Part shown: positions 1 to 64,000 of the stretch, piece by piece
How the letters are laid out: every line of letters starts with the position of its first letter
Numbering within the stretch: the stretch's first letter is position 1
From: Actinomycetospora lemnae
Lineage (GTDB): Bacteria; Actinomycetota; Actinomycetes; Mycobacteriales; Pseudonocardiaceae
Direction: 5' to 3'
Assembly: GCF_028737315.1 (NCBI RefSeq)
Contig: NZ_JAQZAO010000001.1
Coordinates: forward strand, 186,001-250,000
DNA length: 64,000 nucleotides
The notes under the pieces: model-generated
The model's database searches: none
Seen by the model: only the letters and a program-made list of their open reading frames with translations
What the model was told of the DNA's origin: nothing
Position numbers and translations under genes: made by a program

Positions 1-162
1 CGTCCCACCAGCGTCGCCACCCGGGGGCCGGTCAGGCCCGCCCGGCACCTGTCGCTCGTCTGACGTTCGTCGAGCGGGGCCGGGACGGCAGACGTCGCTG
101 GAACAGCCGCCCTCGGCGGAGCAGACTTGCCGAGTAGCGTTGCCCAGGGCAATGATGTGCTG

Positions 163-642
163 ATGCAACGTTTCGACGAGCCGGGCGAGGAACTCGTCGA
201 TGCGGTCATGACGGCCAGCCGGGCCCTGCTGGCGGTGGTCGTGCGCTCCCTCGCAGCGGTCGACGAGGACGTGACGCTGCCGCAGTACCGGGCCCTGGTC
301 GTCCTGGGCCAGCGGGGCACGGTGCGTCCGGCCGAGCTCGCGGTCGCGCTGGCCGTGACACCCCCGACGTGCACCCGGATGTGCCGTCGACTCGAGGGCA
401 AGGGACTGGTGATCCGGGAGCGTCCCGACGACGACCGTCGGGCTGTGACCGTCGCGCTGTCGTCCGCCGGCCGCGACCTCGTCGACGAGGTGAGCCGCCG
501 ACGGCGCGGCGAGCTGCGCACGCTGCTCGCCGGGGTGCCCGCCGGACGACGTGCGGGCGTGGTCGAGGGGCTGCGGTCGCTCGCCGAGGCCGCCGGCGAG
601 GTCCCCGAGCCCGACTGGGCCGTCCGCGGGGCGGCGCGGTGA
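163..642 (+). CDS. MarR family transcriptional regulator
   Basis: A 159-residue winged-helix regulator. The central part carries the helix-turn-helix (RPAELAVALAVTPPTCTRMC) followed by the wing DDRRAVTVALSSAGR, which is the DxR...LT wing pattern of MarR proteins. Such dimers usually repress their own promoter and a neighbouring transport or detoxification gene, and respond to small phenolic or oxidising ligands. I chose ATG 163; in-frame GTG 157 and TTG 127 are possible but add residues not typical of the family. The stop overlaps the GTG of the ClC transporter gene by four bases (GTGA, 639-642), so the two are translationally coupled and the regulator probably controls the transporter. No effector can be read from the sequence. 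Confidence 0.9.
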   Translation: MQRFDEPGEELVDAVMTASRALLAVVVRSLAAVDEDVTLPQYRALVVLGQRGTVRPAELAVALAVTPPTCTRMCRRLEGKGLVIRERPDDDRRAVTVALSSAGRDLVDEVSRRRRGELRTLLAGVPAGRRAGVVEGLRSLAEAAGEVPEPDWAVRGAAR

Positions 643-2081
643 GCGAGCCCCACCCTGTGGAGGAGACGACCGACCCGGTCGACGGGGAGCCGCGGCGGTC
701 GTGGCGGAGCCGACTCGTGCGCGCCGGGGAGGTCCTGCACCGGTGGCTGACCGACTCCCGCCCCGGGCTCGTCGGGCTCGCGCTGATCATCGGCGCCGGC
801 GCCGGCCTCGGCGCCGTGGTGTTCCGTTCCCTGATCTCCAGCATCACCTGGCTGGTCACCGGCCGGGACGACTTCTCCGATGCCGGGCGGGTCGCGAGCA
901 CCCACCTCGCCGCCCTGGGCCCGTGGTTCCTCCTGCTGGCGCCCGTCGTCGGCGGGCTCGTCCACGGACCGCTGGTGACGCGGTTCGCCCCGGAGGCGCG
1001 GGGGCACGGCGTGCCCGAGGTGATGGTCGCCGTCGCGCGGAACGGTGGCCGCATCCCTGCGAAGGTGGCCGGGGTCAAGGCCCTGGCCTCGGCGCTGTGC
1101 ATCGGCACCGGCGGATCGGTCGGGCGCGAGGGCCCGATCGTGCAGATCGGCTCGGCCTTGGGCTCCTCGATCGGCCAGGCCCTGCGCGTCCCGTCGGGCC
1201 GGCTCACCCTCATGGTGGCGTGCGGCGCCGCGGGCGGGATCTCGGCCACCTTCAACGCGCCGATGGCCGGCGTCGTCTTCGCCCTCGAGCTCATCCTGCG
1301 CGCCTTCGCCGCGCAGTCCTTCGGCGTCCTGGTGATCTCCTCGGTCACCGCGAACGTCGTGGCCCGCCTCATCGTCGGCGACGACATCATCCTGCACCTG
1401 CCGCACTACACCCTCGGCTCGTCGACCGAGCTGCTGCTCTACGCACTGCTCGGTCTGTTCGCCGGCCTCGTGGGCTGGGGCTTCGCCCGCACGCTCTACG
1501 CCGTCGAGGACGCCTGCGACGCGGTGTGGCGCGGGCCCGAGTGGCTGCGCCCCGCCGTCGGCGGTGTGGTGCTCGGAGGGGTGCTGCTCGCGCTACCGCA
1601 GCTCTACGGCGTCGGCTATCCGGTGCTCGAGGACGGTCTGGTCGGGCAGTACGCGGTGGGCCTGCTGCTCGTACTGATGGTCGGCAAGGTGGTCGCGACC
1701 AGCCTCACCATCGGGATCGGCGGCTCGGGCGGGGTGTTCGCGCCGTCCCTGTTCATCGGCGCGATGGCCGGGACGACCTTCGGCACGCTCGCCGCGGCCC
1801 TCTTCCCGGGCCTGCACCTCGCCCCCGGCGCCTTCGGGCTGGTCGGCATGGCGGCGGTGTTCGCCGGCGCCGCACACGCGCCGATCACCTCGGTGCTGAT
1901 CGTGTTCGAGCTCACGGGGAACGACGACGTCATCCTCCCCCTCATGATCGCCGTCGTGCTCGCCACGGGCCTGAGCCACCTCGTCTCGCACCGGAACATC
2001 TACACGCGCAAGCTCCTCCGACGCGGCGTCGACATCGACACCGCGCCGCCGACGCCCGAGACGGCGCTGCCGGGTCGCTGA
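639..2081 (+). CDS. ClC family chloride channel/H+ antiporter
   Basis: A 480-residue polytopic membrane protein of the voltage-gated ClC family; bacterial ClC antiporters are about 470 residues. The three selectivity-filter motifs are in order: GHGVPE (replacing GSGIP), GREGP with the gating glutamate at residue 164, and GGVFAP (GxFxP). It ends soon after the core and I see no C-terminal CBS pair. Start is GTG 639, inside the stop of the MarR gene; upstream in-frame codons belong to the regulator's shadow. It probably exchanges chloride (or nitrate/fluoride) for protons at the cytoplasmic membrane. The typical fluoride-specific CLC-F signature is not apparent, so generic chloride/proton exchange is the safest call. 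Confidence 0.93.
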   Translation: MSEPHPVEETTDPVDGEPRRSWRSRLVRAGEVLHRWLTDSRPGLVGLALIIGAGAGLGAVVFRSLISSITWLVTGRDDFSDAGRVASTHLAALGPWFLLLAPVVGGLVHGPLVTRFAPEARGHGVPEVMVAVARNGGRIPAKVAGVKALASALCIGTGGSVGREGPIVQIGSALGSSIGQALRVPSGRLTLMVACGAAGGISATFNAPMAGVVFALELILRAFAAQSFGVLVISSVTANVVARLIVGDDIILHLPHYTLGSSTELLLYALLGLFAGLVGWGFARTLYAVEDACDAVWRGPEWLRPAVGGVVLGGVLLALPQLYGVGYPVLEDGLVGQYAVGLLLVLMVGKVVATSLTIGIGGSGGVFAPSLFIGAMAGTTFGTLAAALFPGLHLAPGAFGLVGMAAVFAGAAHAPITSVLIVFELTGNDDVILPLMIAVVLATGLSHLVSHRNIYTRKLLRRGVDIDTAPPTPETALPGR

Positions 2082-2137
2082 CGGGGAGGGCGAGGCCGAG
2101 GCGAACGGCACGCCGCCGTGCCGGGCAGACTGCCGAC

Positions 2138-2473
2138 ATGAGTGCCGTGTACGCCCTGAACCTGTTCGACCTCGCCCCGAACGACGACTACAAGGCCTAC
2201 TCGAAGCGATCGGTCGCCGCCGTCGGCAAGCACGGCGGTCGCGTCGTGGCGCTCGGCCGGCTGAGTGAGGACTCCCCCAGCACGGGAGGGTCCCCCCGCC
2301 AGGTCCTCGTGCTGGTCGAGTGGCCCTCGAACGAGGCGTTCCAGGCGTTCAAGGACGACCCCGACCACGTCGACCTCCACCCCCTGCGCGAAGGCGGCAC
2401 GGAGAACTACCTCTGGTGGGCCTACGACAAGCTCGAGGACCTGCGGCCGGTGCTCAGCGACAGGAACGTCTGA
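2138..2473 (+). CDS. DUF1330 family protein
   Basis: A 111-residue single-domain protein beginning MSAVYALNLFDLAPNDDYKA. The order YxxxxxYxxYS...GG(R)VVALGR...LVLVEWPS.EAFQAFKDDPDH matches the DUF1330 family, a small ferredoxin-like dimeric alpha+beta barrel with no settled function. ATG 2138 follows the ClC stop by 56 bases, so it may be transcribed with it. Around residues 42-52 the protein has a Ser/Pro/Gly-rich stretch encoded by an inverted-repeat-like sequence (about 2270-2292); this looks like a short in-frame insertion. A catalytic role cannot be assigned. Confidence 0.8.
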   Translation: MSAVYALNLFDLAPNDDYKAYSKRSVAAVGKHGGRVVALGRLSEDSPSTGGSPRQVLVLVEWPSNEAFQAFKDDPDHVDLHPLREGGTENYLWWAYDKLEDLRPVLSDRNV

Positions 2474-2475
2474 CA

Positions 2476-2503
2476 CGAGGGCCTCCTGGGGAACGGCCCC
2501 TCG
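2476..2503. terminator. Possible bidirectional hairpin terminator
   Basis: CGAGGGCC (2476-2483) pairs with GGCCCCTCG (2495-2503) around an 11-base loop with one bulge. It lies just after the stop of the DUF1330 gene and before the convergent end of the lipoprotein gene. There is no T-run, as is common in very GC-rich actinobacteria, so this is a weak call. Confidence 0.35.
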
Positions 2504-2619
2504 CCGTGCCGGTCCCTGACGGCCTGACTCCCCGCTCCTGTCGGGTCAGGGGTCGACGCTGATCGGGCGTCGTGGCCCTCGGGGCCCGGGTCCTCGGAGC
2601 GCGACCCGCGGGCGTGAGG

Positions 2620-3285
2620 TCAGCCCGTCACGGGCCGGAGGCGGAGCTCGAGGTCGGCCCGGGTGAGCGGCGGCGGGAGGTCGACTCCGAGACGGTCGCG
2701 GATCACCCCGCGCACGTCGTCGGTCATCGTCGCGGAGACGTCGACGACCGTCGCCGGCAGCGACGGCAGGTCCTCGACGCGGGCGCGGGAGAGGTCGAGG
2801 TCGAACACGGTGGCCGGGCGTCCGTCGACGGAGCCGGTGACGCGAGCGGCGTCGAGGTCGACCACGAGGTCGGCGAGGTCGACCGTTCCGCCGCGCCGGC
2901 TCAGCATCAGCGACCCGGACGTCTGGACGCGTCCCCGCGGCGGCGGCGCGAGGAACACCTGGCCGTCGGTGATCGGCAGGTGCACGGTGTCCTGCCCGTC
3001 GGCCCACCCCGGCAGCTGGCCGAGCGTCGGCTCCTCGGTGCGCACCTCGATCTGGGCGTCCTCCAGCGCCCGCTGCGTGGCCGGCTCGACCTCGATCGCG
3101 GCCTCCTCACCGTCGACGCGGGCCTGTGCGGGCGGCGTCACCCCGGCGATCGCGGGCGGCGCCGGGACGTCGGTGGCCACCGGGGTCGGGACGGAGGTGG
3201 CGGGTCCGGGGCCGTTGGCGCAGCCCCCGAGTGCCAGGGCCGTCACCAGGAGCGACACGACGAGCACGGCACGACCACGAGGCAC
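2620..3285 (-). CDS. LmeA-like (DUF2993) lipid-binding lipoprotein
   Basis: A 221-residue secreted lipoprotein. The N-terminus is basic, then a hydrophobic helix ending in the lipobox LALGGC, so it should be cleaved and lipidated at that cysteine and sit on the outer face of the membrane. The mature part (about residues 65-221: VDGEEAAIEVEPATQRALED, then VDLADLVVDLDAARVTG) resembles the DUF2993/LmeA family. Mycobacterial LmeA binds phospholipid and supports mannan elongation in lipomannan synthesis. Start is GTG 3285, preceded by AGGAGG at six-base spacing. It faces the holin-like gene across a 155-base divergent promoter region and converges on the DUF1330 gene. Confidence 0.75.
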   Translation of the reverse strand: MPRGRAVLVVSLLVTALALGGCANGPGPATSVPTPVATDVPAPPAIAGVTPPAQARVDGEEAAIEVEPATQRALEDAQIEVRTEEPTLGQLPGWADGQDTVHLPITDGQVFLAPPPRGRVQTSGSLMLSRRGGTVDLADLVVDLDAARVTGSVDGRPATVFDLDLSRARVEDLPSLPATVVDVSATMTDDVRGVIRDRLGVDLPPPLTRADLELRLRPVTG

Positions 3286-3440
3286 GGCGGACCTCCTCCA
3301 GCAGGGGGCGGCCGGGCTGGGGCGGTCAACCGGGACGGGAGCAGGAGACCGGTGATCGGCGCCGTGCGCAACCGCGGCCGCCAGGGTCCGTCCCCGGGGC
3401 CCGGTTCGTCCGGCAAGGTCCGACGGGTAGCCACGACCTC

Positions 3441-3923
3441 ATGACCGAACCCCAGCAGTCGCCCCAGGCCGGCATCGCGGGAGCGCTGACCGACCTGTCC
3501 GAACAGACCCGGGTCCTCGTGCGCGGGGAGATCACCGCCGCGCAGCGGGAGACGTGGAGCAAGCTCACCGCGGCCGCCCCTGCCCTCGGCCTCCTCGGCG
3601 GCGCGGCGGTGCTCGGTGTCGCGGCGTCGGCATCCGCCTACCGCCTGAGCCTGCGCCTGTTGGAGCGATGGCTCCCGCCGTCGGGTGCCGCGCTCGTGGC
3701 CACCGCCGTCTACGGCGGCGGAGCGGCGGCCGCCGGCGCGATCGGCGTGCAGCAGCTCCGCACGCTCCCCGCGCCCTTCCCGACCGAGACCATGGCCGAG
3801 ACCGGGGCCCTGGTCGAGGAGACCGCCGCCGAGGTCCGCCGCGGCTCCGCCGGCGCGACCGGCGGCCTCTCCGAGCGCGCCGCGGGGGCGATGCCCTCGG
3901 GACCCGATCTGCCTCGCCCCTGA
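3441..3923 (+). CDS. Phage-holin/holin-X superfamily membrane protein
   Basis: A 160-residue protein with two hydrophobic segments (about 48-68 and 82-102) after an amphipathic N-terminus containing LSEQTRVLVRGEITAAQRE. This layout is that of the putative actinobacterial holin-X (PF07332) proteins, which are common chromosomal genes and not evidence of a prophage. The C-terminal 45 residues are Ala/Gly/Pro-rich and probably disordered. ATG 3441 is divergent from the lipoprotein gene. Function is unknown; a role in envelope homeostasis is only a guess. Confidence 0.65.
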   Translation: MTEPQQSPQAGIAGALTDLSEQTRVLVRGEITAAQRETWSKLTAAAPALGLLGGAAVLGVAASASAYRLSLRLLERWLPPSGAALVATAVYGGGAAAAGAIGVQQLRTLPAPFPTETMAETGALVEETAAEVRRGSAGATGGLSERAAGAMPSGPDLPRP

Positions 3924-4094
3924 GCCCCGCGGGCACCCGCCACCGCGGGGCCGCGACCGCGCTCAGGCGATCGCGCCCGCGTCCTGCGACGACTCCGGCA
4001 GCACGTGCGAAACCGCTTGCGCCCACACCCACGTCGCGCATCTCGGCGGACGTGAGGTGGTTCGGCGCCCGCGCGACGGGCATCCTGTGACGTC

Positions 4095-4295
4095 ATGACC
4101 GCGACCCCGGATTCCCACGCCGAGGGCGAGCCCGACGCCGGTGCCGCCCGGGCGCCGCTGCACCTCGACGCCACCTACGACGACCCGGTGCTGACGGTCT
4201 TCCGCACCGCCGAGTGGATTCCGCCGGCCTACCGCCAGGCGTACCTCGAGGGCGCGGCGCGCGTCCTCGGGCGCGAGGCGCTCCGCGACTGCTGA
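4095..4295 (+). CDS. Small hypothetical protein (66 aa)
   Basis: A short frame from ATG 4095 with an acidic N-terminal half and a compact C-terminus (VFRTAEWIPPAYRQAYLEGAARVLG). Coding bias (G/C in third positions) is good, and it sits alone after a 170-base gap. No family is recognised. It borders a stretch of decayed genes, so it could itself be a fragment, but its ends look intact. I cannot assign a function. Confidence 0.45.
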   Translation: MTATPDSHAEGEPDAGAARAPLHLDATYDDPVLTVFRTAEWIPPAYRQAYLEGAARVLGREALRDC

Positions 4296-4330
4296 CCGGG
4301 TCGGCTGACCCGGCGGCAGCGCAACGAGGG

Positions 4331-4358
4331 GTCTCACCCGCCCAGTCTCACCCGCCCA
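4331..4358. repeat. 14-bp tandem direct duplication
   Basis: gtctcacccgccca occurs twice head to tail (4331-4344 and 4345-4358). It duplicates the 3' end of a decayed minus-strand frame (stop at 4348-4350), consistent with slippage in non-selected DNA. Confidence 0.85.
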
Positions 4359-4612
4359 GGCGCGCCTCGAGCGTGTCGACGTCGGGCTGCTCGCCGCGGG
4401 TCCGGGGCTGCCCGCAGCGGCCGGCGCGCGCAGCGCACCGCGAGCTCGAGGGCCGCGGCCCGGTGCCCGTGGGGTGTCGAGCCACCGGATCATGTCGGTG
4501 GGCTCGAGGACGCCCGGACCCGCGGTCGACGGGCGGTGCTCCCCCTGCTCGGCGGCGAGGACGCGCAGGCGCAGCGAGCGCAGCTCCTCGCCGGGCCCGT
4601 CGGCGCCCCGCT
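4348..4612 (-). pseudogene. Decayed small gene, frameshifted
   Basis: Read on the minus strand, one frame gives a protein-like stretch (GEELRSLRLRVLAAEQGEH, then GVLEPTDMIRWLDTP). The coding look then moves to a second frame (GHRAAALELAVRCA) and to a third that ends LEARLGG-stop at 4348. This pattern suggests one small gene with two frameshifts. I do not recognise the family and the assignment rests only on codon-pattern judgement; non-coding DNA is the alternative. Confidence 0.3.
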
Positions 4613-4797
4613 CGACCGACTACGTCGGCGACAACCGCACGCTGTGGGTCGACCGCTACGGCGACCCCGTCCCGCCGCCCCGCGACGCGGTCGAGGTCGT
4701 CGTCCTCGCGGCGCCGGTCCTCGCGGTCGCCGCGGCCGCGGGGATGATCGGGGCGTGGCTGGTCACGACGCGACGGTCCCCGGGACGACGGTGCTGA
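4610..4797 (+). pseudogene. C-terminal remnant of an Rv1733c-like membrane protein
   Basis: The frame TDYVGDNRTLWVDRYGDPVP followed by a single hydrophobic helix and a basic end matches, from memory, the C-terminal end of the mycobacterial Rv1733c family (GDRVGIWVDSAGQLV... then a transmembrane helix). Full-length members are about 200 residues with two transmembrane segments; the N-terminal helix and the extracellular core are missing here, and no plausible start precedes the piece. Its stop (4795-4797) overlaps the start of the next membrane protein. I read it as a deleted gene fragment. Confidence 0.55.
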
Positions 4798-5333
4798 CGC
4801 GGCGCCCCGGCTGGTGGGAGGCGCTCGTCGGGCCGGGCGCCGGTCCGGTGGAGTCCGCGGGCACGGTGGCGAGCGCGGTCGCCGGCGCGGTGCTCGCCCC
4901 CGCGCTCGCGCGCCGCCCGGTGGGGCACGCGGCCCGGCTCGTCCTGCGGGTGCTCGCCGCCGACCTGTGGGGCGGCGCGTGGTGCCTCAACACCCCGGCG
5001 GGCGCGCGCTGGTACGGCCGCCCCGAGCGCGGGGGCCGGGAGCGCAGCGCCTTCGCGGCGGCGCACGTCCACCCGTTCGTCGTGGCGGCGCTCGACCCGC
5101 GGCCCCGGTTCGACCGGGCGCTCGCGCAGTACGCGTACGTGCTGGTCGCGACGGCGGTGCTGGGACGCGTCGGCCACCGGCGCGCCGCGGCGGTGCTCGC
5201 GACGCTCGGCGGACTCGCGCTCGACCGGTGGTGGCGCGTCTCCGACGTCGCACCGTGGTCCGGGCCGGTCATCGCCGTCAAGCTGCTGGCCGGGCACGCG
5301 GGCGGCGGCGTCCTCGTGCGGCCCGTGCGGTGA
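4791..5333 (+). CDS. Integral membrane protein of unknown function
   Basis: A 180-residue protein with at least three hydrophobic stretches (about 22-50, 108-138, 150-172) separated by a more polar, Arg-rich loop (GARWYGRPERGGRERSAFA). Start GTG 4791 overlaps the stop of the preceding gene fragment. No motif identifies a transport or enzymatic role. It is followed after 84 bases by the Rieske protein in the same direction, so the two may be cotranscribed; a membrane-anchored electron-transfer pair is possible but unproven. Confidence 0.6.
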   Translation: MLTRRPGWWEALVGPGAGPVESAGTVASAVAGAVLAPALARRPVGHAARLVLRVLAADLWGGAWCLNTPAGARWYGRPERGGRERSAFAAAHVHPFVVAALDPRPRFDRALAQYAYVLVATAVLGRVGHRRAAAVLATLGGLALDRWWRVSDVAPWSGPVIAVKLLAGHAGGGVLVRPVR

Positions 5334-5417
5334 CCGTCCGCCGTTTCGTCGCGTGGTACCCGGACACCCTTCTGCGCGGGCCGTCGCCGGCGGCCGCCCG
5401 ACGCGGGGAGGCAGCGC

Positions 5418-5798
5418 GTGACGCACGCCGAGGACACCGAGGACACCAGCACCTGGACCGAGATCGAGGAGCCCGCCCCGGGTGAGGTCCGCCGGGTCGG
5501 GACGTGGGCGGTCGGCACGAGCCGCGGCGAGCCGTTCGCGGTGGGACGGCGCTGCCGCCACCAGCTGCGCGACCTCTCCGACGGCCGGGTGGACGACGAC
5601 GGCTGCCTGGTGTGCCCGTGGCACGGCGCGCGCTACGACGTCCGCAACGGCGAGATGGTCGGCGGGCCCCGCGGCATCGCGTTCTACGTCGGCCCGACGC
5701 CGGGCTACACGCAGCTCGTGCGGGTGCTGGCGCGGTGGGTGCCGCTACGGGTCGGCCGTGCGGTGCGCTGGGGCCGGGGGCGTCTGCGGGTGCGCTGA
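5418..5798 (+). CDS. Rieske [2Fe-2S] protein
   Basis: A 126-residue protein with a Rieske cluster-binding pattern: C46-R-H48, then C66-P-W-H69 (C-x-H-x17-C-x2-H). The sequence around the second pair (CLVCPWHGARYDVRNGEMVG) is typical of Rieske ferredoxins and Rieske-type oxygenase N-termini. There is no transmembrane helix, so it should be a soluble small ferredoxin or an electron donor for a neighbouring enzyme. GTG 5418 is preceded by GGGGAGG. Its last 54 bases overlap the convergent UdgB gene. No oxygenase or reductase partner lies next to it, apart from the membrane protein upstream. Confidence 0.8.
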   Translation: MTHAEDTEDTSTWTEIEEPAPGEVRRVGTWAVGTSRGEPFAVGRRCRHQLRDLSDGRVDDDGCLVCPWHGARYDVRNGEMVGGPRGIAFYVGPTPGYTQLVRVLARWVPLRVGRAVRWGRGRLRVR

Positions 5799-6479
5799 CC
5801 ACGCCACGGTCACCGCCCGGGCGATCACGGCGTCGAGCATCGCCGGGGTGAGCCGGCGGCTGCGGGTGTTCTGCGGGCTCGGGTGGTAGGACCCGAGCAG
5901 GCGCAGGCCCGGACGAGGCCCGGTGGCGAGGACGTGCTCGGCACCGTGCGCGAAGCGGGGTCGCGGGCGCACGCCGGCCCAGTCGCACGCCGCCTCCCAC
6001 GCGAGGCGGCCCAGGCAGAGCACGACCGCAACGTCCGGCAGGGCCGCGAGCTCCGCGGTCAGCCAGCCGGCGCAGGCCTCGCGCTCGGCGCGGGTCGGGC
6101 GGTGGCCGGGCGGCGGGCAGCGCACCGCGGAGGCCATCCACGCCCCGCGCAGGCGCAGCCCGTCGCCGGCGTGCTCGGACGTGGGGCGGTTCGCGAGCCC
6201 GGCGCGGTGCAGGGCGGCGACGAGCGTGTCGGCCGTCGGGTTGCCGGTGAACGCGCGGCCCGTGCGGTTGCCGCCGTGCGGCGCGGTCGCGAGGCCGAGC
6301 ACGTGGACACGCGCCGACGGGTCGCCGAAGCCCGGCACCGGGCGCGCCCAGTACGACCCCGCGCCGGCGTCGGCCGCCGCGCGTCGGGACGCCACCAGCC
6401 GCGGGCAGGCCGTGCAGTCCGCGATCCTCGCGCCGAGGTCGGCGAGGTCGGCGAGCCGTGCGGACCGATCGGCGCTCAC
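5745..6479 (-). CDS. udgB: Type-5 uracil-DNA glycosylase (UdgB)
   Basis: A 244-residue DNA-repair enzyme that removes uracil and other deaminated bases from DNA. Motif 1 is GLATAPHGGNRTGRAFTGN and motif 2 is GSYHPSPQNT, both characteristic of family 5 (UdgB), which lacks the polar catalytic residue of other families in motif 1. Four cysteines for an Fe-S cluster are visible (CTACPR near the N-terminus, and the Cys of VRCPPPGH plus EACAG). Start is GTG 6479, overlapping the stop of the upstream flavoprotein by GTGA, so it is translationally coupled to the polyketide operon, an unexpected position for a repair gene. It converges on the Rieske gene. Confidence 0.88.
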   Translation of the reverse strand: MSADRSARLADLADLGARIADCTACPRLVASRRAAADAGAGSYWARPVPGFGDPSARVHVLGLATAPHGGNRTGRAFTGNPTADTLVAALHRAGLANRPTSEHAGDGLRLRGAWMASAVRCPPPGHRPTRAEREACAGWLTAELAALPDVAVVLCLGRLAWEAACDWAGVRPRPRFAHGAEHVLATGPRPGLRLLGSYHPSPQNTRSRRLTPAMLDAVIARAVTVAWSAHPQTPPAPAHRTADP

Positions 6480-7516
6480 GCCCCCACCGGCCGCGCCAGC
6501 CCGTTGACCGCGCCGTCGAACAGCGGCGGCAGGAGCCGGGCGGCGGGGACCAGGGCCCGACGGGCGGGACGCGGGCGCGTGCCGAGCAGCAGCGCCCCGG
6601 TCAGCCAGCGGTAGCGCCGCGTCAGGCGCGCCCAGTCGCGGTCGTAGCGTCGCGGCGCCCCGTCGGTGATCGCGCGGACGGCGGCCCCGGCCTGCGCGAA
6701 CGCGAGGGCCAGGCCCTCCCCCGTCAGCGCATCGACGTAGCCGGCGGCGTCCCCGACCAGCAGCACCCGGCCCGCGACCCGACGACGGACGCGCTGGCGC
6801 AGCGGCCCGGCGCCGCGCACGTCGCTCGCCGGCTCCGCGCCCGCCAGCAGGGACTGCAGGCCGGGCAATGCGGCCAGCCGGTCGTCGAACGTGCCGCGGC
6901 TCGAGGCCAGGACGGCGACGCCGACGAGGTCGTCGGCCACCGGCGTCACGTACGCCTCGACCTCGGGCGCCCAGTGCACCTCGACGTAGGGCGACCAGGG
7001 CGCGGTGCGGAAGTGCCGGCGCAGCCCGTAGCGGCGGTGGCGCGCCGGAGCCGGGTCGAGGCCGAGCCCCCGGCGCACGGGCGAGTGCAGCCCGTCCGCG
7101 GCCACCAGGTGCCGGGCCCGCACGCCGTCGACCGTGACGCCCTCGTCGTCCTGGCGCAGCTCGCCGACGGCGCGCTGCTCGACCCGCGCGCCCGCCGCGG
7201 CGACCGCCGCCGCGAGCGCCCCGTGCAGCGTCGTCCGGCGGATGCCGCGGCCCGCGCCGGCGCGGAACGCGGCGTCGGCGCGCCGGTCGCCGTCGACGTA
7301 GCGGATGCCGTGGAACGCGTGCCCCGGCGGGTCGACGCCGAGCTCCTGCAGGGCGGCCAGCGCGCCGGGCATGAGGCCCTCGCCGCAGGCCTTGTCGACC
7401 GCGCCCGGACGCGGCTCCCACACCTCGACGTCCAGGCCCGCGCGGGCGGCGTGCAGGGCGGTGACCAGGCCCGCCGGTCCGCCGCCGGCGACCAGCAGAT
7501 CCACCTGCCGGGTCAC
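6476..7516 (-). CDS. Geranylgeranyl-reductase-family FAD oxidoreductase/hydroxylase
   Basis: A 346-residue flavoprotein. It has an N-terminal dinucleotide-binding GGGPAG, the DKACGEG motif of the geranylgeranyl reductase family, and the FAD ribityl motif GDAAGYVDALTGEG. Members either saturate isoprenoid double bonds or, like SrsC of the Streptomyces griseus phenolic-lipid operon, hydroxylate the aromatic ring made by a type III polyketide synthase. In this operon it follows the synthase and the methyltransferase, the same order as srsA-srsB-srsC, so ring hydroxylation to a quinone is my preferred role. It overlaps both neighbours by four bases (7513-7516 and 6476-6479). Confidence 0.82.
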   Translation of the reverse strand: MTRQVDLLVAGGGPAGLVTALHAARAGLDVEVWEPRPGAVDKACGEGLMPGALAALQELGVDPPGHAFHGIRYVDGDRRADAAFRAGAGRGIRRTTLHGALAAAVAAAGARVEQRAVGELRQDDEGVTVDGVRARHLVAADGLHSPVRRGLGLDPAPARHRRYGLRRHFRTAPWSPYVEVHWAPEVEAYVTPVADDLVGVAVLASSRGTFDDRLAALPGLQSLLAGAEPASDVRGAGPLRQRVRRRVAGRVLLVGDAAGYVDALTGEGLALAFAQAGAAVRAITDGAPRRYDRDWARLTRRYRWLTGALLLGTRPRPARRALVPAARLLPPLFDGAVNGLARPVGA

Positions 7517-8033
7517 GCCGGCACCGCCTCGCGCAGCGCCCGCCGCTCGACGCGCAGGCGCACCGTCAACAGGGCCGCGTTCGCCACCGTGAACACCAGC
7601 GCGGTGACCCAGGCCGTGTGCACGAGCGGGAGCGCGACGCCCTCGACGACGACCACCACGTAGTTCGGGTGCGCGACCCACCGGTACGGCCCCGACGTCA
7701 CCGGCGGCATCCCGGGCACGACGATGACGCGCGTGTTCCACCGCGGCCCGAGCGCCGTGACGCACCACCACCGCACCCCTGGCACGCGACGAGCAGCGCC
7801 AGCATCGGCCACCCCAGCGCGGGCAGGAACGGGCGCCCGGCGAGCCACACCTCGGCGACGCAGCCGGCGAGCAGGCCGGTGTGCAGCACGACCATCACCG
7901 GGAAGTGCGCGCGCCCGGACTCCACGCCGCCGCGGGCGAACGCCCACACCGCGTTGCGTCGCGACACGGCCATCTCGCCGAGGCGCTCCACCCCGACGGC
8001 GACGACCAGCAGCGTGTACAGCACCGCACTCAC
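7513..8033 (-). pseudogene. ICMT-like phenolic-lipid methyltransferase, frameshifted
   Basis: Starting at GTG 8033 (overlapping the polyketide synthase stop by GTGA), the frame reads as an isoprenylcysteine carboxyl methyltransferase-like membrane protein up to MLALLVACQG. The sequence then continues in another frame (VRWWCVTALGPRWNTRVIVV, TSGPYRWVAHPNY) to the stop at 7513. Homology-like text runs without a gap, so a single base is missing from the C-run 7776-7779 (four C where five would restore Q-G-V-R-W-W). The repaired protein would be about 173 residues. In Bacillus (BpsB) and Streptomyces (SrsB) this family O-methylates type III polyketide products. Either the gene is recently inactivated or this is a homopolymer sequencing error. 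Confidence 0.8.
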
Positions 8034-9106
8034 GATGGCACCCGCAGCAGCACCAGCTCCGAGCAGAACCCCGGTCCCATCGCCAGCATGAGGCCGTGGG
8101 AGCCCGGGCGGGGCGGCCGCGTGGCGAGGGTGTCGGCGAGGACGTGGAGCACCGACGCCGAGGAGAGGTTGCCGATGCGGCGCAGCGAGTCCCACGTGAC
8201 CGCCAGCGCCTCGCGGTCGACGCCGAGCGCGTCCTGCAGCGCCTCGAGCACCTTCGGGCCGCCGGGGTGCGCGACGTACCACCCGACGTCGTCGCGGCTG
8301 AGCCCGTGGTCGGCGAGGAAGCGGCGGACGTCGTCGCCGAGGAAGTGGCGCACGACGTCGGGGACCGCGCCGTCGAGCACGATCTTCAGCCCGCCCGCGC
8401 CGACGTCCCAGCCCATCGTGCGCTCGGAGTCGGGGTAGAGCCGGCTGCGCGTGGCCACGACCTCCGGCTGCACGCGGCGGTCGTCGAGCAGCGGCGCCGC
8501 CCGCTGCGACCCCGCCGCGACGACCGCGGCCGCGCCGTCGCCGAACAGCCCGCTCGCCACGAGGTTCGGCATCGAGACGTCGTCGCGCTGCAGCGTCAGC
8601 GAGCACAGCTCGACGCCGACCAGCACCGCGACCGCGTCGGGGCGGCCGGCGAGGAAGTCGCGCAGGCGGGCGACGCCGGCGGCCCCGGCGACGCAGCCGA
8701 GGCCCACGATCGGCACGCGCACGACGTCGTCGCGCATCCCGATCTGCGCGGCGATGCGCGCGTCGAGCGAGGGGACGGCGAGCCCGGTGACGGTCGCGGA
8801 GACGACGATGTCGACGTCGGACGGCGCGAGGTCGACGGCCTTGAGCGCGTCGACGACCGCCCGCGCCCCGAGGTCCACGCCCGCGGCGATGAACGCGTCG
8901 TTGGCCTCCCCGAAGTCGCGCAGCCGGCCGTAGCGCTCCAGCGGCAGCGCGGTGTGGCGGGTCTCGACGCCGGCGTTGCGGTGCAGCCGGTCGAGGACGC
9001 TCCGGTTCACCGCGCCGCGCAGCATCGCCCCGGCGAAGGCCTCGGTGATCTCCTCCTGCCGGTACCGGTGGTCGGGCAGGGCGCCGCGGACGCTCAGGAC
9101 GCGCAT
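8030..9106 (-). CDS. Type III polyketide synthase
   Basis: A 358-residue chalcone-synthase-fold enzyme. The catalytic triad is complete: Cys138 in GLGCVAGAAG, His280 in YVAHPGGPKV and Asn313 in IGNLSSASVL. Such homodimers extend an acyl-CoA starter with malonyl-CoA and cyclise it to alkylresorcinols, alkylpyrones or naphthols. Partners (methyltransferase and flavoprotein downstream, prenyltransferase upstream) fit phenolic-lipid synthesis of the Bps/Srs type better than tetrahydroxynaphthalene synthesis. ATG 9106 lies 13 bases inside the end of the upstream flavoprotein gene, and its stop overlaps the methyltransferase start, so the operon is translationally coupled throughout. Confidence 0.92.
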   Translation of the reverse strand: MRVLSVRGALPDHRYRQEEITEAFAGAMLRGAVNRSVLDRLHRNAGVETRHTALPLERYGRLRDFGEANDAFIAAGVDLGARAVVDALKAVDLAPSDVDIVVSATVTGLAVPSLDARIAAQIGMRDDVVRVPIVGLGCVAGAAGVARLRDFLAGRPDAVAVLVGVELCSLTLQRDDVSMPNLVASGLFGDGAAAVVAAGSQRAAPLLDDRRVQPEVVATRSRLYPDSERTMGWDVGAGGLKIVLDGAVPDVVRHFLGDDVRRFLADHGLSRDDVGWYVAHPGGPKVLEALQDALGVDREALAVTWDSLRRIGNLSSASVLHVLADTLATRPPRPGSHGLMLAMGPGFCSELVLLRVPS

Positions 9107-10263
9107 GGTCGTCTCATCTCTGCGAGGGAGGGCAGCAGTGCGGTCGCCAGGCCGCGGGCGACGGCCGGGGTGATCCGGCCGCGGGCGAGCCCGAGCTCGA
9201 CGAGGTCGTCGAACACCCGCTGGTCGCCGGCCGCGGCGCGCAGCCCCGCGTCGAGCACCGGGCCGGTGCGGCTGAGCACCCCGGCCGCCGCGGTGTGGCG
9301 CAGGTGCGGGAAGAGGTGCGCGCGGGCCGCGCGGGCGTAGCGCCGCCCCGCCGTCGCCGGCCGGCCGTCGGCCAGCGCCCGCGCGGCCGCCCGGCCGGCG
9401 GCGATGCCCGTCGCGACCGCGTAGTAGATGCCCTCGCCGGTCATCGGGTTGACGAGACCCGCCGCGTCGCCGACGAGCAGCACCCGGCCGTCCGGCGGGC
9501 GCCAGCGCGGCCCCGAGAGCGGCAGGTGGTGCCCGCGCCAGTCGCCGGCGTCGCGGGTGCTGCCGGGCAGCAGGTCCTCGAGGTGCCCGACGAGGTCGGC
9601 CTTGCCGGGCGCGGGGCCGTCGCCGAGCACCTCCCCGTACCCCACGTTGGCGAACCCGTCGCCGCGGTCGAACGACCACGCGTACGACGGCTGCCGCAGC
9701 GTCCCGAACGCGATGACCTGCGCGCCCTCCCGGCCCGCGGTCACCGGCGCGTACCCGCGCAGGGCGAGCGCCGTCGTGCCCGGCGCCCACCCGAGCCGGC
9801 GTCGCAGCACCGAGCGCGCCCCGTCCGCGCCGACGACGAGGGGCGCGCTCACGGCGTCGTCGAGGACGACGTCGGTGCCGATCGCGACGTCGCGGACACG
9901 GTGGCGCACCAGCTGCGCGCCCGCCGCCTGGGCGGCCTCGACGAGGCGGGCGTCGAGGACCCGGCGCGGCACGACGTACGACGGGCGCGCCATGGTCCGC
10001 TCGGCGCCCCGCCCGCCGCGGTCGAGGCGCAGGCGCGCGACGGGCACGCGGTCGTCGAGCAGGCCTGTGACGCCGACGTCGGCGAGCCGGTCGAGCACGT
10101 GCGGGGCGACCCCGTCGCCGCAGGCCTTGTCGCGGGGGAAGTCGGCGCGGTCGAGCAGGGCCACCCGCAGCCCCGGCTCGGCGTGCAGCGCGCCGAGCGC
10201 CGCGGCCGTGCCGGCGGGCCCGGCCCCGACGACGGCCAGGTCGTGGTGCTGGAGGAGCGGCAT
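9094..10263 (-). CDS. Geranylgeranyl reductase family flavoprotein
   Basis: A 389-residue FAD enzyme with N-terminal GAGPAG (13-18), DKACGDGV, and GDAAGLVNPMTGEG near residue 280. These are the standard motifs of the geranylgeranyl reductase family, which reduces double bonds in prenyl chains using NADPH or ferredoxin. It is a paralogue of the second flavoprotein in the operon (6476-7516). Being next to the UbiA prenyltransferase it probably saturates the prenyl group transferred by it, while the other paralogue hydroxylates. ATG 10263 overlaps the UbiA stop by one base (TGATG). Confidence 0.85.
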   Translation of the reverse strand: MPLLQHHDLAVVGAGPAGTAAALGALHAEPGLRVALLDRADFPRDKACGDGVAPHVLDRLADVGVTGLLDDRVPVARLRLDRGGRGAERTMARPSYVVPRRVLDARLVEAAQAAGAQLVRHRVRDVAIGTDVVLDDAVSAPLVVGADGARSVLRRRLGWAPGTTALALRGYAPVTAGREGAQVIAFGTLRQPSYAWSFDRGDGFANVGYGEVLGDGPAPGKADLVGHLEDLLPGSTRDAGDWRGHHLPLSGPRWRPPDGRVLLVGDAAGLVNPMTGEGIYYAVATGIAAGRAAARALADGRPATAGRRYARAARAHLFPHLRHTAAAGVLSRTGPVLDAGLRAAAGDQRVFDDLVELGLARGRITPAVARGLATALLPSLAEMRRPCAS

Positions 10264-11105
10264 CAGCCGGCGGCCACGAGCAGCACGACGTCGAGCAGCG
10301 CGATCGCCAGGGCCGCACGGAAGGGTCCGCGGCCGCGGCCGAGGACGGCCACCGTCGCCAGCGCGACCACTACGAGGAGCACCAGCCACACCCACGCCGC
10401 GGGTCGCCCGGGGGGCCCGAGGGCCGCGAGCACCGACGCGGCGACGAGCAGCGCGGCGGCCAGCGGGCGCGCGACCGGCTCCCCGACCCGGTGCGGCAGC
10501 CCGCGCACACCGGTGCGCAGGTCGTCGGCGAGGTCGGGCAGCGCGTTCACGACGTGCGCGCCGACCCCGAGCGCGGCTCCGGCCGCGACCATCCACCACG
10601 GCGGCCACGCGGGGACGTCGGCGGCGAGGCTGGCGACGGCCGGCAGCGTCCCGAACGTGACGGCGTACGGGAGCCACGACAGCGCCGTGCGCTTGAGCCC
10701 CAGGTTGTAGGCCTGGCCCGACGCGATGCCGAGCACGAGGTGGACGAGGCCGCTGCGCCAGCCGAGGGCCAGCGACAGCACGACGCACGCGAGCGCGGCC
10801 ACGGCGAGCGCGGTCCCGACAGCGCGGGGGGTCGTCCGCCCCGTCGTCAGGGGCTTGTCCGCGCGGCCGACGGCACGGTCGCGCGGGAGGTCGAGGAGGT
10901 CGTTGGCCCAGCCGAGGGTGAGGTGCCCGGTGAGCACGGCGCCGGTGACGACCACGGCGGTCCCGATCGGGAGGCCGGCGTCCACGGCCAGCAGCGCGGC
11001 GACCGTCGCCACCGCGACCGCGGGGCCCGGGTGGGCGGCGGCGACCAGCCCGGCCGCGGAGGGCCGGGTGACGACGGACGGGGTGCCGGCACCGGCGACG
11101 TGCAT
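10263..11105 (-). CDS. UbiA family prenyltransferase
   Basis: A 280-residue polytopic membrane enzyme that transfers an isoprenoid diphosphate to an aromatic or other acceptor. The first Asp-rich motif is NDLLDLPRD (68-76) followed by RAVGRADKPLTTGR, and the second is DLADD (190-194) after NALP; both are expected for UbiA. About eight hydrophobic helices surround them. ATG 11105 has a good ribosome site (GGGGAGG). It is the first gene of the operon that continues with a prenyl reductase, type III polyketide synthase, methyltransferase and flavoprotein, so the acceptor is probably the aromatic polyketide. The chain length of the donor cannot be read from the sequence. Confidence 0.88.
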   Translation of the reverse strand: MHVAGAGTPSVVTRPSAAGLVAAAHPGPAVAVATVAALLAVDAGLPIGTAVVVTGAVLTGHLTLGWANDLLDLPRDRAVGRADKPLTTGRTTPRAVGTALAVAALACVVLSLALGWRSGLVHLVLGIASGQAYNLGLKRTALSWLPYAVTFGTLPAVASLAADVPAWPPWWMVAAGAALGVGAHVVNALPDLADDLRTGVRGLPHRVGEPVARPLAAALLVAASVLAALGPPGRPAAWVWLVLLVVVALATVAVLGRGRGPFRAALAIALLDVVLLVAAG

Positions 11106-11390
11106 GCTGCCTCCCCGACTGCCGCCCACGATCCGGAACCCGGGAGGTGTCCCCGCCCCTCCGACCTCCCACACGCGCGGGTGCTCGCCCGGGCAGGGTG
11201 GGTAGCCCCCCGGGATCGGTTGACCGTCCAGCCGCCGCGCGAGGGGCGGGAGGTCGACCCGGATGGCACAGGTGGGCTGGGAGCGGGCGGTCACGGCCGT
11301 CCTGGAACGGGCCGGTCGCGCGGTGATGGCGCTGGTCGACGGCGAGGACGAGGACCGGCGCGCGGTCCGGTCCGCGAGCTCGGGGCCGGT

Positions 11391-11582
11391 GTGCGGTTCA
11401 CCAGCATCGACAGCCGCCAGGACGCCGCCGTGCCCTGGCAGGCCAGCGCCGACCCGCACGCCGACAACGTCGAGGTCGGCGCCGGGCACCTCGCGCTGCT
11501 GACCCACCCCGACGCCGTGCGCGCCGTCGCGGCCGCCCTCGAACCAACCGAGGAGGCCGCGGGGACCGTCACGGCGGCCTGA
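11391..11582 (+). pseudogene. C-terminal fragment of an alpha/beta hydrolase
   Basis: A 63-codon frame (RFTSIDSRQDAAVPWQASAD, then VEVGAGHLALLTHPDAVRAV) looks like the C-terminal part of a lipase/esterase: S.R.D..VPW carrying the acid residue and GH carrying the catalytic His. The nucleophile-elbow half is absent upstream; the 285 bases back to the divergent operon contain only a weak frame beginning MAQVGWERAVTAV (11263). I read this as a truncated relic inside the 640-base gap between the polyketide operon and the monooxygenase gene, where I see no intact gene. Confidence 0.5.
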
Positions 11583-11639
11583 CCGACGTCGTGGACCGAT
11601 CCGGCTCAGCCGTCCGGCGGTCGAGGATCCGGCTCCTCT

Positions 11640-11659
11640 GCGTCACCATGTGGTGACGC
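11640..11659. promoter_or_regulatory. 20-bp perfect inverted repeat, likely operator
   Basis: GCGTCACCATGTGGTGACGC has 9-bp arms around TG. It lies 85 bases before the ATG of the Baeyer-Villiger monooxygenase gene, a suitable place for a repressor or activator site. It lacks a following T-run and precedes a gene, so an operator is likelier than a terminator. No regulator gene is adjacent. Confidence 0.6.
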
Positions 11660-11744
11660 TCGCCACACACCGGTCATCGGGGGCCGGTGACCGCGGACGG
11701 GCGCCGACGGCGTCCGTGTGGGACGCCGGACGAGGAGGACACCG

Positions 11745-13403
11745 ATGTCCGACGCCGAGTCGACCGACCGCAGCGACCACCGCAGCGACCTCGATGCCCT
11801 CGTCATCGGGGCCGGCTTCTCCGGGCTCTACATGCTCCACCGCCTGCGCGACTCCCTCGGCCTGTCGGCGCTGGTGCTCGAGGCCGCCGACGACGTGGGC
11901 GGCACCTGGTACTGGAACCGGTACCCGGGCGCGCGGTGCGACTCGGAGAGCTACTTCTACAGCTTCTCCGACCGGCTCTCCCCGGACCTCCTCGAGGAGT
12001 GGACCTGGAGCGAGCGCTTCGCCGGCCAGCCGGAGATCCTGCGCTACCTGCAGACCGTCGCCGACCGCTTCGACCTGCGCCGCGACATCCGTTTCGGCAC
12101 CACCGTCACCTCCGCGTCGTGGGACGACGACGCCGGGCACTGGACGGTCGGGACCGCGGGCGGGGAGCGCGTCACCGCGCGCTTCCTCGTCACGGCCGTC
12201 GGCTGCCTGTCGACGACGAACCTGCCCGACTTCCCGGGCCGCGACGGCTTCCGGGGCGCCTCGTACCACACTGGGCTCTGGCCGCACGAGGGCGTGGACT
12301 TCACCGGACAGCGCGTCGCCGTCATCGGCACCGGCGCCACCGGCGTCCAGCTCATCCCCGAGGTCGCCGAGGAGGCCGCGCACGTCACCGTCTTCCAGCG
12401 CACGCCGAACTACGACATCGCCGGCGGCAACCACCCGGTCACTCCGGAGTTCGACCGCAAGATCAAGGACGACTACCCGACGATCTGGGCGCGGACCCGC
12501 GAGACGGCCTTCGGCTTCCCGTACGACGTCGCCGAGCGCACCGCCCTCTCCGTCCCCGACGACGAGCGCCAGGCGATCTTCGAGGAGGCGTGGGCGCAGG
12601 GCGGCTTCCGGCTCGGCACGACGTTCAACGACCTCCTCCTCGACGAGGACGCCAACGAGACGGCCGCCGAGTTCCTGCGCAACAAGATCCGGGAGCGGGT
12701 GCACGACCCCGAGATCGCCGAGATGCTCGCGCCGAAGGACCACCCGTTCTTCACCAAGCGCCCGCCGCTGGAGAACGGCTACTACGAGACCTACAACCGG
12801 GAGAACGTCACGCTGGTCGACGTCCGCCGCTCGCCGATCGAGGCCATCACGCCGACGGGGGTGCGCACCGCGGACGGCGAGTACGAGGTCGACAGCATCG
12901 TCTACGCCACCGGCTTCGACGCCATGACCGGCACGCTCTACAAGCTGGGCATCACCGGGCGCGGCGGGCTCTCGCTCGCCGACAAGTGGGCAGAGGGCCC
13001 GCGGACCTACCTCGGGATCGCCACCCACGACTTCCCGAACCTCTTCATGATCACCGGCCCGCAGAGCCCGTCGGTGCTGTCGAACATGCCGGTCTCGATC
13101 GAGCAGCACGTCGACTGGGTCGCCGACTGCCTGCGCCACCTGCACGAGCAGGGCGTGGAGCGGATCGAGCCGACCGTCGAGGCCGAGGACGGCTGGGTCG
13201 CCCACCACGACGAGGTCACCGCGATGACGCTCCTGCCGCGCGCGAACTCGTGGTGGGTCGGGGCCAACATCCCCGGCAAGCACCGCAGCCTCTACCCCTA
13301 CGTCGGCGGGGTCGGCGTCTACCGCGGCATCTGTGACGACGTCGCCGCGAAGGGCTACGAGGGCTTCGAGCTCAGCCGGACCGGGGTGACCGCGCCCGCC
13401 TGA
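11745..13403 (+). CDS. Baeyer-Villiger flavin monooxygenase
   Basis: A 552-residue class B flavoprotein monooxygenase. It has an FAD Rossmann motif GAGFSG (22-27), a complete Baeyer-Villiger fingerprint FRGASYHTGLWP (169-180) and an NADPH Rossmann motif GTGATG (195-200). Length and the late segments (THDFPNLFMITGPQSP) match the cyclohexanone/cyclopentanone/phenylacetone monooxygenase group, which inserts oxygen next to a carbonyl using NADPH. ATG 11745 follows CGAGGAGGAC. It stands alone, with a palindrome upstream, so the physiological ketone is unknown. A divergent paralogue that has lost the fingerprint histidine lies at 31277-32749. Confidence 0.93.
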   Translation: MSDAESTDRSDHRSDLDALVIGAGFSGLYMLHRLRDSLGLSALVLEAADDVGGTWYWNRYPGARCDSESYFYSFSDRLSPDLLEEWTWSERFAGQPEILRYLQTVADRFDLRRDIRFGTTVTSASWDDDAGHWTVGTAGGERVTARFLVTAVGCLSTTNLPDFPGRDGFRGASYHTGLWPHEGVDFTGQRVAVIGTGATGVQLIPEVAEEAAHVTVFQRTPNYDIAGGNHPVTPEFDRKIKDDYPTIWARTRETAFGFPYDVAERTALSVPDDERQAIFEEAWAQGGFRLGTTFNDLLLDEDANETAAEFLRNKIRERVHDPEIAEMLAPKDHPFFTKRPPLENGYYETYNRENVTLVDVRRSPIEAITPTGVRTADGEYEVDSIVYATGFDAMTGTLYKLGITGRGGLSLADKWAEGPRTYLGIATHDFPNLFMITGPQSPSVLSNMPVSIEQHVDWVADCLRHLHEQGVERIEPTVEAEDGWVAHHDEVTAMTLLPRANSWWVGANIPGKHRSLYPYVGGVGVYRGICDDVAAKGYEGFELSRTGVTAPA

Positions 13404-13454
13404 CGCCCCGCCGGACGCTGGTGACCGCCCCGCCGCTCGGGGAGGCTGGGCCGC

Positions 13455-15347
13455 GTGGCCGCCGAGCTGGGTCCCTACCGTCTCGGCCGGCTGCTGGGCA
13501 GGGGCGGGATGGGCGAGGTGTTCCACGCGTGGGACACCCGGCGCGCGCGCTGGGTTGCCCTCAAGCTCCTCCACCCCCGGTTCGGAGCCGACGAGGCCTA
13601 CCGGCAGCGGTTCCGCCGCGAGGCCGAGGCGGCCGCCGAGCTGCGGGAGCCACACGTGGTGCCCGTGCACGACTACGGCGAGATCGACGGCCAGCTCTAC
13701 CTCGACATGCGGCTCATCGACGGCACCGACCTCGCCACGCTGCTCCGGTCGGGGCCCCTCGAGCCCCGGCGGGCGGTCGGGCTGATCACCCAGGTCGCGG
13801 CCGCGCTCGACGCGGCCCACGCCGCGGGGCTGGTGCACCGCGACGTCAAGCCGTCGAACGTCCTCGTGGGCCCGGACGACTTCGCCCACCTCACGGACTT
13901 CGGCATCGCCCGCCCCGCGGGGTCGATGAGCGTCGCCGAGAACGGCATGGTGATCGGCACGCTCGCCTACATGGCGCCCGAGCGGCTGCGCGCCGAGCCC
14001 GCGGACGCCCGGTCCGACGTGTACGCGCTCGCCTGCGTCCTCCACGCGTGCCTCACCGGGACGGCACCGTTCGGCGAGGGCGACTCGTCGGCGCTGGTCG
14101 GGGCGCACCTCTACCTCTCGCCGCCCGTCCTGCCCGACGACGTCCCCGCCGCGCTGGGCGAGGTGGTCGCGCGCGGCATGGCCAAGGACCCCGCAGCCCG
14201 CTACCCGCGCGCCGGGGCGCTGGCCGCGGACGCGGCGGCGGCCCTGCGGCGCCGGCCGACCGCCCCGCTGGACCCACCGGAGCCGGAACCGGAGCCGACG
14301 GAGCCGGAGCCGGCCGATCGCCTCGCCGTGCCGCGCCGCTGGTCGATGCCGGCGCCCTGGCCCCTGCCGACGTGGTTCCGTCGCGCGCTGGTCGTCGCGC
14401 TCGTCGCCCTCCTGGTCGTCGTGGGTGTCTCCGCCGTGCGCCGCTACACCGGGACCGGGATCTCCATCGGGGTCGGCCCGGTCGCCGTGGCCTTCACCGC
14501 GAGCGGGGCCGAGGCCGTCATCGCCAACGCGGGCAGCCGGACGGTCTCGGTGCTCGACGTCCGCGGGCGCACCGTCGTCACGGAGATCCTGCTCGGCGCG
14601 GGCCGCACCGTCGGCGCCGTCCCCGACGCGGCCGGGGAGCAGCTCTTCGTGACCACCACCCAGCGGGCGGGCGACGAGCTCGTCGTGGTCGACCTGCGGC
14701 GATCGGCCGTCGCAGCCACCATCCCGCTGCCCGAGCCGACGGTGGGGGCACCGGTCGTCGACGCGCGCCGGACGACCGTGTTCGTGCCGGTCCGCAGCGG
14801 CGTCGTGGTCGTCGACCTGGCGACCGGGCGGGTCACGGGCCGGCTCGACCGCGGAGCGACCGGCCTCGCCCCGAGCGCCGACGGCACCCGGCTCCTGGGC
14901 GTCGACGACCGCCGGTCCACCGCGGACGTCGTCGACGTCCGGACCGGTGCCCCCGCGCGGTCGATCCGGCTCGGCGCGCCCGCCCACCTCGCCGTCGCCG
15001 CACCGGACGGCGAGGTCGTCTACCTCGGCAGCGCCGACCCGCGGCACGCCCTGACCGTCGTCGACCCCGACCGCGCCACCCCGATCGACGAGGTGGCGTT
15101 GCCCGGGCCGGTGACGGGGCTGGCCGTCTCCCGCGACGGTGACCGCGTGTTCGCCACACTGGCCACGGACCCGCCGGTGCTCGCCGCCGTCGACACCGCG
15201 ACGGAGGCGGTCACCGCCGGCTGGTTCGTGGAGGAGTTCGCGGACAGCGTCGCCCTCGCGGTCTCCCCGGACGGCACCGAGGTCTGGATCGCCAACACCG
15301 ACCTGGGCACGCTCACCATCGACGACGTCTCCCGCCCGCCGTCCTAG
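13455..15347 (+). CDS. Receptor Ser/Thr protein kinase with beta-propeller sensor
   Basis: A 630-residue PknB-type kinase. The catalytic domain (about 8-268) has the Gly loop GRGGMG, Lys37 in [14 protein letters not shown] with Asp130, DFG at 148-150 and APE. An EPEP-rich juxtamembrane linker leads to one transmembrane helix (about 310-328). The outer part (335-630) is made of repeated blades ([37 protein letters not shown]) resembling YncE-like beta-propellers, which may sense cell-wall or extracellular ligands. GTG 13455 has GGGGAGG upstream. It stands alone and converges on dhaM with a three-base gap. Substrates are unknown. Confidence 0.9.
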
Positions 15348-15350
15348 CGG

Positions 15351-17849
15351 TCACGGGTGCCGGCTGCTCCGCTGTTCGACCAACCGCCGCACCGCCGGCG
15401 CATCGGGGCACGTCAGGGCCGTGGTGGCCAGCTCCCGCGCCTCGTCCATGTCCACCTCCCGCACCGCCTGCTTGACGACGCCGACCGCGGCGGGGGCCAC
15501 GGACAGCTCGCGCACCCCCAGCCCGAGCAGCAGCGCCACCGCCTGCTCGTCCGCGGCCACCTCCCCGCACACCGCGACCAGCACGTCGTCGCCCGCGCCC
15601 TCGACCGTCGCCGCGATCAGCGCCAGCACCCCGGGGTCGAGGGGGTCGGCGAGGGCGGCGAGGTCCTCGTTGCCGCGCTCGGCGGCCAGGGCGTACTGGG
15701 TGAGGTCGTTGGTGCCGATCGAGAGGAAGTCGACGGACGGCGCGAACGACGCCGCCTTGAGCGCCGCCGCCGGCACCTCGACCATGATCCCGACCCGCAG
15801 CTCCGGGCGCCCCCGACCGACGGTCTCGACCGCGTCGTCGAGCGCCCGGCGGGCAGCCGTGAGCTCGTCGACCGTGGTGACCATCGGGAACATGACGTCG
15901 ACCGGGTGGTCGTGGGCGACCCGCACGATCGCCTCGAGCTGGTCGGCGAGCAGCTGCGGGCGGGCGAGCGCCAGGCGCAGCCCACGGACCCCGAGGAACG
16001 GGTTCGCCTCGGCGGGCATCGGCAGGTAGTCCAGCGGCTTGTCGCCCCCGACGTCGAGGGTGCGCAGCGTGATCCGCTGGCCGCCCATCGCCTCCGCGAT
16101 CGCGCGGTAGGCCGCCTCCTGCTCGGCGACGTCGGGGGCGTCGTGCCGGTCGAGGAAACCGAACTCGGTGCGCACGAGGCCCGCGAGGTCGGCCCCGACC
16201 GCCGCCACGGCGTCGTCGACCGAGCCCACGTTGGCGCCGACGAGCACCGTGGTGCCGTCGCGCGTCACCGCCGGCTCGTGGGCCCGCCGCAGCGCGTCGT
16301 CGCGACGGGCCGTGTGCGCGGCGGCGCGGGCGCGGAAGTCGGCGAGGACCGACTCGTCGGGGTCGACGACCAGCTCGCCGGTGGTCCCGTCGACGGCGAG
16401 GACCCCGGCCTGCCGCGCGCGGGCGGCCAGGTCGCTGCCCACCCCGACCACGGCCGGCACGCCCCGGGCGCGCAGCAGGATCGCGGCGTGCGCGGTGGGG
16501 CTGCTGCCGGCGAGGACCACCGCCGCCGTCCGCCCCGGGTCGATCACCGCGGCGTCGGCGGGCGTCAGGTCGTCCGCGACGAGGACGCCGTCGGACGCGG
16601 CCGCGGTCTCGGCGTGCCCGCCGAGGGCGGCCAGGACCTGGTCGCGCACGTCGCGGACGTCGCGCGCCCGTCCGCGCAGGTACTCGTCGGTGGCGGCCGC
16701 GAGCGCCGCCTCGACGGCGTCCATGGCGTCCGCCCACGCCTGGGCCGCGTCGGCCCCGGCCTCGACGCGGGCGTCGGCGTCGGCGAGCACGTCGGGGTCG
16801 TCGAGCAGCAGCATCTGGGCGTCGAAGATCGTCGCCTCGGCCTCGCCGATCTCGCGGGCCGCCCGGTCGCGCACCGCGCGCAGGTGCTCGCGGCCGGTTG
16901 CCCGGGCCTCGGCGAGGCGGTCGCGCTGCTCGGCCGGGGAGCCGGGCACGGGTGCCGGCAGCATGATCCCGGCGGGCGCCGCGACCCGGACCGGGCCGAT
17001 CCCGACGCCGGGCGAGGCGGGGATCGGCCGGCCCGTGCCCCGGGCCGCCGGAGTCGGGGCGGGCGCCGCCGGCGCCGTCTCCCCGAAGGACTCCTCGGCG
17101 AGCTCCTGCAGCCGGCGCACCGCGACGGCGGCGTCGGGACCGTGCGCCCGGACGGCGACCTCGTGGCCCTGCAGCGCGCCGAGGGTCGCCACCTTCGACA
17201 TGCTCGCCGCCGACACCTCCGGGCCGTCGAGGGCGAGGTTGCGCAAGCGCACGTCGGCGTCGAGACCCCGCACCGCCGCGACCAGCGCCGCCGCCGGGCG
17301 GGCGTGCAGCCCGTGTGGCATGCGGACGGTGAAGGTGCCGGTCTCCTCGCCCGCCCCGGCCACGGACGCCTCGGCCACGGGGGCCGCGGCGGCAGGCGTG
17401 ACGGCCTCGCCCAGGTGCCCCGACTTCGCCGCCAGCGCGTCCCCCGCCTCCGCCGCGACCTCGGCCGCCGACGCCCCGCCGGCCGCGCTGACCACGGCGA
17501 CGACCAGGCCCTCGACCAGCGGCGCGGGGCAGAGCACCACGCGCTCGCGGACGTCGTCGTCGACCAGCTCCAGCGCGAGCTCCGCGGAGAGCACGGCGCT
17601 GCCCATGTCCATGAGCACGACGACGCCGTCGCCCTGGTCGGCGCTCGTGAGGGCCTCGCTGATGGCGACGGCGTCGGTGCCGAAGCCCCCGTCGTCGAGG
17701 CCGGCGGCGACCTCCACGGACGGGGGACGGGGCGCCGCGGAGCTCGACCCGTCGGCGTGGTCGGCGCCCTGGAGCATCTCCCCCGCCAGGCCCACCGCCG
17801 CCTCGGCGAGGGCCCGGCTGTGGGAGACGACGACGATCCCGACCGTCAC
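15351..17849 (-). CDS. dhaM: DhaM-HPr-Enzyme I fusion (PEP-dependent DHA kinase phosphoryl donor)
   Basis: An 832-residue phosphotransfer protein. The EIIA-Man/DhaM domain (1-140) has phospho-His10 in VVVSH; the HPr domain (about 170-258) has His182 in GLHARPA; Enzyme I (about 274-832) has phospho-His454 in PTAHAAIL and the PEP-binding C-terminal part with DFLSIGTNDLTQY. Phosphate should pass PEP > EI > HPr > DhaM > DhaL-ADP. Escherichia coli DhaM carries only a truncated EI (about 470 residues in total), so the complete EI here is notable and would make the system independent of a separate PTS. GTG 17849 overlaps the dhaL stop by GTGA and has AGGAGG upstream. Confidence 0.93.
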   Translation of the reverse strand: MTVGIVVVSHSRALAEAAVGLAGEMLQGADHADGSSSAAPRPPSVEVAAGLDDGGFGTDAVAISEALTSADQGDGVVVLMDMGSAVLSAELALELVDDDVRERVVLCPAPLVEGLVVAVVSAAGGASAAEVAAEAGDALAAKSGHLGEAVTPAAAAPVAEASVAGAGEETGTFTVRMPHGLHARPAAALVAAVRGLDADVRLRNLALDGPEVSAASMSKVATLGALQGHEVAVRAHGPDAAVAVRRLQELAEESFGETAPAAPAPTPAARGTGRPIPASPGVGIGPVRVAAPAGIMLPAPVPGSPAEQRDRLAEARATGREHLRAVRDRAAREIGEAEATIFDAQMLLLDDPDVLADADARVEAGADAAQAWADAMDAVEAALAAATDEYLRGRARDVRDVRDQVLAALGGHAETAAASDGVLVADDLTPADAAVIDPGRTAAVVLAGSSPTAHAAILLRARGVPAVVGVGSDLAARARQAGVLAVDGTTGELVVDPDESVLADFRARAAAHTARRDDALRRAHEPAVTRDGTTVLVGANVGSVDDAVAAVGADLAGLVRTEFGFLDRHDAPDVAEQEAAYRAIAEAMGGQRITLRTLDVGGDKPLDYLPMPAEANPFLGVRGLRLALARPQLLADQLEAIVRVAHDHPVDVMFPMVTTVDELTAARRALDDAVETVGRGRPELRVGIMVEVPAAALKAASFAPSVDFLSIGTNDLTQYALAAERGNEDLAALADPLDPGVLALIAATVEGAGDDVLVAVCGEVAADEQAVALLLGLGVRELSVAPAAVGVVKQAVREVDMDEARELATTALTCPDAPAVRRLVEQRSSRHP

Positions 17850-18493
17850 GCGGCCTCCTGGTCGGCGACGACCGAGGCCGCCGCGGCGAGGAGCAGCGCC
17901 GCCGAGGTGGCGCCCGGGTCCTGGTGGCCGATGCTGCGCTCGCCGAGGTAGCTCGCCCGCCCCTTGCGGGCGAGCATCGGCGTGGTCTCGTCGCGGCCCC
18001 GGTCGGCGGCGTCCGAGGCCGCCCGCAGCGCCTCCGCGAGGGGCTCCCCCGCCGCCAGCGCGGCGTCGAGCGCGTCGAGGGCCGGGGCGAGGGCGTCGAC
18101 CATCGTCTTGTCCCCCAGCTCGGCCTTCCCGCGGGCGACGACCCCGTCGAGCCCGGCCCGCAGCGCCTTCGCGAACACGTCGGGCTCGAGCGCCCCGGCG
18201 CCGCCGGTGGCCGGGGCCATGCGCAGGAACAGGGTGCCGTAGAGCGGGCCGCTCGCGCCCCCGACCGACTTCACCAGCGTCATCCCGGTCTGCTTGAACA
18301 GCGCCGCCGGGTCCGCGGGCGGCGTCGCGTCCAGGAAGGCGACCACCGCGGCCATGCCACGGTCCATGTTGGCCCCGTGGTCGGCGTCGCCGATCGCGGC
18401 GTCGAGCGCGGTCAGGGCGTCCTTCTGCTCGGCCACCGACGCGGCGAACGCCCGCAGCCACCGTTGCAGGGTGTCGTTGTCGACCCCCGCCAT
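17846..18493 (-). CDS. dhaL: Dihydroxyacetone kinase ADP-binding subunit DhaL
   Basis: A 215-residue all-helical subunit that holds ADP and transfers phosphate to dihydroxyacetone bound to DhaK. The Mg-ADP aspartates are in DAAIGDADHGANMDRGM, and the nucleotide loop is in SVGGASGPLYGTLFLRM. DPGATSAALLL lies near the C-terminus, as in DhaL. ATG 18493 overlaps the dhaK stop by one base (TGATG) and its own stop overlaps dhaM, so the three subunits are coupled. In the DhaM-dependent class ADP stays bound as a cofactor and is rephosphorylated by phospho-DhaM. Confidence 0.95.
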   Translation of the reverse strand: MAGVDNDTLQRWLRAFAASVAEQKDALTALDAAIGDADHGANMDRGMAAVVAFLDATPPADPAALFKQTGMTLVKSVGGASGPLYGTLFLRMAPATGGAGALEPDVFAKALRAGLDGVVARGKAELGDKTMVDALAPALDALDAALAAGEPLAEALRAASDAADRGRDETTPMLARKGRASYLGERSIGHQDPGATSAALLLAAAASVVADQEAA

Positions 18494-19494
18494 CACATGC
18501 CCCACCGCAGGCCGGCGGTGGCGACCGGGGCGTCCCACAGCCGGAGCAGCTCGTCGTCGAGGCGGGTGATCGTCACCGAGCACCCGGCCATGTCCAGGCT
18601 CGTGACGTAGGGCCCGACCAGGGTGCGGACCGGGACGATGCCCGCCTTGTCGAGGAGCGCGGCGACCTCGTTGTACATGAGGTACAGCTCGAGCATCGGC
18701 GTGGCGCCCATGCCGTTGACGAAGACGAGCACGCCCTCGCCGCCGGTGAAGTCCCGGTCGGCGAGCACGGGGTCGACGAGCATCTGGGCGATGTCGTGCG
18801 CCGAGGCGAGCGGGACCCGCCGGCGGCCCGGCTCGCCGTGGATCCCGATCCCGATCTCGATCTCGTCCTCGGGGAGGTCGAACGTGGGGCTGCCCTTGGC
18901 CGGCACGGTGCAGGAGGTCAGCGCCATCCCCATGCTGCGGGAGTTGTCGTTGACCCGACGGGCCAGGTCGGCCAGCTCGGACAGGCTGCGGCCCTGCTCG
19001 GCGGCGGCGCCGACGATCTTCTCGACGGGGATCGCGGCGCCGGTCCCGCGGCGGCCGGCGGTGAAGAGGCTGTCCTCGACCGCGACGTCGTCGTTCATGA
19101 CGACGGCCTCCACCGTCGTGTCGGTCTCCGCGGCGGCGAGCTCGGCGGCCATGTCGAAGTTCATGACGTCGCCGGTGTAGTTCCAGACGAGGTGCAGCAC
19201 GCCGGCGCCGCCGTCGATGTTCTTGGTCGCCTCGGCCATCTGGTCGGGGACCGGCGAGGTGAAGACCTCGCCCGCGCAGACCGCGTCGAGCATCCCGGGG
19301 CCGATGAACCCGGCGTGGGCGGGCTCGTGCCCGCTGCCGCCGCCGGAGAGCAGCCCGACCTTGCCCGACACCGGGGCGTCGGCGCGGTAGATGATGCGGT
19401 TCTCGTGGTCGACGCGCAGCTCCGGGTGTGCGCGCTCCACCCCCCGCAGCGATTCCGCGACGAGATCGGCCGGGTCGTTGAGAAGCTTCTTCAC
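18493..19494 (-). CDS. dhaK: Dihydroxyacetone kinase substrate-binding subunit DhaK
   Basis: A 333-residue subunit that binds dihydroxyacetone covalently through a histidine. The substrate region GLLSGGGSGHEPAHAGF, the segment MNFDMAAE, and the GIGIHGEPGRRR motif with the hemiaminal-forming histidine are all present. GTG 19494 follows AGGAG with good spacing. It is the first gene of dhaK-dhaL-dhaM; the 130 bases upstream should hold the promoter. No DhaR/DhaS regulator or glycerol dehydrogenase is nearby, so the source of dihydroxyacetone is not indicated here. Confidence 0.95.
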   Translation of the reverse strand: MKKLLNDPADLVAESLRGVERAHPELRVDHENRIIYRADAPVSGKVGLLSGGGSGHEPAHAGFIGPGMLDAVCAGEVFTSPVPDQMAEATKNIDGGAGVLHLVWNYTGDVMNFDMAAELAAAETDTTVEAVVMNDDVAVEDSLFTAGRRGTGAAIPVEKIVGAAAEQGRSLSELADLARRVNDNSRSMGMALTSCTVPAKGSPTFDLPEDEIEIGIGIHGEPGRRRVPLASAHDIAQMLVDPVLADRDFTGGEGVLVFVNGMGATPMLELYLMYNEVAALLDKAGIVPVRTLVGPYVTSLDMAGCSVTITRLDDELLRLWDAPVATAGLRWGM

Positions 19495-19624
19495 GGTTCC
19501 ACTCCTGGGACTCCGAGCCCGGCGCGGGGCTCACGGGCAGGTGCGCGCCGACGGTGATTCCACTCCGTCCGGGCGGGGCGAGACCAGAGGCAACAGGGCC
19601 CCTGCACGGCGCGCGTCGGGGCGA

Positions 19625-20704
19625 TCACCGCTGGTCACGAGCCGCGCGGGGCGGGATGCCGCCCAGGTCGACCGCGAACGACCCGACGGCGAAGGCGATG
19701 GTGTCGACCATCCGGTCGAACGCGAGGCGGTCGATGTTGGCCAGGGTGTCGCACGCCTGGTGGTAGCAGCGGTCGTACGGCACGCCGGGCTCGCCGCCCC
19801 AGAGCGCCGCCTGCTCCGGGGTCTTGAGGGGCGCGTCACCGGTGTTCACGCCGCCGGCGGGGATGCCGGCCTCGACGAACGGGCCGTAGTCGGAGCCGCC
19901 GGACAGGTCCACGTCGCCGGCCGGGACACCGATCGCGGCGAGCCGGGCCTTGAGACGGCGCTCGATGACGTCGGAGCCGGGCGGCGCGGGCTCGTCCGCG
20001 GTCCCGTCGGCGTCGTCGCCGTCGTAGGTGAGGTAGGCGGCGTTGGGCGACGCGATCATGTCCGTGTTGAGCATCAGCGCGATGTCCCGCCGCTCCTCCT
20101 CGGCGAGGCCGTCGACGTAGGCCTGCGAGCCGAGCAGCCCGTCCTCCTCGGCGCCGAACCACACGAACCGCACGGCGTTCTGCACCGGCGGCGCGCTGCC
20201 CAGGGCCAGCGCGACGTCGAGGTGCGCCGCCGACCCGCTCGCGTTGTCGTTGATCCCCGGACCCTCGGGGACGCTGTCGAGATGGGCGCCGACGAGCACG
20301 ACCTCGTCGGTGCGCCCGGTGGTGGTCTGGGCGACGACGTTGCGCGTCGTGATCGGCGGGCCGTCCTCGGACTCGACGGTGACCACCGGCGTCTCCACGC
20401 GGAACCCCGCCGCGCGCAGGGCCCCGGCGACGTACTCGACGCTCGCTTCGTAGCCCGGCGACCCCGCCGCACGCTGCCCGCCGTTCCCGTCGGCGACGGC
20501 CTGCAACGCCTGGAGGTGGACGAACGCGGCGTCCCCGCTGGTGGTCGCGGACAGCCGGTCGGCGAGACGGGTGTCGGTCGGCAGATCGGACGAGGGTGGC
20601 GCGGACCGACCCGGACCGCCCGAGCACCCGGACGCCAGCAGGACGACGCCCGCCAGCACCACGCCCGCCCGACGTCGCCACCCGATCGCGTCGACCACCC
20701 TCAT
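19625..20704 (-). CDS. M28 family zinc aminopeptidase lipoprotein
   Basis: A 359-residue exported peptidase. The N-terminus has an Arg-rich start, a hydrophobic helix and the lipobox LLASGC, so the enzyme should be membrane-tethered outside the cell. Metal ligands of the M28 fold are visible: His/Asp in GAHLDSVPEGPGINDNASGS, Glu-Glu in GAEEDGLLGS, Asp in LNTDMIAS, and the C-terminal His in CYHQACDT. SDYGPFVEAGIPAGG is also typical. It resembles the Streptomyces aminopeptidase S group, which removes large hydrophobic N-terminal residues. ATG 20704; it follows the glycosyltransferase gene by 53 bases in the same direction. Confidence 0.9.
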   Translation of the reverse strand: MRVVDAIGWRRRAGVVLAGVVLLASGCSGGPGRSAPPSSDLPTDTRLADRLSATTSGDAAFVHLQALQAVADGNGGQRAAGSPGYEASVEYVAGALRAAGFRVETPVVTVESEDGPPITTRNVVAQTTTGRTDEVVLVGAHLDSVPEGPGINDNASGSAAHLDVALALGSAPPVQNAVRFVWFGAEEDGLLGSQAYVDGLAEEERRDIALMLNTDMIASPNAAYLTYDGDDADGTADEPAPPGSDVIERRLKARLAAIGVPAGDVDLSGGSDYGPFVEAGIPAGGVNTGDAPLKTPEQAALWGGEPGVPYDRCYHQACDTLANIDRLAFDRMVDTIAFAVGSFAVDLGGIPPRAARDQR

Positions 20705-20757
20705 CCCCCCTTGGGAGGAGAGCAGCGCCGATCGGCGAGCGTGTCAAGGGGATCCGG

Positions 20758-21864
20758 TCAGACGAGGGCGCCCTCGAGCCACCAGGCCACGACGTCGGTC
20801 TTGGTGGCGCCCCGCGGCCCGACCTGCTCCGCGTCGGTATCGGCGGCGTGGTCGGCGTGGTCGGTGTCGGCGGTGTCGGCGGCGTCCATCGCCCGCCGCA
20901 GGCCGGCGGCGAGGTCCGCGACGTCGCCGGGGGCGGTGAGGACGACGCGGGGGTGGTCGCGCAGGTCGTCGGCGAGGCCGGTCTCGGTGGTCGTGACGAC
21001 GCGGCAGCCGTGCGTCAGCCCCTCCACCAGCGGCAGCCCGATCTGCTCGCGCCAGCCCGGCCGCCGCACCGAGGGCATGGCGACCACGGCGGCGGCGCGC
21101 AGGAGCGCGTGGACGGTCGCGCGGGGCGGGTCCGCCACGATCGACACCCCGGTGGGCACGGGCCGGTCGGTGGCCCCGCTCGGGTCGGCGACCACGAGCC
21201 GCCAGCCCCGGTCCACCGAGCCGGCGTGCTCCCAGGCGGCGGTGAGCACCGCGAAGCCCTTGCGCTCGCTGGGCGTGCCGAGGAACAGGACGGTCCGCTC
21301 GCGCGGCGTGCCGCCGTCGACGCGGGGGCCGCACACGCTGCACGCGCTCAGCCGCGGCGTGAGCACCGTCTGCCGGGTCCCGCGCAGCGCCCAGCCGAAG
21401 GCGCGCCGGTAGTTCTCGGCGGCGCCGCTCGTCCCGAACACCACGGCGTCGAGGGCCAGCAGCACCGACACGCCCATCCCGAGGACGGCCAGGCGCGTGG
21501 CCGCGGCACCGAGGACGGGCCGGTGCCCCAGCGAGCGGGGAGCGAGGCGCGCGCGGGCGTCGAGGTTCTCGATGGCGTAGGTCGCGACGGTGATCCGCGG
21601 GCGGCGCAGCTTCGCGAGCGCGATCCAGCGCAGCGCCCGCACCCACTCCCCCGTCCACAGCGGCTCGGCGACCTCGAGCACCGCCAGCTCGCGGTCACGC
21701 AGCGCCGTGAGCAGCCGGCGCGGGGTGAAGGGTGCGACCCGCGGGTCGGCGAGCAGGGCGGGGTCGGCGTCGGCGCGGCGGGACGTGAACAGCAGCGCCT
21801 GGGTCGCGGGCATCTCCTCGACGACCGAGCTCCGCAGGTCCGGCACGATCCGCAGCGTCTGCAC
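20758..21864 (-). CDS. Glycosyltransferase, GT-B fold (family 4-like)
   Basis: A protein of about 368 residues. The C-terminal half has a nucleotide-sugar-binding region in GT4 style: TVLFLGTPSERKGFAVLTAA, then VHALLRAAAVVAMPSVRRPG, and EQIGLPLVEGLTHGCRVVTT with the E-x7-E type pattern. The N-terminal half is acceptor-binding-like. I chose GTG 21864 because LRIVPDLRSSVVEEM is the natural beginning; GTG 21906 would add 14 Pro/Gly-rich residues, and neither has a good ribosome site. The last 30 residues are Asp/Ala/His-rich (TADTDHADHAADTD). Donor and acceptor are unknown, and no polysaccharide cluster surrounds it. Confidence 0.75.
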   Translation of the reverse strand: MQTLRIVPDLRSSVVEEMPATQALLFTSRRADADPALLADPRVAPFTPRRLLTALRDRELAVLEVAEPLWTGEWVRALRWIALAKLRRPRITVATYAIENLDARARLAPRSLGHRPVLGAAATRLAVLGMGVSVLLALDAVVFGTSGAAENYRRAFGWALRGTRQTVLTPRLSACSVCGPRVDGGTPRERTVLFLGTPSERKGFAVLTAAWEHAGSVDRGWRLVVADPSGATDRPVPTGVSIVADPPRATVHALLRAAAVVAMPSVRRPGWREQIGLPLVEGLTHGCRVVTTTETGLADDLRDHPRVVLTAPGDVADLAAGLRRAMDAADTADTDHADHAADTDAEQVGPRGATKTDVVAWWLEGALV

Positions 21865-21994
21865 GCGAGGAGGTTCCCCGGTGGCGCCGGACCATGCGGC
21901 CGGCACGACACGTCACGCCCGGCAGGTCGTCGCGCGACGACGATGCGGTGGAGCCGGGTGCTGCACGCGACGACCGGGGATCACCCGCCCGACG

Positions 21995-22363
21995 TCAGGC
22001 CACCGGCGCGACCGCCCGGGACCGGCGGTTGACGTCGATCAGCTCGTCGAGGGCGTCGCGGGTGCGCACCAGGTCGGCGATGTGCCCGGTCAGCCGGTCG
22101 CGCTCGGCGACCATGAGGTCGAAGGCGTCGTCGGAGGTGGCGTCGCTCGGGCGGTCCACGCACGGGAGCACGGCGGCGATGGTGCGGCTGGAGAGCCCGG
22201 CGGCGTAGAGGCGCTGGAGCAGCAGCACCCGGTCGACGTCGTGCTCGGCGAAGCGGCGGTGGCCGCCGGCGCTGCGCGTGCTGGTCAGCAGCCCCTGCTC
22301 CTCGTAGTACCGCAGCGACCGCACGCTCGCGCCGGTGCGCGCCGACAGGTCCCCGATCTGCAT
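21995..22363 (-). CDS. MerR family transcriptional regulator
   Basis: A 122-residue regulator with the classical N-terminal helix-turn-helix and wing: MQIGDLSARTGASVRSLRYY, EEQGLL, GGHRRFAEHDVDR. Next come two helices and a coiled coil (FDLMVAERDRLTGHIADLVR). A single cysteine (VLPCVD) and no metal-binding loop suggest it is neither a mercury nor a typical SoxR sensor. It lies 29 bases downstream of the disulfide reductase gene in the same direction, so the pair may form an operon in which the regulator controls the reductase. Confidence 0.88.
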   Translation of the reverse strand: MQIGDLSARTGASVRSLRYYEEQGLLTSTRSAGGHRRFAEHDVDRVLLLQRLYAAGLSSRTIAAVLPCVDRPSDATSDDAFDLMVAERDRLTGHIADLVRTRDALDELIDVNRRSRAVAPVA

Positions 22364-22392
22364 CCCGGCCTCCTCGTGTGTCGACCTCCGGT

Positions 22393-23835
22393 CTACAGGC
22401 CGTAGGTCTCGAGCAGGCGCAGCCAGACCTCGCTCATCGTCGGGAACGACGGGACGGCGTGCCAGAGCCGCTCGAGCGGCACCTCGCCGACGATCGCGAT
22501 CGTCGCCGCGTGGACCATGTCCGCGACGTCCTGCCCGACGAAGGTCGCGCCGACGATGACGGCGCGGTCGGTGTCGACGACGATCGTCGCGAACCCGTCG
22601 TACCCGTCGGCCTGCAGCGAGCCGCCCGCGACGCTGCCGATCTCGTAGGACACCGCGCGCACCGGCAGCCCGGCGTCGCGGGCCCCGGCCTCGGTGTACC
22701 CGACGGCCGCGACCTGCGGGTCGGTGAAGATGACCTGCGGGACGGCGGTGTGCTCGGCGGTCGCGGCGTGGTGCGAGTACCGCCCGCCCAGCTCCTGGCC
22801 CCGCGAGCGCGCGACGACCACGTCACCGCAGATGCGCGCCTGGTACTTGCCCATGTGCGTCAGCTTCGCGCCGGTGCTGGCGTCGCCGACCGCGTAGAGC
22901 CAGTCGCCCAGCACCGTGGTGCTCTCGTCGGCGTCGAGCGGGCGGCCGGGCTCCAGCCCGACGGTGTCGACGCCCAGGTCGGACGTGGCAGGCCGGCGGC
23001 CCGCGGCCACGAGCAGCTCCGACCCGCGCACCTCGGACCCGTCGTCGAGGGTCGCCACGACCTCACCCCCGGTCGAGCTCCGCTCCGCTCCGTCTCCCGA
23101 GCCCCCGTCGCGCCGGACCGCGGTCATCGACGTCGAGAGCCGGACGTCGACGCCGTCGGCCTCGAGCGCGGCCTGCAGCCGGCGGCCGGCCTCCGGCTCG
23201 GTGGTGGGGATCAGGCGGTCGCCGTGCTGGACGAGCGTGACCCGCGCGCCGAGCCGCCGGAACACCGTCGCCATCTCGACCCCGACCACCCCGCCGCCGA
23301 GGATCAGCAGCGACGCCGGGATCTCCTTGACCTGGGTGGCCTCCTGGTTGGTCCACGCGTTCACCGTGTCCAGCCCGTCGATCGGCGGCCGCGCGGGCGT
23401 CGAGCCCGTGGCCACGACGACGTACCGGGCGGCGACCGAGGTGGTCGTGCCGTCGTGGTGGGTCACCTCGACCGCGCGCTCGCCGGCCAGCCGCCCGTGC
23501 CCGCGCAGCAGGGTGATGCCGGCGCCGGAGAGCCAGTCGGCCTGCCCCGTGTCGTCCTCGGCGGCGAACGCGTCGCGCCGGGCGAGCACCGCCGACACGT
23601 CGACGCCCCCGGACACGGCCTCGGCGACACCGGGCATGCGCTGGGTGGCCGCGTACAGGTCGACGGGACGCAGCAGCGCCTTCGACGGGATGCACGCGTA
23701 GTACGAGCACTCGCCCCCGACCAGGCGGGACTCGACGATCGCGGCCGACAGGCCCTGCTGGTGCGCGCGGCCGGCCACGTTCTCGCCGACCGGTCCGGCG
23801 CCGATCACCACGACGTCGACCTCGAGGTCGCTCAT
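22393..23835 (-). CDS. FAD-dependent pyridine nucleotide-disulfide oxidoreductase
   Basis: A 480-residue class I flavoprotein disulfide reductase. GAGPVG (12-17) binds FAD, and C43/C48 in GGECSYYACIPSK form the redox-active disulfide. ILGGGVVGVEMA is the NAD(P) site, and the C-terminal dimer region includes HAVPSFPTMSEVWLRLLE. The disulfide motif differs from lipoamide dehydrogenase (GGTCLNVGCIPSK), and the usual His-Glu pair is altered, so I call it a general mercuric-reductase/lipoamide-dehydrogenase-like enzyme and not a specific one. ATG 23835. Codons about 23066-23106 encode a Gly/Ser-rich loop with ggagc repeats that looks like a small insertion. Confidence 0.85.
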   Translation of the reverse strand: MSDLEVDVVVIGAGPVGENVAGRAHQQGLSAAIVESRLVGGECSYYACIPSKALLRPVDLYAATQRMPGVAEAVSGGVDVSAVLARRDAFAAEDDTGQADWLSGAGITLLRGHGRLAGERAVEVTHHDGTTTSVAARYVVVATGSTPARPPIDGLDTVNAWTNQEATQVKEIPASLLILGGGVVGVEMATVFRRLGARVTLVQHGDRLIPTTEPEAGRRLQAALEADGVDVRLSTSMTAVRRDGGSGDGAERSSTGGEVVATLDDGSEVRGSELLVAAGRRPATSDLGVDTVGLEPGRPLDADESTTVLGDWLYAVGDASTGAKLTHMGKYQARICGDVVVARSRGQELGGRYSHHAATAEHTAVPQVIFTDPQVAAVGYTEAGARDAGLPVRAVSYEIGSVAGGSLQADGYDGFATIVVDTDRAVIVGATFVGQDVADMVHAATIAIVGEVPLERLWHAVPSFPTMSEVWLRLLETYGL

Positions 23836-24065
23836 CCGTCCGACTCCTCCTCGCGGGCTGGGCGCGTCGGGGGCATCCTCCGGGCCCCGTGCCCGGGGGC
23901 GCCACCCGTGCCGGACGTGTCACCCGCCCGGTCCGGCCGCCGTTGCGCCGTCCGGCCCTACGCGGATCTGTGACGCACGTCAACCCGTTGCACCACGCGA
24001 TGATCCCGATCACCATCACCTCGACGCGATCTCTGTCGACATCGGCGTATCCGAGGAGCTGAGCC

Positions 24066-25220
24066 GTGGCCGCGATCCCCATCATCGAGTTCGTCCTGGG
24101 CATCGCGGTGCTCGTCTACAGCGCGGAGAAACTCATCGGCTACCTGGTCGGCGTCGCCAGCCGCTGGGCGGTCTCGCTCTTCCTCATCGCCGTGGTGTTC
24201 ACCGGCATCGAGTTCGACGACCTCGCGTTCGGGATCGCGCTGAACCTCGAGGACCTCAGCGAGGTCGCGCTCGGCACGGTCATCGGCACGACCATCGCGA
24301 TGACGGGCATCGTGCTCGCGCTCATGGCGATCGTGGCGCCGTGCGCCGTCGACGTGCCGAAGAGCTACCTCGCGCTGTTCGTCGCCGCGCCCGTCGTCAT
24401 GTACGCGCTGGCGCTGACCGGGGCGCTGTCGGTGGCCACCGGTGTCGTCCTGCTGCTGCTCTTCGTCGCGTTCGTGGGCTGGATCGCCTACCGCGAGTAC
24501 TCCGCGCGCCGCCCGGTCTTCCGGAACGCCGAGCTCTACGAGCAGCTGGAGAAGGCCGGTGTCGGCGCCGGTGGGGGCGGGACGGCCATCCTGACCCGCG
24601 AGGGTCCGGGCGACGACGCCGGCGGGACCGCGACCGCGAGCACCGGCGGCACCGGCGGCACCGGCGGCGGCGGTGACGGGAAGGGCGGGGGTTTCCACCT
24701 CCCGCCCGACCTGCGCGTCGACCAGGGCTTCCTCAAGGCCCGGCAGGCCTCGCCGGCCGGCACGATCCTGCTCGCGGTGGTCGCCCTCGTCGGCCTCGTC
24801 GTCGGCGCGCTCATCGCCGGTCAGGGCACGGAGGGCATCCTCGAGAACTTCGAGATCGAGGGCACCGTCTTCGGCGTCACCATCGCGACGCTGGCGCTGA
24901 CGCTCGAGGACATCCTGCTGTCCGTCGAGCCCTCCCGCCGTGGCGCGCCGGAGATCGGGATCGCCAACGTCATCGGCAGCGTCGTCTTCTCGGTGACGGG
25001 CAAGCTCGGGATCATCCTGCTGATCGGCGGCGCCATCCTCGTCGACGACGACACGCTCGTCTGGCACATGCCCGTGCTGCTCGTGTTCACCGTGCTCTCG
25101 GCGGTCTTCCTCGCCACCGGGCGACTGCGTCGCTGGCACGGCGTCGTCCTGCTCGCCCTCTACGTCACCTACTTCGTCCTGAGCCTCGTGCTCTTCGGCG
25201 AGGTCCCGGTCGACGACTGA
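24066..25220 (+). CDS. Diverged sodium/calcium exchanger-type membrane protein
   Basis: A 384-residue membrane protein with two inverted halves of about five helices joined by a soluble loop. The halves carry related repeats: GIEFDDLAFGIALNLEDLSE in the first and LALTLEDILLSVEP... in the second, followed by IANVIGSVVFSVTGKLGIIL. This is the arrangement of cation/Ca2+ exchangers (alpha repeats followed by N-x-x-G-S), but the acidic positions are displaced. The linker (about 160-215) is Gly/Thr-rich with three GGCACCGGC repeats. GTG 24066 follows GAGGAG. The next gene, 31 bases downstream, encodes an Asp-rich peptide. The transported ion is uncertain. Confidence 0.75.
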   Translation: MAAIPIIEFVLGIAVLVYSAEKLIGYLVGVASRWAVSLFLIAVVFTGIEFDDLAFGIALNLEDLSEVALGTVIGTTIAMTGIVLALMAIVAPCAVDVPKSYLALFVAAPVVMYALALTGALSVATGVVLLLLFVAFVGWIAYREYSARRPVFRNAELYEQLEKAGVGAGGGGTAILTREGPGDDAGGTATASTGGTGGTGGGGDGKGGGFHLPPDLRVDQGFLKARQASPAGTILLAVVALVGLVVGALIAGQGTEGILENFEIEGTVFGVTIATLALTLEDILLSVEPSRRGAPEIGIANVIGSVVFSVTGKLGIILLIGGAILVDDDTLVWHMPVLLVFTVLSAVFLATGRLRRWHGVVLLALYVTYFVLSLVLFGEVPVDD

Positions 25221-25251
25221 GCCGGCCCGCCCCGAGAGAAGGAGGACGACG

Positions 25252-25515
25252 GTGACCAAGGATCGAGTCGGAGCCGGGCTCGCGGTCCTCGCCGCGATCA
25301 TCGGTCTGGTGCTGGTCTTCCAGTTCCCGCAGATGGAGCCGGGCGGGGACGACGACGACGACGCGCCCGCCACGGGGCAGGTCGTCGAGGCGCCGGGGCA
25401 GCCGGCGCCGATCCCCGGGCAGCCGCAGCAGCCTGCGCCGGGGGGCCAGGTCCAGCAGCCGGCGCCGGCGGAGCAGCCCGCGGACGCCGACGGCGACGAC
25501 GATGACGACGGCTGA
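25252..25515 (+). CDS. Small Asp/Pro/Gln-rich single-pass membrane protein
   Basis: An 87-residue protein: a short basic start, one hydrophobic helix (about 8-24), then a low-complexity tail with GGDDDDDAP at the beginning, Pro/Gln/Gly in the middle and ADGDDDDDG at the end. GTG 25252 has AGGAGG upstream and lies 31 bases after the exchanger gene, so the two should be cotranscribed. The acidic clusters could bind divalent cations at the membrane surface and feed or sense the exchanger; this is inference from composition and position, as no family is recognised. Confidence 0.7.
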   Translation: MTKDRVGAGLAVLAAIIGLVLVFQFPQMEPGGDDDDDAPATGQVVEAPGQPAPIPGQPQQPAPGGQVQQPAPAEQPADADGDDDDDG

Positions 25516-25524
25516 GGCCGGCCC

Positions 25525-26184
25525 CTAGGCGGAGGGCGGGGCGAGGCGCTCCCGCAGCGTCGCCACCCCGGGGCCGTGGAGGTCGTCGAGGTGCGCCGCG
25601 CGGCCGGCCATGACCATGACGAGCGCGAGGGTCGGGCCGGTGACCTCCGGTCCGTCCCCGACGTCGAAGGGACCGTCGGTGGCGCGCAGGTGCAGGCCTG
25701 CGGACACCGTCCGCCCGCTGACCGTGAAGTCGCGGCTCGCGAAGAACGCCGCCACCGCGGTCGTCGTCGCGACCGGCGGGGCGTACCCGATCCCGAGCGG
25801 CCGGCGGACGTCCTCGCCGTGCACGACGACCTCGCCGAGCCACGCCGCCTTCGGCCCCCACGTCGACGTCGTGCTGTCGATGACCCCCCGGAACCGCGCG
25901 AGGGTCTCGGCCGGGGTCGCGCCGCGGTGCTCGGCGAGGCGCCGAGCGTTGTGGAGGTCGAAGTCGAAGCGCGCGCCGAGCACGCTGCGCAGCCAGCGCC
26001 AGGGCCCGACGCTCGCCGCGGCCGTGAGGTGGGCGACGGTGTCCTCGACCGTCCAGCGGTCGCACAGTGACGGCGCCGCCCACTGCGCGGCGCTGAGCCC
26101 GGCGAGGTCAGCGGCGAGCGCGGCCCGCTCGGTACGGGTGGCGGCGAGCACGGTGGCGGTGTCGGCGGGGTCGGCCACGGTCAT
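25525..26184 (-). CDS. Maleylpyruvate isomerase/DinB-like mycothiol-dependent family protein
   Basis: A 219-residue protein of the TIGR03083 type, a four-helix DinB-like fold. LCDRWTVEDTVAHLTA holds the first metal-binding His, WLGEVVVHGEDVRRPLGIG the second, and GPTLALVMVMAGRAAHLDDL lies in the C-terminal region. Some members are mycothiol-dependent maleylpyruvate isomerases, but most have unknown substrates. I prefer ATG 26184 over 26190 because GGGAGGA abuts the first ATG and is correctly spaced from the second. It converges on the Asp-rich peptide gene with nine bases between stops. Confidence 0.78.
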   Translation of the reverse strand: MTVADPADTATVLAATRTERAALAADLAGLSAAQWAAPSLCDRWTVEDTVAHLTAAASVGPWRWLRSVLGARFDFDLHNARRLAEHRGATPAETLARFRGVIDSTTSTWGPKAAWLGEVVVHGEDVRRPLGIGYAPPVATTTAVAAFFASRDFTVSGRTVSAGLHLRATDGPFDVGDGPEVTGPTLALVMVMAGRAAHLDDLHGPGVATLRERLAPPSA

Positions 26185-26286
26185 GAGCATTCCTCCCGGC
26201 GCTGCGGTGCGGTCACGGAGGTGGACGGCCGGGAGGGCCGGGAGTCATCGGTCGCCGACGAGGGCCGTTCCGCACGCCCGACCCCG

Positions 26287-26304
26287 TTGTCCTAGGACTA
26301 CGCT
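26287..26304 (+). promoter_or_regulatory. Operator and -10 of the GntR regulator gene
   Basis: TTGTCCTAGGACTA (26287-26300) contains the perfect palindrome GTCCTAGGAC. It runs into a -10-like TACGCT (26299-26304) whose end is six bases before GTG 26311, the geometry of a leaderless transcript. The same palindrome core recurs before dgdA (27237-27250), so it is likely the GntR protein's own binding site. Confidence 0.7.
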
Positions 26305-26310
26305 CGCCCC

Positions 26311-27240
26311 GTGCCCGATCTGCGCCTCGACGCGACGTCGGGGACGCCCGTGTACCGGCAGATCGTCGAGCAGGTCCGCTCGCTGGTCGAGGACGGCGGG
26401 CTGCTCCCGGGCGAGCGCCTGCCGACCGTGCGCCGGCTCGCCGACAGCCTCGGGGTCAACCGCAACACCGTGTCGAAGGCGTACGCCACGCTGCGCGGGC
26501 TCGGCGTGATCGAGACCCGGGCCGGCGGCGGCACGGCGGTGACGGCGCGAGCCCCGCGCCCCGGCCCGCAGCCCGACGCCCACCGGGCCCCCGGCCCCCT
26601 CGTCGACGCCGTGCGCGAGGCGGTGCGGTCCGGCCTGTCGCCCGGCGAGGTCCGTGACCTCGCCTTCGTCCTCGCGCAGCGGGCCGCGACCGAGGTGCGC
26701 ACCGTGTTCGTCGAGTGCAACCACGAGCGCGCGCAGGCCTTCGCGAAGGAGCTCGGCGACCGCCTGCACGCCGAGGTCCGCCCCAGCCTCCTCGACGAGC
26801 TGGACGCGACCGCCACCGACGGCGACCTCGTCGTCACCACGTTCTTCCACCTCGCCGAGGTGCGGCGGTGGGCGCACCACGCGCAGCGCGACGTCGAGAC
26901 CGTCGCCGTCGTGGTGGCGCCGCACATCCGCACGCTGGCGCGGGTCGCGGACCTGCCGGCGGGCGCGCGGGTCGGCGTGCGCTACTCGACCCCGCACCAG
27001 GCCGAGCAGGTCCGGGACTGGTTCCGCACGGCCGGGCTCGCCGACGTCGTCGTCGTGCCGCACGACGGGGACGTCCCGCCCGACCTCGCGGTGCTCGTCG
27101 TGCCCAGCGAGGACCCCGGGCTCGCGGCGGGCGTCGGGCGGGGCACCGAGGTGGTCGAGTTCGGCAACGTCCTCGACGAGGGCTCCATCCGGATGGTCGG
27201 GGAGGTCCGGGACCAGATCCGGCAGACGCGCACCTCTTGA
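26311..27240 (+). CDS. GntR family regulator with periplasmic-binding-like effector domain
   Basis: A 309-residue regulator. Residues 1-80 form the GntR winged helix (YRQIVEQVRSLVEDGGLLPG, GERLPTVRRLADSLGVNRNT, VSKAYATLRGLGVIETR). The rest is an alpha/beta domain without the aminotransferase fold of MocR proteins; it looks like a substrate-binding-type domain (TVFVECNHERAQAFAKELGD, VVVAPHIRTLARVADLPAG). GTG 26311 is probably the first base of a leaderless mRNA. Its stop lies inside the operator for the next gene, dgdA, 32 bases upstream of that start. It likely represses both genes and is released by an amino acid substrate or product. Confidence 0.85.
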   Translation: MPDLRLDATSGTPVYRQIVEQVRSLVEDGGLLPGERLPTVRRLADSLGVNRNTVSKAYATLRGLGVIETRAGGGTAVTARAPRPGPQPDAHRAPGPLVDAVREAVRSGLSPGEVRDLAFVLAQRAATEVRTVFVECNHERAQAFAKELGDRLHAEVRPSLLDELDATATDGDLVVTTFFHLAEVRRWAHHAQRDVETVAVVVAPHIRTLARVADLPAGARVGVRYSTPHQAEQVRDWFRTAGLADVVVVPHDGDVPPDLAVLVVPSEDPGLAAGVGRGTEVVEFGNVLDEGSIRMVGEVRDQIRQTRTS

Positions 27241-27250
27241 CCTAGGACAA
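27237..27250 (+). promoter_or_regulatory. Operator upstream of dgdA
   Basis: TTGACCTAGGACAA shares the CCTAGGAC core and flanking TTG/CAA symmetry with the site at 26287-26300. It overlaps the GntR stop codon and a possible -35 (TTGACC), 22 bases before the dgdA start. Two copies of one palindrome flanking a GntR gene and its neighbour strongly suggest joint control. Confidence 0.7.
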
Positions 27251-27272
27251 CTTCCGGCCCACCCTCGGGAGG

Positions 27273-28556
27273 GTGTCCGACCGCACCGAGCACCTCGTCC
27301 GCTACGGCGTCCCGTTCGCCCCGGAGCTCGTCGCGCGGGCGCACGGCTCGCGGGTGGTGACCGTCGACGGCACGGAGCTCCTCGACTTCACCTCGGGGCA
27401 GATGAGCTCGGTGCTGGGGCACAGCCACCCCGAGGTCGTCGAGACGGTCACGCGGGCGGTCGCGACGCTGGACCACCTGCACAGCGGCATGCTCAGCCCG
27501 CCGCTGCTCGACCTCGCCGCGGCGCTCACCGACACGCTGCCGGAGCCCCTGAGCAAGGTGCTGCTCGTGAGCACCGGCGCGGAGTCGAACGAGGCCGCGC
27601 TGAAGATGGCCAAGCTCGCCACCGGCCGGTACGAGGTCGTGTCGTTCGACCGCTCGTGGCACGGCATGACCCACGGCGCGGGCGCCGCGACGTTCTCGGC
27701 CGGGCGGCGCGGGTACGGCCCGCCGGTCCCCGGCAACCTCGCGCTGCCGACGCCCGACGCGTACCGCTCGCCGTTCCGCCGCGCCGACGGCAGCCACGAC
27801 TGGTCCGCCGAGCTGGACTTCGGCTTCGAGCTCGTCGACCGCCAGTCCGCGGGGAGCCTCGCCGCCTGCCTCGTCGAACCGATCCTGTCGTCGGGCGGCA
27901 TCATCGAGCTCCCGCCCGGCTACCTCGCGCGGCTGCGGGAGAAGTGCGACGAGCGCGGGATGCTGCTCGTCCTCGACGAGGCCCAGACCGGCGTCGGGCG
28001 CACCGGCACGATGTACGCCTTCGAGCGTGACGGCGTCGCCCCCGACCTGCTGACCCTGTCGAAGACGCTGGGCGCCGGGCTGCCCGTGGCCGCCGTCGTC
28101 ACGTCGCCGGAGATCGAGGCGGTCTGCCACGAGCGCGACTTCCTCTTCTACACGACCCACGTCTCCGACCCGCTCGCCGCGGCGGTCGCACACACCGTGC
28201 TGCGCGTGGTGACGCGCGACGGGCTCGCCGACCGGGTCCGCGGGCTGGGCGAGGTCATGAGCGCGCGCCTCGGCGAGCTGCGCGACCGCCACGAGCAGGT
28301 CGGCGACGTGCGCGGGCGCGGGCTGCTCCAGGGCGTCGAGCTCGTCGCGGACAAGGCCAGCCGGACGCCGGACCTCGCGCTCAACCACGAGCTCACCGCC
28401 GAGTGCCTGCGCCGCGGCCTGCACGTCAACATCGTCCAGCTGCCCGGGCTCGGCGGTGTGATCCGCATGGCGCCGCCGCTGACGATCACCGATCACGACC
28501 TGCACCTCGGGCTCGACATCCTGCGCGACGCGCTGGCGACGACGGCCGGGCGCTGA
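27273..28556 (+). CDS. dgdA: 2,2-Dialkylglycine decarboxylase (pyruvate-dependent)
   Basis: A 427-residue class III PLP aminotransferase-fold enzyme that follows the Burkholderia cepacia dialkylglycine decarboxylase closely from memory: LDFTSGQMSSVLGHSHPE, LLVSTGAESNEAALKMAKL, EPILSSGGIIELPPGY, LDEAQTGVGRTGTM, LFYTTHVSDPLAAAV. Lys264 (TLSKTLGAG) holds PLP; Gln43, Trp129 and Arg398 match the enzyme's substrate-site Gln52, Trp138 and Arg406. It decarboxylates 2-aminoisobutyrate or isovaline to the ketone and CO2, then transaminates pyruvate. GTG 27273 has GGGAGG directly before it, which is unusually close. A GntR gene replaces the LysR-type DgdR of Burkholderia. Confidence 0.88.
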   Translation: MSDRTEHLVRYGVPFAPELVARAHGSRVVTVDGTELLDFTSGQMSSVLGHSHPEVVETVTRAVATLDHLHSGMLSPPLLDLAAALTDTLPEPLSKVLLVSTGAESNEAALKMAKLATGRYEVVSFDRSWHGMTHGAGAATFSAGRRGYGPPVPGNLALPTPDAYRSPFRRADGSHDWSAELDFGFELVDRQSAGSLAACLVEPILSSGGIIELPPGYLARLREKCDERGMLLVLDEAQTGVGRTGTMYAFERDGVAPDLLTLSKTLGAGLPVAAVVTSPEIEAVCHERDFLFYTTHVSDPLAAAVAHTVLRVVTRDGLADRVRGLGEVMSARLGELRDRHEQVGDVRGRGLLQGVELVADKASRTPDLALNHELTAECLRRGLHVNIVQLPGLGGVIRMAPPLTITDHDLHLGLDILRDALATTAGR

Positions 28557-28575
28557 GTCGCGCGTCGGGGCTGCC

Positions 28576-29127
28576 TCAGGTCGCCACGTAGAGGCCGATG
28601 ACGACCAGCGGCGCGACGACGTCGAACCAGAAGATGAACCCGGTGTTGCCCGGCGACGTGTTGCCCGCGCGGAGCCGCTGGACCACGTGCCCGACGGCCG
28701 CGCCCAGGTAGAAGATCGAGAACGCGATGACGGTGGCGAGCTGGAAGCCCCGGTCGAACCCGGGCGCCATCACCCCGAGCACGCCGATCAGCACGCCCGC
28801 GAGCCCGACCTCCCACTGGAACGGGCTCCCGCGCGGCCAGCCGATGGCGTCGGCGATCGGGTCGGGCATCAGGAGGTGCCCGGAGCCGATCATGATCGCG
28901 TTGACGCCGACGATCCAGGCCAGCGCGTTGTCCAGCGTCGCCGGGAGCAGGCCCGCGGTGCCGTGCTGCGCCAGCTGCACGACCTCGGCGACGACGAAGC
29001 CGACGATCCCGACGTAGGTCGTCAGGCTCAGCAGCCGCAGCACCCACGGCGGCGGGCCGTCGCCCGGGGTCGCGGCGGGCGCCGTGACGCCCGCGTCGGT
29101 CCGCACCGGCGGCTCCTCGGTGGTCAC
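28576..29127 (-). CDS. Small integral membrane protein (DUF6790-like)
   Basis: A 183-residue protein with a polar N-terminal 28 residues and then about five hydrophobic segments (LLSLTTYVGIVGFVVAEVVQ, AWIVGVNAIMIGSGHLLMP, VGLAGVLIGVLGVM, LATVIAFSIFYLGAAVGHVV, FWFDVVAPLVVIGLYV). The pattern with GSGHLLMPDPIA and a charged pair in the middle of the bundle resembles uncharacterised DUF6790-type membrane proteins. GTG 29127. It is convergent with dgdA, with a 19-base gap. No function can be assigned. Confidence 0.65.
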   Translation of the reverse strand: MTTEEPPVRTDAGVTAPAATPGDGPPPWVLRLLSLTTYVGIVGFVVAEVVQLAQHGTAGLLPATLDNALAWIVGVNAIMIGSGHLLMPDPIADAIGWPRGSPFQWEVGLAGVLIGVLGVMAPGFDRGFQLATVIAFSIFYLGAAVGHVVQRLRAGNTSPGNTGFIFWFDVVAPLVVIGLYVAT

Positions 29128-29169
29128 CGGCCCATCGTCACAGCGCCGGGCCCGGGAGGCACCACCCGC

Positions 29170-29505
29170 TCAGGTGGTCCGGTGCGCCCGCGGGTCGACG
29201 ATCGCCAACGGCGCCGTCGGCTGGTGCGTCGCGTAGCGGCGGGGCCGGCCGTCCCGCGGGGGCGGCGGCGGGGCCGCCGGCACGCCACGGGTGTCGACGG
29301 TTGCGAGGACCTCCGTCCCGAACGGCCACCCGGTGCGCCGCGCCGCACGCGCGGCGTCGGCGAGCTGGTCGAGGTCCCGGCCGCTCACACCGCCCGCGCG
29401 GGGCGCGGGCGGGACGTCACCGGCCGGCGGCCCCGGCTCCGGGCGCGGGGTTCCGGGTGCCGCCTCGCGACGCCGGCCGGACCGGGTCCTCCTGTGGTGT
29501 CCCAT
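29170..29505 (-). CDS. Arg/Pro-rich hypothetical protein (111 aa)
   Basis: A frame from ATG 29505 with a GGGGGAG ribosome site. The N-terminus is very basic (MGHHRRTRSGRRREA), the middle contains a short ordered-looking helix (GRDLDQLADAARAARRTGWP, FGTEVLATVDTRGVPAAP), and the end is Pro/Arg-rich. It may bind nucleic acid or be a small secreted-type fragment; no family is recognised. It shares direction with the flanking membrane protein and metalloprotease genes. Confidence 0.4.
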   Translation of the reverse strand: MGHHRRTRSGRRREAAPGTPRPEPGPPAGDVPPAPRAGGVSGRDLDQLADAARAARRTGWPFGTEVLATVDTRGVPAAPPPPPRDGRPRRYATHQPTAPLAIVDPRAHRTT

Positions 29506-29597
29506 CGCCGACCACTCCCCCCGCGTCGTGCCCGCCGTCACCCCGGAGAACGAGCGACGTCGCCCCGGGCAACGACGGGCCCGCGATCGGGCGAGGG

Positions 29598-30605
29598 TCA
29601 GCCGAGGTCGTCGGTGCGGAAGGTGTCGCAGCGGGTGGGGTCGCCGGTGGCGTAGCCCGTGGTCAGCCACTTCTTGCGCTGCGCGGACGTGCCGTGTGTG
29701 AACGAGTCCGGGTCGACCGTGCCGCCGCCGAGTCGCCCCTGGATGTAGTCGTCGCCGATGCGCTGCGCGGCGTCGATCGCGCCGTCGAGGTCGGCCTGCG
29801 TGACGTCGGTGATCAGCGCGGGACGCCCGTCGGCGGGCGCCGTCGCGTGGTTCATCCAGACCCCGGCGTAGCAGTCGGCCTGCAGCTCCAGCCGCACGGC
29901 GTCCGACGTCGCGCCCTGGCGCGTGCGGACCGCGGCCTCGGTGCCGAGCAGGTCCTGCACGTGGTGGCCGTACTCGTGGGCGAGCACGTAGGCGTTGGTC
30001 AGCCCGCCGCCCTGGGCGCCGAACTGCTGGCGCAGCTGGTCGTAGAACGTCAGGTCGATGTACACGAGGTCGTCGGCCGGGCAGTAGAACGGCCCGGCGC
30101 TGGAGTCGGCGCTGCCGCACCGGGTGTTCACCCGGTCGGAGAAGAAGACCGTGTCGACGCGCTGGTAGGTCGGCGCCGCCCCGCGGGTCACCCGGGCGAC
30201 CCGGGCGTAGCCGCCGCCCGCCCAGTACGCCTGGATCGAGTTGATGTCCGCGACGATCGCGCAGTCGGGGTTGGTGTTCGCGTCCGCGCCGGTGCGGCAC
30301 TCGCTCGCGAGCTCGGACGTCCCGGCGACCGGCGGCCCGCCCGGCTCGCCGAAGCCGCCCGCCACCGGCACCGACGTCCCGGCGCCCCCGCCCAGGAACG
30401 ACACGGCGAGGAACCCGACGACGACCACGACGACGACGACCCAGCTGACCTTGCCGCTGCGCCCCCGGAAGAGCAGCGACACGAGCATCGGCAGCAGGCC
30501 GCCGGCCGGCCCGCCGCCACCACCCCCGAACGACCCGCCACCGCTCCGGCCCCGCTGGTCGGTGACCTCGGACGCGTCGAGCTGGGCGTCGTCGTCGTAG
30601 CGCAT
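29598..30605 (-). CDS. Neutral zinc metallopeptidase (YpfJ family)
   Basis: A 335-residue membrane-anchored metalloprotease. A Gly-rich cytoplasmic start is followed by one transmembrane helix (about 53-72) and an external catalytic domain. It has the zinc motif HEYGHHVQDLLG, the third-ligand region RLELQADCYAGVW, and the family landmarks YCPADDLVYIDLTFYDQL and CGSADSSAGPFYC. This is the YpfJ/KPN_02809-like putative neutral zinc metallopeptidase family, whose substrates are unknown. ATG 30605. It is divergent from the P-loop kinase gene across an 84-base region. Confidence 0.9.
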   Translation of the reverse strand: MRYDDDAQLDASEVTDQRGRSGGGSFGGGGGGPAGGLLPMLVSLLFRGRSGKVSWVVVVVVVVGFLAVSFLGGGAGTSVPVAGGFGEPGGPPVAGTSELASECRTGADANTNPDCAIVADINSIQAYWAGGGYARVARVTRGAAPTYQRVDTVFFSDRVNTRCGSADSSAGPFYCPADDLVYIDLTFYDQLRQQFGAQGGGLTNAYVLAHEYGHHVQDLLGTEAAVRTRQGATSDAVRLELQADCYAGVWMNHATAPADGRPALITDVTQADLDGAIDAAQRIGDDYIQGRLGGGTVDPDSFTHGTSAQRKKWLTTGYATGDPTRCDTFRTDDLG

Positions 30606-30689
30606 CGCGTGGCTCCCGGCCGGGTGGGGACGTCGTGTCGGGGACGATCCTGACGCAGGCGGGCCGCAGGCGTCGCCTCGTGCGACGGT

Positions 30690-31250
30690 GTGCCGGTGCG
30701 CGCGGAGGTGTACGTCGTCGCGGGTGCCCCCGGCGCGGGCAAGAGCACGGTGGCCGACCGGTTGATCGACCTGCTCTCGCCGCCCCCGGCCCTGCTCGAC
30801 AAGGACACGATGTACGGCGGGTTCGTCGCGGCGACGCTCGCGGCCGCCGGGCGGCCGGACGGCGAGCGCGAGGGCCCCTGGTACGACGAGCACGTCAAGG
30901 TCCACGAGTACGCGGGCATGACCGCGGTCGCCCGGGAGGTCCGCGCGCGGGGCTGCCCGGTGGTGCTGTGCGCGCCCTTCACCGGACAGATCCGCGACCC
31001 CGCGCGGTGGCGGGCGTGGGTCGAGGAGCTCGGCGGCGAGCCCGTGCACCTGATCTGGGTGTCGTGCGACCCGTCGACGCTCTGGCGGCGCCTCGAGGCT
31101 CGTGGCCGGGCGCACGACGCCGGGAAGCTCGCGGCGTTCGACGCCTTCGTCGAACGCATGCGCCCGGCCACGCCGCCCCCGGTGCCGCACCTGCCGGTGG
31201 ACACCACCGCGGCGATCGACGATCAGCTCCCGCACGCGCAGAATCCCTGA
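30690..31250 (+). CDS. P-loop kinase/AAA-type ATPase
   Basis: A 186-residue nucleoside-kinase-fold protein. The Walker A motif is GAPGAGKST near the N-terminus, [10 protein letters not shown] follows as the acceptor-side loop, and [21 protein letters not shown] supplies the LID-like arginines. It resembles stand-alone ATP-binding kinases related to zeta-toxin/gluconate-kinase-like proteins that phosphorylate small metabolites. The GTG start at 30690 begins [12 protein letters not shown]. It is followed after 26 bases by the monooxygenase-like gene; the substrate is unknown. Confidence 0.75.
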
Positions 31251-31276
31251 TCGGGACTTCCGCAGAGGGGGCGGCC

Positions 31277-32749
31277 GTGGTCGACCGGGAGCTCGACGCC
31301 CTCGTCATCGGGGCGGGGGTCGGCGGCCTCGCCGCGCTCCACCTGCTGCGCGAGCAGGGCCTGCGCGTCCGGGCCTACGACGCCGCCGAGGACGTCGGCG
31401 GGGCGTGGTGGTGGCACGGCTACCCCGGGTCGCACCTCGACACCGAGGGCGCCGCGTACCAGTACTCCTTCTCCGAGGCGCTCTACCGCGACTGGGGCTG
31501 GAGCGAGCGGTACCCCGCGGGCTACGAGGTGCTGCGCTGGCTGCGCTTCGTCGCCGACCGGCTGGACCTGCGCCGTGACCTGGCCCTCGCCACCCGCGTC
31601 GTCAGCGCCCACCTCGACGAGGCCCACGGGCGCTGGACGGTGCGCACCGACCGCGGCGAGACCGTCGACACGCGGTTCGTGGTCGCGTGCACCGGCCTGC
31701 TCCCCGGGCCGGCCGCCGACCTCGCGACCGGGGACTTCGCCGGCACCGTGCTGCGCACCTCGCACTGGCCGGAGGGCCGCCACGACCTCGCCGGACGGCG
31801 CGTCGGCGTCGTCGGTCCGGGCACGGCCGGCGTGCAGCTCGTGCCGTGGATCGCCCGCGACACCGCGCACGTGACGGTGCTCTCGCGGGCGCCGGTGTGG
31901 GTCGTGGCGCGGTCGAACCCCGTCTACGGCTGGGCGGAGCGCGACGCCTACCGCGCGCGGTTCGCCGAGCTGCGCACGACGCTGCCGACCACCGCGACCG
32001 GGGACCGCTACGCACCCCGTCACCGCCCCGCCGACCTCGACCCGGCGCAGCGCCGGGGCCTGCTCGAGGGCCTGCTGCGCGACGGCTCCCGGCGGCTGTG
32101 GCTCGACGGCCTCACCGGGCTGGGCACCGATCCCGCGGTGGACGCCGAGGTCACCGCCGTCGTCCGCGACGCCATGGTCGTCCGCCTCGGCGACCCGCGG
32201 CTCGTCACGGCGCTCGTGCCCGACGACCACGGCGTCGCCGCCGGCCCGGTCGCCCTCGACGACGGCTACCTCGAGGCGTGCACGCGCCCGGACGTCGACG
32301 TCGTCGACCTGCGCCGCGACCCGGTCGCGGCCGTGCGCCCGGAGGGTGTCGCGCTGGTGTCGGGGGCCGTCCACGAGCTCGACGTCCTCGTGCTCACCGA
32401 GGAGCCCGACGCGGGCCCGCCCGCGCTGGGCGGCATCGACGTGCGGGGGCGCGACGGGCGCCCGCTGGACCCGGAGACATCACTGCTGGGGCTCGCCACG
32501 CCCGGCTTCCCGAACCTCCTCACCACCGCCGCCCCGCCCGCCCCCACGTCGCGGCACGCGGTGATGACGACGGTCCGCGAGCACCAGGCCGCGTGGATCG
32601 CCCGCGCGGTCGGGGACCTCGACGCGGCGGGGTGCACGACGCTCGAGGCGGTCGGCTCCGGGCCCGCGTCGGTCGACGGGGTCGGCGACTACCTGGCGCG
32701 CTGCGCGGCGGAGGCCGCGGCGGGCTACCCGTCGTTCCGCCGTCGCTGA
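31277..32749 (+). CDS. Baeyer-Villiger monooxygenase-like flavoprotein lacking the fingerprint histidine
   Basis: A 490-residue class B flavin monooxygenase relative. FAD motif GAGVGG (11-16) and NADPH motif GPGTAG are intact. The fingerprint is FAGTVLRTSHWP (153-164), where the conserved histidine is Arg159 (the FxGxxxHxxxWP pattern fails at that position, although a His is present three residues later). It is about 60 residues shorter than the enzyme at 11745-13403, with gaps in the C-terminal half. The end LGLATPGFPNLLTT still matches the family. GTG 31277. It may be an oxidase, an altered-substrate enzyme or a decaying paralogue. Confidence 0.8.
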   Translation: MVDRELDALVIGAGVGGLAALHLLREQGLRVRAYDAAEDVGGAWWWHGYPGSHLDTEGAAYQYSFSEALYRDWGWSERYPAGYEVLRWLRFVADRLDLRRDLALATRVVSAHLDEAHGRWTVRTDRGETVDTRFVVACTGLLPGPAADLATGDFAGTVLRTSHWPEGRHDLAGRRVGVVGPGTAGVQLVPWIARDTAHVTVLSRAPVWVVARSNPVYGWAERDAYRARFAELRTTLPTTATGDRYAPRHRPADLDPAQRRGLLEGLLRDGSRRLWLDGLTGLGTDPAVDAEVTAVVRDAMVVRLGDPRLVTALVPDDHGVAAGPVALDDGYLEACTRPDVDVVDLRRDPVAAVRPEGVALVSGAVHELDVLVLTEEPDAGPPALGGIDVRGRDGRPLDPETSLLGLATPGFPNLLTTAAPPAPTSRHAVMTTVREHQAAWIARAVGDLDAAGCTTLEAVGSGPASVDGVGDYLARCAAEAAAGYPSFRRR

Positions 32750-32756
32750 CGGGGTC

Positions 32757-33524
32757 CTACGACGCGGGCGACCAGACGCAGTCGCCGCTGAACTCGACGA
32801 GGCCGTCGCTCGCGCGCACGGTGATGTAGGCGGGACCCTCGTTCGTGGTCTCCGGGATGCCGATGGGGGTGCCGTCGGCCTGCTTGCGATAGGCGGCGCA
32901 GAACGGGAAGAGGCTGTCCGCGGGCGCGCCGGCGGTGCGGTAGCGGCCGGGCGCGATCTCGCCGCCGACGGTGTAGGTGCCCTGCCCGAAGCTGCCGGCC
33001 GGGACGGCCGGCGCGGGAGCACTCGCCGAGGACGGCGCGGAGGAGTACGTCGGCGCGGTCGAGCCGGTGCCGGACGTCGACGGGGTGCTCGTGGCGGAGG
33101 CGAAGGCGGACACCCAGAGCACGCAGATGAGCAGGCCGACCGCGCCCAGCACGATACCGGCGTTCGCGAGACCGCGGCCGACGCCGCCGCGCCGGATCGC
33201 GGCCGCCTGGGCCACGATCGACAGCACCAGCCCCACCGGGCTGATCACCCACGCCACGATCCCGACGAACGGCACGAGCGCCAGCACGGCACCGACGAGC
33301 GCGACGACGAAGCCACCGGTCGCCAGGCCGTTGGTCGGCTGGGGCACGACGGGCGGGGGCCCGTAGTACCCGGCCGACCCGTACGGCGACGGGTACCCGG
33401 GGGCCGGCTGCCCGTACGGGGACCGGCCGTACGGGGACTCGCCGTACGCCGGCTGCGCGTACGGCTGCGGTCCCGGCTGGGCCGGCGGCCCGGGCCGGTA
33501 CGGCGGCGGGTGCTGCTGCGTCAT
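32757..33524 (-). CDS. DUF4190-type membrane protein with secreted C-terminal domain
   Basis: A 255-residue protein. The first 65 residues are a Pro/Tyr/Gly-rich repeat region (PYGQPA, SPYG). The DUF4190-like membrane part has two helices (GGFVVALVGAVLALVPFVGI..., GIVLGAVGLLICVLWVSAFA) around RRGGVGRGLANAG. A Ser/Thr/Pro linker leads to a beta-rich outer domain with YTVGGEIAPGRYRTAG and FSGDCVW, a pattern common in actinobacterial surface proteins. ATG 33524 has GGGGGAG upstream; ATG 33548 is a weaker alternative. It probably acts at the cell surface; no enzymatic motif is seen. Confidence 0.78.
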   Translation of the reverse strand: MTQQHPPPYRPGPPAQPGPQPYAQPAYGESPYGRSPYGQPAPGYPSPYGSAGYYGPPPVVPQPTNGLATGGFVVALVGAVLALVPFVGIVAWVISPVGLVLSIVAQAAAIRRGGVGRGLANAGIVLGAVGLLICVLWVSAFASATSTPSTSGTGSTAPTYSSAPSSASAPAPAVPAGSFGQGTYTVGGEIAPGRYRTAGAPADSLFPFCAAYRKQADGTPIGIPETTNEGPAYITVRASDGLVEFSGDCVWSPAS

Positions 33525-33693
33525 CGCTCGTCTCCCCCGACTGATCACCTGCTCGCCGGTGTCTCGTCGGCCACGGACCGGACGTTACGGGGCGTCACCC
33601 CACCGGGTCGGGCGCCGCACCCCGCGGACGTGACGCCACCCATCCGCCGGGCCCGCCCGCCGCGCGGTCCGGCCCCGATAGCCTGGAGAGGCC

Positions 33694-34065
33694 ATGACAC
33701 CTCGCCGTGCCCAGCCGATCGCCGTGGCCGTCGACGCCCGCGACCCCGAGGTGCTCGCGTGGTTCTGGTGCGGGGTCCTCGGGTCGTCGGTCGTGCGCCG
33801 CTGGCACGACGCGCACGGCACCGCGTACGTCGAGGTCGGCCTCGTCGGCGACGTCGTGCTGCTGTTCCAGGCCGTCGCGACGCCGACGGCGGGCAAGAAC
33901 CGGATGCACCTCGACCTCGCCGCGCCCGGGGAGCAGCGCGCCGAGGTGGAGCGTCTGGTGGGTCTCGGGGCGCGGGTGCTCGACGAGGCGCCCGACCACC
34001 CGTGGGTCGTGCTCGCCGACCCCGAGGGCAACGAGTTCTGCGTGCTGCCGGCGCGCGCGTCGTGA
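33694..34065 (+). CDS. VOC (glyoxalase-like) family protein
   Basis: A 123-residue single-domain protein of the vicinal oxygen chelate fold, of the glyoxalase-like type (VAVDARDPEVLAWFWCGVLG, MHLDLAAPGEQRAEVERLVG, DPEGNEFCVLPA). Typical members are small metal-binding isomerases, dioxygenases or resistance proteins; many actinobacterial copies are uncharacterised. A cysteine at WCGVLG replaces the usual Y/S. ATG 33694; the stop overlaps the next gene by four bases (GTGA, 34062-34065). Confidence 0.82.
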   Translation: MTPRRAQPIAVAVDARDPEVLAWFWCGVLGSSVVRRWHDAHGTAYVEVGLVGDVVLLFQAVATPTAGKNRMHLDLAAPGEQRAEVERLVGLGARVLDEAPDHPWVVLADPEGNEFCVLPARAS

Positions 34066-34370
34066 GCCGCCTCGTCCCGCGCCGCCCGGCCCCCGTGCGG
34101 CACGTGCCCCGTCTGCTCGCCGGCCTGCTCTGGCGCACCGTCGGCGCCGGGTGGTGGGTCAGCCGGGGCTGGTGGACCGCCCGCACCGCCGTGCTCACCA
34201 CGATCGCCGAGGTCGGGTCGCGGCGCCGCCCCCACCACCCCCACCTCGGCGCCCACCGCCGCGACGACCGGAGCCGTCCCCGCCGCCGTGTCCACGCCGG
34301 CCGGACCCCGGCGCGACCGGTGTCCGCGGCGCGCCCGGGCGGCCGGGCGCGCCGGCGGCCCCGTCGGTGA
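34062..34370 (+). CDS. Small basic hypothetical protein
   Basis: A 102-residue frame starting at GTG 34062 inside the stop of the VOC gene. The first 55 residues contain a Trp-rich amphipathic/hydrophobic stretch (LLAGLLWRTVGAGWWVSRGW, WTARTAVLTTIAEVG); the rest is Arg/His/Pro-rich and probably disordered. The four-base overlap favours a real, coupled gene, but composition is also what out-of-frame GC-rich DNA gives. No family is recognised. Confidence 0.4.
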   Translation: MSRLVPRRPAPVRHVPRLLAGLLWRTVGAGWWVSRGWWTARTAVLTTIAEVGSRRRPHHPHLGAHRRDDRSRPRRRVHAGRTPARPVSAARPGGRARRRPRR

Positions 34371-34385
34371 CGCCGGTCGGGCCCG

Positions 34386-35435
34386 TCAGGCGTCCACGGC
34401 GTCGTCGGCCTTCGCCGCGCCGCGGGTGCCCATCGGCTGCGGCGGGCCCTTCGTCGTGTCCTGCTCGGTCTGGTACTCCGCCTCGGAGTTGATCTCGGCG
34501 CCGAGCAGCACGATGTAGGCGGTCAGGTAGAGCCACAGCAGGAACACGACGATGCCGGCGAGGGTGCCGTAGGTCTTGTTGTAGCTGCCGAAGTTGTCGA
34601 CGTAGAAGCTGAAGGCGACGCTGCCGACGACCCACAGCACGGTCGCGAACAGCGAGCCCGGCGTCACCCAGCGCATGCGCGGGGCGTCCCGGTCGGGCGC
34701 GATCCGGTAGGCCACGGCGAGACCCGCGACGACGAGCACGACCAGCAGCACCCAGCGCACGATCTGCGCGAGGATCCGACCCGCGGTGCCGAGGGCGTCG
34801 AGCAGCACCGGGGCGACGGCCACGAGGGCGACCGCGACCACGATGAAGACGATCGCGCCGAGCGTGAGGGCGAGCGCGATGGCGCGCAGCTTCACCGCGC
34901 CGCGGCCCTCGGTCTCGTCGTAGGCGATGTTGATCGCCGCCATGAGGTTCTGCGTCCCGCTCGACGCGCTGAACAGGGCGGCGAGGATCGAGATGACGAG
35001 GCCGGTGGTCAGGCTCCCGGTCCCGGCGTTGACCACCGCGCCGATCTGGTCGGTGACGAGGCTCTGGGCGCTGGCCGGCAGCGCCTGCGACAGGCTCTCG
35101 ATGGTGGCCGCCACCTGCGCCGGGTCGGCCACGAGCCCGTAGAGCGACACCAGGGCGATGAGCGCCGGGATGATCGCCAGGAACCCGAAGAACGCGACGC
35201 CGCCCGCGAGCATGCTCACGTTGTCGGTGCTGCTCTCCTTGAACGCGCGGCGCACGATCTGCCACCACCCGCGCGGCGGCACCTGCTGCGGCGAGGACGC
35301 GCGGCCCCCGGGGACGCCCGGAGCGGCGGTGGTCGTCGCGGTCCGCGGTCGGGTGCGGGGCCGGGTCTCGTCGGGACCCCGCACGACCGCGCGGGCGACG
35401 AGCACGGCGGACAGCAGTCGGGTGGCGACACCCAC
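34386..35435 (-). CDS. YihY/BrkB family membrane protein
   Basis: A 349-residue inner-membrane protein with about six helices. NVSMLAGGVAFFGFLAIIPA, the conserved SASSGTQNLMAAINIAYDET with RGAVKLRAIALALTLG, and GSYNKTYGTLAGIVVFLLWL match the YihY/virulence-factor-BrkB family, once mistaken for RNase BN. The cytoplasmic N-terminus (about 55 residues) is Arg/Thr/Pro-rich and the C-terminus is charged. Function is unsettled; transport or envelope integrity has been proposed. GTG 35435 has AGGAGG upstream and is divergent from the mechanosensitive-channel-like gene over about 200 bases. Confidence 0.9.
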   Translation of the reverse strand: MGVATRLLSAVLVARAVVRGPDETRPRTRPRTATTTAAPGVPGGRASSPQQVPPRGWWQIVRRAFKESSTDNVSMLAGGVAFFGFLAIIPALIALVSLYGLVADPAQVAATIESLSQALPASAQSLVTDQIGAVVNAGTGSLTTGLVISILAALFSASSGTQNLMAAINIAYDETEGRGAVKLRAIALALTLGAIVFIVVAVALVAVAPVLLDALGTAGRILAQIVRWVLLVVLVVAGLAVAYRIAPDRDAPRMRWVTPGSLFATVLWVVGSVAFSFYVDNFGSYNKTYGTLAGIVVFLLWLYLTAYIVLLGAEINSEAEYQTEQDTTKGPPQPMGTRGAAKADDAVDA

Positions 35436-35640
35436 GGCGACCTCCTCGCTGGACGGCAGGCGCGGCTGGTACCCGGAGCGTCGTCGCCGGAATCACCGGC
35501 CCGGGTGGGGAGACCCGGCTCGCGAGCACCGCGACGGCCGATCGGGTGATGGCGTGGTTCTGTCCGTCACCGATCGGGCACCACGGCCGCGCACCACGGA
35601 GTGAGTCGGCGAACGACGTCGACGGACGAGGAGTCGAGCC

Positions 35641-36639
35641 ATGAACCCTGCGCCGCCGAGCGGGGGTGGGTTCAACGTGCTGCAGAGCCTGCAGAACGCG
35701 TTCACCACCCTGCTGAACTACGTACCGAACGTGATCGGGGCCCTGCTGGTCCTGCTCATCGGCTACATCATCGCCCGCCTCATCCGGGCCGGGATCACCA
35801 AGCTGCTGCGCCGCGTGCGCCTCGACGAGCGCCTGACCCACGGCCGTGGCGGTGAGTACGTCGCCCGCTTCTCCCCCGACGGCAGCCCCTCGAAGCTCGT
35901 CGGGCTGGTCGTGCAGTGGGTCCTGCTCGTGTTCGTGATCGTCACGGCGGTCGGGACGCTGAACATCCCCGCGGTCACCGGGTTCGTGAGCCTGGTCCTG
36001 TCGTACCTGCCGAACGTGCTCGCCGCGGTGCTGATCTTCCTGGTCGCCGCCGCGATCGCCGCCGCCGTCGGTGGGCTGGTGCACCGCACGATGGGCGAGA
36101 CCCCGACCGGCCGCGTCGCGCGCAGCGCCGCCCCCACGCTGGTCATGGCGATCGCCGTCTTCATGATCCTCAACCAGCTCGGCATCGCCGAGACGATCGT
36201 CACCGCCACCTACATCGCGCTGATCGGCGCGGTGGCGCTCGGGTCGGCGCTGGCCTTCGGTCTCGGCGGGCGCGACGCGGCCGCCGACCTCATCAACTCC
36301 GGCTACCGCCGCGCCCAGCAGCAGTCCGACCAGGTCCGCCAGGACATGCAGGTCGGCCGCCAGCGGGCTGAGGCCGACGCCCGGGCGCACGCCCCGAGCG
36401 GGCTGCAGGACGACGGCCGGGGGAACGCCCCCGCCGGGGCCCCGACGCCGCCCAACGGCACGCCGGTCCCGGGCAACGACCCCTACGCGGGCGCCCCGGG
36501 AGCCGGGCCGAGCCAGCCCGGCAGCGCCGGCCCGGCCACCCGTCCCGGCGACCCCTACGGTCCCGGTGACGCCTACGGGCCCGGCGCGACCGAGCCCGTC
36601 ACGCCCGGCACCCCGCCCGGGGGCACGCCCCGGCGCTGA
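35641..36639 (+). CDS. Mechanosensitive-channel-like TM-helix protein
   Basis: A 332-residue membrane protein with four to five hydrophobic helices. LLNYVPNVIGALLVLLIGYI is repeated in related form as LVLSYLPNVLAAVLIFLVAA, the conserved TM-helix repeat (PF05552) found in CmpX/MscS-like proteins. ALGSALAFGLGGRDAAADLI resembles the pore-lining helix end of MscS. The last 110 residues are a Pro/Gly-rich disordered tail (PGDPYGPGDAYGPG). ATG 35641 follows GACGAGGAG. It probably responds to membrane tension; no full MscS beta domain is present. Confidence 0.82.
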   Translation: MNPAPPSGGGFNVLQSLQNAFTTLLNYVPNVIGALLVLLIGYIIARLIRAGITKLLRRVRLDERLTHGRGGEYVARFSPDGSPSKLVGLVVQWVLLVFVIVTAVGTLNIPAVTGFVSLVLSYLPNVLAAVLIFLVAAAIAAAVGGLVHRTMGETPTGRVARSAAPTLVMAIAVFMILNQLGIAETIVTATYIALIGAVALGSALAFGLGGRDAAADLINSGYRRAQQQSDQVRQDMQVGRQRAEADARAHAPSGLQDDGRGNAPAGAPTPPNGTPVPGNDPYAGAPGAGPSQPGSAGPATRPGDPYGPGDAYGPGATEPVTPGTPPGGTPRR

Positions 36640-36659
36640 CCCTCGTCCCTCCTGACCCG

Positions 36660-36692
36660 ACCGCCCCGGCGCGTGCCACGCGCCGGGGCGGT
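36660..36692 (+). terminator. Strong GC hairpin terminator
   Basis: A perfect 16-bp inverted repeat: ACCGCCCCGGCGCGTG (36660-36675) and CACGCGCCGGGGCGGT (36677-36692) with a one-base centre. It lies 20 bases after the stop of the channel-like gene. No T-run follows, as in many actinobacterial terminators. Confidence 0.75.
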
Positions 36693-36822
36693 CGTGCGTC
36701 CGGGTCCGGTGGGCGGCCGCCCTCGCGCCGACGCCTCACGCGTCACCCGGCCGAGGGCGGGGTACACGGCCTCGACGCCGGTTGACCGGTCCAGCCCGCG
36801 ATCCCCGTCGAGCGGGAGGACC

Positions 36823-37119
36823 ATGGATGCGACAGGAGACCGCGGGATCCCGCACCACACGGCTGATGGCCGGCGTGGTGGCCCCGCCGTCGCACGGGTC
36901 CGCGCCGCCGCCACCGAGCTCAAGGCCCTGCTCACCGGCGACGGCCCGGGACCCGAGGAGGCGGACGACGTCGTCGACGAGCTCGCCGCCCTCGTGCAGC
37001 TCGCCGCGCTCGCCGGGCACGCCTCGCTCGGTCGTCGCAGCAGTGACGTCGAGGCCGCCGCGGTGCGGTTCACCCTGGCGCTGCAGTCGCTGCGCGACGA
37101 CCCCGGCCGGGACGACTGA
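36823..37119 (+). CDS. Small helical hypothetical protein (98 aa)
   Basis: ATG 36823 has GGGAGGA upstream. After a basic start (MDATGDRGIPHHTADGRRGG) the protein is mostly helical and Ala/Leu-rich: AVARVRAAATELKALL, EADDVVDELAALVQLAALAG, VEAAAVRFTLALQSLRDD. It has no cysteines or metal motif, and may be a small regulator or chaperone-like bundle. It lies alone and converges on the ten-gene minus-strand cluster (six bases between stops). Confidence 0.6.
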   Translation: MDATGDRGIPHHTADGRRGGPAVARVRAAATELKALLTGDGPGPEEADDVVDELAALVQLAALAGHASLGRRSSDVEAAAVRFTLALQSLRDDPGRDD

Positions 37120-37125
37120 GCCCGG

Positions 37126-38388
37126 TCAGTCCCGCGGGGGCGCGAGCTCGTGGCGCTCGCGCAGCCACGCCGCGATCTGCTCCGCGGCGAGCTCGTTGCC
37201 CGTCGGTTCGCCGGCGGCGATGGCGCCGCCGAAGTGGGTCCCGCGCACGGTGACGTGGGTGCGGTCGGCGGCACCGAGCGCGCCGACCATCGCGCGGGTG
37301 TCCGACGGGAACGCCGCCTGGTCGCCGGTGAGCTCGACGAACAGGGTCGGCACGGTGACGCCCGGCGCGCAGCGGACGAAGTCGGCGTTCGTCGAGAGCC
37401 CGGACCACGTCGAGAGCCACGCCTCGGGGGTCGTCAGCCGCCCGAAGCCGACCTGCCCGTAGTTGATGAGGTCGGGCCGCGCGCCGAACAGCGAGCCGTA
37501 GGGCCGCTCGCTGGGGTCGAGCGAGAGGTCGACCGTGCGGGGGTCGGCGTCGGTGCGGAACACCGTGATGACGTGCGGGGCGAGCGCGCGGCGCCGGTCG
37601 GCGGGGTCGCCGGAGGCCCGGTGCGCGGCGCGCGCCTCCGCGACCCGGGCGACGTGCTCGCGCGCGACGGCGTCGATGCGCGCGACGCGGTCGCGCTGGG
37701 CGGCGCGGTAGCGCTCCAGGAAGGCCGGGGCGTACGACGCGCTGCGCGGCGGCTCGACGAACCCGTTCTCCGCCCGGAACGGGTCGAGGTCGGGCACGAC
37801 GGACAGGGGGTCGCGCTCGTCGGCGACCGACGGGTCGATGCAGCCCAGCAGCAGGCGCCCCTGCCCGGGGTGCGGGGCCAGGAACACGACGCCGTCGACG
37901 GCGGGCATGCTCGCGGCGGCGAGCGTCGTCGGCCGGCCCGCCGGGGTGGTGGCCAGCCGGTGGTCCGGCGCGAGGCCGGCCTGCTCGAGGTAGAACGCGT
38001 AGAGGGTGCCGCCCCCGGAGTGCCCGAGCGGCACGATCGCGTCGAACCCCCGCTCGCGCAGGAAGACCATGCCCGCCGCGACGTCGAGCAGCGCCTGCTC
38101 GTGCACGAGCGTCAGGTCGTTGTTCACCGAGCGGGTGTGCTGGGTCCACACCGCCGTCCCGGCGCGCAGCAGGTGCGGCACCAGCGCGTGGTGGGTGAGG
38201 TCCTGGCGCGGGTGCATCAGGCACACCACGGTGCGCGCGCCCGGCACGGTCGCGAGCACCCCGCGCACCGTGGCGCCGTCCGACGTCGTCAGCTCGTGGA
38301 CGCTCGTGACGGTCGCGGCCGGGCGCTCGTCGGCCGCCACGTAGCGTCCCGCGCCCAGGCCCTCGGTCGCCGCCGTCGGCGCGCTCAT
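37126..38388 (-). CDS. Alpha/beta hydrolase (ring-cleavage cluster)
   Basis: A 420-residue serine hydrolase. The nucleophile elbow GHSGGGT, the oxyanion-side CLMHPRQD and the C-terminal catalytic-His region GTHFGGAIAAGEPTGN fit the alpha/beta hydrolase fold; the long insertion (about 180-280) forms a lid. It is the last gene of the ten-gene cluster, overlapping the 81-residue gene by ATGA (38385-38388). Following a VOC dioxygenase-like protein, it could hydrolyse a ring-cleavage product, as carbon-carbon hydrolases do in meta-cleavage pathways, or an ester. The substrate is unknown. ATG 38388. Confidence 0.75.
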   Translation of the reverse strand: MSAPTAATEGLGAGRYVAADERPAATVTSVHELTTSDGATVRGVLATVPGARTVVCLMHPRQDLTHHALVPHLLRAGTAVWTQHTRSVNNDLTLVHEQALLDVAAGMVFLRERGFDAIVPLGHSGGGTLYAFYLEQAGLAPDHRLATTPAGRPTTLAAASMPAVDGVVFLAPHPGQGRLLLGCIDPSVADERDPLSVVPDLDPFRAENGFVEPPRSASYAPAFLERYRAAQRDRVARIDAVAREHVARVAEARAAHRASGDPADRRRALAPHVITVFRTDADPRTVDLSLDPSERPYGSLFGARPDLINYGQVGFGRLTTPEAWLSTWSGLSTNADFVRCAPGVTVPTLFVELTGDQAAFPSDTRAMVGALGAADRTHVTVRGTHFGGAIAAGEPTGNELAAEQIAAWLRERHELAPPRD

Positions 38389-38630
38389 GCGGGCTCGACG
38401 CGCAGCGCGTCCTTGTCGTGCTGGACGATGCGCCCGCCCGCGATCCCGGCGACGCACGAGTACCAGACCGCGTGCCGGCAGCCCGTCGCGCGGCGGTCGA
38501 CGACGATCGACCCGTCGGCGGTGATCTCGAAGTAGGGCCCGACGCGGCCGACCGTGACCTCCGGGTCCTCCGCCGCGACCTTGGCGACGCCGGTGTTCTC
38601 GGGGACGTCGAGGACGTAGAGGGCGGTCAC
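38385..38630 (-). CDS. 81-residue protein of unknown function in catabolic cluster
   Basis: A compact beta-rich protein (VTALYVLDVPENTGVAKVAA, VGPYFEITADGSIVVDRRAT, then GCRHAVWYSCVAGIAGGRIV). It has two cysteines and one histidine (CRH...C) that could bind a metal, but no known motif. GTG 38630 overlaps the VOC gene's stop by GTGA, and its own stop overlaps the hydrolase start by ATGA, so it is made in step with both and is likely a dedicated component or subunit of the dioxygenase. I do not recognise the family. Confidence 0.7.
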   Translation of the reverse strand: MTALYVLDVPENTGVAKVAAEDPEVTVGRVGPYFEITADGSIVVDRRATGCRHAVWYSCVAGIAGGRIVQHDKDALRVEPA

Positions 38631-39301
38631 GACGTCACCCCCTGCGCCGGCTCCTGCTCCTGCTGCCGGGTGCGCTCCTGGGCGAGCTCCCAGTCGGCGG
38701 CGCGCTCGACGATGAGCTCGGCCTTGCGCGCGAGGAGCTTGCCGAAGGTCGGCTCCGGCTCGCCGACGACGTCGAGCAGCGCGTCGATGGTGAGGTTGGC
38801 GTCGAGGTCCTCCTGCGGCGTCACCGGCCGCATCGCGCGGGTGAACTCGACCATGTAGCCGTTCGGGTCGTGGGTGTAGATCGACTCGATGGTCTCGTGC
38901 TGGATCTGCATCTCCACCGGCCACGACGACGCGTCGAGACGGCGCCGGTACTCCAGCAGGTCGTCCTGGTCGTCGACGTGGATGGCCAGGTGGCGCGACC
39001 GGACGAAGAACTCCGGCACCTCCGGGCCGAACCCGGCGTAGGCGTCGCCGCGGGCCTGCTCGTGCTGGCGCTCGAGCCCGAAGTAGTAGAAGAACGCGAT
39101 CCGGTCGTCGTTGCCGATGTCGAAGAAGAAGTGGATGAAGTCCGGGTGGTCCTCCGGGCCCCACCCGGCGGCACAGATCGAGTGCACGACCGGGAAGCCG
39201 AGGACGTCACGGTAGAAGCGCACCGTGGCGGCGGGGTCGAAGGTGGGGAACGCCGCGTGGTCCACGCCGCGCACCTTGTGCTCGAGCGGTGCGTCCGTCA
39301 T
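38627..39301 (-). CDS. VOC family dioxygenase-like protein
   Basis: A 224-residue vicinal-oxygen-chelate protein. Likely metal ligands are His15 (GVDHAAF), the His of RHLAIHV near residue 110 and the Glu of NGYMVEFTR; Tyr-rich FFYYFGLE lines the pocket. Two betaalphabetabetabeta modules are recognisable in residues 10-150, and the last 65 residues are a helical extension. The ligand set 2-His-1-Glu fits a metal-dependent ring-cleaving dioxygenase, but isomerase or lyase relatives exist. ATG 39301, 33 bases after the TetR gene. Confidence 0.75.
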   Translation of the reverse strand: MTDAPLEHKVRGVDHAAFPTFDPAATVRFYRDVLGFPVVHSICAAGWGPEDHPDFIHFFFDIGNDDRIAFFYYFGLERQHEQARGDAYAGFGPEVPEFFVRSRHLAIHVDDQDDLLEYRRRLDASSWPVEMQIQHETIESIYTHDPNGYMVEFTRAMRPVTPQEDLDANLTIDALLDVVGEPEPTFGKLLARKAELIVERAADWELAQERTRQQEQEPAQGVTS

Positions 39302-39334
39302 GGCGTCGACGGTACGCCGCCGTCGACGCGAGTG

Positions 39335-40072
39335 TCAATCTTTCGACGGTGGCGATGAGCCACCGTTGAGGACGTGCTCGAGGTAGTCGAGGTCCTGGCG
39401 CAGCAGGGCGACCGCGGCGGCGGGGTCGTCGGGCCGCGGGCTCGCCGGACGGCGGTCGGCGGCCTGCGCGACCAGCGCCACCGCCATCTCGGCCATCTGC
39501 TCGGCGACCTCGTCGACCGAGCGCGCGCCGCCGGGGTGGAACCACCAGGCGATCCAGTTGCACATGCCGATGAGCGCGAGCGCGGTGGTGCGCACGTCCC
39601 CGGGCCGGAACTCCCCGCTGCGCACGCCCTGGTCGACGACGCGCACGACACCGTCGAGCACCCGGCGCTTGGCGACCTCGTGCGCCTGCGCGAGGTCCCC
39701 GGGCAGCTCGGACTCCGAGCGGATGACGAGCCGGAACCGCGCCGCGTGCCCGGCCTGGCGCGCCGCGAGGTGGCGGACCAGCCCGCGGATCTTCGCGGTG
39801 GCGTCGAGGTCCTGCGCGGCGATCTCCTCGACCATGTCGGCCGGGCCCTCGGTGATCTCGGTGACCAGCCGCGCGAGGAGCTCGTCCTTGTTCCTGACGT
39901 AGTAGTAGAGCGCCGGCCGGGTCATGCCCATGGCGTCGGCGATGTCCTGCAGGCTCGTGCCCGCGAAGCCGCGCTCGGCGAACAGGCGCGTGGCCTGCTC
40001 GTAGATCTGCGACTCCACCAGCTCGCGGCGGGTCGACGCCCGGCCCTGGGCTGCGGGTCCGGTCGAGCTCAT
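39335..40072 (-). CDS. TetR family regulator of the catabolic cluster
   Basis: A 245-residue repressor-type protein. The DNA-binding domain (about 16-62) is YEQATRLFAERGFAGTSLQD, IADAMGMTRPALYYYVRNKD, a textbook TetR helix-turn-helix; the C-terminal part is a helical effector domain (LIGMCNWIAWWFHPGGARS). It sits in the middle of the ten-gene minus-strand cluster between the P450 (72 bases upstream) and the VOC gene (33 bases downstream). It is a likely local regulator; the ligand could be an aryl-CoA or the free acid. ATG 40072. Confidence 0.9.
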   Translation of the reverse strand: MSSTGPAAQGRASTRRELVESQIYEQATRLFAERGFAGTSLQDIADAMGMTRPALYYYVRNKDELLARLVTEITEGPADMVEEIAAQDLDATAKIRGLVRHLAARQAGHAARFRLVIRSESELPGDLAQAHEVAKRRVLDGVVRVVDQGVRSGEFRPGDVRTTALALIGMCNWIAWWFHPGGARSVDEVAEQMAEMAVALVAQAADRRPASPRPDDPAAAVALLRQDLDYLEHVLNGGSSPPSKD

Positions 40073-40144
40073 GACCGGCGACGATACGGCGGCGGCGGGC
40101 TCACGCGGCGGTCGCGTCCACGGCGTCGCGCGCCGGGGCGGCGC

Positions 40145-41332
40145 TCACCAGACCACGTCCACCCGCTGCGGGCCGCAGAACATCGGGCTCGCGACGTCGT
40201 CGTACGTCGCACCCGGGGCGAGCGCGAGCGTGGGCAGCCGGTCGAGCAGGGCGTCGAGCACGGTCGAGATCTCGATGCGGGAGAGCTCGGCGCCCAGGCA
40301 CAGGTGCACGCCGTGCCCGAACGAGAAGTGGCGCCGCGCGGTCGGGCGGTCCAGGACGAACGTGCCCGCGTCCGCCCCGAACACCGCCTCGTCGCCGTTC
40401 GCCGACTCCAGGCCGACGATGAGCCGCTCCTGCGCGCCCAGGGCCTCCCCGGCGAGCTGCGTGTCCGTGGTGACCGTGCGCAGGACCCAGCGGATCGCCG
40501 AGCCGTACCGCAGCCCCTCCTCGCGCGCACCCTCGACGAGGGTCCGGTCGGCGAGCAGCCGCTCCCACCGCGAACGGTCGACCAGCAGCTGCCACAGCGT
40601 CGAGCCGATCGTGTACGCCGTGCTCTCCAGCCCGGCGACGAACAGCTGCCAGGAGTGGAAGGCGACCTCCTGGTCGGTGAGCTCGCGCCCGTCCACGCGC
40701 CCCCGGGCCAGGCGCGTGATGAGGTCGTCGGGCGGGTCGGCGTCGTCCCGGCGCGCGCGGGCGGCCGCGGTGAAGTACTCCTCCAGGCGGCGCCACTCGT
40801 CGGTGCCGACGAAGCTCGCGGGCAGGATCGCGGTGATCGCGAGCGAGAGCCGGGCGAGCTCGTCGGAGTCCTCCGCCGGGACGCCGACGAGGCGGGCGAT
40901 GACCCGGGCGGTCAGCGGCAGGGCGACCTGGCCGACGAGGTCCGCGGGGCTGCCGGGCGGGAGCGCGTCGATCAGCTCGTCGGCGTACGCCCGCACCCAC
41001 GGCGCCGCCTCGGTGATGGCCCGGCGCGCGAAGCCGGGACGCAGCAGCGCGCGCAGGGCGGTGTGCTCCGGCGGGTCGCTCTGGGTGATCAGCGCCGGCG
41101 GCGGCTCGCCGTCACCGTCGCCCTCGAGCACGAAGTTGCCCTGGTTGCTGAAGGTGCCGTGGTCGAGCAGGGCCTCCCGGACCACCTCGTGCCGGCCCGC
41201 GAAGTGCAGGCCCGGGGCGACCCGGTGCACCGGGCACCCGGCACGGACCTCGGCGAGCTCGGCGCGCACCTCGTCGAGGGGGCCGGGCGCGAGCGGGTCG
41301 AACGACGCGGCGTCGGACGCGGTGGTGGTCAC
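40145..41332 (-). CDS. Cytochrome P450
   Basis: A 395-residue soluble bacterial P450. The heme loop FSFGHGVHLCLG has the thiolate Cys345; the K-helix E272xxR275 and the I-helix AGLEST (233-238) with an acid-alcohol pair are intact. It needs a ferredoxin and reductase that are not encoded nearby. It is 10 bases downstream of the maleate isomerase gene, so it belongs to the same transcript, and probably hydroxylates or dealkylates the substrate of the aromatic-acid pathway. ATG 41332. Confidence 0.92.
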   Translation of the reverse strand: MTTTASDAASFDPLAPGPLDEVRAELAEVRAGCPVHRVAPGLHFAGRHEVVREALLDHGTFSNQGNFVLEGDGDGEPPPALITQSDPPEHTALRALLRPGFARRAITEAAPWVRAYADELIDALPPGSPADLVGQVALPLTARVIARLVGVPAEDSDELARLSLAITAILPASFVGTDEWRRLEEYFTAAARARRDDADPPDDLITRLARGRVDGRELTDQEVAFHSWQLFVAGLESTAYTIGSTLWQLLVDRSRWERLLADRTLVEGAREEGLRYGSAIRWVLRTVTTDTQLAGEALGAQERLIVGLESANGDEAVFGADAGTFVLDRPTARRHFSFGHGVHLCLGAELSRIEISTVLDALLDRLPTLALAPGATYDDVASPMFCGPQRVDVVW

Positions 41333-41342
41333 GGGTGGCTCC

Positions 41343-42104
41343 TCAGGGGTGGAGGGCGGCGGTGGTGGCGCCGGCGCGCAGGAGGGACCCGGCGCCGGGG
41401 AGGTCGGGGGCGAGGCCGAGGGTCCGCAGCAGGCAGAAGGCGCCGGCGGTGGCGGCGGAGAGCACGGGCAGCCCGAGCTCCTGCTCCGCGCGCTCGACCA
41501 GGGACAGCGAGGGCATCTGCACGCACGCCGAGATGACGAGCGCGTCGACGTCGGTGATGTCCAGACCGCGGGCCGCGGCCATGACGCGGTCGCCGGGGAT
41601 GCAGCCGACCTCGGCGTTGTCGGCGACCTCGAGCGCCGCCCAGTCGGCGACCTCGAGCTCCTCGGCCTCGAGGTAGGCGACGACCCGCTCGGCCAGCGGC
41701 CGTACGTAGGGCGTCACCAGCGCGATCCGCCGGGCACCGAGGGCCGCGAGCGCGTCGACCAGCGCCCCGGCACTGGAGACCAGGGCGGCCTCGACGTCGC
41801 GCCCGTGCAGCTGGTCGGCGACGGCGGACTCGACGCGCCGGTGCTCCCCCGGGCCCTGCGCCATGATCGCGACGAGGCACGCGTAGAGCAGCGCGTCGAC
41901 GCCGGCGTCGGCGAGCTCGTCCACGCAGCGGCCGCGCTGGTCGTTCATCGCGGCGAGCTCCTCGGGCGAGACCGTGTGCATGCGCATCCGGCTGCCGTGG
42001 AACGAGAACGTCGCGTCGCGGTGCCGCGCGAGCAGCGCCGGGATCTCGGTCTCGACGGTGACGTTGGAGCTGGGCACGACCAGCCCGATCCGGTGGTGGC
42101 TCAC
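41343..42104 (-). CDS. Maleate isomerase (Asp/Glu racemase superfamily)
   Basis: A 253-residue enzyme. GLVVPSSNVTVETEIP at the start, Cys76 (LYACLV), Tyr133 (TPYVRP), Asn163 (ADNAEVG) and Cys194 (ISACVQMPS) correspond to the active-site residues I recall for Nocardia farcinica maleate isomerase, which converts maleate to fumarate through a covalent cysteine adduct. Arylmalonate decarboxylase is the main alternative, but the two cysteines favour the isomerase. GTG 42104 overlaps the ligase stop (GTGA). Its presence suggests that the operon's pathway ends in maleate, as the nicotinate and hydrolytic gentisate routes do. Confidence 0.78.
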   Translation of the reverse strand: MSHHRIGLVVPSSNVTVETEIPALLARHRDATFSFHGSRMRMHTVSPEELAAMNDQRGRCVDELADAGVDALLYACLVAIMAQGPGEHRRVESAVADQLHGRDVEAALVSSAGALVDALAALGARRIALVTPYVRPLAERVVAYLEAEELEVADWAALEVADNAEVGCIPGDRVMAAARGLDITDVDALVISACVQMPSLSLVERAEQELGLPVLSAATAGAFCLLRTLGLAPDLPGAGSLLRAGATTAALHP

Positions 42105-43834
42105 GCGAGCACGCCCTCCTCCTGGAGCTTCCCGGCGACCTCCGCCGCCATCGCCTTCTTGTCGAGCTTCCCGACGCGGGTGCGCGCCAGGGCCGCGACG
42201 AGCTCGACCCGTTCCGGCCACTTGAACGTCGCGACGCCGAGCCCGCGCAGGTGCGCGCGGACGTCCTCGAGCGTCACCGGAACCCCGTCGGTCACGAGGT
42301 ACGCGCAGCCCCGCTCGCCGAGCCGCGGGTCGGGCATCGCGACCAGCGCCGCCTCGACGACGTGCGGGTGCGCGAGCAGGAGGAGCTCGACCTCCTCGGC
42401 GTTGATCTTCTCGCCGCCCCGGTTGATGAGGTCCTTGATCCGGCCCTCGATCGACACCGCGCGGTGGCCGTCGAGGACGCGGATCGCCGCCAGGTCGCCC
42501 GTGCGGTAGGCGCCCGTGGACGTGAACGCCTCGGCATTGCGCTCCTCGGCCGCGTAGTAGCCGCGCAGCGTGTACGGGCCGCGGGCGCACAGCTCGCCGA
42601 CCTCGCCGTCGGGGACCTCGTCCTCGGTGCCCGGCGCGAGCACCACCACCTCGTCGGCCGGCGAGACCGGCACGCCGACCGTGGTGCGCCGCAGCTCGGC
42701 CGAGCCGTCGAGCGGTGTGACGAGGAAGAGCCCCTCGGCCATCCCGAACAGCTGGCCCACCCACGCCCCGTCGGCGGCGACCGCGGCGAACAGCTCCTCG
42801 GACACCTTGGCGCCCGACAGCACGACGATGCGCAGGTGCCGCGCGAGCGCGGGATAGGCCGGGTGCTCGGGCGCGCGGTAGTGCACGTGCCCGAACAGCA
42901 CCGACGTCGTGCGCTCGGCCGCGAGCAGCGGCAGCGCGGTGTCGAGGTCGTGGCCGGTGAGCACCAGGCACGCCCCGACGGTCGCCACGGCGTGCACGCC
43001 GCACGAGATGCCGGCGTTGTGCACCACCGGGATGAGGTGACCGACGCGGTCGTCGGCGGTCCAGCCCAGGGCCTCGGCATAGGCGCGGGCGTTGTACCAG
43101 TACTCGGCGTGCTGGCGCGGGATCAGCTTCGGCACGCCCGTCGTGCCGCCGGAGAGCTGAAAGACGGCGACGTCGTCGGCGTCGAGGCCCTCCTGGATCG
43201 CCGTGACCCGCGCCCGCGCCGTCGCCGGGTCGAGGTCGGCGCCGAGGTCCTCGAGGCGCACCGCCCCCGCCGGCAGCGCGGCGGCCGCCGGGGCCCCGAG
43301 CACGAGGACGTGTCCGAGCGTCGGGTGCCCGTCGGCCTGCTCGAGGGCGAACGCGACGAGGTCGGTCCCTGCCCCGGATCGACCATGCGTCCCGTGCTCG
43401 ACGAGGTGCCCGCGCGCCCCGACCGCCCAGCTGATGTGGGCGATCTCGTGGCCACGGTGCGCGGCGAGCGTCGCGACCGGCACGAGACCGGCCTTGAGCA
43501 GCGCGTACCAGGCGAGCACGGTCTCGAGCCGGTTGGTGACCTGCACGAGCACCGGGTCGCCGGGCGCCAGCCCGAGGCCGGCGAGGCCCGCACCGATCCG
43601 GTCGGTGGCGGCGTCGAGCGCGGCGTAGGTCAGCCGGCCCTCCGCGGCCACGACGGCGTCGCGGTCGGGGTGGCGCTCCGCGGCCGCCCGGAACTCGTCG
43701 GCCAGGGTCCGCGTGCCCCACAGCCCGGCGTCGCGGTAGGCGGCGACGGCCTCCGGCGGGAACGGCACCCGGCGGTCGTCGTAGCGCCGGGTGGGTCGGG
43801 TCCGGTGGGTCGGTCCTGGGTGGGTGGTGCTCAC
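42101..43834 (-). CDS. Aryl-acid adenylating enzyme/CoA ligase (DHB/salicylate-AMP ligase-like)
   Basis: A 577-residue ANL-superfamily enzyme. The P-loop LSGGTTGVPKLIPR, continuing HAEYWYNARAY, is the signature of 2,3-dihydroxybenzoate/salicylate-AMP ligases such as EntE, DhbE and SdgA. YRTGDLA, the hinge GRIKDLINRGGEKINAEEVE and the A10 lysine in TRVGKLDKK complete the set. In Streptomyces sp. WA46 such a ligase activates salicylate for hydroxylation as a CoA thioester. No siderophore peptide synthetase is nearby, so a catabolic role is preferred. GTG 43834 overlaps the flavoprotein stop by GTGA, and its stop overlaps the isomerase start. Confidence 0.85.
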   Translation of the reverse strand: MSTTHPGPTHRTRPTRRYDDRRVPFPPEAVAAYRDAGLWGTRTLADEFRAAAERHPDRDAVVAAEGRLTYAALDAATDRIGAGLAGLGLAPGDPVLVQVTNRLETVLAWYALLKAGLVPVATLAAHRGHEIAHISWAVGARGHLVEHGTHGRSGAGTDLVAFALEQADGHPTLGHVLVLGAPAAAALPAGAVRLEDLGADLDPATARARVTAIQEGLDADDVAVFQLSGGTTGVPKLIPRQHAEYWYNARAYAEALGWTADDRVGHLIPVVHNAGISCGVHAVATVGACLVLTGHDLDTALPLLAAERTTSVLFGHVHYRAPEHPAYPALARHLRIVVLSGAKVSEELFAAVAADGAWVGQLFGMAEGLFLVTPLDGSAELRRTTVGVPVSPADEVVVLAPGTEDEVPDGEVGELCARGPYTLRGYYAAEERNAEAFTSTGAYRTGDLAAIRVLDGHRAVSIEGRIKDLINRGGEKINAEEVELLLLAHPHVVEAALVAMPDPRLGERGCAYLVTDGVPVTLEDVRAHLRGLGVATFKWPERVELVAALARTRVGKLDKKAMAAEVAGKLQEEGVLA

Positions 43835-45417
43835 GTGTCCCCCTCCGGGTCACGCAGGGCGGCCAGGTGCAGGCGGTCGCTGACGAGCCCGTCGACGACG
43901 TCGCCGCGGCAGGTCGTGGGCGCGGCGACGACGACGAGCGCGGGTGCGCGCCGCCGCAGCCGTTCGGCGACCTCGAGGCGCGTCAGGACGCTGGAGCGGT
44001 CGTCGGCGCCGGTGAACCACACGACGTCGGCGCCGGCGGCGGCCGCGAGGGCGCGCTCCAGCGCCGCCTCGACGTCGGACTCCCGGCCCGCGGGCCGGGT
44101 GTCGGCGCCGAGGTCGACGACGGACACGCCCGCGCCGAGCGCCGCCGGGTCGTCGGGGACCAGCCGCGAGGAGAACGTCCGCCCGGCGGCCTGCAGGGGC
44201 TGCTCGAGGACCTCGTCGGGGATGGTCTCCGGGTGCGTGACGGCGTCGGCGAGCGCGGGGTCGTCGGACCAGTGCGCGAGCGCCCCGCGCACCACCGTCG
44301 GCGTGCCGGCGGCGAAGCGGTCGAGGGCCACGTTGCCGGCGCGCGTCATGTAGGCGACCAGCAGCTGCTCCACGGGCGAGTCGAGGCGCTCGGGGAACGA
44401 CTCCCACCAGCGCCGCGAGCGCTCGGCGATGTCCTGCAGGCGCGTCACGGCGGGCCGGCGGGCCGCCTCGTAGGCGGTCAGGGCGGACTCCAGGTCGTCG
44501 GCCTCGTGCAGGGCGGCGACCAGCGCGATCGCGTCCTCCATCGCGAGCTTCGTCCCGGAGCCGACGGAGTAGTGCGCGGTGTGGGCGGCGTCCCCGAGGA
44601 GCACGGTCCGCCCGTCGTGCCAGCGCGCGCACCGCACCGTGCGGAAGCGCAGCCAGCGGGTGCGGTTCCCGATCAGCCGGTGGCCGTCGAGGTGCCGGGC
44701 GAACACGTCGGACAGGTGGTCGAGCGCGACGTCGTCGGACGCGTCGGGCGGCAGCGCCGCCGTCGTCCGGTCGAACCCGGCCGCCCGCCACGTCGCCTCG
44801 TCGGTCTCGACGAGGAACGTGCTGCGGTCGGGCGCGTAGGGGTAGGCGTGCGTGACGTACACGCCGTGCTCGGTGCGCTCGGGCGCGAACAGCGCGTGCG
44901 GCAGCGCGACGTCGACGCCGGCCCAGAGGTACCAGCCGGTGCCGATCTCGACGTCCTCGCCGAAGTCGCCGGTGGCGCGCGTGGCGCTCCCGACCCCGTC
45001 CGCGGCGATCACCAGGTCGGCGTCGAGGTCGTCGGCGGCGCGCCGCGTGCCGAACTCGAGCTTCACCCCGGCGTCCTCGGCGTGGCGCTGCAGCACCCGC
45101 AGCAGGTCGGCCCGGCCGACCGCCACGAGGCTGGAGACGCTCATGCCGGCCTCGAACTCGCCCACGCGCATGCGCATGTCGTGCGACCACGCGGTGGCGA
45201 GGATGTCGTCGAGCGAGGCGGGGTCGGCCTCGGCGAGCCGGCGCTGGGTCCGCGCGGCGAGCCCGACCCCGAACCCGAACGTCTGGTCCGGCACGCCCTG
45301 CTCGTGCACGACGACGTCGCACGCGGGCCGGGCGAGCTTCAGCAGCCGCGCGGCGTACAGGCCTCCGGGCCCGCCGCCGAGCACGGCCACACGTCTCAGC
45401 GGCACGTCAGGACCCAC
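43831..45417 (-). CDS. Salicylyl-CoA 5-hydroxylase-like FAD monooxygenase
   Basis: A 528-residue aromatic hydroxylase. GGGPGG (FAD), FGFGVGLAARTQRRLAEADP, the DG motif AADGVGSATRATGD and GDAAHTAHYSVGSGTKLAME strongly resemble SdgC salicylyl-CoA 5-hydroxylase and the monooxygenase half of 2-aminobenzoyl-CoA monooxygenase/reductase. About 130 extra C-terminal residues (VVDLGADTRPAGRESDVEAA) are probably a cap of phenol-hydroxylase type. Located next to an aryl-AMP ligase, it should hydroxylate an aryl-CoA. Start GTG 45417 overlaps the end of hyuB by 11 bases; GTG 45405 is possible. Confidence 0.82.
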   Translation of the reverse strand: MGPDVPLRRVAVLGGGPGGLYAARLLKLARPACDVVVHEQGVPDQTFGFGVGLAARTQRRLAEADPASLDDILATAWSHDMRMRVGEFEAGMSVSSLVAVGRADLLRVLQRHAEDAGVKLEFGTRRAADDLDADLVIAADGVGSATRATGDFGEDVEIGTGWYLWAGVDVALPHALFAPERTEHGVYVTHAYPYAPDRSTFLVETDEATWRAAGFDRTTAALPPDASDDVALDHLSDVFARHLDGHRLIGNRTRWLRFRTVRCARWHDGRTVLLGDAAHTAHYSVGSGTKLAMEDAIALVAALHEADDLESALTAYEAARRPAVTRLQDIAERSRRWWESFPERLDSPVEQLLVAYMTRAGNVALDRFAAGTPTVVRGALAHWSDDPALADAVTHPETIPDEVLEQPLQAAGRTFSSRLVPDDPAALGAGVSVVDLGADTRPAGRESDVEAALERALAAAAGADVVWFTGADDRSSVLTRLEVAERLRRRAPALVVVAAPTTCRGDVVDGLVSDRLHLAALRDPEGDT

Positions 45418-47725
45418 CCGGCAGCGCAGCGTCCGCGAGCACGCGGCTGGTGCGGGTGACGTCGTCGACGTGGTCCACGGGCACGACCGCCGTCGAGATC
45501 GCCGTGAAGCACCCCGGGCAGCAGTACTGCCGGAAGTGCACCGCGCCGTCGACGTACTCCCCCGCGCCGTCCACGACCTGCGGGCCCGCCTCCGAGACCG
45601 GCCCGTCGTGGCGCACCAGGTCGAGCTCGCCCACCGCGCCCGACCCGAGCACCGTCGCGCAGTGCCGGCACGCGACCTGGTCGCCCACCCCGACGAGGTT
45701 GTCGTCGAGGCGTCGCGCGTCCGTCAGCTCGACGGTCTCCCTGGTCCCACCGGCGTCGCCGCGGGCCCGCCGGGCGTCGCGCAGCTCGCGCCGCCGGGTC
45801 TCGGTGCCCGACGCGTCCACCGCGCCGGTGGCGTCGAGGACGACGCCGTACGCCTGCGCGGCGGTGGCCGCCGTGACCTTCTCCTCCCGCACGTCGCGGG
45901 CGACGTCCTCGGGGTCGCGGACGAGCGGGTCGCCGTAGCCCCCGCCGCCCTGCCAGGACATGGTGAACACCTCGCCGGGCGCCACGTACGTCTCGCCGTA
46001 GCAGGGCTGCAGCTCCGGGGTGCCGCCGACCTCGTCGAGGTCACCCGGCATCCGGCCGGCCCCGAGCGCCGCGGTGACGTCGCTGCCGCGCGCGATCCAC
46101 TCGACCCCGGTGTTGCCGGGGTAGCCGCCGGCGAGCCCGTTGTTCTGGCTCACCGCCTTGCCGTTGGAGGCGAGGACCAGGCCGATCGGGAAGCTGGTGC
46201 CGTGCGGGGTGATCGCGAGCGAGGCCCCGACACCGCCCCGCCGCCGGCCGGGACCGCCCGAGTCCGGCTCCTCGCGGCGCCAGAGCGCGAGCACCGGGTA
46301 GAGGAACTCGGTCATCTCGACGTCCGGGACGCGGCCCAGCGGGATGCAGAACAGGCCGCCGGTGTCCATGCCGTCGGCCTGCGGCTGGGCGCCGTACCCG
46401 CCGGCCATGGGGTCCATGAGGATCGAGAGGAAGGGCGTCGGGACCGCGCCGCGCTGGTCGAGCCCGGCGATGACGGCGGTGTCCCACGTGCCGCAGCAGG
46501 CCGACTGGACGTGGGCGTCCAGCTCCGGCGCCTGGTCGAGCATCTGCGAGAGGCACTCGGCGACGAGGTTGCCGGTCAGCCACGCCGGTCCGATCGGCCC
46601 CCGGCCGACCGCGGCCGGGAAGCTGGCGTTGTTGATCGTGCCTTCCTCGGCGACGAGGTCGAAGCAGCGCATCAGGCCGCCGGCCGACCACGGGATGTCG
46701 CCGGCGAGGATCGGCAGCAGCGCGAGCATCACGCCGCCGCGCATGCCGGCGTAGGTGCAGTTGACGACGCCGGACTGCGGGTCGGTGCCGGTGAAGTCGA
46801 ACGTCAGGTGGTCGGCGGTCTTCGTCATCGCCACCGTGATCTTGTGCAGGCCGCGGTCACCGGAGTGCGACTGGTCCTGGTAGCCGGTCGCGCGCCAGGT
46901 GCCGTCGGGGAGGTCGCCGAGCTTGCCGCGCAGGCGTGACTCGGCGTCGGCCATCATCCGCTTCATCACGGCCTTGACCGTGTCGGCGCCGTACTGCTCG
47001 ATGACGGCGAGGAGGCGGTCGCGCCCGACGGTGTTGGCGCCGACCTTCGCGCGCAGGTCCAGCCCGATCATCATCGGCACCCGTGAGCGGCGGACCCAGA
47101 CGTCGGCGACGTCGTCCTGGAGCACGCCGTCCCGGACGACCTTGATCGGCGGGGTGGGCAGCGACTCGGAGAAGACGTCCTGCGCGGCGGGCGAGAACGA
47201 GCCGAGCCCGACGCCGCCGAGGTCGGGCTGGTGCGCGATCGCGGAGGTCCAGCCGAAGAGCTTCCCCTCCCAGAACACCGGCTGGTAGACCATCGCGTCG
47301 TTCTGGTGCAGCCCGCCGCCGACCCACGGGTCGTTGGTGAGGAACATGTCGCCCTCGGCGATGCCGGGGTTGGTCGCGCGGTGCTGCAGGGTCCAGTAGA
47401 TGGCGAGGTCGACGGCGCCGACGAGCATCGTGTTGTAGAGCCCGACCTGCACCTCCTGGCCGAGCTCGTCGGACACGGCGAAGTCGAAGTCGTTGGCGTC
47501 GGTGACGATCGGCGAGCCGGACATGCGCTTGAGCGCCTCGCCCATCTCGTCGGTGACCGACCAGAGGCGGTGCCGCACGACCTCGTAGGTCAGCGGGTCG
47601 AGCGCGTCGATCTGCTCCTGGGTGACGGTGTGGACCGGCAGGCTCGCCGGCAGCTGGGCGGCGAGGGTGGCGGGGTCGATCGGGCGGCTCGAGAACCTCT
47701 CGGAGCCGGGGACGGCCATCGTCAT
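45407..47725 (-). CDS. Hydantoinase B/acetone-carboxylase-type subunit with C-terminal zinc ribbon
   Basis: A 772-residue HyuB-family protein (residues about 20-640: FDFAVSDELGQEVQVGLYNT, MFLTNDPWVGGGLHQNDAMV, DFTGTDPQSGVVNCTYAGMR, TGNLVAECLSQML, GGGYGDPLVRDPEDVARDVR). HyuB proteins are usually 520-650 residues. The extra C-terminal 130 residues hold C686-R-H-C689 and C735-C-P-G-C739, a zinc-ribbon-like pair such as the separate small subunit of acetone/acetophenone carboxylases would supply. With HyuA it either opens a cyclic amide with ATP or carboxylates a carbonyl compound. ATG 47725 is three bases from the hyuA stop. Confidence 0.85.
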   Translation of the reverse strand: MTMAVPGSERFSSRPIDPATLAAQLPASLPVHTVTQEQIDALDPLTYEVVRHRLWSVTDEMGEALKRMSGSPIVTDANDFDFAVSDELGQEVQVGLYNTMLVGAVDLAIYWTLQHRATNPGIAEGDMFLTNDPWVGGGLHQNDAMVYQPVFWEGKLFGWTSAIAHQPDLGGVGLGSFSPAAQDVFSESLPTPPIKVVRDGVLQDDVADVWVRRSRVPMMIGLDLRAKVGANTVGRDRLLAVIEQYGADTVKAVMKRMMADAESRLRGKLGDLPDGTWRATGYQDQSHSGDRGLHKITVAMTKTADHLTFDFTGTDPQSGVVNCTYAGMRGGVMLALLPILAGDIPWSAGGLMRCFDLVAEEGTINNASFPAAVGRGPIGPAWLTGNLVAECLSQMLDQAPELDAHVQSACCGTWDTAVIAGLDQRGAVPTPFLSILMDPMAGGYGAQPQADGMDTGGLFCIPLGRVPDVEMTEFLYPVLALWRREEPDSGGPGRRRGGVGASLAITPHGTSFPIGLVLASNGKAVSQNNGLAGGYPGNTGVEWIARGSDVTAALGAGRMPGDLDEVGGTPELQPCYGETYVAPGEVFTMSWQGGGGYGDPLVRDPEDVARDVREEKVTAATAAQAYGVVLDATGAVDASGTETRRRELRDARRARGDAGGTRETVELTDARRLDDNLVGVGDQVACRHCATVLGSGAVGELDLVRHDGPVSEAGPQVVDGAGEYVDGAVHFRQYCCPGCFTAISTAVVPVDHVDDVTRTSRVLADAALPGGS

Positions 47726-47727
47726 GG

Positions 47728-49836
47728 TCAGGCTCCGTGCTTCTGCGAGTGCGTGATGTGGAGGTTGCCCAGGTCGTCGACGGTGCCGGTGCGGCCGTCC
47801 GGGACGACGACCGTCGTCGTGGGGACCTCGACGATCGCCGGGCCGGTGACGACGTGGCCGGCGCGCAGGGCCGCGTAGTCGTAGACGGGGGTGTCGACGA
47901 AGCCCTGGCCGATCTCGAGGTAGACGGGCCGGCGTCCCGACACCTCCGGCTCGCCGTCGGCGCGCTCGAGGGGCGGCAGCTCGGGGCTGAACGGGAGGAC
48001 GCCGCGGCCGCGCACCCGGTAGGTGATGGCCTGGATGCCGGCGGCGCTGAAGCCGGAGCCCTGCCCGTAGAGCTCGGCGTACTTCGCCTCGAACCGGTCG
48101 GCGGCCGCCGTCACCGCGTTCTCGTCGAGCGGCCCGTCGGCGACGGGGACGGTGACCTCGGCGAGCTGCATGGCGTAGCGCATGTCGACCTCGCGGACGA
48201 TCTCCACGCGGTCGAACGCGAGGCCCTGCCGGTCGAGGCCCTGGCGGACCTGGTCCTCGAGCTGGGCGAAGTTCTTCTCCGCGCGCACCGGGTCGACGGG
48301 GAGCTGGGCGGGGTCGGAGAGCTCCTGGGCGAGCGCGATGTCGGACGCGGCGAGCCCGTAGGCGGAGAACGCCGAGGCGACCGGTCCGAGCGGCACGACG
48401 ACCTCGGCGACCCCGAGGTGCGTCGCGTACTTCGCGCAGAACGCCGGGCCGGAGCCGCCGAAGGCGTAGAGGACGAAGTCGCGGGGGTCGTGGCCGGCCT
48501 CGACGACGCTCTTGCGCAGCAGGTCGCCGGTCTGGGCGTTCTGCGCGGCGTGGATGGCCGCGGCGGCGTCCTCGACCGACAGGCCCAGCGGCTCGGCGAC
48601 CCGGGTGCGGATGGCCTCGCGGGCCTTCTCCAGGTCGAGCGCCTTGCGGCCGCCGAGCAGCCCGGTGGTCGGGAGGATGCCGAGGACGAGGTTGGCGTCG
48701 GTGTTGGTGGGCTCGGTGCCGCCCTGGTCGTAGCAGGCGGGCCCGGGGACCGCCTGCGCCGAGTGCGGCCCGATGCGCAGGTTGCCGCCCGCGTCGACCC
48801 ACGCGATCGCGCCGCCGCCGGAGCCGATGGCGTGGACGCGCAGCGTCGGGACGTTGATCGGGTGGTGGTTGATGACGGTCGTGGTGTCGCGCTCGGGCTC
48901 GCCGTCGACGATGAGCCCGACGAGGAACGTGGTGCCGCCGACGTCGGTGGAGATGATGTTGCGGTGCCCGAGCCGCCGACCGAGCTGGCTCGACCCGACG
49001 ACCCCGCCCGTGAGCACGGAGCCCACCGTGGAGATGGCCTGCGCGGGCGCCTCGGACGCCGCGACCGCGCCCCCGTTGGACTGCATGACCAGCAGCGGGC
49101 CGGCGAGACCGCGCTCCTCGAGACCGGTCTCGAGGCTGGTGAGGTAGTCGCGCAGGCCGGGCCCGACCTGCGTGCTCATGATCGTCGTGGAGTTGCGGGC
49201 GAACTCGCGGATGCGGGGGCTGACCTCGCTGGAGAGCGCGACGTAGATGTCGGGGTCGATCTCTCCCACGAGCTCGCGGATGCGGCGCTCGTGGACCGGG
49301 TTGCGGAACGCCCAGAGCAGGGAGACGGCGATGGCCCGGATGCCGTCGGCGCGCAGCGTCTCGACCCGGCGGCGGACCTCGTCCTCGTCGAGCGCGACGA
49401 CGACCTCGCCGTCGCGGTCGATCCGCTCGGTGACCTCCAGGGCGTGCCGCTTGGGCAGCAGGTGGTGGTCCTTGTCCTGGGCTAGGACGTGCTGCAGCTC
49501 GTGCGGGCTGCGGCCCAGGTAGCGGCCCTCGACGTTCATGATGAAGATCGAGTCGCGGTGGCCCTTGGTGGTCAGGAACCCGACCTCGGGGACCTGGCGC
49601 ATCACCAGCGCGTTGAGGCTCGACGTCGTGCCGTGGGCGACGTGGTGGGTCTCGGCCAGCATCTCCTCGACGGGGCGCCCGAGCTGCTCGGCGAGCAGCT
49701 CGAGCACTTCCAGCACACCCCGCGAGTAGTCCGGGGGCGTCGACGGCGCCTTCGCGGCGATGACCGAGCCGGAGTCGTCGTCGAGCACCGCGTCGGTGAA
49801 CGTGCCCCCGACGTCGACCCCGATCACGTAGGCCAT
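47728..49836 (-). CDS. Hydantoinase A/acetone-carboxylase-type ATPase subunit
   Basis: A 702-residue HyuA-family protein with the actin-like ATPase start GVDVGGTFTDAVLDDDSG, HHVAHGTTSSLNALV, the family segment STDVGGTTFLVGLIVDGEPE, RVHAIGSGGGAIAWVD, and YAFGGSGPAFCAKYA. It binds ATP and works with the HyuB partner: N-methylhydantoinase, 5-oxoprolinase, caprolactamase and acetophenone carboxylase are all of this type. ATG 49836 follows CGAGGAG. It is the first gene of the ten-gene minus-strand run and has a recognisable promoter 57-85 bases upstream. Which substrate it attacks cannot be told from sequence. Confidence 0.9.
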   Translation of the reverse strand: MAYVIGVDVGGTFTDAVLDDDSGSVIAAKAPSTPPDYSRGVLEVLELLAEQLGRPVEEMLAETHHVAHGTTSSLNALVMRQVPEVGFLTTKGHRDSIFIMNVEGRYLGRSPHELQHVLAQDKDHHLLPKRHALEVTERIDRDGEVVVALDEDEVRRRVETLRADGIRAIAVSLLWAFRNPVHERRIRELVGEIDPDIYVALSSEVSPRIREFARNSTTIMSTQVGPGLRDYLTSLETGLEERGLAGPLLVMQSNGGAVAASEAPAQAISTVGSVLTGGVVGSSQLGRRLGHRNIISTDVGGTTFLVGLIVDGEPERDTTTVINHHPINVPTLRVHAIGSGGGAIAWVDAGGNLRIGPHSAQAVPGPACYDQGGTEPTNTDANLVLGILPTTGLLGGRKALDLEKAREAIRTRVAEPLGLSVEDAAAAIHAAQNAQTGDLLRKSVVEAGHDPRDFVLYAFGGSGPAFCAKYATHLGVAEVVVPLGPVASAFSAYGLAASDIALAQELSDPAQLPVDPVRAEKNFAQLEDQVRQGLDRQGLAFDRVEIVREVDMRYAMQLAEVTVPVADGPLDENAVTAAADRFEAKYAELYGQGSGFSAAGIQAITYRVRGRGVLPFSPELPPLERADGEPEVSGRRPVYLEIGQGFVDTPVYDYAALRAGHVVTGPAIVEVPTTTVVVPDGRTGTVDDLGNLHITHSQKHGA

Positions 49837-49879
49837 GGATCACTCCTCGACGAGCAGGCGTGACCCGAGCCACGCGTTT

Positions 49880-49921
49880 GACGGTGCCGTCGACTATCTG
49901 ACACCACCGAAGGCCCGTCAA
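49880..49921 (-). promoter_or_regulatory. Sigma70-like promoter and operator of the catabolic operon
   Basis: On the minus strand TTGACG (49921-49916) and GATAGT (49898-49893) are separated by exactly 17 bases, close to the vegetative consensus. The palindrome GACGGTGCCGTC (49891-49880) covers the expected transcription start, where a repressor such as the cluster's TetR could block it. About 45 bases remain to the hyuA ATG. Confidence 0.6.
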
Positions 49922-49940
49922 GGGGCGACCGTGGAACCGG

Positions 49941-50102
49941 TCAGTCGGGCACGAGCTCGATCCACCCGCGCACGACGTCCGGGGTCACCTGACCCACGAG
50001 GTCGGGGTGGTCGCTGCGCACGTGCGCGAGCACCTGGTCCACCACCTGCCCCTCCGCACCGGCCCGTGCCTCGAAGCCGCACTCGCACGTCACCTGGTTC
50101 AT
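49941..50102 (-). CDS. DUF1059-family small protein
   Basis: A 53-residue protein (MNQVTCECGFEARAGAEGQV, then VLAHVRSDHPDLVGQVTPDV). C6-x-C8 and H27...H32 form a possible compact zinc site (C-x-C-x18-H-x4-H), as in DUF1059 proteins. ATG 50102 has GGAGGGGTGGGAG upstream. It is upstream of the hyuA promoter in the same direction and divergent from the BTAD regulator. Function is unknown; such proteins may sense or store metal. Confidence 0.75.
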   Translation of the reverse strand: MNQVTCECGFEARAGAEGQVVDQVLAHVRSDHPDLVGQVTPDVVRGWIELVPD

Positions 50103-50228
50103 CGCTCCCACCCCTCCGTGAGGTCTCGTCCGACGCCTCGACCCTCCCGGCCGGCCTTGCCGAAACCTTGTCGCCGCACGGCCGTGAGGGCGACACTGGC
50201 GCAGGTCCGTCGGCCGGGGGGAGCTGCG

Positions 50229-50990
50229 GTGACGGAGCCCGACGACGTCCCGCCGGTGCGGGTCCAGCTGCACGGACGCTTCGCCCTGGCCGTCGCGGGC
50301 GAGCACGTCGAGCACCTGCTCCCCGGACGCCGCGCCCGCCTGCTCGTGGCCGTGCTGGCGTTGTCGAACCGCTGCGCGGTCGAGCGCTCGACGCTCATCG
50401 ACGTGCTGTGGCGCCCGGCCCTGCCCGGTGCGGGCGCGTCCGGGACGTTCTCCGCGCTCCTGTCGAAGGTGCGCACGCTGCTCGGGCCGGGTGAGATCCA
50501 CGGTCGGCGCTGCCTGCAGCTCGTCCTGCCGCCGGGCTCGATCGTCGACGCCGTCGTGGCCCAGCGTGCGCTGCACGCGGCCGAGTCGGCGGCCGCCCGC
50601 GCGGACTGGGCGCGGGCGTGGACCGAGTCGCTCAGCGCGCTGTTCGTGACCCAGCGGGGACTGCTCGGCGACTTCGACGACCCGTGGAGCGAGGAGCGGC
50701 GGGCCGAGTCCGCGCACCAGCACCGCCGGGTGCTCGCCTGCTACGGCGAGGCGTGCCTGCACCTCGGGCCGGGCGAGCGTGCCGGCGCCGAGCGCAGCGC
50801 GCGGGCCCTCATCGGGCTCGACCCCCTCGCCGAGACCGGCTACCGGCTGCTCATGCGCGCCCACGCCGCCCAGGACGACCGGTCGGCCGCGCTGGCCGTC
50901 TACGAGCAGCTGCGCCGCGCCCTGCGCGACCAGCTCGGCACCGAGCCCAGCCCCGCGACCCAGGAGCTCCACGCGGAGCTCCTGGGCTGA
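50229..50990 (+). CDS. BTAD/SARP-like transcriptional regulator
   Basis: A 253-residue regulator. An N-terminal OmpR-type winged helix (VRVQLHGRFALAVAGEHV, GRRARLLVAVLALSNRCAVE, STLIDVLWRP, FSALLSKVRTLLG) is followed by the bacterial transcriptional activation domain of TPR-like helices (WSEERRAESAHQHRRVLACY, GLDPLAETGYRLLMRAHAAQ, YEQLRRALRDQLGTEPSPAT). This is a small SARP-type architecture without an ATPase domain. SARPs usually activate nearby secondary-metabolite or catabolic genes from direct-repeat sites. GTG 50229 has GGGGGAG upstream. It lies between the hyu operon and the SDR gene; its target is unknown. Confidence 0.85.
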   Translation: MTEPDDVPPVRVQLHGRFALAVAGEHVEHLLPGRRARLLVAVLALSNRCAVERSTLIDVLWRPALPGAGASGTFSALLSKVRTLLGPGEIHGRRCLQLVLPPGSIVDAVVAQRALHAAESAAARADWARAWTESLSALFVTQRGLLGDFDDPWSEERRAESAHQHRRVLACYGEACLHLGPGERAGAERSARALIGLDPLAETGYRLLMRAHAAQDDRSAALAVYEQLRRALRDQLGTEPSPATQELHAELLG

Positions 50991-51025
50991 CACCCACGCG
51001 TCGAGGAACGGCGTCGCGATCTCCG

Positions 51026-51844
51026 TCAGCCCTCGACGAGGCGCATTCCCGCGTCCAGCGCCGGGAGCAACAGCGTGCGCGGGGCGAAGCGCCCGCCGAG
51101 CGCCGTGAGCTGGTTGACCAGGCCCGGGGTGACGCTGCGGTCGCCCCGCGCCATCGCCTCGACGCCGGCCTCGGCGACGTCGGCCGCCTCACCGACGAGC
51201 AGGTCCGGCACGCGGTCGAAGGCGTCGGTCCCGGCCGCGTCGGCGAAGCCGGTGCGCGTGAGCCCCGGGCTCACGGTGGTCAGCGTGACCCCGCTGCCCG
51301 ACAGCTCGGCGTGCACGGCCTCGGAGAACGACTGCACGAACGCCTTGCTGGCCGCGTAGGACGCGGCGCCGGGCAGCGGCTGGAACGCGGTGATCGACGA
51401 GACGTTGAGGATCGCGCCCGGCCGCCGGCGCCGGACCAGCGCGCCGACGGCCGCGACGGTCAGGTCGTGCAGCGCCAGCACGTTGAGCCGCACGAGGCCG
51501 TCGAGCGCGGCCCGCTGCTCCGCGTCGTCGGCGAGCTCGGCGACCCGGCCGGTGACGCCGAAGCCGGCGGCGTTGACGAGGCCGACGACGTCGGGGCTGT
51601 CGAGCAGACCGCGGACGGCGTCGAGGCCGGCGTCCGTGCCGAGGTCGGCGGCGTGGACCGTCGCGTCCCGTCCGGAGAGCTCCCGGAGCTCCGCCGCGAG
51701 GTCGGCCAGCGCGTCCTCGCGCCGCGCCACGAGGAGGGTCGCGTGGCCGCGCCGGGCGAGGGCCCGCGCGACGGCGGCACCGATGCCCGAGGACGCGCCG
51801 GTGACGAGGACGCGTGTGTCGGGACCGGGCGGCGGCAGCGGCAT
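51026..51844 (-). CDS. Short-chain dehydrogenase/reductase
   Basis: A 272-residue classical SDR: NAD(P)-binding TGASSGIG (15-22), NAAGFG, catalytic Ser in NVSSITAF and YAASK. The Arg-Arg after the second strand (VARRED) favours NADPH. The C-terminal part (PGLTRTGFADAAG, LLLPALDAGMRL) resembles the group annotated as short-chain dehydrogenases of acyl or steroid metabolism. ATG 51844 is divergent from the molybdenum hydroxylase gene, with a palindrome between them. The substrate is unknown. Confidence 0.9.
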   Translation of the reverse strand: MPLPPPGPDTRVLVTGASSGIGAAVARALARRGHATLLVARREDALADLAAELRELSGRDATVHAADLGTDAGLDAVRGLLDSPDVVGLVNAAGFGVTGRVAELADDAEQRAALDGLVRLNVLALHDLTVAAVGALVRRRRPGAILNVSSITAFQPLPGAASYAASKAFVQSFSEAVHAELSGSGVTLTTVSPGLTRTGFADAAGTDAFDRVPDLLVGEAADVAEAGVEAMARGDRSVTPGLVNQLTALGGRFAPRTLLLPALDAGMRLVEG

Positions 51845-51866
51845 GATCGAGGAGTACCCGCCGGGC

Positions 51867-51897
51867 TTGCGTTCGAGCGCACTCGAAGGCTTAGCGT
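51867..51897 (+). promoter_or_regulatory. Palindromic operator and leaderless promoter of the Mo-hydroxylase gene
   Basis: TTCGAG-CGCA-CTCGAA (51872-51887) is an inverted repeat with 6-bp arms. TAGCGT (51892-51897) is a -10-like hexamer whose end is six bases before GTG 51904, the spacing of leaderless actinobacterial transcripts; a -35-like TTGCGT is at 51867-51872. The site would also control the divergent SDR gene. Confidence 0.6.
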
Positions 51898-51903
51898 CGA
51901 GGC

Positions 51904-54282
51904 GTGCCTGGTTCGATCATGGGAACGGCCGTCCGACGCGTCGAGGACCCGGAGCTGATCCGCGGCCGCGCCACGTACGTCGACAACATCGTGCCCTCCG
52001 GGGCGCTGCACTGCGTCTTCGTCCGCTCGCCGCTGGCGCACGCGCGCCTCGGGTCGGTCGAGGTCGCGAAGGCCCGGGAGGCGCCCGGCGTGGTCGCGGT
52101 CCTCACCGGCGAGGACATGACCGCGATCCCCGACCACCGCCCGTTCATGGTGCTCAACGACGCCTGCGCACGGCCGCTGCTGGCGCGCGGCAAGGTGCGG
52201 TTCGTCGGCGACATGGTGGCCGCGGTGATCGCGACGACCCGTGCCGAGGCCGTCGACGCCGCCGAGCTCGTCGAGGTCGACTACGACCCGCTCGAGCCCG
52301 TCGTCGACCCCGAGGCCGCGCTCGACGCCGACGCCCCGCTCCAGTTCGAGGAGCTGGGCAGCAACCTCGCCGCCGGGTTCCGCGACCCCGACGACGTCCG
52401 CCCCTTGGAGGGTGCCGACGTCGTGGTGCGCGCGCGGATCGTCAACCAGCGCCTGGCCGTCGCACCGATGGAGGGCAACGCGGTGACCGCGACGCCCGGC
52501 GGCGCCGACCAGCCGTACGACATGACCGTCCACGTCTCCACGCAGATGCCGCACGGGCTGCGCAACCAGGTCGCCGCGCAGTGGGGCTGGGACGCCGAGC
52601 GGGTCCGCGTGATCGCGCCGCACGTCGGCGGCGGGTTCGGCGGCAAGGCGGGCCTCGCGCCCGAGCACGCGGTGGTCGTCGAGGCGGCGCGGCAGCTCGG
52701 CCGGCCCGTCACGTGGACCGAGACGCGCTCGGAGAACCTCACCGCGATGCCGCACGGCCGCGGGCAGGTGCAGTACGGCGAGCTCGGCCTGCGCCGCGAC
52801 GGGACGATCGTCGGGCTGCGGGCGCGGGTGGTCGGCGACGCCGGCGCCTACGCCGGCTTCGGTGGCGCGCTCACCCTGGGGCCGACGCGCAACATGGCCC
52901 AGGGCGTCTACCGCATCCCGACGATCGCCTACGACGGCGCCGCGGTGCTGACCACGACGACGCCGATGGGCGCGTTCCGCGGGGCCGGGCGTCCGGAGGC
53001 CGCGGCGATGCTCGAGCGGCTCGTCGACATGGCCGCCCGCGAGCTCGACACGGACCCCGCGGCGCTGCGACGGAAGAACTTCCTGCAGCCCGACGAGTTC
53101 CCGCTGACCACGCAGACCGGCTCGCTCTACGACTCCGGCGACTACGCCCGCGCGCTCGACGAGGCGCTGCGCGCGTCCGGGTACGAGGCGCTGCGTCGCG
53201 AGCAGGCGCAGCGGCGCGAGCGCGGCGACCGGGTGGCGCTGGGGATCGGGCTCGCGGTGTACGTCGAGGTCACCGCGGGCGGGGGCGGCGCCGAGTACGG
53301 GTCGGTCAGCGTCGATCCCGACGGCGGCGCGACGGTGTCGGTCGGCACCTCGGCGCACGGCCAGGGGCACGCGACGTCGTTCGCGATGATCGTCGCCGAC
53401 CGCCTCGGCATCCCGATGGAGCAGGTGCGGTTCGTGCAGTCGGACACCGCGGCGGTCCCGCGCGGGGGCGGCACGGGCGGCTCGCGCTCGCTGCAGCTCG
53501 CCGGCTCCAGCGTGCTCGTGGCCGCCGACACGGTGCTCGAGCGGGCGCGCGAGGTGGTCGCCGCCGCACTGGAGGCCGACACCGACGACATCACCACGGT
53601 CGACGGGGGCCTCGGCATCGCGGGCGTTCCCGACCGCGCGCTGTCCTGGCGCGAGATCGCGGTCGCGGCGGGCGAGCAGGGGGTGTCGCTGTCGGAGGCC
53701 CGCGACGAGGCGCAGCCCGGTGCGACCTACCCGTTCGGCGCGCACGTCTCCGTCGTCGAGGTGGACCTCGACACCGGTCGCGTCACGCCCGTGCGCCACG
53801 TCGCCGTCGACGACTGCGGCACCGTGCTCAACCCGACCCTCGTCGCCGGGCAGCAGCACGGCGGGCTCGCGCAGGGCATCTCGCAGGCGCTGTGGGAGGG
53901 CTTCTCCTACGACGCCGACGGCAACCCGACCTCCGGCACGTTCGCGGCCTACCTGCTGCCGACCGCGGCCGAGGTGCCGAGCTACGAGGCCTCGTCCACC
54001 GAGACGCCGACGCCCTACAACCCGCTGGGCGCCAAGGGCATCGGCGAGGCGGCGACGATCGGCTCGACGCCGGCGGTGCAGAACGCCGTCGTCGACGCCC
54101 TCGCCCCGCTCGGGGTGCGCCACGTCGACATGCCGCTCACGCCCGACCGCGTGTGGCGCGCGATCCGGGACGCCGAGGCCGGCACGCCCGCCGACCCGTG
54201 GACCGAGCCGCCGGCGTTCTTCGCCGACCTGCCCGTGCGGGGCGCGTCGGCCGACCCGGAGGCCGCGTCGGTCGACGTCTGA
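51904..54282 (+). CDS. Xanthine dehydrogenase/aldehyde oxidase family Mo-binding subunit
   Basis: A 792-residue molybdopterin cytosine dinucleotide-type large subunit. Mo-cofactor segments are [25 protein letters not shown] and [13 protein letters not shown]; the C-terminal [12 protein letters not shown] holds the catalytic Glu. CO dehydrogenase's CSFR motif is absent, so it is of the aldehyde/xanthine/aromatic hydroxylase type. FAD (CoxM-like) and 2Fe-2S (CoxS-like) subunits are not encoded beside it, which is unusual, so it must share subunits encoded elsewhere. GTG 51904 is favoured by the leaderless promoter; ATG 51919 is possible. Confidence 0.9.
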
Positions 54283-54294
54283 GGGACGCGCCGG

Positions 54295-54540
54295 TCAGCC
54301 GGCACGGCGGGGTGCGACCGGCCAGGTCGCGCACACCCCGCAGTGCCGGCGCTGCGCCGCGGGGTCCTCGCCGGCCGCCCACGCCCGAGCGACCTCCACG
54401 GCGCGCGAGCGGCGGCCGGCGGGGGTCTCCTCGGGCGCGTGGTGGTGCAGGGTCCCGTCGGCGATCGCGGCGCGCACCTGCGCCACACCGGCACGGACCC
54501 GGGCGCCGTCGAGCGGGGCGAGATCGGGGGAAACCGTCAT
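54295..54540 (-). CDS. Small CxxC protein of unknown function
   Basis: An 81-residue protein with a helical N-terminus ([20 protein letters not shown]), an Arg/Ala-rich middle and a C-terminal H-C-G-V-C motif ([15 protein letters not shown]). The CxxC pair plus adjacent His may bind zinc or iron. Convergent with the molybdenum hydroxylase gene (12 bases between stops), it may be unrelated to it. Start ATG 54540. No family is recognised. Confidence 0.55.
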
Positions 54541-54614
54541 GAACCGGACAACGGCACGACGGGGTCGCGACTCGATCACCCGATCGGTGCGGCGTGCCCG
54601 CTCGACGCCCGGCG

Positions 54615-55298
54615 TCACCGCTCCCGGGGCTCCCCGGGGACCCCGCCGCACCCGGCCCACACCATCGCTGCCGCCCGGGGCGCCCAGTCCTCCGCGAGCG
54701 CCTCCCCGCGCACCGCGTGCGCGAGCCACGAGCCGGTCAGCAGGTCCTCGGCCGTCGTGTGGTCGGCCGCCGCCCGCAGCGCGCCGGACTCGATGCCGGC
54801 GCGCAGGCACGCGCGCAGGCGCTCGCGCCACGGGTCGACGAGCCGGCGACGGATCTGCTCGCGCACCCGGGCATCGGTGTCGCCGACCAGGGCGATCGCG
54901 ACGAGCGCGGTGGCGTCGTGCTCCACCACGAAGCGCCGCAGGCGCGCGAGCTCGGTGACGAGGTCGGCGAACGGGTCGCCGGACGCGGCCACGGGCCCGC
55001 CGTCGTCGACCGTGGCGAGCGCCGCGACGGCGAGCTCGATCCGCCCCGCCCAGCGGCGGTACACGGCGGCGCGGGTCGTGCCGGCCTCCTCGGCGATCGC
55101 CGCGACCGAGAGCCCCGGGAGCCCGCCGCTGCGCAGGTGACGCAGGGCCACCTGCAGGACGAGCCGGTCGATCTCGGCGTTGCGGGGCCGGCCGGTGGTG
55201 TGACCCGCGCCGGTGCCTGCGCCGTCACCGTCGGTCGGCGGTGGCCGCTCGAGGTCCTGCTCGGTGCGAGGCATGCCGTGTAGGTGGCCCCCGGCCAT
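54615..55298 (-). CDS. TetR family regulator
   Basis: A 227-residue regulator. After a variable Gly/Asp-rich start, residues about 36-85 form the TetR DNA-binding domain (IDRLVLQVALRHLRSGGLPG, LSVAAIAEEAGTTRAAVYRR), then a helical C-terminal domain (DATALVAIALVGDTDARVRE, EDLLTGSWLAHAVRGEALAE). Start is ATG 55298 or 55274 (MPRTEQ). The first base of the gene touches a GATAC-N11-GTATC operator that recurs before the divergent gene, so it should regulate itself and that gene. Confidence 0.88.
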   Translation of the reverse strand: MAGGHLHGMPRTEQDLERPPPTDGDGAGTGAGHTTGRPRNAEIDRLVLQVALRHLRSGGLPGLSVAAIAEEAGTTRAAVYRRWAGRIELAVAALATVDDGGPVAASGDPFADLVTELARLRRFVVEHDATALVAIALVGDTDARVREQIRRRLVDPWRERLRACLRAGIESGALRAAADHTTAEDLLTGSWLAHAVRGEALAEDWAPRAAAMVWAGCGGVPGEPRER

Positions 55299-55321
55299 CG
55301 ATACACAAACGTGTCGTATCG
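55299..55321. promoter_or_regulatory. GATAC-N11-GTATC operator, copy 1
   Basis: CGATACA-N9-CGTATCG directly abuts the TetR start codon (ATG 55298, minus). It is nearly identical in arms and spacing to copy 3 (55488-55510). Likely the autoregulatory binding site. Confidence 0.7.
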
Positions 55322-55433
55322 CCGCGCTCCGTCACCATCCCGGGGACGACGAGTCGCTCTCACGACCGGCGACCGACCATTGGGCCGTCCGAGTGATGAC
55401 CGAGGTGCGCTTCCAGCGTCGTCGCTCGGGACT

Positions 55434-55448
55434 GATACAGAACGTATT
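55434..55448. promoter_or_regulatory. Related half-spaced site, copy 2
   Basis: GATACAGAACGTATT: the same GATAC and GTAT half-sites but with a five-base spacer and one mismatch. It lies between copies 1 and 3 and could be an auxiliary site; weaker evidence. Confidence 0.4.
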
Positions 55449-55487
55449 GCCTTCGACGCTGTGGCGAGGATAACGTTTGACCGGATT

Positions 55488-55510
55488 CGATACATGGCTG
55501 CTGTGTATCG
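55488..55510. promoter_or_regulatory. GATAC-N11-GTATC operator, copy 3
   Basis: CGATACA (55488-55494) and TGTATCG (55504-55510) with a nine-base spacer. It lies 47 bases before the ATG of the downstream plus-strand gene, so it should control that gene. Confidence 0.7.
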
Positions 55511-55556
55511 CCGGGGGCGCGAGCGGGCGAGACAGCGACGGGGAGGACGGCGCGAG

Positions 55557-55913
55557 ATGATCACCAATCGGGATCTGGACGTCATCGGTCTGCCGTCCCT
55601 GCCCGCACCCGCGTCACCGCGCGACGAGGACGCGGCGGTGTTCGAGCTGGTGCGCGAGGCGCCGCCGTACCGCGACGGCTGGGTGCTGCTCTGCCGCCGG
55701 GGCGGGCGCGTCACCTGGTCGATGCCCCTGGCCCCGCGCGGTGCGGCGCCGCGGGTGCGTCCGGCCGTCGCCCAGGCCGTCGCCGTGCGTGTGCTCGACG
55801 AGCAGGGCGTGTTCGTCAGCGGGTGGAACCAGGTCGGCCCGGCCGACCCCGGCGACGACACCCCGCACTTCGTCGCCCGCCGGCCGCTCGGGACGACGGC
55901 GCTGCCCGTCTGA
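55557..55913 (+). CDS. Hypothetical protein under TetR control (118 aa)
   Basis: ATG 55557 has GGGGAGGA eight bases upstream. The protein has an extended N-terminus (MITNRDLDVIGLPSLPAPAS) and an alternating beta pattern (GWVLLCRRGGRVTWSMPLAP, VAQAVAVRVLDEQGVFVSGW, NQVGPADPGDDTPHFVARRP). It has no signal peptide or membrane helix and I know no family. Position 47 bases after an operator shared with the divergent TetR gene suggests it is that regulator's main target. Confidence 0.6.
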   Translation: MITNRDLDVIGLPSLPAPASPRDEDAAVFELVREAPPYRDGWVLLCRRGGRVTWSMPLAPRGAAPRVRPAVAQAVAVRVLDEQGVFVSGWNQVGPADPGDDTPHFVARRPLGTTALPV

Positions 55914-55945
55914 CGACCTCCGCGGTCCAGGTCGTGCCGCCTTTC

Positions 55946-55965
55946 TGAATACAGACTAGAAAAAC
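55946..55965 (+). promoter_or_regulatory. AT-rich regulatory element A
   Basis: TGAATACAGACTAGAAAAAC, 28 bases before the flavoprotein ATG, is an AT-rich island in GC-rich DNA. It aligns with TGAATCCACATTAGAAGACC at 60095-60114 (TGAATxCAxAxTAGAAxAxC). It is a shared operator or promoter core. Confidence 0.45.
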
Positions 55966-55993
55966 TCGGCGGCGTGGGCAACGATCCGGACCC

Positions 55994-57304
55994 ATGGAGC
56001 ACCACGAGGTCGACGTCCTGGTGATCGGCGCGGGGGCGGGCGGCCTGTTCACCGCCGCCCGCCTGGCCCACCGCGGCTACCGCACGCTGGTGGTGGAGCG
56101 CCTCGACCGCGTCGGCGGCCGCGCCTCGAGCGAGGTGATCGACGGCTTCACGGTCAACAACGGCGCCATCGTCATCGAGACCGGCGGGATCACCGAGCAG
56201 ACGTTCGCCGAGGTCGGCGCGCGCTTCGACGTGCGCCCGGCCAAGCCCCCGATCCTCTACCGGATCGGCGGCAAGGACGTCGACGTCACCGGCGGCGGCT
56301 GGGGCTTCCTGCTGGGCAAGCTCACGCGCCAGGGCGCCAAGCTGCTCGAGGGCCTCGGCGCGGCCCGGACCGACGACGGGCTGCCCGAGGGCGCGCTCTC
56401 CACCGCCGACTGGGTACGGCGGTACACGGGCAACGAGAAGGTCCACGGGATCTTCCGCAACATGTGTGCGTCGATCTTCGCGGTGAGCTCCGAGGACCTC
56501 CCGGCGGCGGTGTTCCTGACCTACTTCACGCGACGCAGCGCGTTCAAGAAGTTCGGCTTCTGCCCCGAGGGCACGATCGGCGTCTGGCGCGCGCTCGCCG
56601 ACGCCGTCGAGGGCACCGGTCACGGTGAGGTCTGGCTCTCCAGCGAGGTCCGGGCCCTGGACCTGGGCGAGGACGGCACCGTCGTCGGCGCCACCGTCGT
56701 CCGGGACGGGCGCGAGGTGTCGGTGCGCAGCCGGGTCGTGGTCAGCGACGCGGGGCCCGCCGCGACCGCCGACCTCGTCGGGCGCGGCCGCCTGCCCGCC
56801 GACTACGCCGCGACCGTCGACACCACGCCCTGCGCGATGCTCGTCGTCAACTTCGCGAGCCGGGAGCCCCTCGTCGACGCCCCCGGGCTGCTGAGCTTCG
56901 CCACGACCCGGCGGATGTGCTACGTCGCGAACTTCACCGCGACCTGTCCGGAGATGGCCCCCGCGGGCTGGCACCTCTACAACGGCACCTCGGTGCCCGA
57001 GCCCGCGACCGGCGCGTTCGACGAGGAGCAGGAACGGGAGCTCCTGGACGCCGACCTCCGCGAGCAGATCCCCGGCTTCGACCGCGCCCGCGTGCTCTCG
57101 ACGACCGTGTGGCGCGACGCCTGGCCGCCGCAGCGCGCCGTCGCCGGCCACGACCTGCCGCACACCACGCCGATCGCGAACCTCTGGAACGTCGGCGACG
57201 CGGTCAAGCAGTACGCCAACGGCGGCACGACCGCGTGCGCCGAGACCGCGGCGCTGGTCGCCGACGAGATCGCGGCGCGGTTCCCGGTGGCGGCGCTGCG
57301 GTAG
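55994..57304 (+). CDS. Phytoene-desaturase/amine-oxidase-like FAD oxidoreductase
   Basis: A 436-residue flavoprotein. The N-terminal VLVIGAGAGGLFTAARLAHR and VVERLDRVGGRASSEVIDGF form the GxGxxG-E-GGR FAD motif of the CrtI/amine-oxidase group; the C-terminal LWNVGDAVKQYANGGTTACA provides the FAD-binding end. No carotenoid genes are nearby, so carotenoid desaturation is unlikely; an NAD(P)/FAD oxidoreductase of the acyl-CoA island is a better guess. ATG 55994. It is preceded by regulatory element A and converges on a ligase gene (six bases). Confidence 0.82.
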   Translation: MEHHEVDVLVIGAGAGGLFTAARLAHRGYRTLVVERLDRVGGRASSEVIDGFTVNNGAIVIETGGITEQTFAEVGARFDVRPAKPPILYRIGGKDVDVTGGGWGFLLGKLTRQGAKLLEGLGAARTDDGLPEGALSTADWVRRYTGNEKVHGIFRNMCASIFAVSSEDLPAAVFLTYFTRRSAFKKFGFCPEGTIGVWRALADAVEGTGHGEVWLSSEVRALDLGEDGTVVGATVVRDGREVSVRSRVVVSDAGPAATADLVGRGRLPADYAATVDTTPCAMLVVNFASREPLVDAPGLLSFATTRRMCYVANFTATCPEMAPAGWHLYNGTSVPEPATGAFDEEQERELLDADLREQIPGFDRARVLSTTVWRDAWPPQRAVAGHDLPHTTPIANLWNVGDAVKQYANGGTTACAETAALVADEIAARFPVAALR

Positions 57305-57310
57305 CCGTCG

Positions 57311-59050
57311 TCAGGCGGGGGTGGGCGCGGTCTCGAGCTGGTCGGCCACCATCCGCGCCAGCCGGAACTTCTGCACCTTGCCGGTCGGCGTGGTCGGGAG
57401 GTCCGTCGCCTCGAGGAACACCACGCGCCGCGGCACCTTGAACCGCGCCAGCTGCTCGCGGCACAGCGCGATGAGGTCGTCGGCGGTCACCGCCGCGCCG
57501 GCCTTCGGCACCACGCACGCGACGCCGACCTCGCCCCAGCGCTCGTCCGCGACCCCGACGGCGAACGCCTGGCTGACGCCCGGGTGGCGCGAGAGGACCT
57601 CCTCGACCTCCTTGGGCATGACGAGCTCGCCGCCGGACTTGTAGAGCTCCTTGCTGCGCCCGGTCAGCACGACGTAGCGGTCCTCGGTGAGGTAGCCGAG
57701 GTCGCCCGAGCGCACCCAGCCCTCGTCGTCGAGGGCGCGCGCGGTCTCCTCGGGCTTGCGCCAGAAGCCCAGCATGTTCGTCGGCCCGCGCGCGGCGAGC
57801 TCGCCCTCGGCGCCCGGCGGCAGCGGCTCGCCGGTCATGACGTCGATCGTCCTGTACTCGGTGAGGTCGCCTGCCCGATCGCCAGCGCTGCCCGGCAGCC
57901 CCGCGGCACCCGCGAGCTTGACCCGGCCGACGGTCTCCGAGAGCCGCTCGAACGGGTCCTCGGGCAGCGTCAGGGTCATCGCGCCGCCCTGCTCGGTCAT
58001 GCCGTAGCCGGTGACGATCTCGTCGACGCCGAGGGTGTCGCGGACCTTCTCCCACAGCCACACCGGGGCCGGCGCGGCGCCGGAGAGGATGGCGCGCAGG
58101 CTCGAGAGGTCGCGCGTGGCGAGGTCGGGGTGCTCGAGGATCGCGACGGTCATCGTCGGCACGCAGAGGATGTCGGTGGCGCGGTGGCGCTCGATGCCCT
58201 CGAGGTAGCGGCCGGGGTCGAACGCCGTCTGCGGGACGATCGCGCCGCCGACCATCATCGCCGCCATGAGGCCCTCGACGTAGCCGAACATGTGGTAGCA
58301 GGGCAGCGAGAAGAGGATGCGCCGCCCGTCCTCGAACGCCCGGGTCAGGGCGGACGCGTAGCCGGTGCGCTGGCTCGCGTCGTGGGTGATGAGCACGCCC
58401 TTGGGCGAGCCGGTGGTGCCGGACGTGTAGAGGATGTCGGCGACGTCGTCGGGCGCCGGGGCCTGATCAGGACCGCGGCCCTCGCTGCCGCCGGCGTGCT
58501 CGCGACCGAGCTGCTCGAGGTCCTCGACCGACCCGACGCCCGCGCGCGAGCGCCCGTCGGTCGAGAGCGTGACGACCCCGCGCAGCTCCGGGAGCGCGGT
58601 CTGCTCGCCCGCGTCCCAGCCCGGGGCGATCTCGTCGAGCATCCCGAGGTGGTCGAGCCCGGCGAACCCGGTCATGGTGATCAGCAGGTTCGCCTGCGAC
58701 TGCTCGAGGACGTAGCGCAGCTCCTCGGTGCGGTAGAGGTAGTTGAACGGGATGGCGACGGCGCCGGCGCGCGAGATCGCGAACTTCAGCGGCACGAACT
58801 CGACGTAGTTCGCCATCACCAGCCCGACCCGGTCGCCCGGGCGCACGCCCAGCGCGACGAGCCCGTCGGCCAGGCGCTCGGTCCACGCGGCGACGTCGGC
58901 GTAGGTCACCGTGCGCTCGTCGGTGATCACCATCGGGCGGTCGCCGAACTCCTCGGCGCACCGCGCGAGCCGCTCGTGCAGCGTCATCGGCGTCCACGCC
59001 GCGAACCGCTGCCGCAGCACCTCGCGTCGCTCGTCGAGGCTCGCACCCAT
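57311..59050 (-). CDS. Acyl/aryl-CoA ligase (ANL superfamily)
   Basis: A protein of about 579 residues. P-loop YTSGTTGSPKGVLITH, GYGMTEQGGAM, WVRSGDLGYL, the hinge GRSKELYKSGGELVMPKEVE and A10 lysine in PTGKVQKF are all present. It is similar to medium/long-chain fatty acid or aromatic acid CoA ligases. I chose ATG 59050, which has GGGGAG at a workable distance; ATG 59074 lacks spacing. Two short loops (GSAGDRAGD, AGGSEGRGPD) look like insertions. It follows the enoyl-hydratase-like gene after a 248-base gap with its own promoter, so it is probably a separate unit. Confidence 0.88.
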   Translation of the reverse strand: MGASLDERREVLRQRFAAWTPMTLHERLARCAEEFGDRPMVITDERTVTYADVAAWTERLADGLVALGVRPGDRVGLVMANYVEFVPLKFAISRAGAVAIPFNYLYRTEELRYVLEQSQANLLITMTGFAGLDHLGMLDEIAPGWDAGEQTALPELRGVVTLSTDGRSRAGVGSVEDLEQLGREHAGGSEGRGPDQAPAPDDVADILYTSGTTGSPKGVLITHDASQRTGYASALTRAFEDGRRILFSLPCYHMFGYVEGLMAAMMVGGAIVPQTAFDPGRYLEGIERHRATDILCVPTMTVAILEHPDLATRDLSSLRAILSGAAPAPVWLWEKVRDTLGVDEIVTGYGMTEQGGAMTLTLPEDPFERLSETVGRVKLAGAAGLPGSAGDRAGDLTEYRTIDVMTGEPLPPGAEGELAARGPTNMLGFWRKPEETARALDDEGWVRSGDLGYLTEDRYVVLTGRSKELYKSGGELVMPKEVEEVLSRHPGVSQAFAVGVADERWGEVGVACVVPKAGAAVTADDLIALCREQLARFKVPRRVVFLEATDLPTTPTGKVQKFRLARMVADQLETAPTPA

Positions 59051-59298
59051 CACGCACCACTCCCCGGGCCGCATCCCCCGTTTTTTTAGTCGCGAGAAGA
59101 ATATGGGGCGGTCGTGACCCGGACCACCGCCAGTTCCGTGGTCGGACGGTCACCGCGCGTACACGACGAATCGGGCACGAGGGCGTCGCGCGGTCCCTGG
59201 GGAAGATCACGAGCACGTGGTGCACCGGCGGCGCCGCTCCGAGGTGCCTCAGGTGCCCCTGATCTCCACGGGCTGATCGCCGGCCCCCGCACCCACCC
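59051..59298. other. Intergenic region upstream of the ligase gene
   Basis: About 250 bases without a convincing gene. An AT-rich tract (TTTTTTTAG, 59081-59089, then GAAGAATAT) lies just before the ligase start and on the minus strand reads GACTAAAAAAAC, similar to GACTAGAAAAAC of element A. It probably holds the ligase promoter. The rest shows nothing I can interpret. Confidence 0.4.
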
Positions 59299-60069
59299 TC
59301 ACCGCGCGCGGAACCGCGCCAGCCGCTCGCTCACGGCGGGGTCGGCGAGGTGCTCCAGCACCACCTCGGTCTCGCGCGCCAGCCCGTCGGCGAGCGGGAG
59401 CCCCAGACCCTCGTGCACCAGCCGCTTGGTCCGCGCCGTCGCCCCGGGGTCGGCACGGCGCAGCCGCTCGACGACCTCGTCCACCAGGGCGTCGAACTCC
59501 TCCCCCGACGCGCTGCGCCACGCCAGGCCGAGCGCGACCGCGTCGGTGCCCGAGAGCCGCTCGCCGAGCAGGATGTGGGTCAGCGCGCGCTGCGACCCGA
59601 GCAGCCGCGGCAGCCGCTGGGAGCCGCCGCCCGCCGGGACCTGGCCGAGGCGCGCGTGGTTGTCCGCGAGCACGGCGTCGTCGCGCACCACCACGATGTC
59701 GGCGGCCTGCACGAGCTCGAAACCGCCCGCCGTCGCGACCCCCTCGACCGCCGCGACGACGGGCACCGGCAGCGTCGCCACGACCGAGCACGCGCGGTGG
59801 AACGCCTCGAACAGCCCGCGCAGCGCGGCACCGCCCTCGGCGCGCAGCCGCGTCACCTCGTCGACGTCGCCACCGGCGCAGAAGTGCCCGCCGGCACCGC
59901 GCACGACGATGACGCGAGCCCGCCCGGCGAGGTCCACCAGCGCGTCGTGCAGCCCGTCCGCGAGCGCGACCGTGATCGCGTTGCGGGCGTGCGGGCGGTT
60001 CAGGACGACGTGCCCGACAGCGCGATCCGGAGGGCCGTCCACCCGGGCCAGCACGGGGTCGTCGGACAC
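59299..60069 (-). CDS. Enoyl-CoA hydratase/isomerase family protein
   Basis: A 256-residue crotonase-fold protein. Oxyanion-hole segments are HFCAGGDVDEV and GVATAGGFELVQAADIVV. The position that in hydratases is the catalytic Glu of 'PE' before LG is Asn137-His138 (ADNHARLGQVPAGGGSQRL), so water addition is not assured; isomerase, hydrolase or other crotonase chemistry is possible. GTG 60069 has GAGGAG upstream. It is divergent from the SnoaL-fusion gene across 57 bases containing element B. Confidence 0.85.
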   Translation of the reverse strand: MSDDPVLARVDGPPDRAVGHVVLNRPHARNAITVALADGLHDALVDLAGRARVIVVRGAGGHFCAGGDVDEVTRLRAEGGAALRGLFEAFHRACSVVATLPVPVVAAVEGVATAGGFELVQAADIVVVRDDAVLADNHARLGQVPAGGGSQRLPRLLGSQRALTHILLGERLSGTDAVALGLAWRSASGEEFDALVDEVVERLRRADPGATARTKRLVHEGLGLPLADGLARETEVVLEHLADPAVSERLARFRAR

Positions 60070-60094
60070 GGTGACTCCTCGGTCGGCGCATGTT

Positions 60095-60114
60095 TGAATC
60101 CACATTAGAAGACC
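60095..60114. promoter_or_regulatory. AT-rich regulatory element B
   Basis: TGAATCCACATTAGAAGACC lies between the divergent enoyl-hydratase-like and SnoaL-fusion genes. It matches element A (55946-55965) in 14 of 20 positions. Confidence 0.45.
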
Positions 60115-60126
60115 GAGGAGGTCCGG

Positions 60127-61329
60127 ATGGAGTCGCACGAGAAGAGCGCCCGCCTGCTCTACGACGCGCTGGCCACGGGCGACCGCAAGGCCCTCGACGC
60201 GATCCTCGATCCCGCGTTCACGGGCGAGGCCACCGAGGGCCTGCCGTTCGGCCTCGGCGGCACGCACGAGGGCGCCGAGGCGATGATCCGCGACTTCTGG
60301 TGGGCGATCGGACGGCACTACCGCGCCCGCGCCGAGCCCGCCGAGTTCCTGGCCCTCGCCGACGGCGGGCTCGTCGTCCTGGGCCGCTACGTCGGCATCG
60401 CGCGCGACGGCGGCCGGGAGCTCGACGCCGCGTTCGCGCACGTCCTGACGTTCACCGACGACGGCCGGATCGCCTCGCTGCGCCAGTACACCGACAGCGC
60501 GCGCTGGGCCGGCGCCACGCGCGGCACGCCGGCCGGGCAGCGGGCGCTGCGGGTCGTGCGATACGACGTCACCGCCGGCCTCGCGACCATCGAGCTCGAC
60601 CGCCCCGAGGCCGGCGGCGCGATCGACCCGACGATGGTCGAGGACCTCGACGAGGCCACCTTCCGCGCCGCGCACGACCCGGAGGTCCGCGCGGTCCTGA
60701 TCCGCGGCACCGGCCGGACGCTCTCCGTCGGCGGCGACCTCGCGTTCTTCGCCGGCGAGGCGGACACGATCCCCGAGCGGCTGCGCTGGATCATCGACCG
60801 CTACCACGTGACGCTCGACCGGCTCGTCACGCTCGAGGCGCCGGTGGTGTGCGCGGTGCACGGGGCGCTCGCCGGCGGCGGGCTCGGCCTCGCGCACGTC
60901 AGCGACATCGTCGTCGCCGCCGACGACAGCCGCTTCGCCGTCGGCTACGGCGCGATCGGCCTGGCCTCGGACGGGGCGAACACCTGGTACCTGCCGCGCC
61001 TGGTCGGGATGCGGCGCGCCCAGGAGATGTTCCTGCTCAACCGCGTGCTGACCGCCGCCGAGGCGCTCGACGCCGGCCTGGTCACCGAGGTCGTGCCGGC
61101 CGACGAGCTCGCCGCCCGGGCCCAGGAGCTCGCCACGACCCTGGCCGCCGGCCCCACCCGCGCGTTCGGCCACATGAAGCGCCTGCTGCTCGCGAGCCAG
61201 GACAACGACCTCGCGGGCCAGCTCGCCGAGGAGACCCGGCGCATCACCGCCACCGGCGCGACCGCGGACGCCCGCGAGGGGATCACCGCGTTCGTCGAGC
61301 GCCGCCGCCCCGACTTCCGCGGTCGCTAG
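60127..61329 (+). CDS. SnoaL-like domain fused to enoyl-CoA hydratase/isomerase domain
   Basis: A 400-residue two-domain protein. Residues 1-135 form an NTF2/SnoaL-like domain (LYDALATGDRKALDAILDPA, AFAHVLTFTDDGRIASLRQY). Residues 140-400 are a crotonase domain (LDRPEAGGAIDPTMVEDLDE, VGGDLAFFAGE, VHGALAGGGLGLAHVSDIVV). The hydratase glutamate position is replaced (FAVGYGAIGLASDGANTWYL instead of PE..LG..P). I know of no standard fusion of these two domains; SnoaL could bind or cyclise the same substrate. ATG 60127 has GAGGAGG. The stop overlaps the convergent TetR gene. Confidence 0.85.
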   Translation: MESHEKSARLLYDALATGDRKALDAILDPAFTGEATEGLPFGLGGTHEGAEAMIRDFWWAIGRHYRARAEPAEFLALADGGLVVLGRYVGIARDGGRELDAAFAHVLTFTDDGRIASLRQYTDSARWAGATRGTPAGQRALRVVRYDVTAGLATIELDRPEAGGAIDPTMVEDLDEATFRAAHDPEVRAVLIRGTGRTLSVGGDLAFFAGEADTIPERLRWIIDRYHVTLDRLVTLEAPVVCAVHGALAGGGLGLAHVSDIVVAADDSRFAVGYGAIGLASDGANTWYLPRLVGMRRAQEMFLLNRVLTAAEALDAGLVTEVVPADELAARAQELATTLAAGPTRAFGHMKRLLLASQDNDLAGQLAEETRRITATGATADAREGITAFVERRRPDFRGR

Positions 61330-61919
61330 GCCGGCAGCCGCAGCAGCGCGAACACGGCCTCCGCGGTCCGGGCCGGCGGCTGCCCGGCGAGGCCCGCGGC
61401 GTTGAGCGCGCCGAGCAGGAGGTCGCGGACCTCGCCCGGCTCCGGCCCGGCCGCGAGCGTCCCGTCGGCCTGCGCGTCGGCCACCAGCTCGGCCCAGCGC
61501 CGCAGGTACTCGCGACGCAGCGCGCGGAACCCGCTCTGCTCGGGCTGGTCGGTGAACCGCGGCGCGAGGACGACGACGGCGTAGTCGGAGAGCTCCGCCA
61601 GCGCGCGCAGGTGGGCGTGGACGCCGGCGCGCAGCCGGTCGACCGGGGCACCCGACGGCATCACCATCGCCTCGTCGAGACGCCGCAGCGAGGCGCTGAT
61701 CCCCTCCTCGAGCACGGCCTCGACGAGCCGCTGCTTGGAGGCGAAGTGGAAGTAGAGGCTGCCGGTACGCAGGTCGGCCGCGGCCGCGATGGCCCCGAGC
61801 GACGCGCCCGCCGGCCCGTGCCGGGCGATCTCGGCCGCGGCGGCGTCGAGGATCCGGCGGCGGGTCAGGTCGCCCTTGCCGGCGGGAGCCGCCGGCTCCT
61901 CAGTGGATGCGCCTCTCAT
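61326..61919 (-). CDS. TetR family regulator
   Basis: A 197-residue regulator: RRRILDAAAAEIARHGPAGA, SLGAIAAAADLRTGSLYFHF, ASKQRLVEAVLEE is the TetR DNA-binding domain, followed by a helical domain (LRALAELSDYAVVVLAPRFT, VRDLLLGALNAAGLA). ATG 61919 lies inside the last 20 bases of the ligase gene, so it is the third gene of the operon SnoaL-ligase-TetR and probably autoregulated from the palindrome upstream of that operon (63970-63992). Confidence 0.9.
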   Translation of the reverse strand: MRGASTEEPAAPAGKGDLTRRRILDAAAAEIARHGPAGASLGAIAAAADLRTGSLYFHFASKQRLVEAVLEEGISASLRRLDEAMVMPSGAPVDRLRAGVHAHLRALAELSDYAVVVLAPRFTDQPEQSGFRALRREYLRRWAELVADAQADGTLAAGPEPGEVRDLLLGALNAAGLAGQPPARTAEAVFALLRLPA

Positions 61920-63450
61920 GTCCGCGCCAGTATGGCTCCCGCAGGGTCGGCTTGATGACCTTCCCGGTCGCGGTGCGCGGCAGGGCCTCGACGACGTCGA
62001 CCGACTTCGGGCTCTGGAACCCGGCGAGCCGTCCGCGGGCGAAGGCGATGATCCCCGCCGTGTCGGGTGTCGACCCCGCCTGCAGGACGACGACGGCCTT
62101 GACCGCCTCGCCCCACCGGTCGTCGGGCACGCCGATGACGGCGACCTCGGCGACGTCGGGGTGCTGCGCGAGCACCCGCTCGACCTCGGCGGGGTAGACG
62201 TTCTCGCCACCGGTGACGATGCGGTCCTTCGCGCGGTCGACGAGGTGGATGCGCCCGGCCTCGTCGAGGCGACCGAGGTCGCCGGTGCGCAGCCAGCCCT
62301 CCGGGGTCAGCGCGGCGGCCGTCTCCTCGGGGCGCTGCCAGTAGCCCACCATGTTCTGCGCCGAGCGCGTCCAGATCTCGCCGACGACACCCGGCGCCAC
62401 CTCGGCGCCGCTCTCGGGATCGACGACGCGCAGCTCCGTCCACGGGTACGGACGCCCCGCCGACGTCAGCGCCGGCCCGCCCTCGCGGTGCTCCTCGGCG
62501 GAGAGCTGCGCGAACGCGCCCGTCGCCTCGGTCAGCCCGTAGATCTGCACGAAGTCGCAGCGCAGGGCCACCATCGCCCGCTTGAGCGCGTCCTCGCCGA
62601 TCGGCGAGCCGGAGTAGATCATCTGCCGCAGCCCGAGCGGTCGCGAGTCGATACCGGGCACCGCGCAGAGGGCGGCGAGCATCGTCGGGACGCAGAACGC
62701 GGTCGTGACGCCGTGCGCCTCGATCGCGTCGAGCACGTCGGTGGGGACGATGTCGCGGACCACGACGGCACGCGCGCCGCGGGCCATCCCGGCGAGCGCC
62801 CACGCCAGCCCGCCCATGTGGAACAGCGGCATGGCGACGAGGCTGACGTCGCCGTCCCGGAAGCCCCACGCCCGGGCGATGTCGTCGACGAGCACGGCCA
62901 GGTTGGTGCCCGCGAACATCGCGCCCTTGGGCCGGCCGGTGGTGCCCGAGGTGTAGAGCTGGAACGCGACGTCGTCGGGGGCGACCGGGCGCTGCGGGTC
63001 CTCGGCCGGTCCGACCCAGTCGTCGAACGACCGCACGTCGCCGGACGCGGTCCCGAGGACCACCACGTGCCGCACGCCCGGCCGGTCCGCGAGCACGCCC
63101 GCGAGCGCCGCGGCGGCGGGCTCGTCGACGAGCACCATCGTCGCCCCGGAGTCGTCGATCATCGCCGCGATCTCGTCGCCGGCGAGGCGCCAGTTCAGCG
63201 GGGTCAGCACGGCCGCGGCGAGCCCGGCGCCGAAGAGGATCGGGAAGTAGCTCGTGTCGTTGCGCGCGACGAGGACCACGCGCTCGCCGGGCGCGACGCC
63301 GTCGCGGACCAGCGCGGCGGCGACGGCCCGTGCCCGCTCGCGCAGCGCGGTCCAGGTCGTCCCCTCACCGGGGCGTCCCGCGGGCTCGACGGCGACCGCG
63401 TCGGGCACGGCCGCGCACCGGGCGTCGAGCAGCCCGCGCAGGGTGGTCAT
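61900..63450 (-). CDS. Acyl-CoA ligase (ANL superfamily)
   Basis: A 516-residue enzyme with P-loop LYTSGTTGRPKGAMFAG, IYGLTEATGAF, WLRTGDLGRLDE, the hinge DRAKDRIVTGGENVYPAEVE and A10 lysine in TATGKVIKPTLREPYW. The ending with PTLREPYW and the length are typical of fatty-acid/steroid side-chain CoA ligases of the FadD3/FadD17 kind, but the substrate is unknown. ATG 63450 overlaps the SnoaL stop (ATGA). It activates an acid for the acyl-CoA steps encoded nearby. Confidence 0.9.
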   Translation of the reverse strand: MTTLRGLLDARCAAVPDAVAVEPAGRPGEGTTWTALRERARAVAAALVRDGVAPGERVVLVARNDTSYFPILFGAGLAAAVLTPLNWRLAGDEIAAMIDDSGATMVLVDEPAAAALAGVLADRPGVRHVVVLGTASGDVRSFDDWVGPAEDPQRPVAPDDVAFQLYTSGTTGRPKGAMFAGTNLAVLVDDIARAWGFRDGDVSLVAMPLFHMGGLAWALAGMARGARAVVVRDIVPTDVLDAIEAHGVTTAFCVPTMLAALCAVPGIDSRPLGLRQMIYSGSPIGEDALKRAMVALRCDFVQIYGLTEATGAFAQLSAEEHREGGPALTSAGRPYPWTELRVVDPESGAEVAPGVVGEIWTRSAQNMVGYWQRPEETAAALTPEGWLRTGDLGRLDEAGRIHLVDRAKDRIVTGGENVYPAEVERVLAQHPDVAEVAVIGVPDDRWGEAVKAVVVLQAGSTPDTAGIIAFARGRLAGFQSPKSVDVVEALPRTATGKVIKPTLREPYWRGHERRIH

Positions 63451-63956
63451 CGCGACCCGCCGGTGTTCCGACGGCCGTGGACGCCGATCTGCTTCATCAG
63501 CCCGAGCAGGTCGTAGGTGGCGTTGAGGTAGCAGGCGCGCCCGCCGCGGAAGTCGAAGACCTCGAGTCCCGCGAACGCGAACGGCCGTCCGGTGCCCGCG
63601 ATGCCGGGCGGGTCGAGGCGGCCGGTGAAGTGCCCGGTGCCCCGCCAGTGGAACGCGGCGCGGGCACGGTCGTCGGCGAACAGCGGCGGCGCGGTGACCT
63701 CCCACTGCAGGTCGGGGTAGGCACCGAGGACGTAGGCGATGTAGCCCTCCGCGGCCGCGGGCCCCTGCACCTGCCAGCCCGTGTGGCGGGTGGTCGGGCT
63801 GTCGAGCACGAAGTCCTCGGTCAGCAGCTCGCGGCAGAGCTCCGGGCGGTTCTCGTTCCACGCCCGGATCCAGCCCTCGTACCAGCGCACGGCGACGGCG
63901 CGGTCGAGCACCGCGTCCGGCCCTGTGTCGCACTCCGGGACCACCACTGCCGTCAT
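63447..63956 (-). CDS. SnoaL-like/NTF2-fold protein
   Basis: A 169-residue single-domain protein with the SnoaL/NTF2 fold (WYEGWIRAWNENRPELCREL, VQGPAAAEGYIAYVLGAYPD, AAFHWRGTGHFTGRLDPPGI, FAGLEVFDFRGGRACYLNAT). Members include ester cyclases, steroid isomerases and small-molecule carriers. First gene of the operon with the CoA ligase and TetR; ATG 63956 has GAGGAGG. A second SnoaL domain occurs in the fusion protein at 60127, so this fold may be a recurrent part of the pathway. Confidence 0.85.
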   Translation of the reverse strand: MTAVVVPECDTGPDAVLDRAVAVRWYEGWIRAWNENRPELCRELLTEDFVLDSPTTRHTGWQVQGPAAAEGYIAYVLGAYPDLQWEVTAPPLFADDRARAAFHWRGTGHFTGRLDPPGIAGTGRPFAFAGLEVFDFRGGRACYLNATYDLLGLMKQIGVHGRRNTGGSR

Positions 63957-63969
63957 GCCGCCTCCTCGA

Positions 63970-63992
63970 TCTAACGTAAGTTAGAATCTAAC
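63970..63992. promoter_or_regulatory. TetR-type operator upstream of the SnoaL-ligase operon
   Basis: TCTAAC-GTAA-GTTAGA (63970-63985) is a perfect 6-4-6 palindrome, followed by another TCTAAC (63987-63992). It begins 14 bases upstream of the SnoaL ATG, within its ribosome-site/promoter zone. A TetR gene lies at the end of this operon. Confidence 0.7.
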
Positions 63993-64000
63993 GAGCTTCC

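Follow-up and report, generated by a model that had tools for sequence, protein, structure and literature searches.

TetR-family regulators of the QacR/AcrR type recognize long operators, which are bound by two dimers. In the tetR/tetA system, as outlined in PMC3511530, the two genes form a divergent pair separated by two palindromic operators that serve both promoters. For Mce3R, a TetR-like regulator, DNA looping has been proposed as a suggestion, according to the account in PMC11667970. In the window (the whole stretch of 64,000 nucleotides of Actinomycetospora lemnae DNA that we analyzed), a TetR-family gene is likewise divergent from a putative target, the gene of a 118-aa protein (p118), with two palindromic operators, termed O1 and O2, in between. 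O1 and O2 each keep a constant distance to conserved promoter-like blocks and may thereby cover both divergent promoters, which are putative here. The locus departs from the tetR/tetA layout, as far as that source describes it, in having longer operators (23 bp, the centres of the two arms being 16 bp from each other) at a distance of 189 bp, in its wider gap, and in that the putative target is a small protein without any match in Pfam, NCBIfam, or PHROGs rather than a recognizable efflux pump. The long palindromes resemble those of the QacR/AcrR type, in that a single dimer occupying neighbouring grooves would seemingly not span the distance between the arms; unlike in that type, no efflux pump lies beside the pair, and inspection of O1 and O2 by eye identified no consistent inner half-sites for a two-dimer mode.

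O1 (55299-55321, unstranded, CGATACACAAACGTGTCGTATCG) adjoins tetR, whereas O2 (55488-55510, unstranded, CGATACATGGCTGCTGTGTATCG) lies just 3' of the putative p118 promoter. Both read CGATAC-N11-GTATCG, with identical arms and identical N11 spacing, in agreement with the initial annotation. When the window was scanned for GATAC-N11-GTATC with at most one mismatch, we obtained 2 matches versus 0.19 expected, and 0 of 100 shuffled windows contained two or more. That annotation had also proposed a genome search, with a random frequency of the motif speaking against a circuit; in the 6.06 Mb genome (6,064,868 bases), exact GATAC-N11-GTATC occurs in 2 places, namely O1 and O2. The palindromes are real and far above chance. 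Five further places in the same genome match with one mismatch, and these were read as background because a reversed-pattern control gives 4; a wider regulon was rejected for the same reason. A literature search for the operator motif returned no match.

The comparison was extended to 18 Actinomycetospora genomes. A profile built from 12 operator sites of this locus and searched against them (E ≤10) gave 22 matches, with some sites counted once per strand. Every match falls within this locus, and the 8 genomes lacking the tetR/p118 pair yielded none. Because the profile was trained on these very sites and 150 candidates were scored per genome, so that weak distant sites could escape, this result bears on the absence of strong sites elsewhere more than on their presence here. 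Two exact GATAC-N11-GTATC copies were found off the locus in the 18 genomes (G015:C9:113061 and G010:C3:182949), versus 0 for the reversed pattern; they were treated as chance matches and not as further targets. Compared as sequence, the copy in G015 (L073:1501-1521, equivalent to G015:C9:113061-113081), a genome without the pair, partly resembles O2.

The product of tetR belongs to the TetR family according to domain tests, with Pfam matches to the N-terminal HTH domain (PF00440, TetR_N, 33.2 bits; cut-off 24) and to the C-terminal ligand domain (PF16859, TetR_C_11, 40.9 bits; cut-off 32); its binding to the operators is predicted. Its scores stay below the curated NCBIfam cut-offs for ScbR (26.2 against 150 bits), AcrR (20.3 against 271 bits), and MtrR (16.9 against 280 bits). 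The HTH/recognition helix, AGTTRAA[VI]YRRW, is invariant in 10 out of 10 orthologues save for one V/I exchange. The best sequence match among solved structures is PDB 2fq4, a TetR-family regulator (E 1.5e-14, residues 35-205), of which the present protein is not an orthologue. A survey of the literature on TetR in Actinomycetospora, judged by titles, gave nothing relevant.

The initial annotation placed tetR at 54615-55298, and the gene itself is upheld while its start is probably not: all 10 orthologues have a start codon (ATG or GTG) at the position of 55274, which is not the case at the position of 55298. Based on the Pfam domains, the HTH, and this conserved start codon, tetR probably extends over 54615-55274 on the minus strand, with the earlier ATG lying 24 bases too far upstream. 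We tentatively assign its promoter to 55281-55309 (minus strand), comprising TTTGTG (55304-55309, inside O1), a 17-nt spacer, and CACCTA (55281-55286), from which the start codon is about 6 nt further. These hexamers are far from consensus and the -10-like box varies as CACCT(A/T/G); the ACAAAC and AGGTG blocks on the tetR side are separated by precisely 23 in each of the 10 genomes. Because the putative -10-like box just precedes the conserved ATG/GTG, it fits the start at 55274 and suggests a nearly leaderless tetR transcript.

On the other side, p118 (55557-55913, plus strand) is a real gene, as indicated by its orthologues in 9 other genomes (59-92% identity) and by its codon-position mismatch rates (0.35 at position 3 versus 0.20 and 0.22). 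The protein has a conserved core, PLAPRGAAPRVRPAVAQAVAVRVL, and the N-terminus MIT(N/R)RDLD. As a strict sigma-70 scan found no promoter for p118, it is from conservation that we propose one at 55447-55476 (plus strand), with TTGCCT (55447-55452) as -35 and TAACGT (55471-55476) as -10. According to the alignment of the 10 genomes, both boxes are at a conserved distance in all of them, with a -35 consensus TTGCNN (G012 has TTGTCA instead) and a -10-like box that opens with TA and is situated 27-28 nt on from a CGTRTTG block; counted from the first base of this -10 box, the beginning of O2 follows at 16-18 nt in every case. A third, imperfect operator copy had been claimed between O1 and O2, and this we could not sustain. 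The candidate at 55434-55448 reads GATAC-N5-GTATT, with a spacing of N5 rather than N11. Only 5 out of 10 genomes (G000, G005, G010, G011, and G006) retain its GATAC arm, whereas its GTRTTG part, which overlaps the conserved -35 hexamer, persists in all 10. It was therefore rejected as an operator and is read as promoter sequence, perhaps a stray half-site.

A search of 100 relatives gave p118 matches in 12 genomes, of which 10 are close (59-100% identity, own genome included), with weak paralogues only in G009 and G015. Close tetR genes (65-100% identity) occur in the same 10 genomes, other tetR matches having at most 41% identity among the matches listed, and the divergent pair is thus common to the same 10 of the 18 Actinomycetospora genomes. 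All 10 contain the exact core of O2, while that of O1 is exact in six (G000, G005, G010, G011, G002, and G017), differs by a single arm base in three (G004, G008, and G012), and is degenerate in G006, which retains the gene pair and an exact O2. The O1 remnant of G006 (L017, ~180 bp upstream of O2) is a natural variant that bears on autorepression. It is thus directly observed that the sites exist, that they are rare and conserved, and that they co-occur with both genes.

The genes flanking the pair vary among the 10 genomes: SDR and oxidoreductase genes are found on the tetR side in 7 of them, and other direct neighbours in G004, G006, and G008. Since the genes beyond the pair differ, the operators track tetR and p118 and not the flanks, and the variation of the downstream genes points to the pair itself as the regulon. 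A FAD oxidoreductase gene at 55994 was considered as a second target and rejected, as it adjoins p118 only in G000 and G011; it is ~1.9 kb off in G005, G010, and G012, and a search around the pair did not reveal it in the other five genomes, some of which are represented there by short contigs. A short-chain-dehydrogenase-like gene directly follows p118 in G005, G010, and G012 (L061:5872-6624, L062:6773-7519, and L064:6754-7506, respectively) and is absent from that place in the window. The oxidoreductase is present in all 8 pair-less genus genomes, whose examined stretches, two of them short, contain no tetR or p118 match. A tree of the neighbouring oxidoreductase places the pair-bearing genomes to the same side of a branch, the support of which (44/88) is too weak to establish a single origin of the pair.

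We consider it highly probable that TetR represses both its own gene and p118 through O1 and O2, that a ligand relieves this repression, and that p118 is its main target. The protein encoded at 54615-55274 would bind the two 23-bp palindromes, which are of the same type; at O1, it would cover its own promoter on the -35 side, resulting in autorepression, and at O2 the first transcribed bases of p118, blocking RNA polymerase. Release of TetR by a ligand would then switch on mainly that one small protein. In this scheme, we infer the identity of the binding protein, the sense of the regulation (repression versus activation), the promoters, and the ligand. The circuit suggested by the initial annotation, with the 118-aa protein as target, is the best-supported reading: operators, tetR, and p118 travel together in 10 out of 18 genus genomes, and the sites hold their places at the two putative promoters although the surrounding genes differ. 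Two observations speak against it: the intergenic gap is longer than 200 bp (258 bp, or 282 bp if tetR starts at 55274), and G006 retains the pair yet has lost O1.

The width of the gap matters because, for the Streptomyces TetR regulators with gaps above 200 bp covered in the consulted portion of PMC3511530, three out of four had no control over the divergent neighbour, and the remaining one was an activator of it. By this precedent, TetR could activate p118, or control only itself with O2 serving another regulator, but we judge this improbable, as O2 is located 3' of the putative -10 box in 10 out of 10 genomes, which is a repressing position, and one motif is common to O1 and O2. It is very improbable that O2 functions at the RNA level, through a hairpin in the leader of p118, instead of as a DNA site; the transcript would indeed form a stem at O2, but shuffled sequences are as stable as the leader (z 0.31), and O1, with the same motif, is differently placed relative to its putative promoter. 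Repression of both genes by TetR remains our preferred reading, and the locus looks like an ordinary type of circuit, well supported comparatively, that would guard an unusual lineage-specific protein. As a switch with a single target and a precisely defined operator, it is open to testing, and it connects a small orphan protein with a sensor, the ligand of which could reveal the role of p118.

The distance between O1 and O2 is 189 bp in five genomes, 190, 191, 178, and 179 bp in four others, and 179 bp in G006 when counted from the O1 remnant. The classes of 189-191 and 178-179 bp correspond to about 18 and 17 helical turns, respectively, at an assumed repeat of 10.5 bp per turn that was chosen afterwards. 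The spacer is poorly conserved outside a central element and the promoter, its 20-base blocks dropping to 10-30% identity, and a rigid distance through such DNA suggests a DNA loop. In a clade of 7 genomes, the rate of length change on the tree is 4.0 for the 166-nt spacer versus 61.3 for the ~44-nt leader, which favours a length constraint in this clade and would be compatible with looping. When all 10 genomes are included, spacer and leader have similar raw rates (68.3 and 96.2, respectively) because of a shift by about one turn on one branch; the residual rate in phase is 4.0. Few independent length-change events underlie these values.

TetR dimers at O1 and O2 might accordingly be joined by a loop of ~18 (or 17) turns, with repression requiring both sites in phase. 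This would be a stronger version of the preferred explanation and not its opposite, and we regard it as possible but doubtful: the narrow range of distances despite spacer divergence and the rates in the clade of 7 argue for it, but the similar raw rates over the 10 genomes, the small number of events, the helical repeat picked afterwards, and the shorter distance in G006 despite its lost O1 argue against it. Moreover, the central element together with the promoters could suffice to keep the lengths constant. This element (55381-55396, unstranded, TGGGCCGTCCGAGTGA), identified from the 10-genome alignment midway between the operators, has a single exact match in its own genome and is possibly a site for another regulator. 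The fullest form of the idea, a phase-locked TetR loop of ~18 turns, possibly with a protein at the central element, that silences one genus-specific protein of a new small family, seems less likely still. The natural spacing variants bear on whether a TetR-family repressor loops DNA.

The fold of p118 was poorly modelled from the single sequence (pLDDT 39.6), whereas a four-sequence model (pLDDT 69.1) predicts, with low confidence, about five strands and one helix; this model had no fold match at E ≤0.001 in PDB or BFVD, and p118 had no match among plasmid and phage records. In a family-wide profile search, p118-like sequences were retrieved from 14 out of 297 genomes, 12 in the genus and 2, with weak matches, outside it. 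Weaker p118-like paralogues lie near GAF-ANTAR genes in G017, G004, and G191 (L085, L086, and L096; the Pfam search covered L085 and L096), and near a HATPase_c_2-like gene in G004 and G008. These neighbours hint at stress signalling, which we take only as a lead. The HATPase-like proteins near the paralogues (L022:946-1395, which the Pfam search covered, and L024 near 2226) begin with VITNRDLACIGL, much like the start of p118 itself, MITNRDLDVIGL.

Follow-up and report, generated by a model that had tools for sequence, protein, structure and literature searches.

A SnoaL-like domain fused to a crotonase with a PaaG-type active site in Actinomycetospora lemnae

PaaG is a bacterial enzyme of the crotonase fold, known as 1,2-epoxyphenylacetyl-CoA isomerase/delta3,delta2-enoyl-CoA isomerase (structures 3hrx, 6sl9, and 4fzw_C). 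Its substrate is 1,2-epoxyphenylacetyl-CoA, its second role is that of a delta3,delta2 isomerase, and its catalytic residue is Asp136 (PMC7497051). It lacks the two glutamates of enoyl-CoA hydratases, Glu144 and Glu164 in rat numbering, and has an aromatic residue at position 164. In its pathway it goes with the epoxidase PaaABCE.

An example for the joining of two catabolic activities is PaaZ, which combines an aldehyde dehydrogenase with an enoyl-CoA-hydratase domain. The two activities of this single chain are consecutive, and in other bacteria they are encoded by separate genes (PMC7497051). A different fold is found in the polyketide cyclases SnoaL and AknH, which are NTF2-like. The essential residues of SnoaL are Asp121, His107, Asn33, Gln105, and His119, and a published superposition places Thr131 and Asn117 of IdmH at the positions of Asp121 and His107 (PMC6830212). 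Finally, the auxin locus iad of Variovorax combines a Rieske oxygenase (IadDE) with a ligase (IadF) and a thiolase (IadG). IadD is reported to be a monooxygenase that acts via a likely epoxide, and the report mentions no SnoaL-crotonase fusion (PMC12633357).

The window analysed here is a stretch of 64,000 nucleotides from Actinomycetospora lemnae (contig NZ_JAQZAO010000001.1, positions 186,001 to 250,000). It contains a single gene, by frame and translation, for a protein of 400 amino acids in which a SnoaL-like domain precedes a crotonase domain (Table 1). The preliminary description of this DNA had assigned residues 1-135 to the former and 140-400 to the latter. Those limits were right, since Pfam places SnoaL_2 at residues 9-117 (E 1.7e-8, a match that passes the curated cut-off) and ECH_1 at residues 149-399 (E 2.7e-51). 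The domain pair and the folds differ from those of PaaZ; the likeness lies in two catabolic units that share one chain here and have separate genes elsewhere.

Table 1. Features of the fusion gene and its neighbourhood, in window coordinates.
Feature	Position	Strand	Evidence or remark
FAD-dependent oxidoreductase (phytoene-desaturase/amine-oxidase like)	55994..57304	+	conserved cluster gene
Acyl-CoA ligase	57311..59074	-	conserved cluster gene
Second crotonase, divergent from the fusion	59299..60069	-	Glu144 kept, His at Glu164
Operator-like palindrome	60093..60110		2 mismatches to TTCTAAT-N4-ATTAGAA; between divergent crotonase genes
Ribosome-binding site AGGAGG, 5 bases 5' of ATG	60116..60121	+	sequence
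SnoaL-crotonase fusion gene, 400 aa	60127..61329	+	open frame from ATG to stop, translation; both domains in 21/21 relatives
N-terminal SnoaL/NTF2-like domain, residues 1-130	60127..60516	+	SnoaL_2 match; model pLDDT 96; structure matches
Codon of H105, position of SnoaL His107	60439..60441	+	alignment with IdmH N117, published superposition; invariant
Codons of Q120-Y121-T122-D123; Q120 at SnoaL Asp121 position	60484..60495	+	IdmH alignment
Linker, residues 131-142	60517..60552	+	alignment; differs among relatives
C-terminal crotonase domain, PaaG-like, residues 143-400	60553..61326	+	ECH_1; Foldseek best match PaaG
Codon of G254, in place of hydratase Glu144	60886..60888	+	alignment with PaaF/PaaG
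Codon of Y274 (in GYGAIG), in place of hydratase Glu164; Phe in PaaG	60946..60948	+	alignment
Codon of D282, position of PaaG catalytic Asp136	60970..60972	+	alignments

The fusion is real. A chance frame or an assembly join is excluded because all 21 diverse relatives that were aligned have both Pfam domains; 27 fused genomes of the family and several independent named records likewise rule it out. Compared with close relatives, dN/dS is below 0.4 in the SnoaL domain and in the crotonase domain, indicating purifying selection on both. Pfam, NCBIfam, the PDB, and the open literature searched yielded no characterised protein of this architecture, and that literature contained nothing relevant on SnoaL-crotonase fusions. 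What is new is the architecture and its lability; the active site of the crotonase half is of a known isomerase type.

The residues of this active site were mapped by alignment with PaaF (a hydratase) and PaaG (an isomerase) of E. coli. The two glutamates of PaaF, in the motifs GCELA and LPEITLG, align with G254 and Y274. The preliminary description had reported GYGAIG in place of PE..LG and a missing hydratase glutamate. Y274 at the position of Glu164 confirms this, and the loss is not limited to that residue, since both glutamates of PaaF are replaced. The motif MAFSKLG of PaaG corresponds to VGYGAIG in the fusion protein. D282 is invariant in the 21 aligned fusions and is also kept in split, coupled, and single-domain relatives. 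The half therefore has the residue pattern of a PaaG-type isomerase, with the aspartate retained and no glutamate at 144 or 164, and a hydratase identity is ruled out by G254 and Y274.

Comparison of structures points the same way. The top Foldseek matches of the crotonase half are 3hrx, 6sl9, 6slb, and 6sla, which include apo forms and D136N complexes; PaaG of T. thermophilus comes first, and 3hrx and 6sl9 reach TM scores of 0.93 and 0.91 by target length. Sequence identity to PaaG is 34-40%, and the fusion differs from PaaG in its additional SnoaL domain and in being encoded with a Rieske oxygenase instead of PaaABCE. The PaaG equivalog model TIGR02280 gives 173 bits, half of its curated cut-off of 345, a score that by this test excludes orthology with PaaG. 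Uncharacterised paralogues, such as w67385, have PaaG-like residues too. By residues and modelled fold the crotonase half would work like PaaG, yet it should not be called PaaG.

A new reaction had been proposed from the altered active site. For the crotonase half none is needed, because an aromatic residue together with the aspartate is the known pattern of PaaG. Hydration, one of the reactions suggested, is unlikely because the catalytic aspartate of PaaG is present and PaaG is the best structural match. The structure prediction that had been recommended as a check placed PaaG closest to the crotonase half, but it left the placement of the two domains relative to each other uncertain (full-length model, pTM 0.68).

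The SnoaL half, modelled alone, reaches the pLDDT given in Table 1. Its nearest solved structures are TerC and the NTF2-like, uncharacterised proteins 3grd, 3ec9, 3ebt, and 1tuh, and its profile match to 3grd and 3ec9 is strong. The fold also matches epoxide hydrolases, among many others, in a comparison of fold alone; limonene epoxide hydrolase, whose catalytic triad is Asp-Arg-Asp, was compared at this level. SnoaL numbering was transferred through an alignment with IdmH (T131 and N117) and the published superposition. By this numbering the fusion has the NTF2-like fold and the His107 of SnoaL, as H105, whereas the catalytic Asp121 is replaced by Q120. D123 had been considered as the counterpart of Asp121 and was dropped, as the IdmH numbering places Q120 there. 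Cyclisation of the SnoaL type, the other reaction suggested, is hence unsupported, and the aldol mechanism of SnoaL is not expected. The fusion further differs from SnoaL and AknH in being joined to a crotonase, with no polyketide synthase genes seen beside it. A pair like Tyr14/Asp38 of KSI was not seen in the SnoaL half on inspection by eye. All 21 fusions share H105, Q120, T122, D123, and W127 without exception, and free-standing SnoaL relatives of three other genomes (G540, G643, and G070) have them too.

The two domains are found in several genetic states. In two genomes, G999 and G1041, the last bases of the SnoaL gene are GTGA, whose GTG is at the same time the start codon of the crotonase gene. 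Such stop/start overlaps are the usual layout of translationally coupled genes. In G643 a SnoaL gene on the minus strand adjoins a crotonase gene on the plus strand, and the pair is flanked by relatives of the FAD oxidoreductase and acyl-CoA dehydrogenase of the cluster described below. In G540 the two genes lie about 9 kb apart.

In other genomes the SnoaL part is absent. One of them is Pseudonocardia RYN_179 (L029), in which the initial residues of the protein and the operon are retained. The operons of Rhodococcus qingshengii and R. opacus are colinear, with DNA 81-86% identical; the R. opacus protein starts MGLQEKR, followed by SnoaL and then crotonase, while that of R. qingshengii starts MSLQEQR and continues directly into crotonase, the SnoaL part being cleanly missing. 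In R. qingshengii, RYN_179, and G998 the crotonase without SnoaL keeps D282 and the operon is intact. No other SnoaL protein of the fusion's family was found at E 1e-6 in G998 or in G1032, which is taken to be RYN_179. The repeated natural absence of the SnoaL part shows that the crotonase half is independent of the SnoaL pocket, which had been suggested to assist the reaction. The gene states describe two halves of one pathway in which the crotonase has no physical need for SnoaL.

Other arrangements were noted in passing. Plasmid pBCI2-1 of Pseudonocardia EC080610-09 carries a single gene for a 676-residue ECH-SnoaL-ECH protein (L114, 13140-15170). A 370-residue frame in G643 (L093, about 9092-10201, reverse complement) seemingly holds two SnoaL-like domains in tandem, with a SnoaL match at 9334-9693 on the minus strand. 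In one draft genome (G1017, L074) the linker repeat SDSAAPIREPA and a frame change lie between the SnoaL and crotonase parts, which may be an assembly fault.

The domain-architecture search that the preliminary description had called for showed that the fusion recurs. It is present in 11 of the 18 genomes of the genus Actinomycetospora. Among 390 genomes of the family, 27 have it, spread over eight genera, where a match was counted if it covered the query from position 6 or before. Outside the family it occurs in Nonomuraea wenchangensis and in a single genome from a different family of the same order, and plasmid pRoPD630_1 of Rhodococcus opacus PD630 carries it as well. A sample of the phylum (396 genomes, same threshold) yielded, beyond the window's own genome, unfused relatives only. 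On the crotonase tree the fused state is not monophyletic and requires no fewer than four changes; a single clade of all sampled fusions was rejected (AU p 1e-4). There may have been one gain of the fusion, with later losses or splits.

The surroundings of the gene are conserved as well. The genes that recur around it encode both subunits (alpha and beta) of a Rieske oxygenase, a 79-residue protein, an acyl-CoA ligase and an acyl-CoA dehydrogenase, an FAD oxidoreductase, an SDR, TetR regulators, and two further crotonases. A cluster of ligase, Rieske alpha and beta, FAD oxidoreductase, dehydrogenase, and SDR is common to Actinomycetospora, Nonomuraea, Pseudonocardia, and Rhodococcus, and in many loci the dehydrogenase gene lies directly 3' of the fusion or crotonase gene. 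The residue pattern of the second crotonase in Table 1 is repeated in R. opacus and on a plasmid of M. avium. The 79-residue protein, encoded 3' of Rieske beta (L019, 12497-12736, plus strand), has no cysteines and no Pfam or NCBIfam match, and its presence after the two Rieske genes is conserved across many genera. In the window the fusion is separated from the Rieske genes by a block (61326-63911, minus strand) that encodes a TetR regulator, an acyl-CoA ligase, and another SnoaL protein, which is free; in most relatives this block is not at that place. Further upstream (40145-54282), translations read by eye include a likely P450, an acyl-CoA ligase, a HyuA/HyuB-like pair, and a molybdenum hydroxylase-like protein.

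The Rieske alpha subunit (at least 66% identity) was present in all eight tested genomes with the cluster. Five Actinomycetospora genomes that have no fusion lack it, as does G1015, where an unfused crotonase lies in another setting. Its nearest relative in the PDB is IadD, a partial similarity, and NCBIfam models of benzoate-type oxygenases score far below their cut-offs. The cluster shares with the iad locus the nearest solved Rieske alpha, a CoA ligase, and a thiolase, but differs from it in its gene set. The cluster looks like an undescribed gene set for the degradation of ring-shaped acids. A steroid side-chain CoA had been mentioned as a substrate, to which no steroid genes point specifically.

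The cluster also appears to be regulated in common. The palindrome TTCTAAT-N4-ATTAGAA occurs again at 63969-63986 of the window, at 14226-14243 and 15072-15089 of L019, and at 242, 3464, 6631, 7963, and 15191 of L024, with none expected by chance. Common regulation is supported because the palindrome stands 5' of the fusion and of several other cluster genes. It probably defines a TetR regulon, judging from these sites.

From the computed domains, residue pattern, gene cluster, and gene states, we infer an isomerase reaction, a place for it in a pathway, and a role for the SnoaL half. The protein is likely to be a two-domain acyl-CoA isomerase, in which a PaaG-type crotonase is combined with a semi-independent NTF2-like accessory unit, in a CoA pathway for ring acids. 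With both glutamates gone, the crotonase half cannot add water by the crotonase route. Instead D282 would move a proton within the dienolate of the CoA thioester, as in PaaG, shifting a double bond from delta3 to delta2 or within a ring. The isomerase would act between the acyl-CoA dehydrogenase and the later steps of a CoA-dependent pathway that includes the Rieske oxygenase and may degrade a ring-containing acid; the shift would let dehydrogenation or ring processing continue. The SnoaL half would be a unit of NTF2 fold that conserves residues of its own (H105, Q120, D123, W58, Y88, and W127). Its most likely role is in an adjacent step, where it would act on the same intermediate or present it; alternatively it may help with particular substrates. 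The fusion would then join proteins that in other relatives are separate or co-translated.

A more tentative proposal is that the genes belong to an undescribed CoA-dependent ring-degradation pathway that has spread among Actinobacteria, on chromosomes as well as plasmids, and partly to Proteobacteria. In it the SnoaL-like enzyme and the PaaG-type isomerase might catalyse two successive steps on a ring intermediate, needed for some substrates only, which would explain why SnoaL is fused, co-translated, separate, or lost.

It is somewhat unlikely that the SnoaL half is a non-catalytic module for substrate binding, oligomerisation, or stability. Some NTF2-like domains are non-catalytic (PMC3924330), and here SnoaL is repeatedly absent while the rest is retained. 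The free-standing copies nevertheless keep the same histidine, glutamine, threonine, aspartate, and tryptophan, which suggests that the half has a function of its own.

Distinctly less probable is an epoxide route, in which the crotonase half would act, like PaaG, on an epoxide or oxepin-type intermediate from the Rieske oxygenase and the SnoaL half would handle the same epoxide. The nearest Rieske structure, the known substrate of PaaG, and the epoxide hydrolases among the fold matches are consistent with such a route, but the similarity to IadD is partial, and G998 and RYN_179 manage without SnoaL. The reading first proposed, in which the crotonase site is completed by the pocket of SnoaL and the two together hydrate or cyclise an acyl-CoA, is very unlikely. 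The invariant polar residues of the SnoaL half and the long-term association of the two genes would fit it, but the catalytic aspartate and both glutamates are lost, and R. qingshengii, RYN_179, and G998 lack the SnoaL part, a loss that an active site shared by both domains would not be expected to survive.

With the two-domain isomerase as the preferred reading, the fusion points to a degradation pathway combining Rieske and CoA chemistry, of which no description was found in the literature searched. It also provides a natural experiment on domain fusion, in which the same operon occurs with its helper domain fused, coupled, separate, or absent. The function of this NTF2-like family is therefore directly testable.
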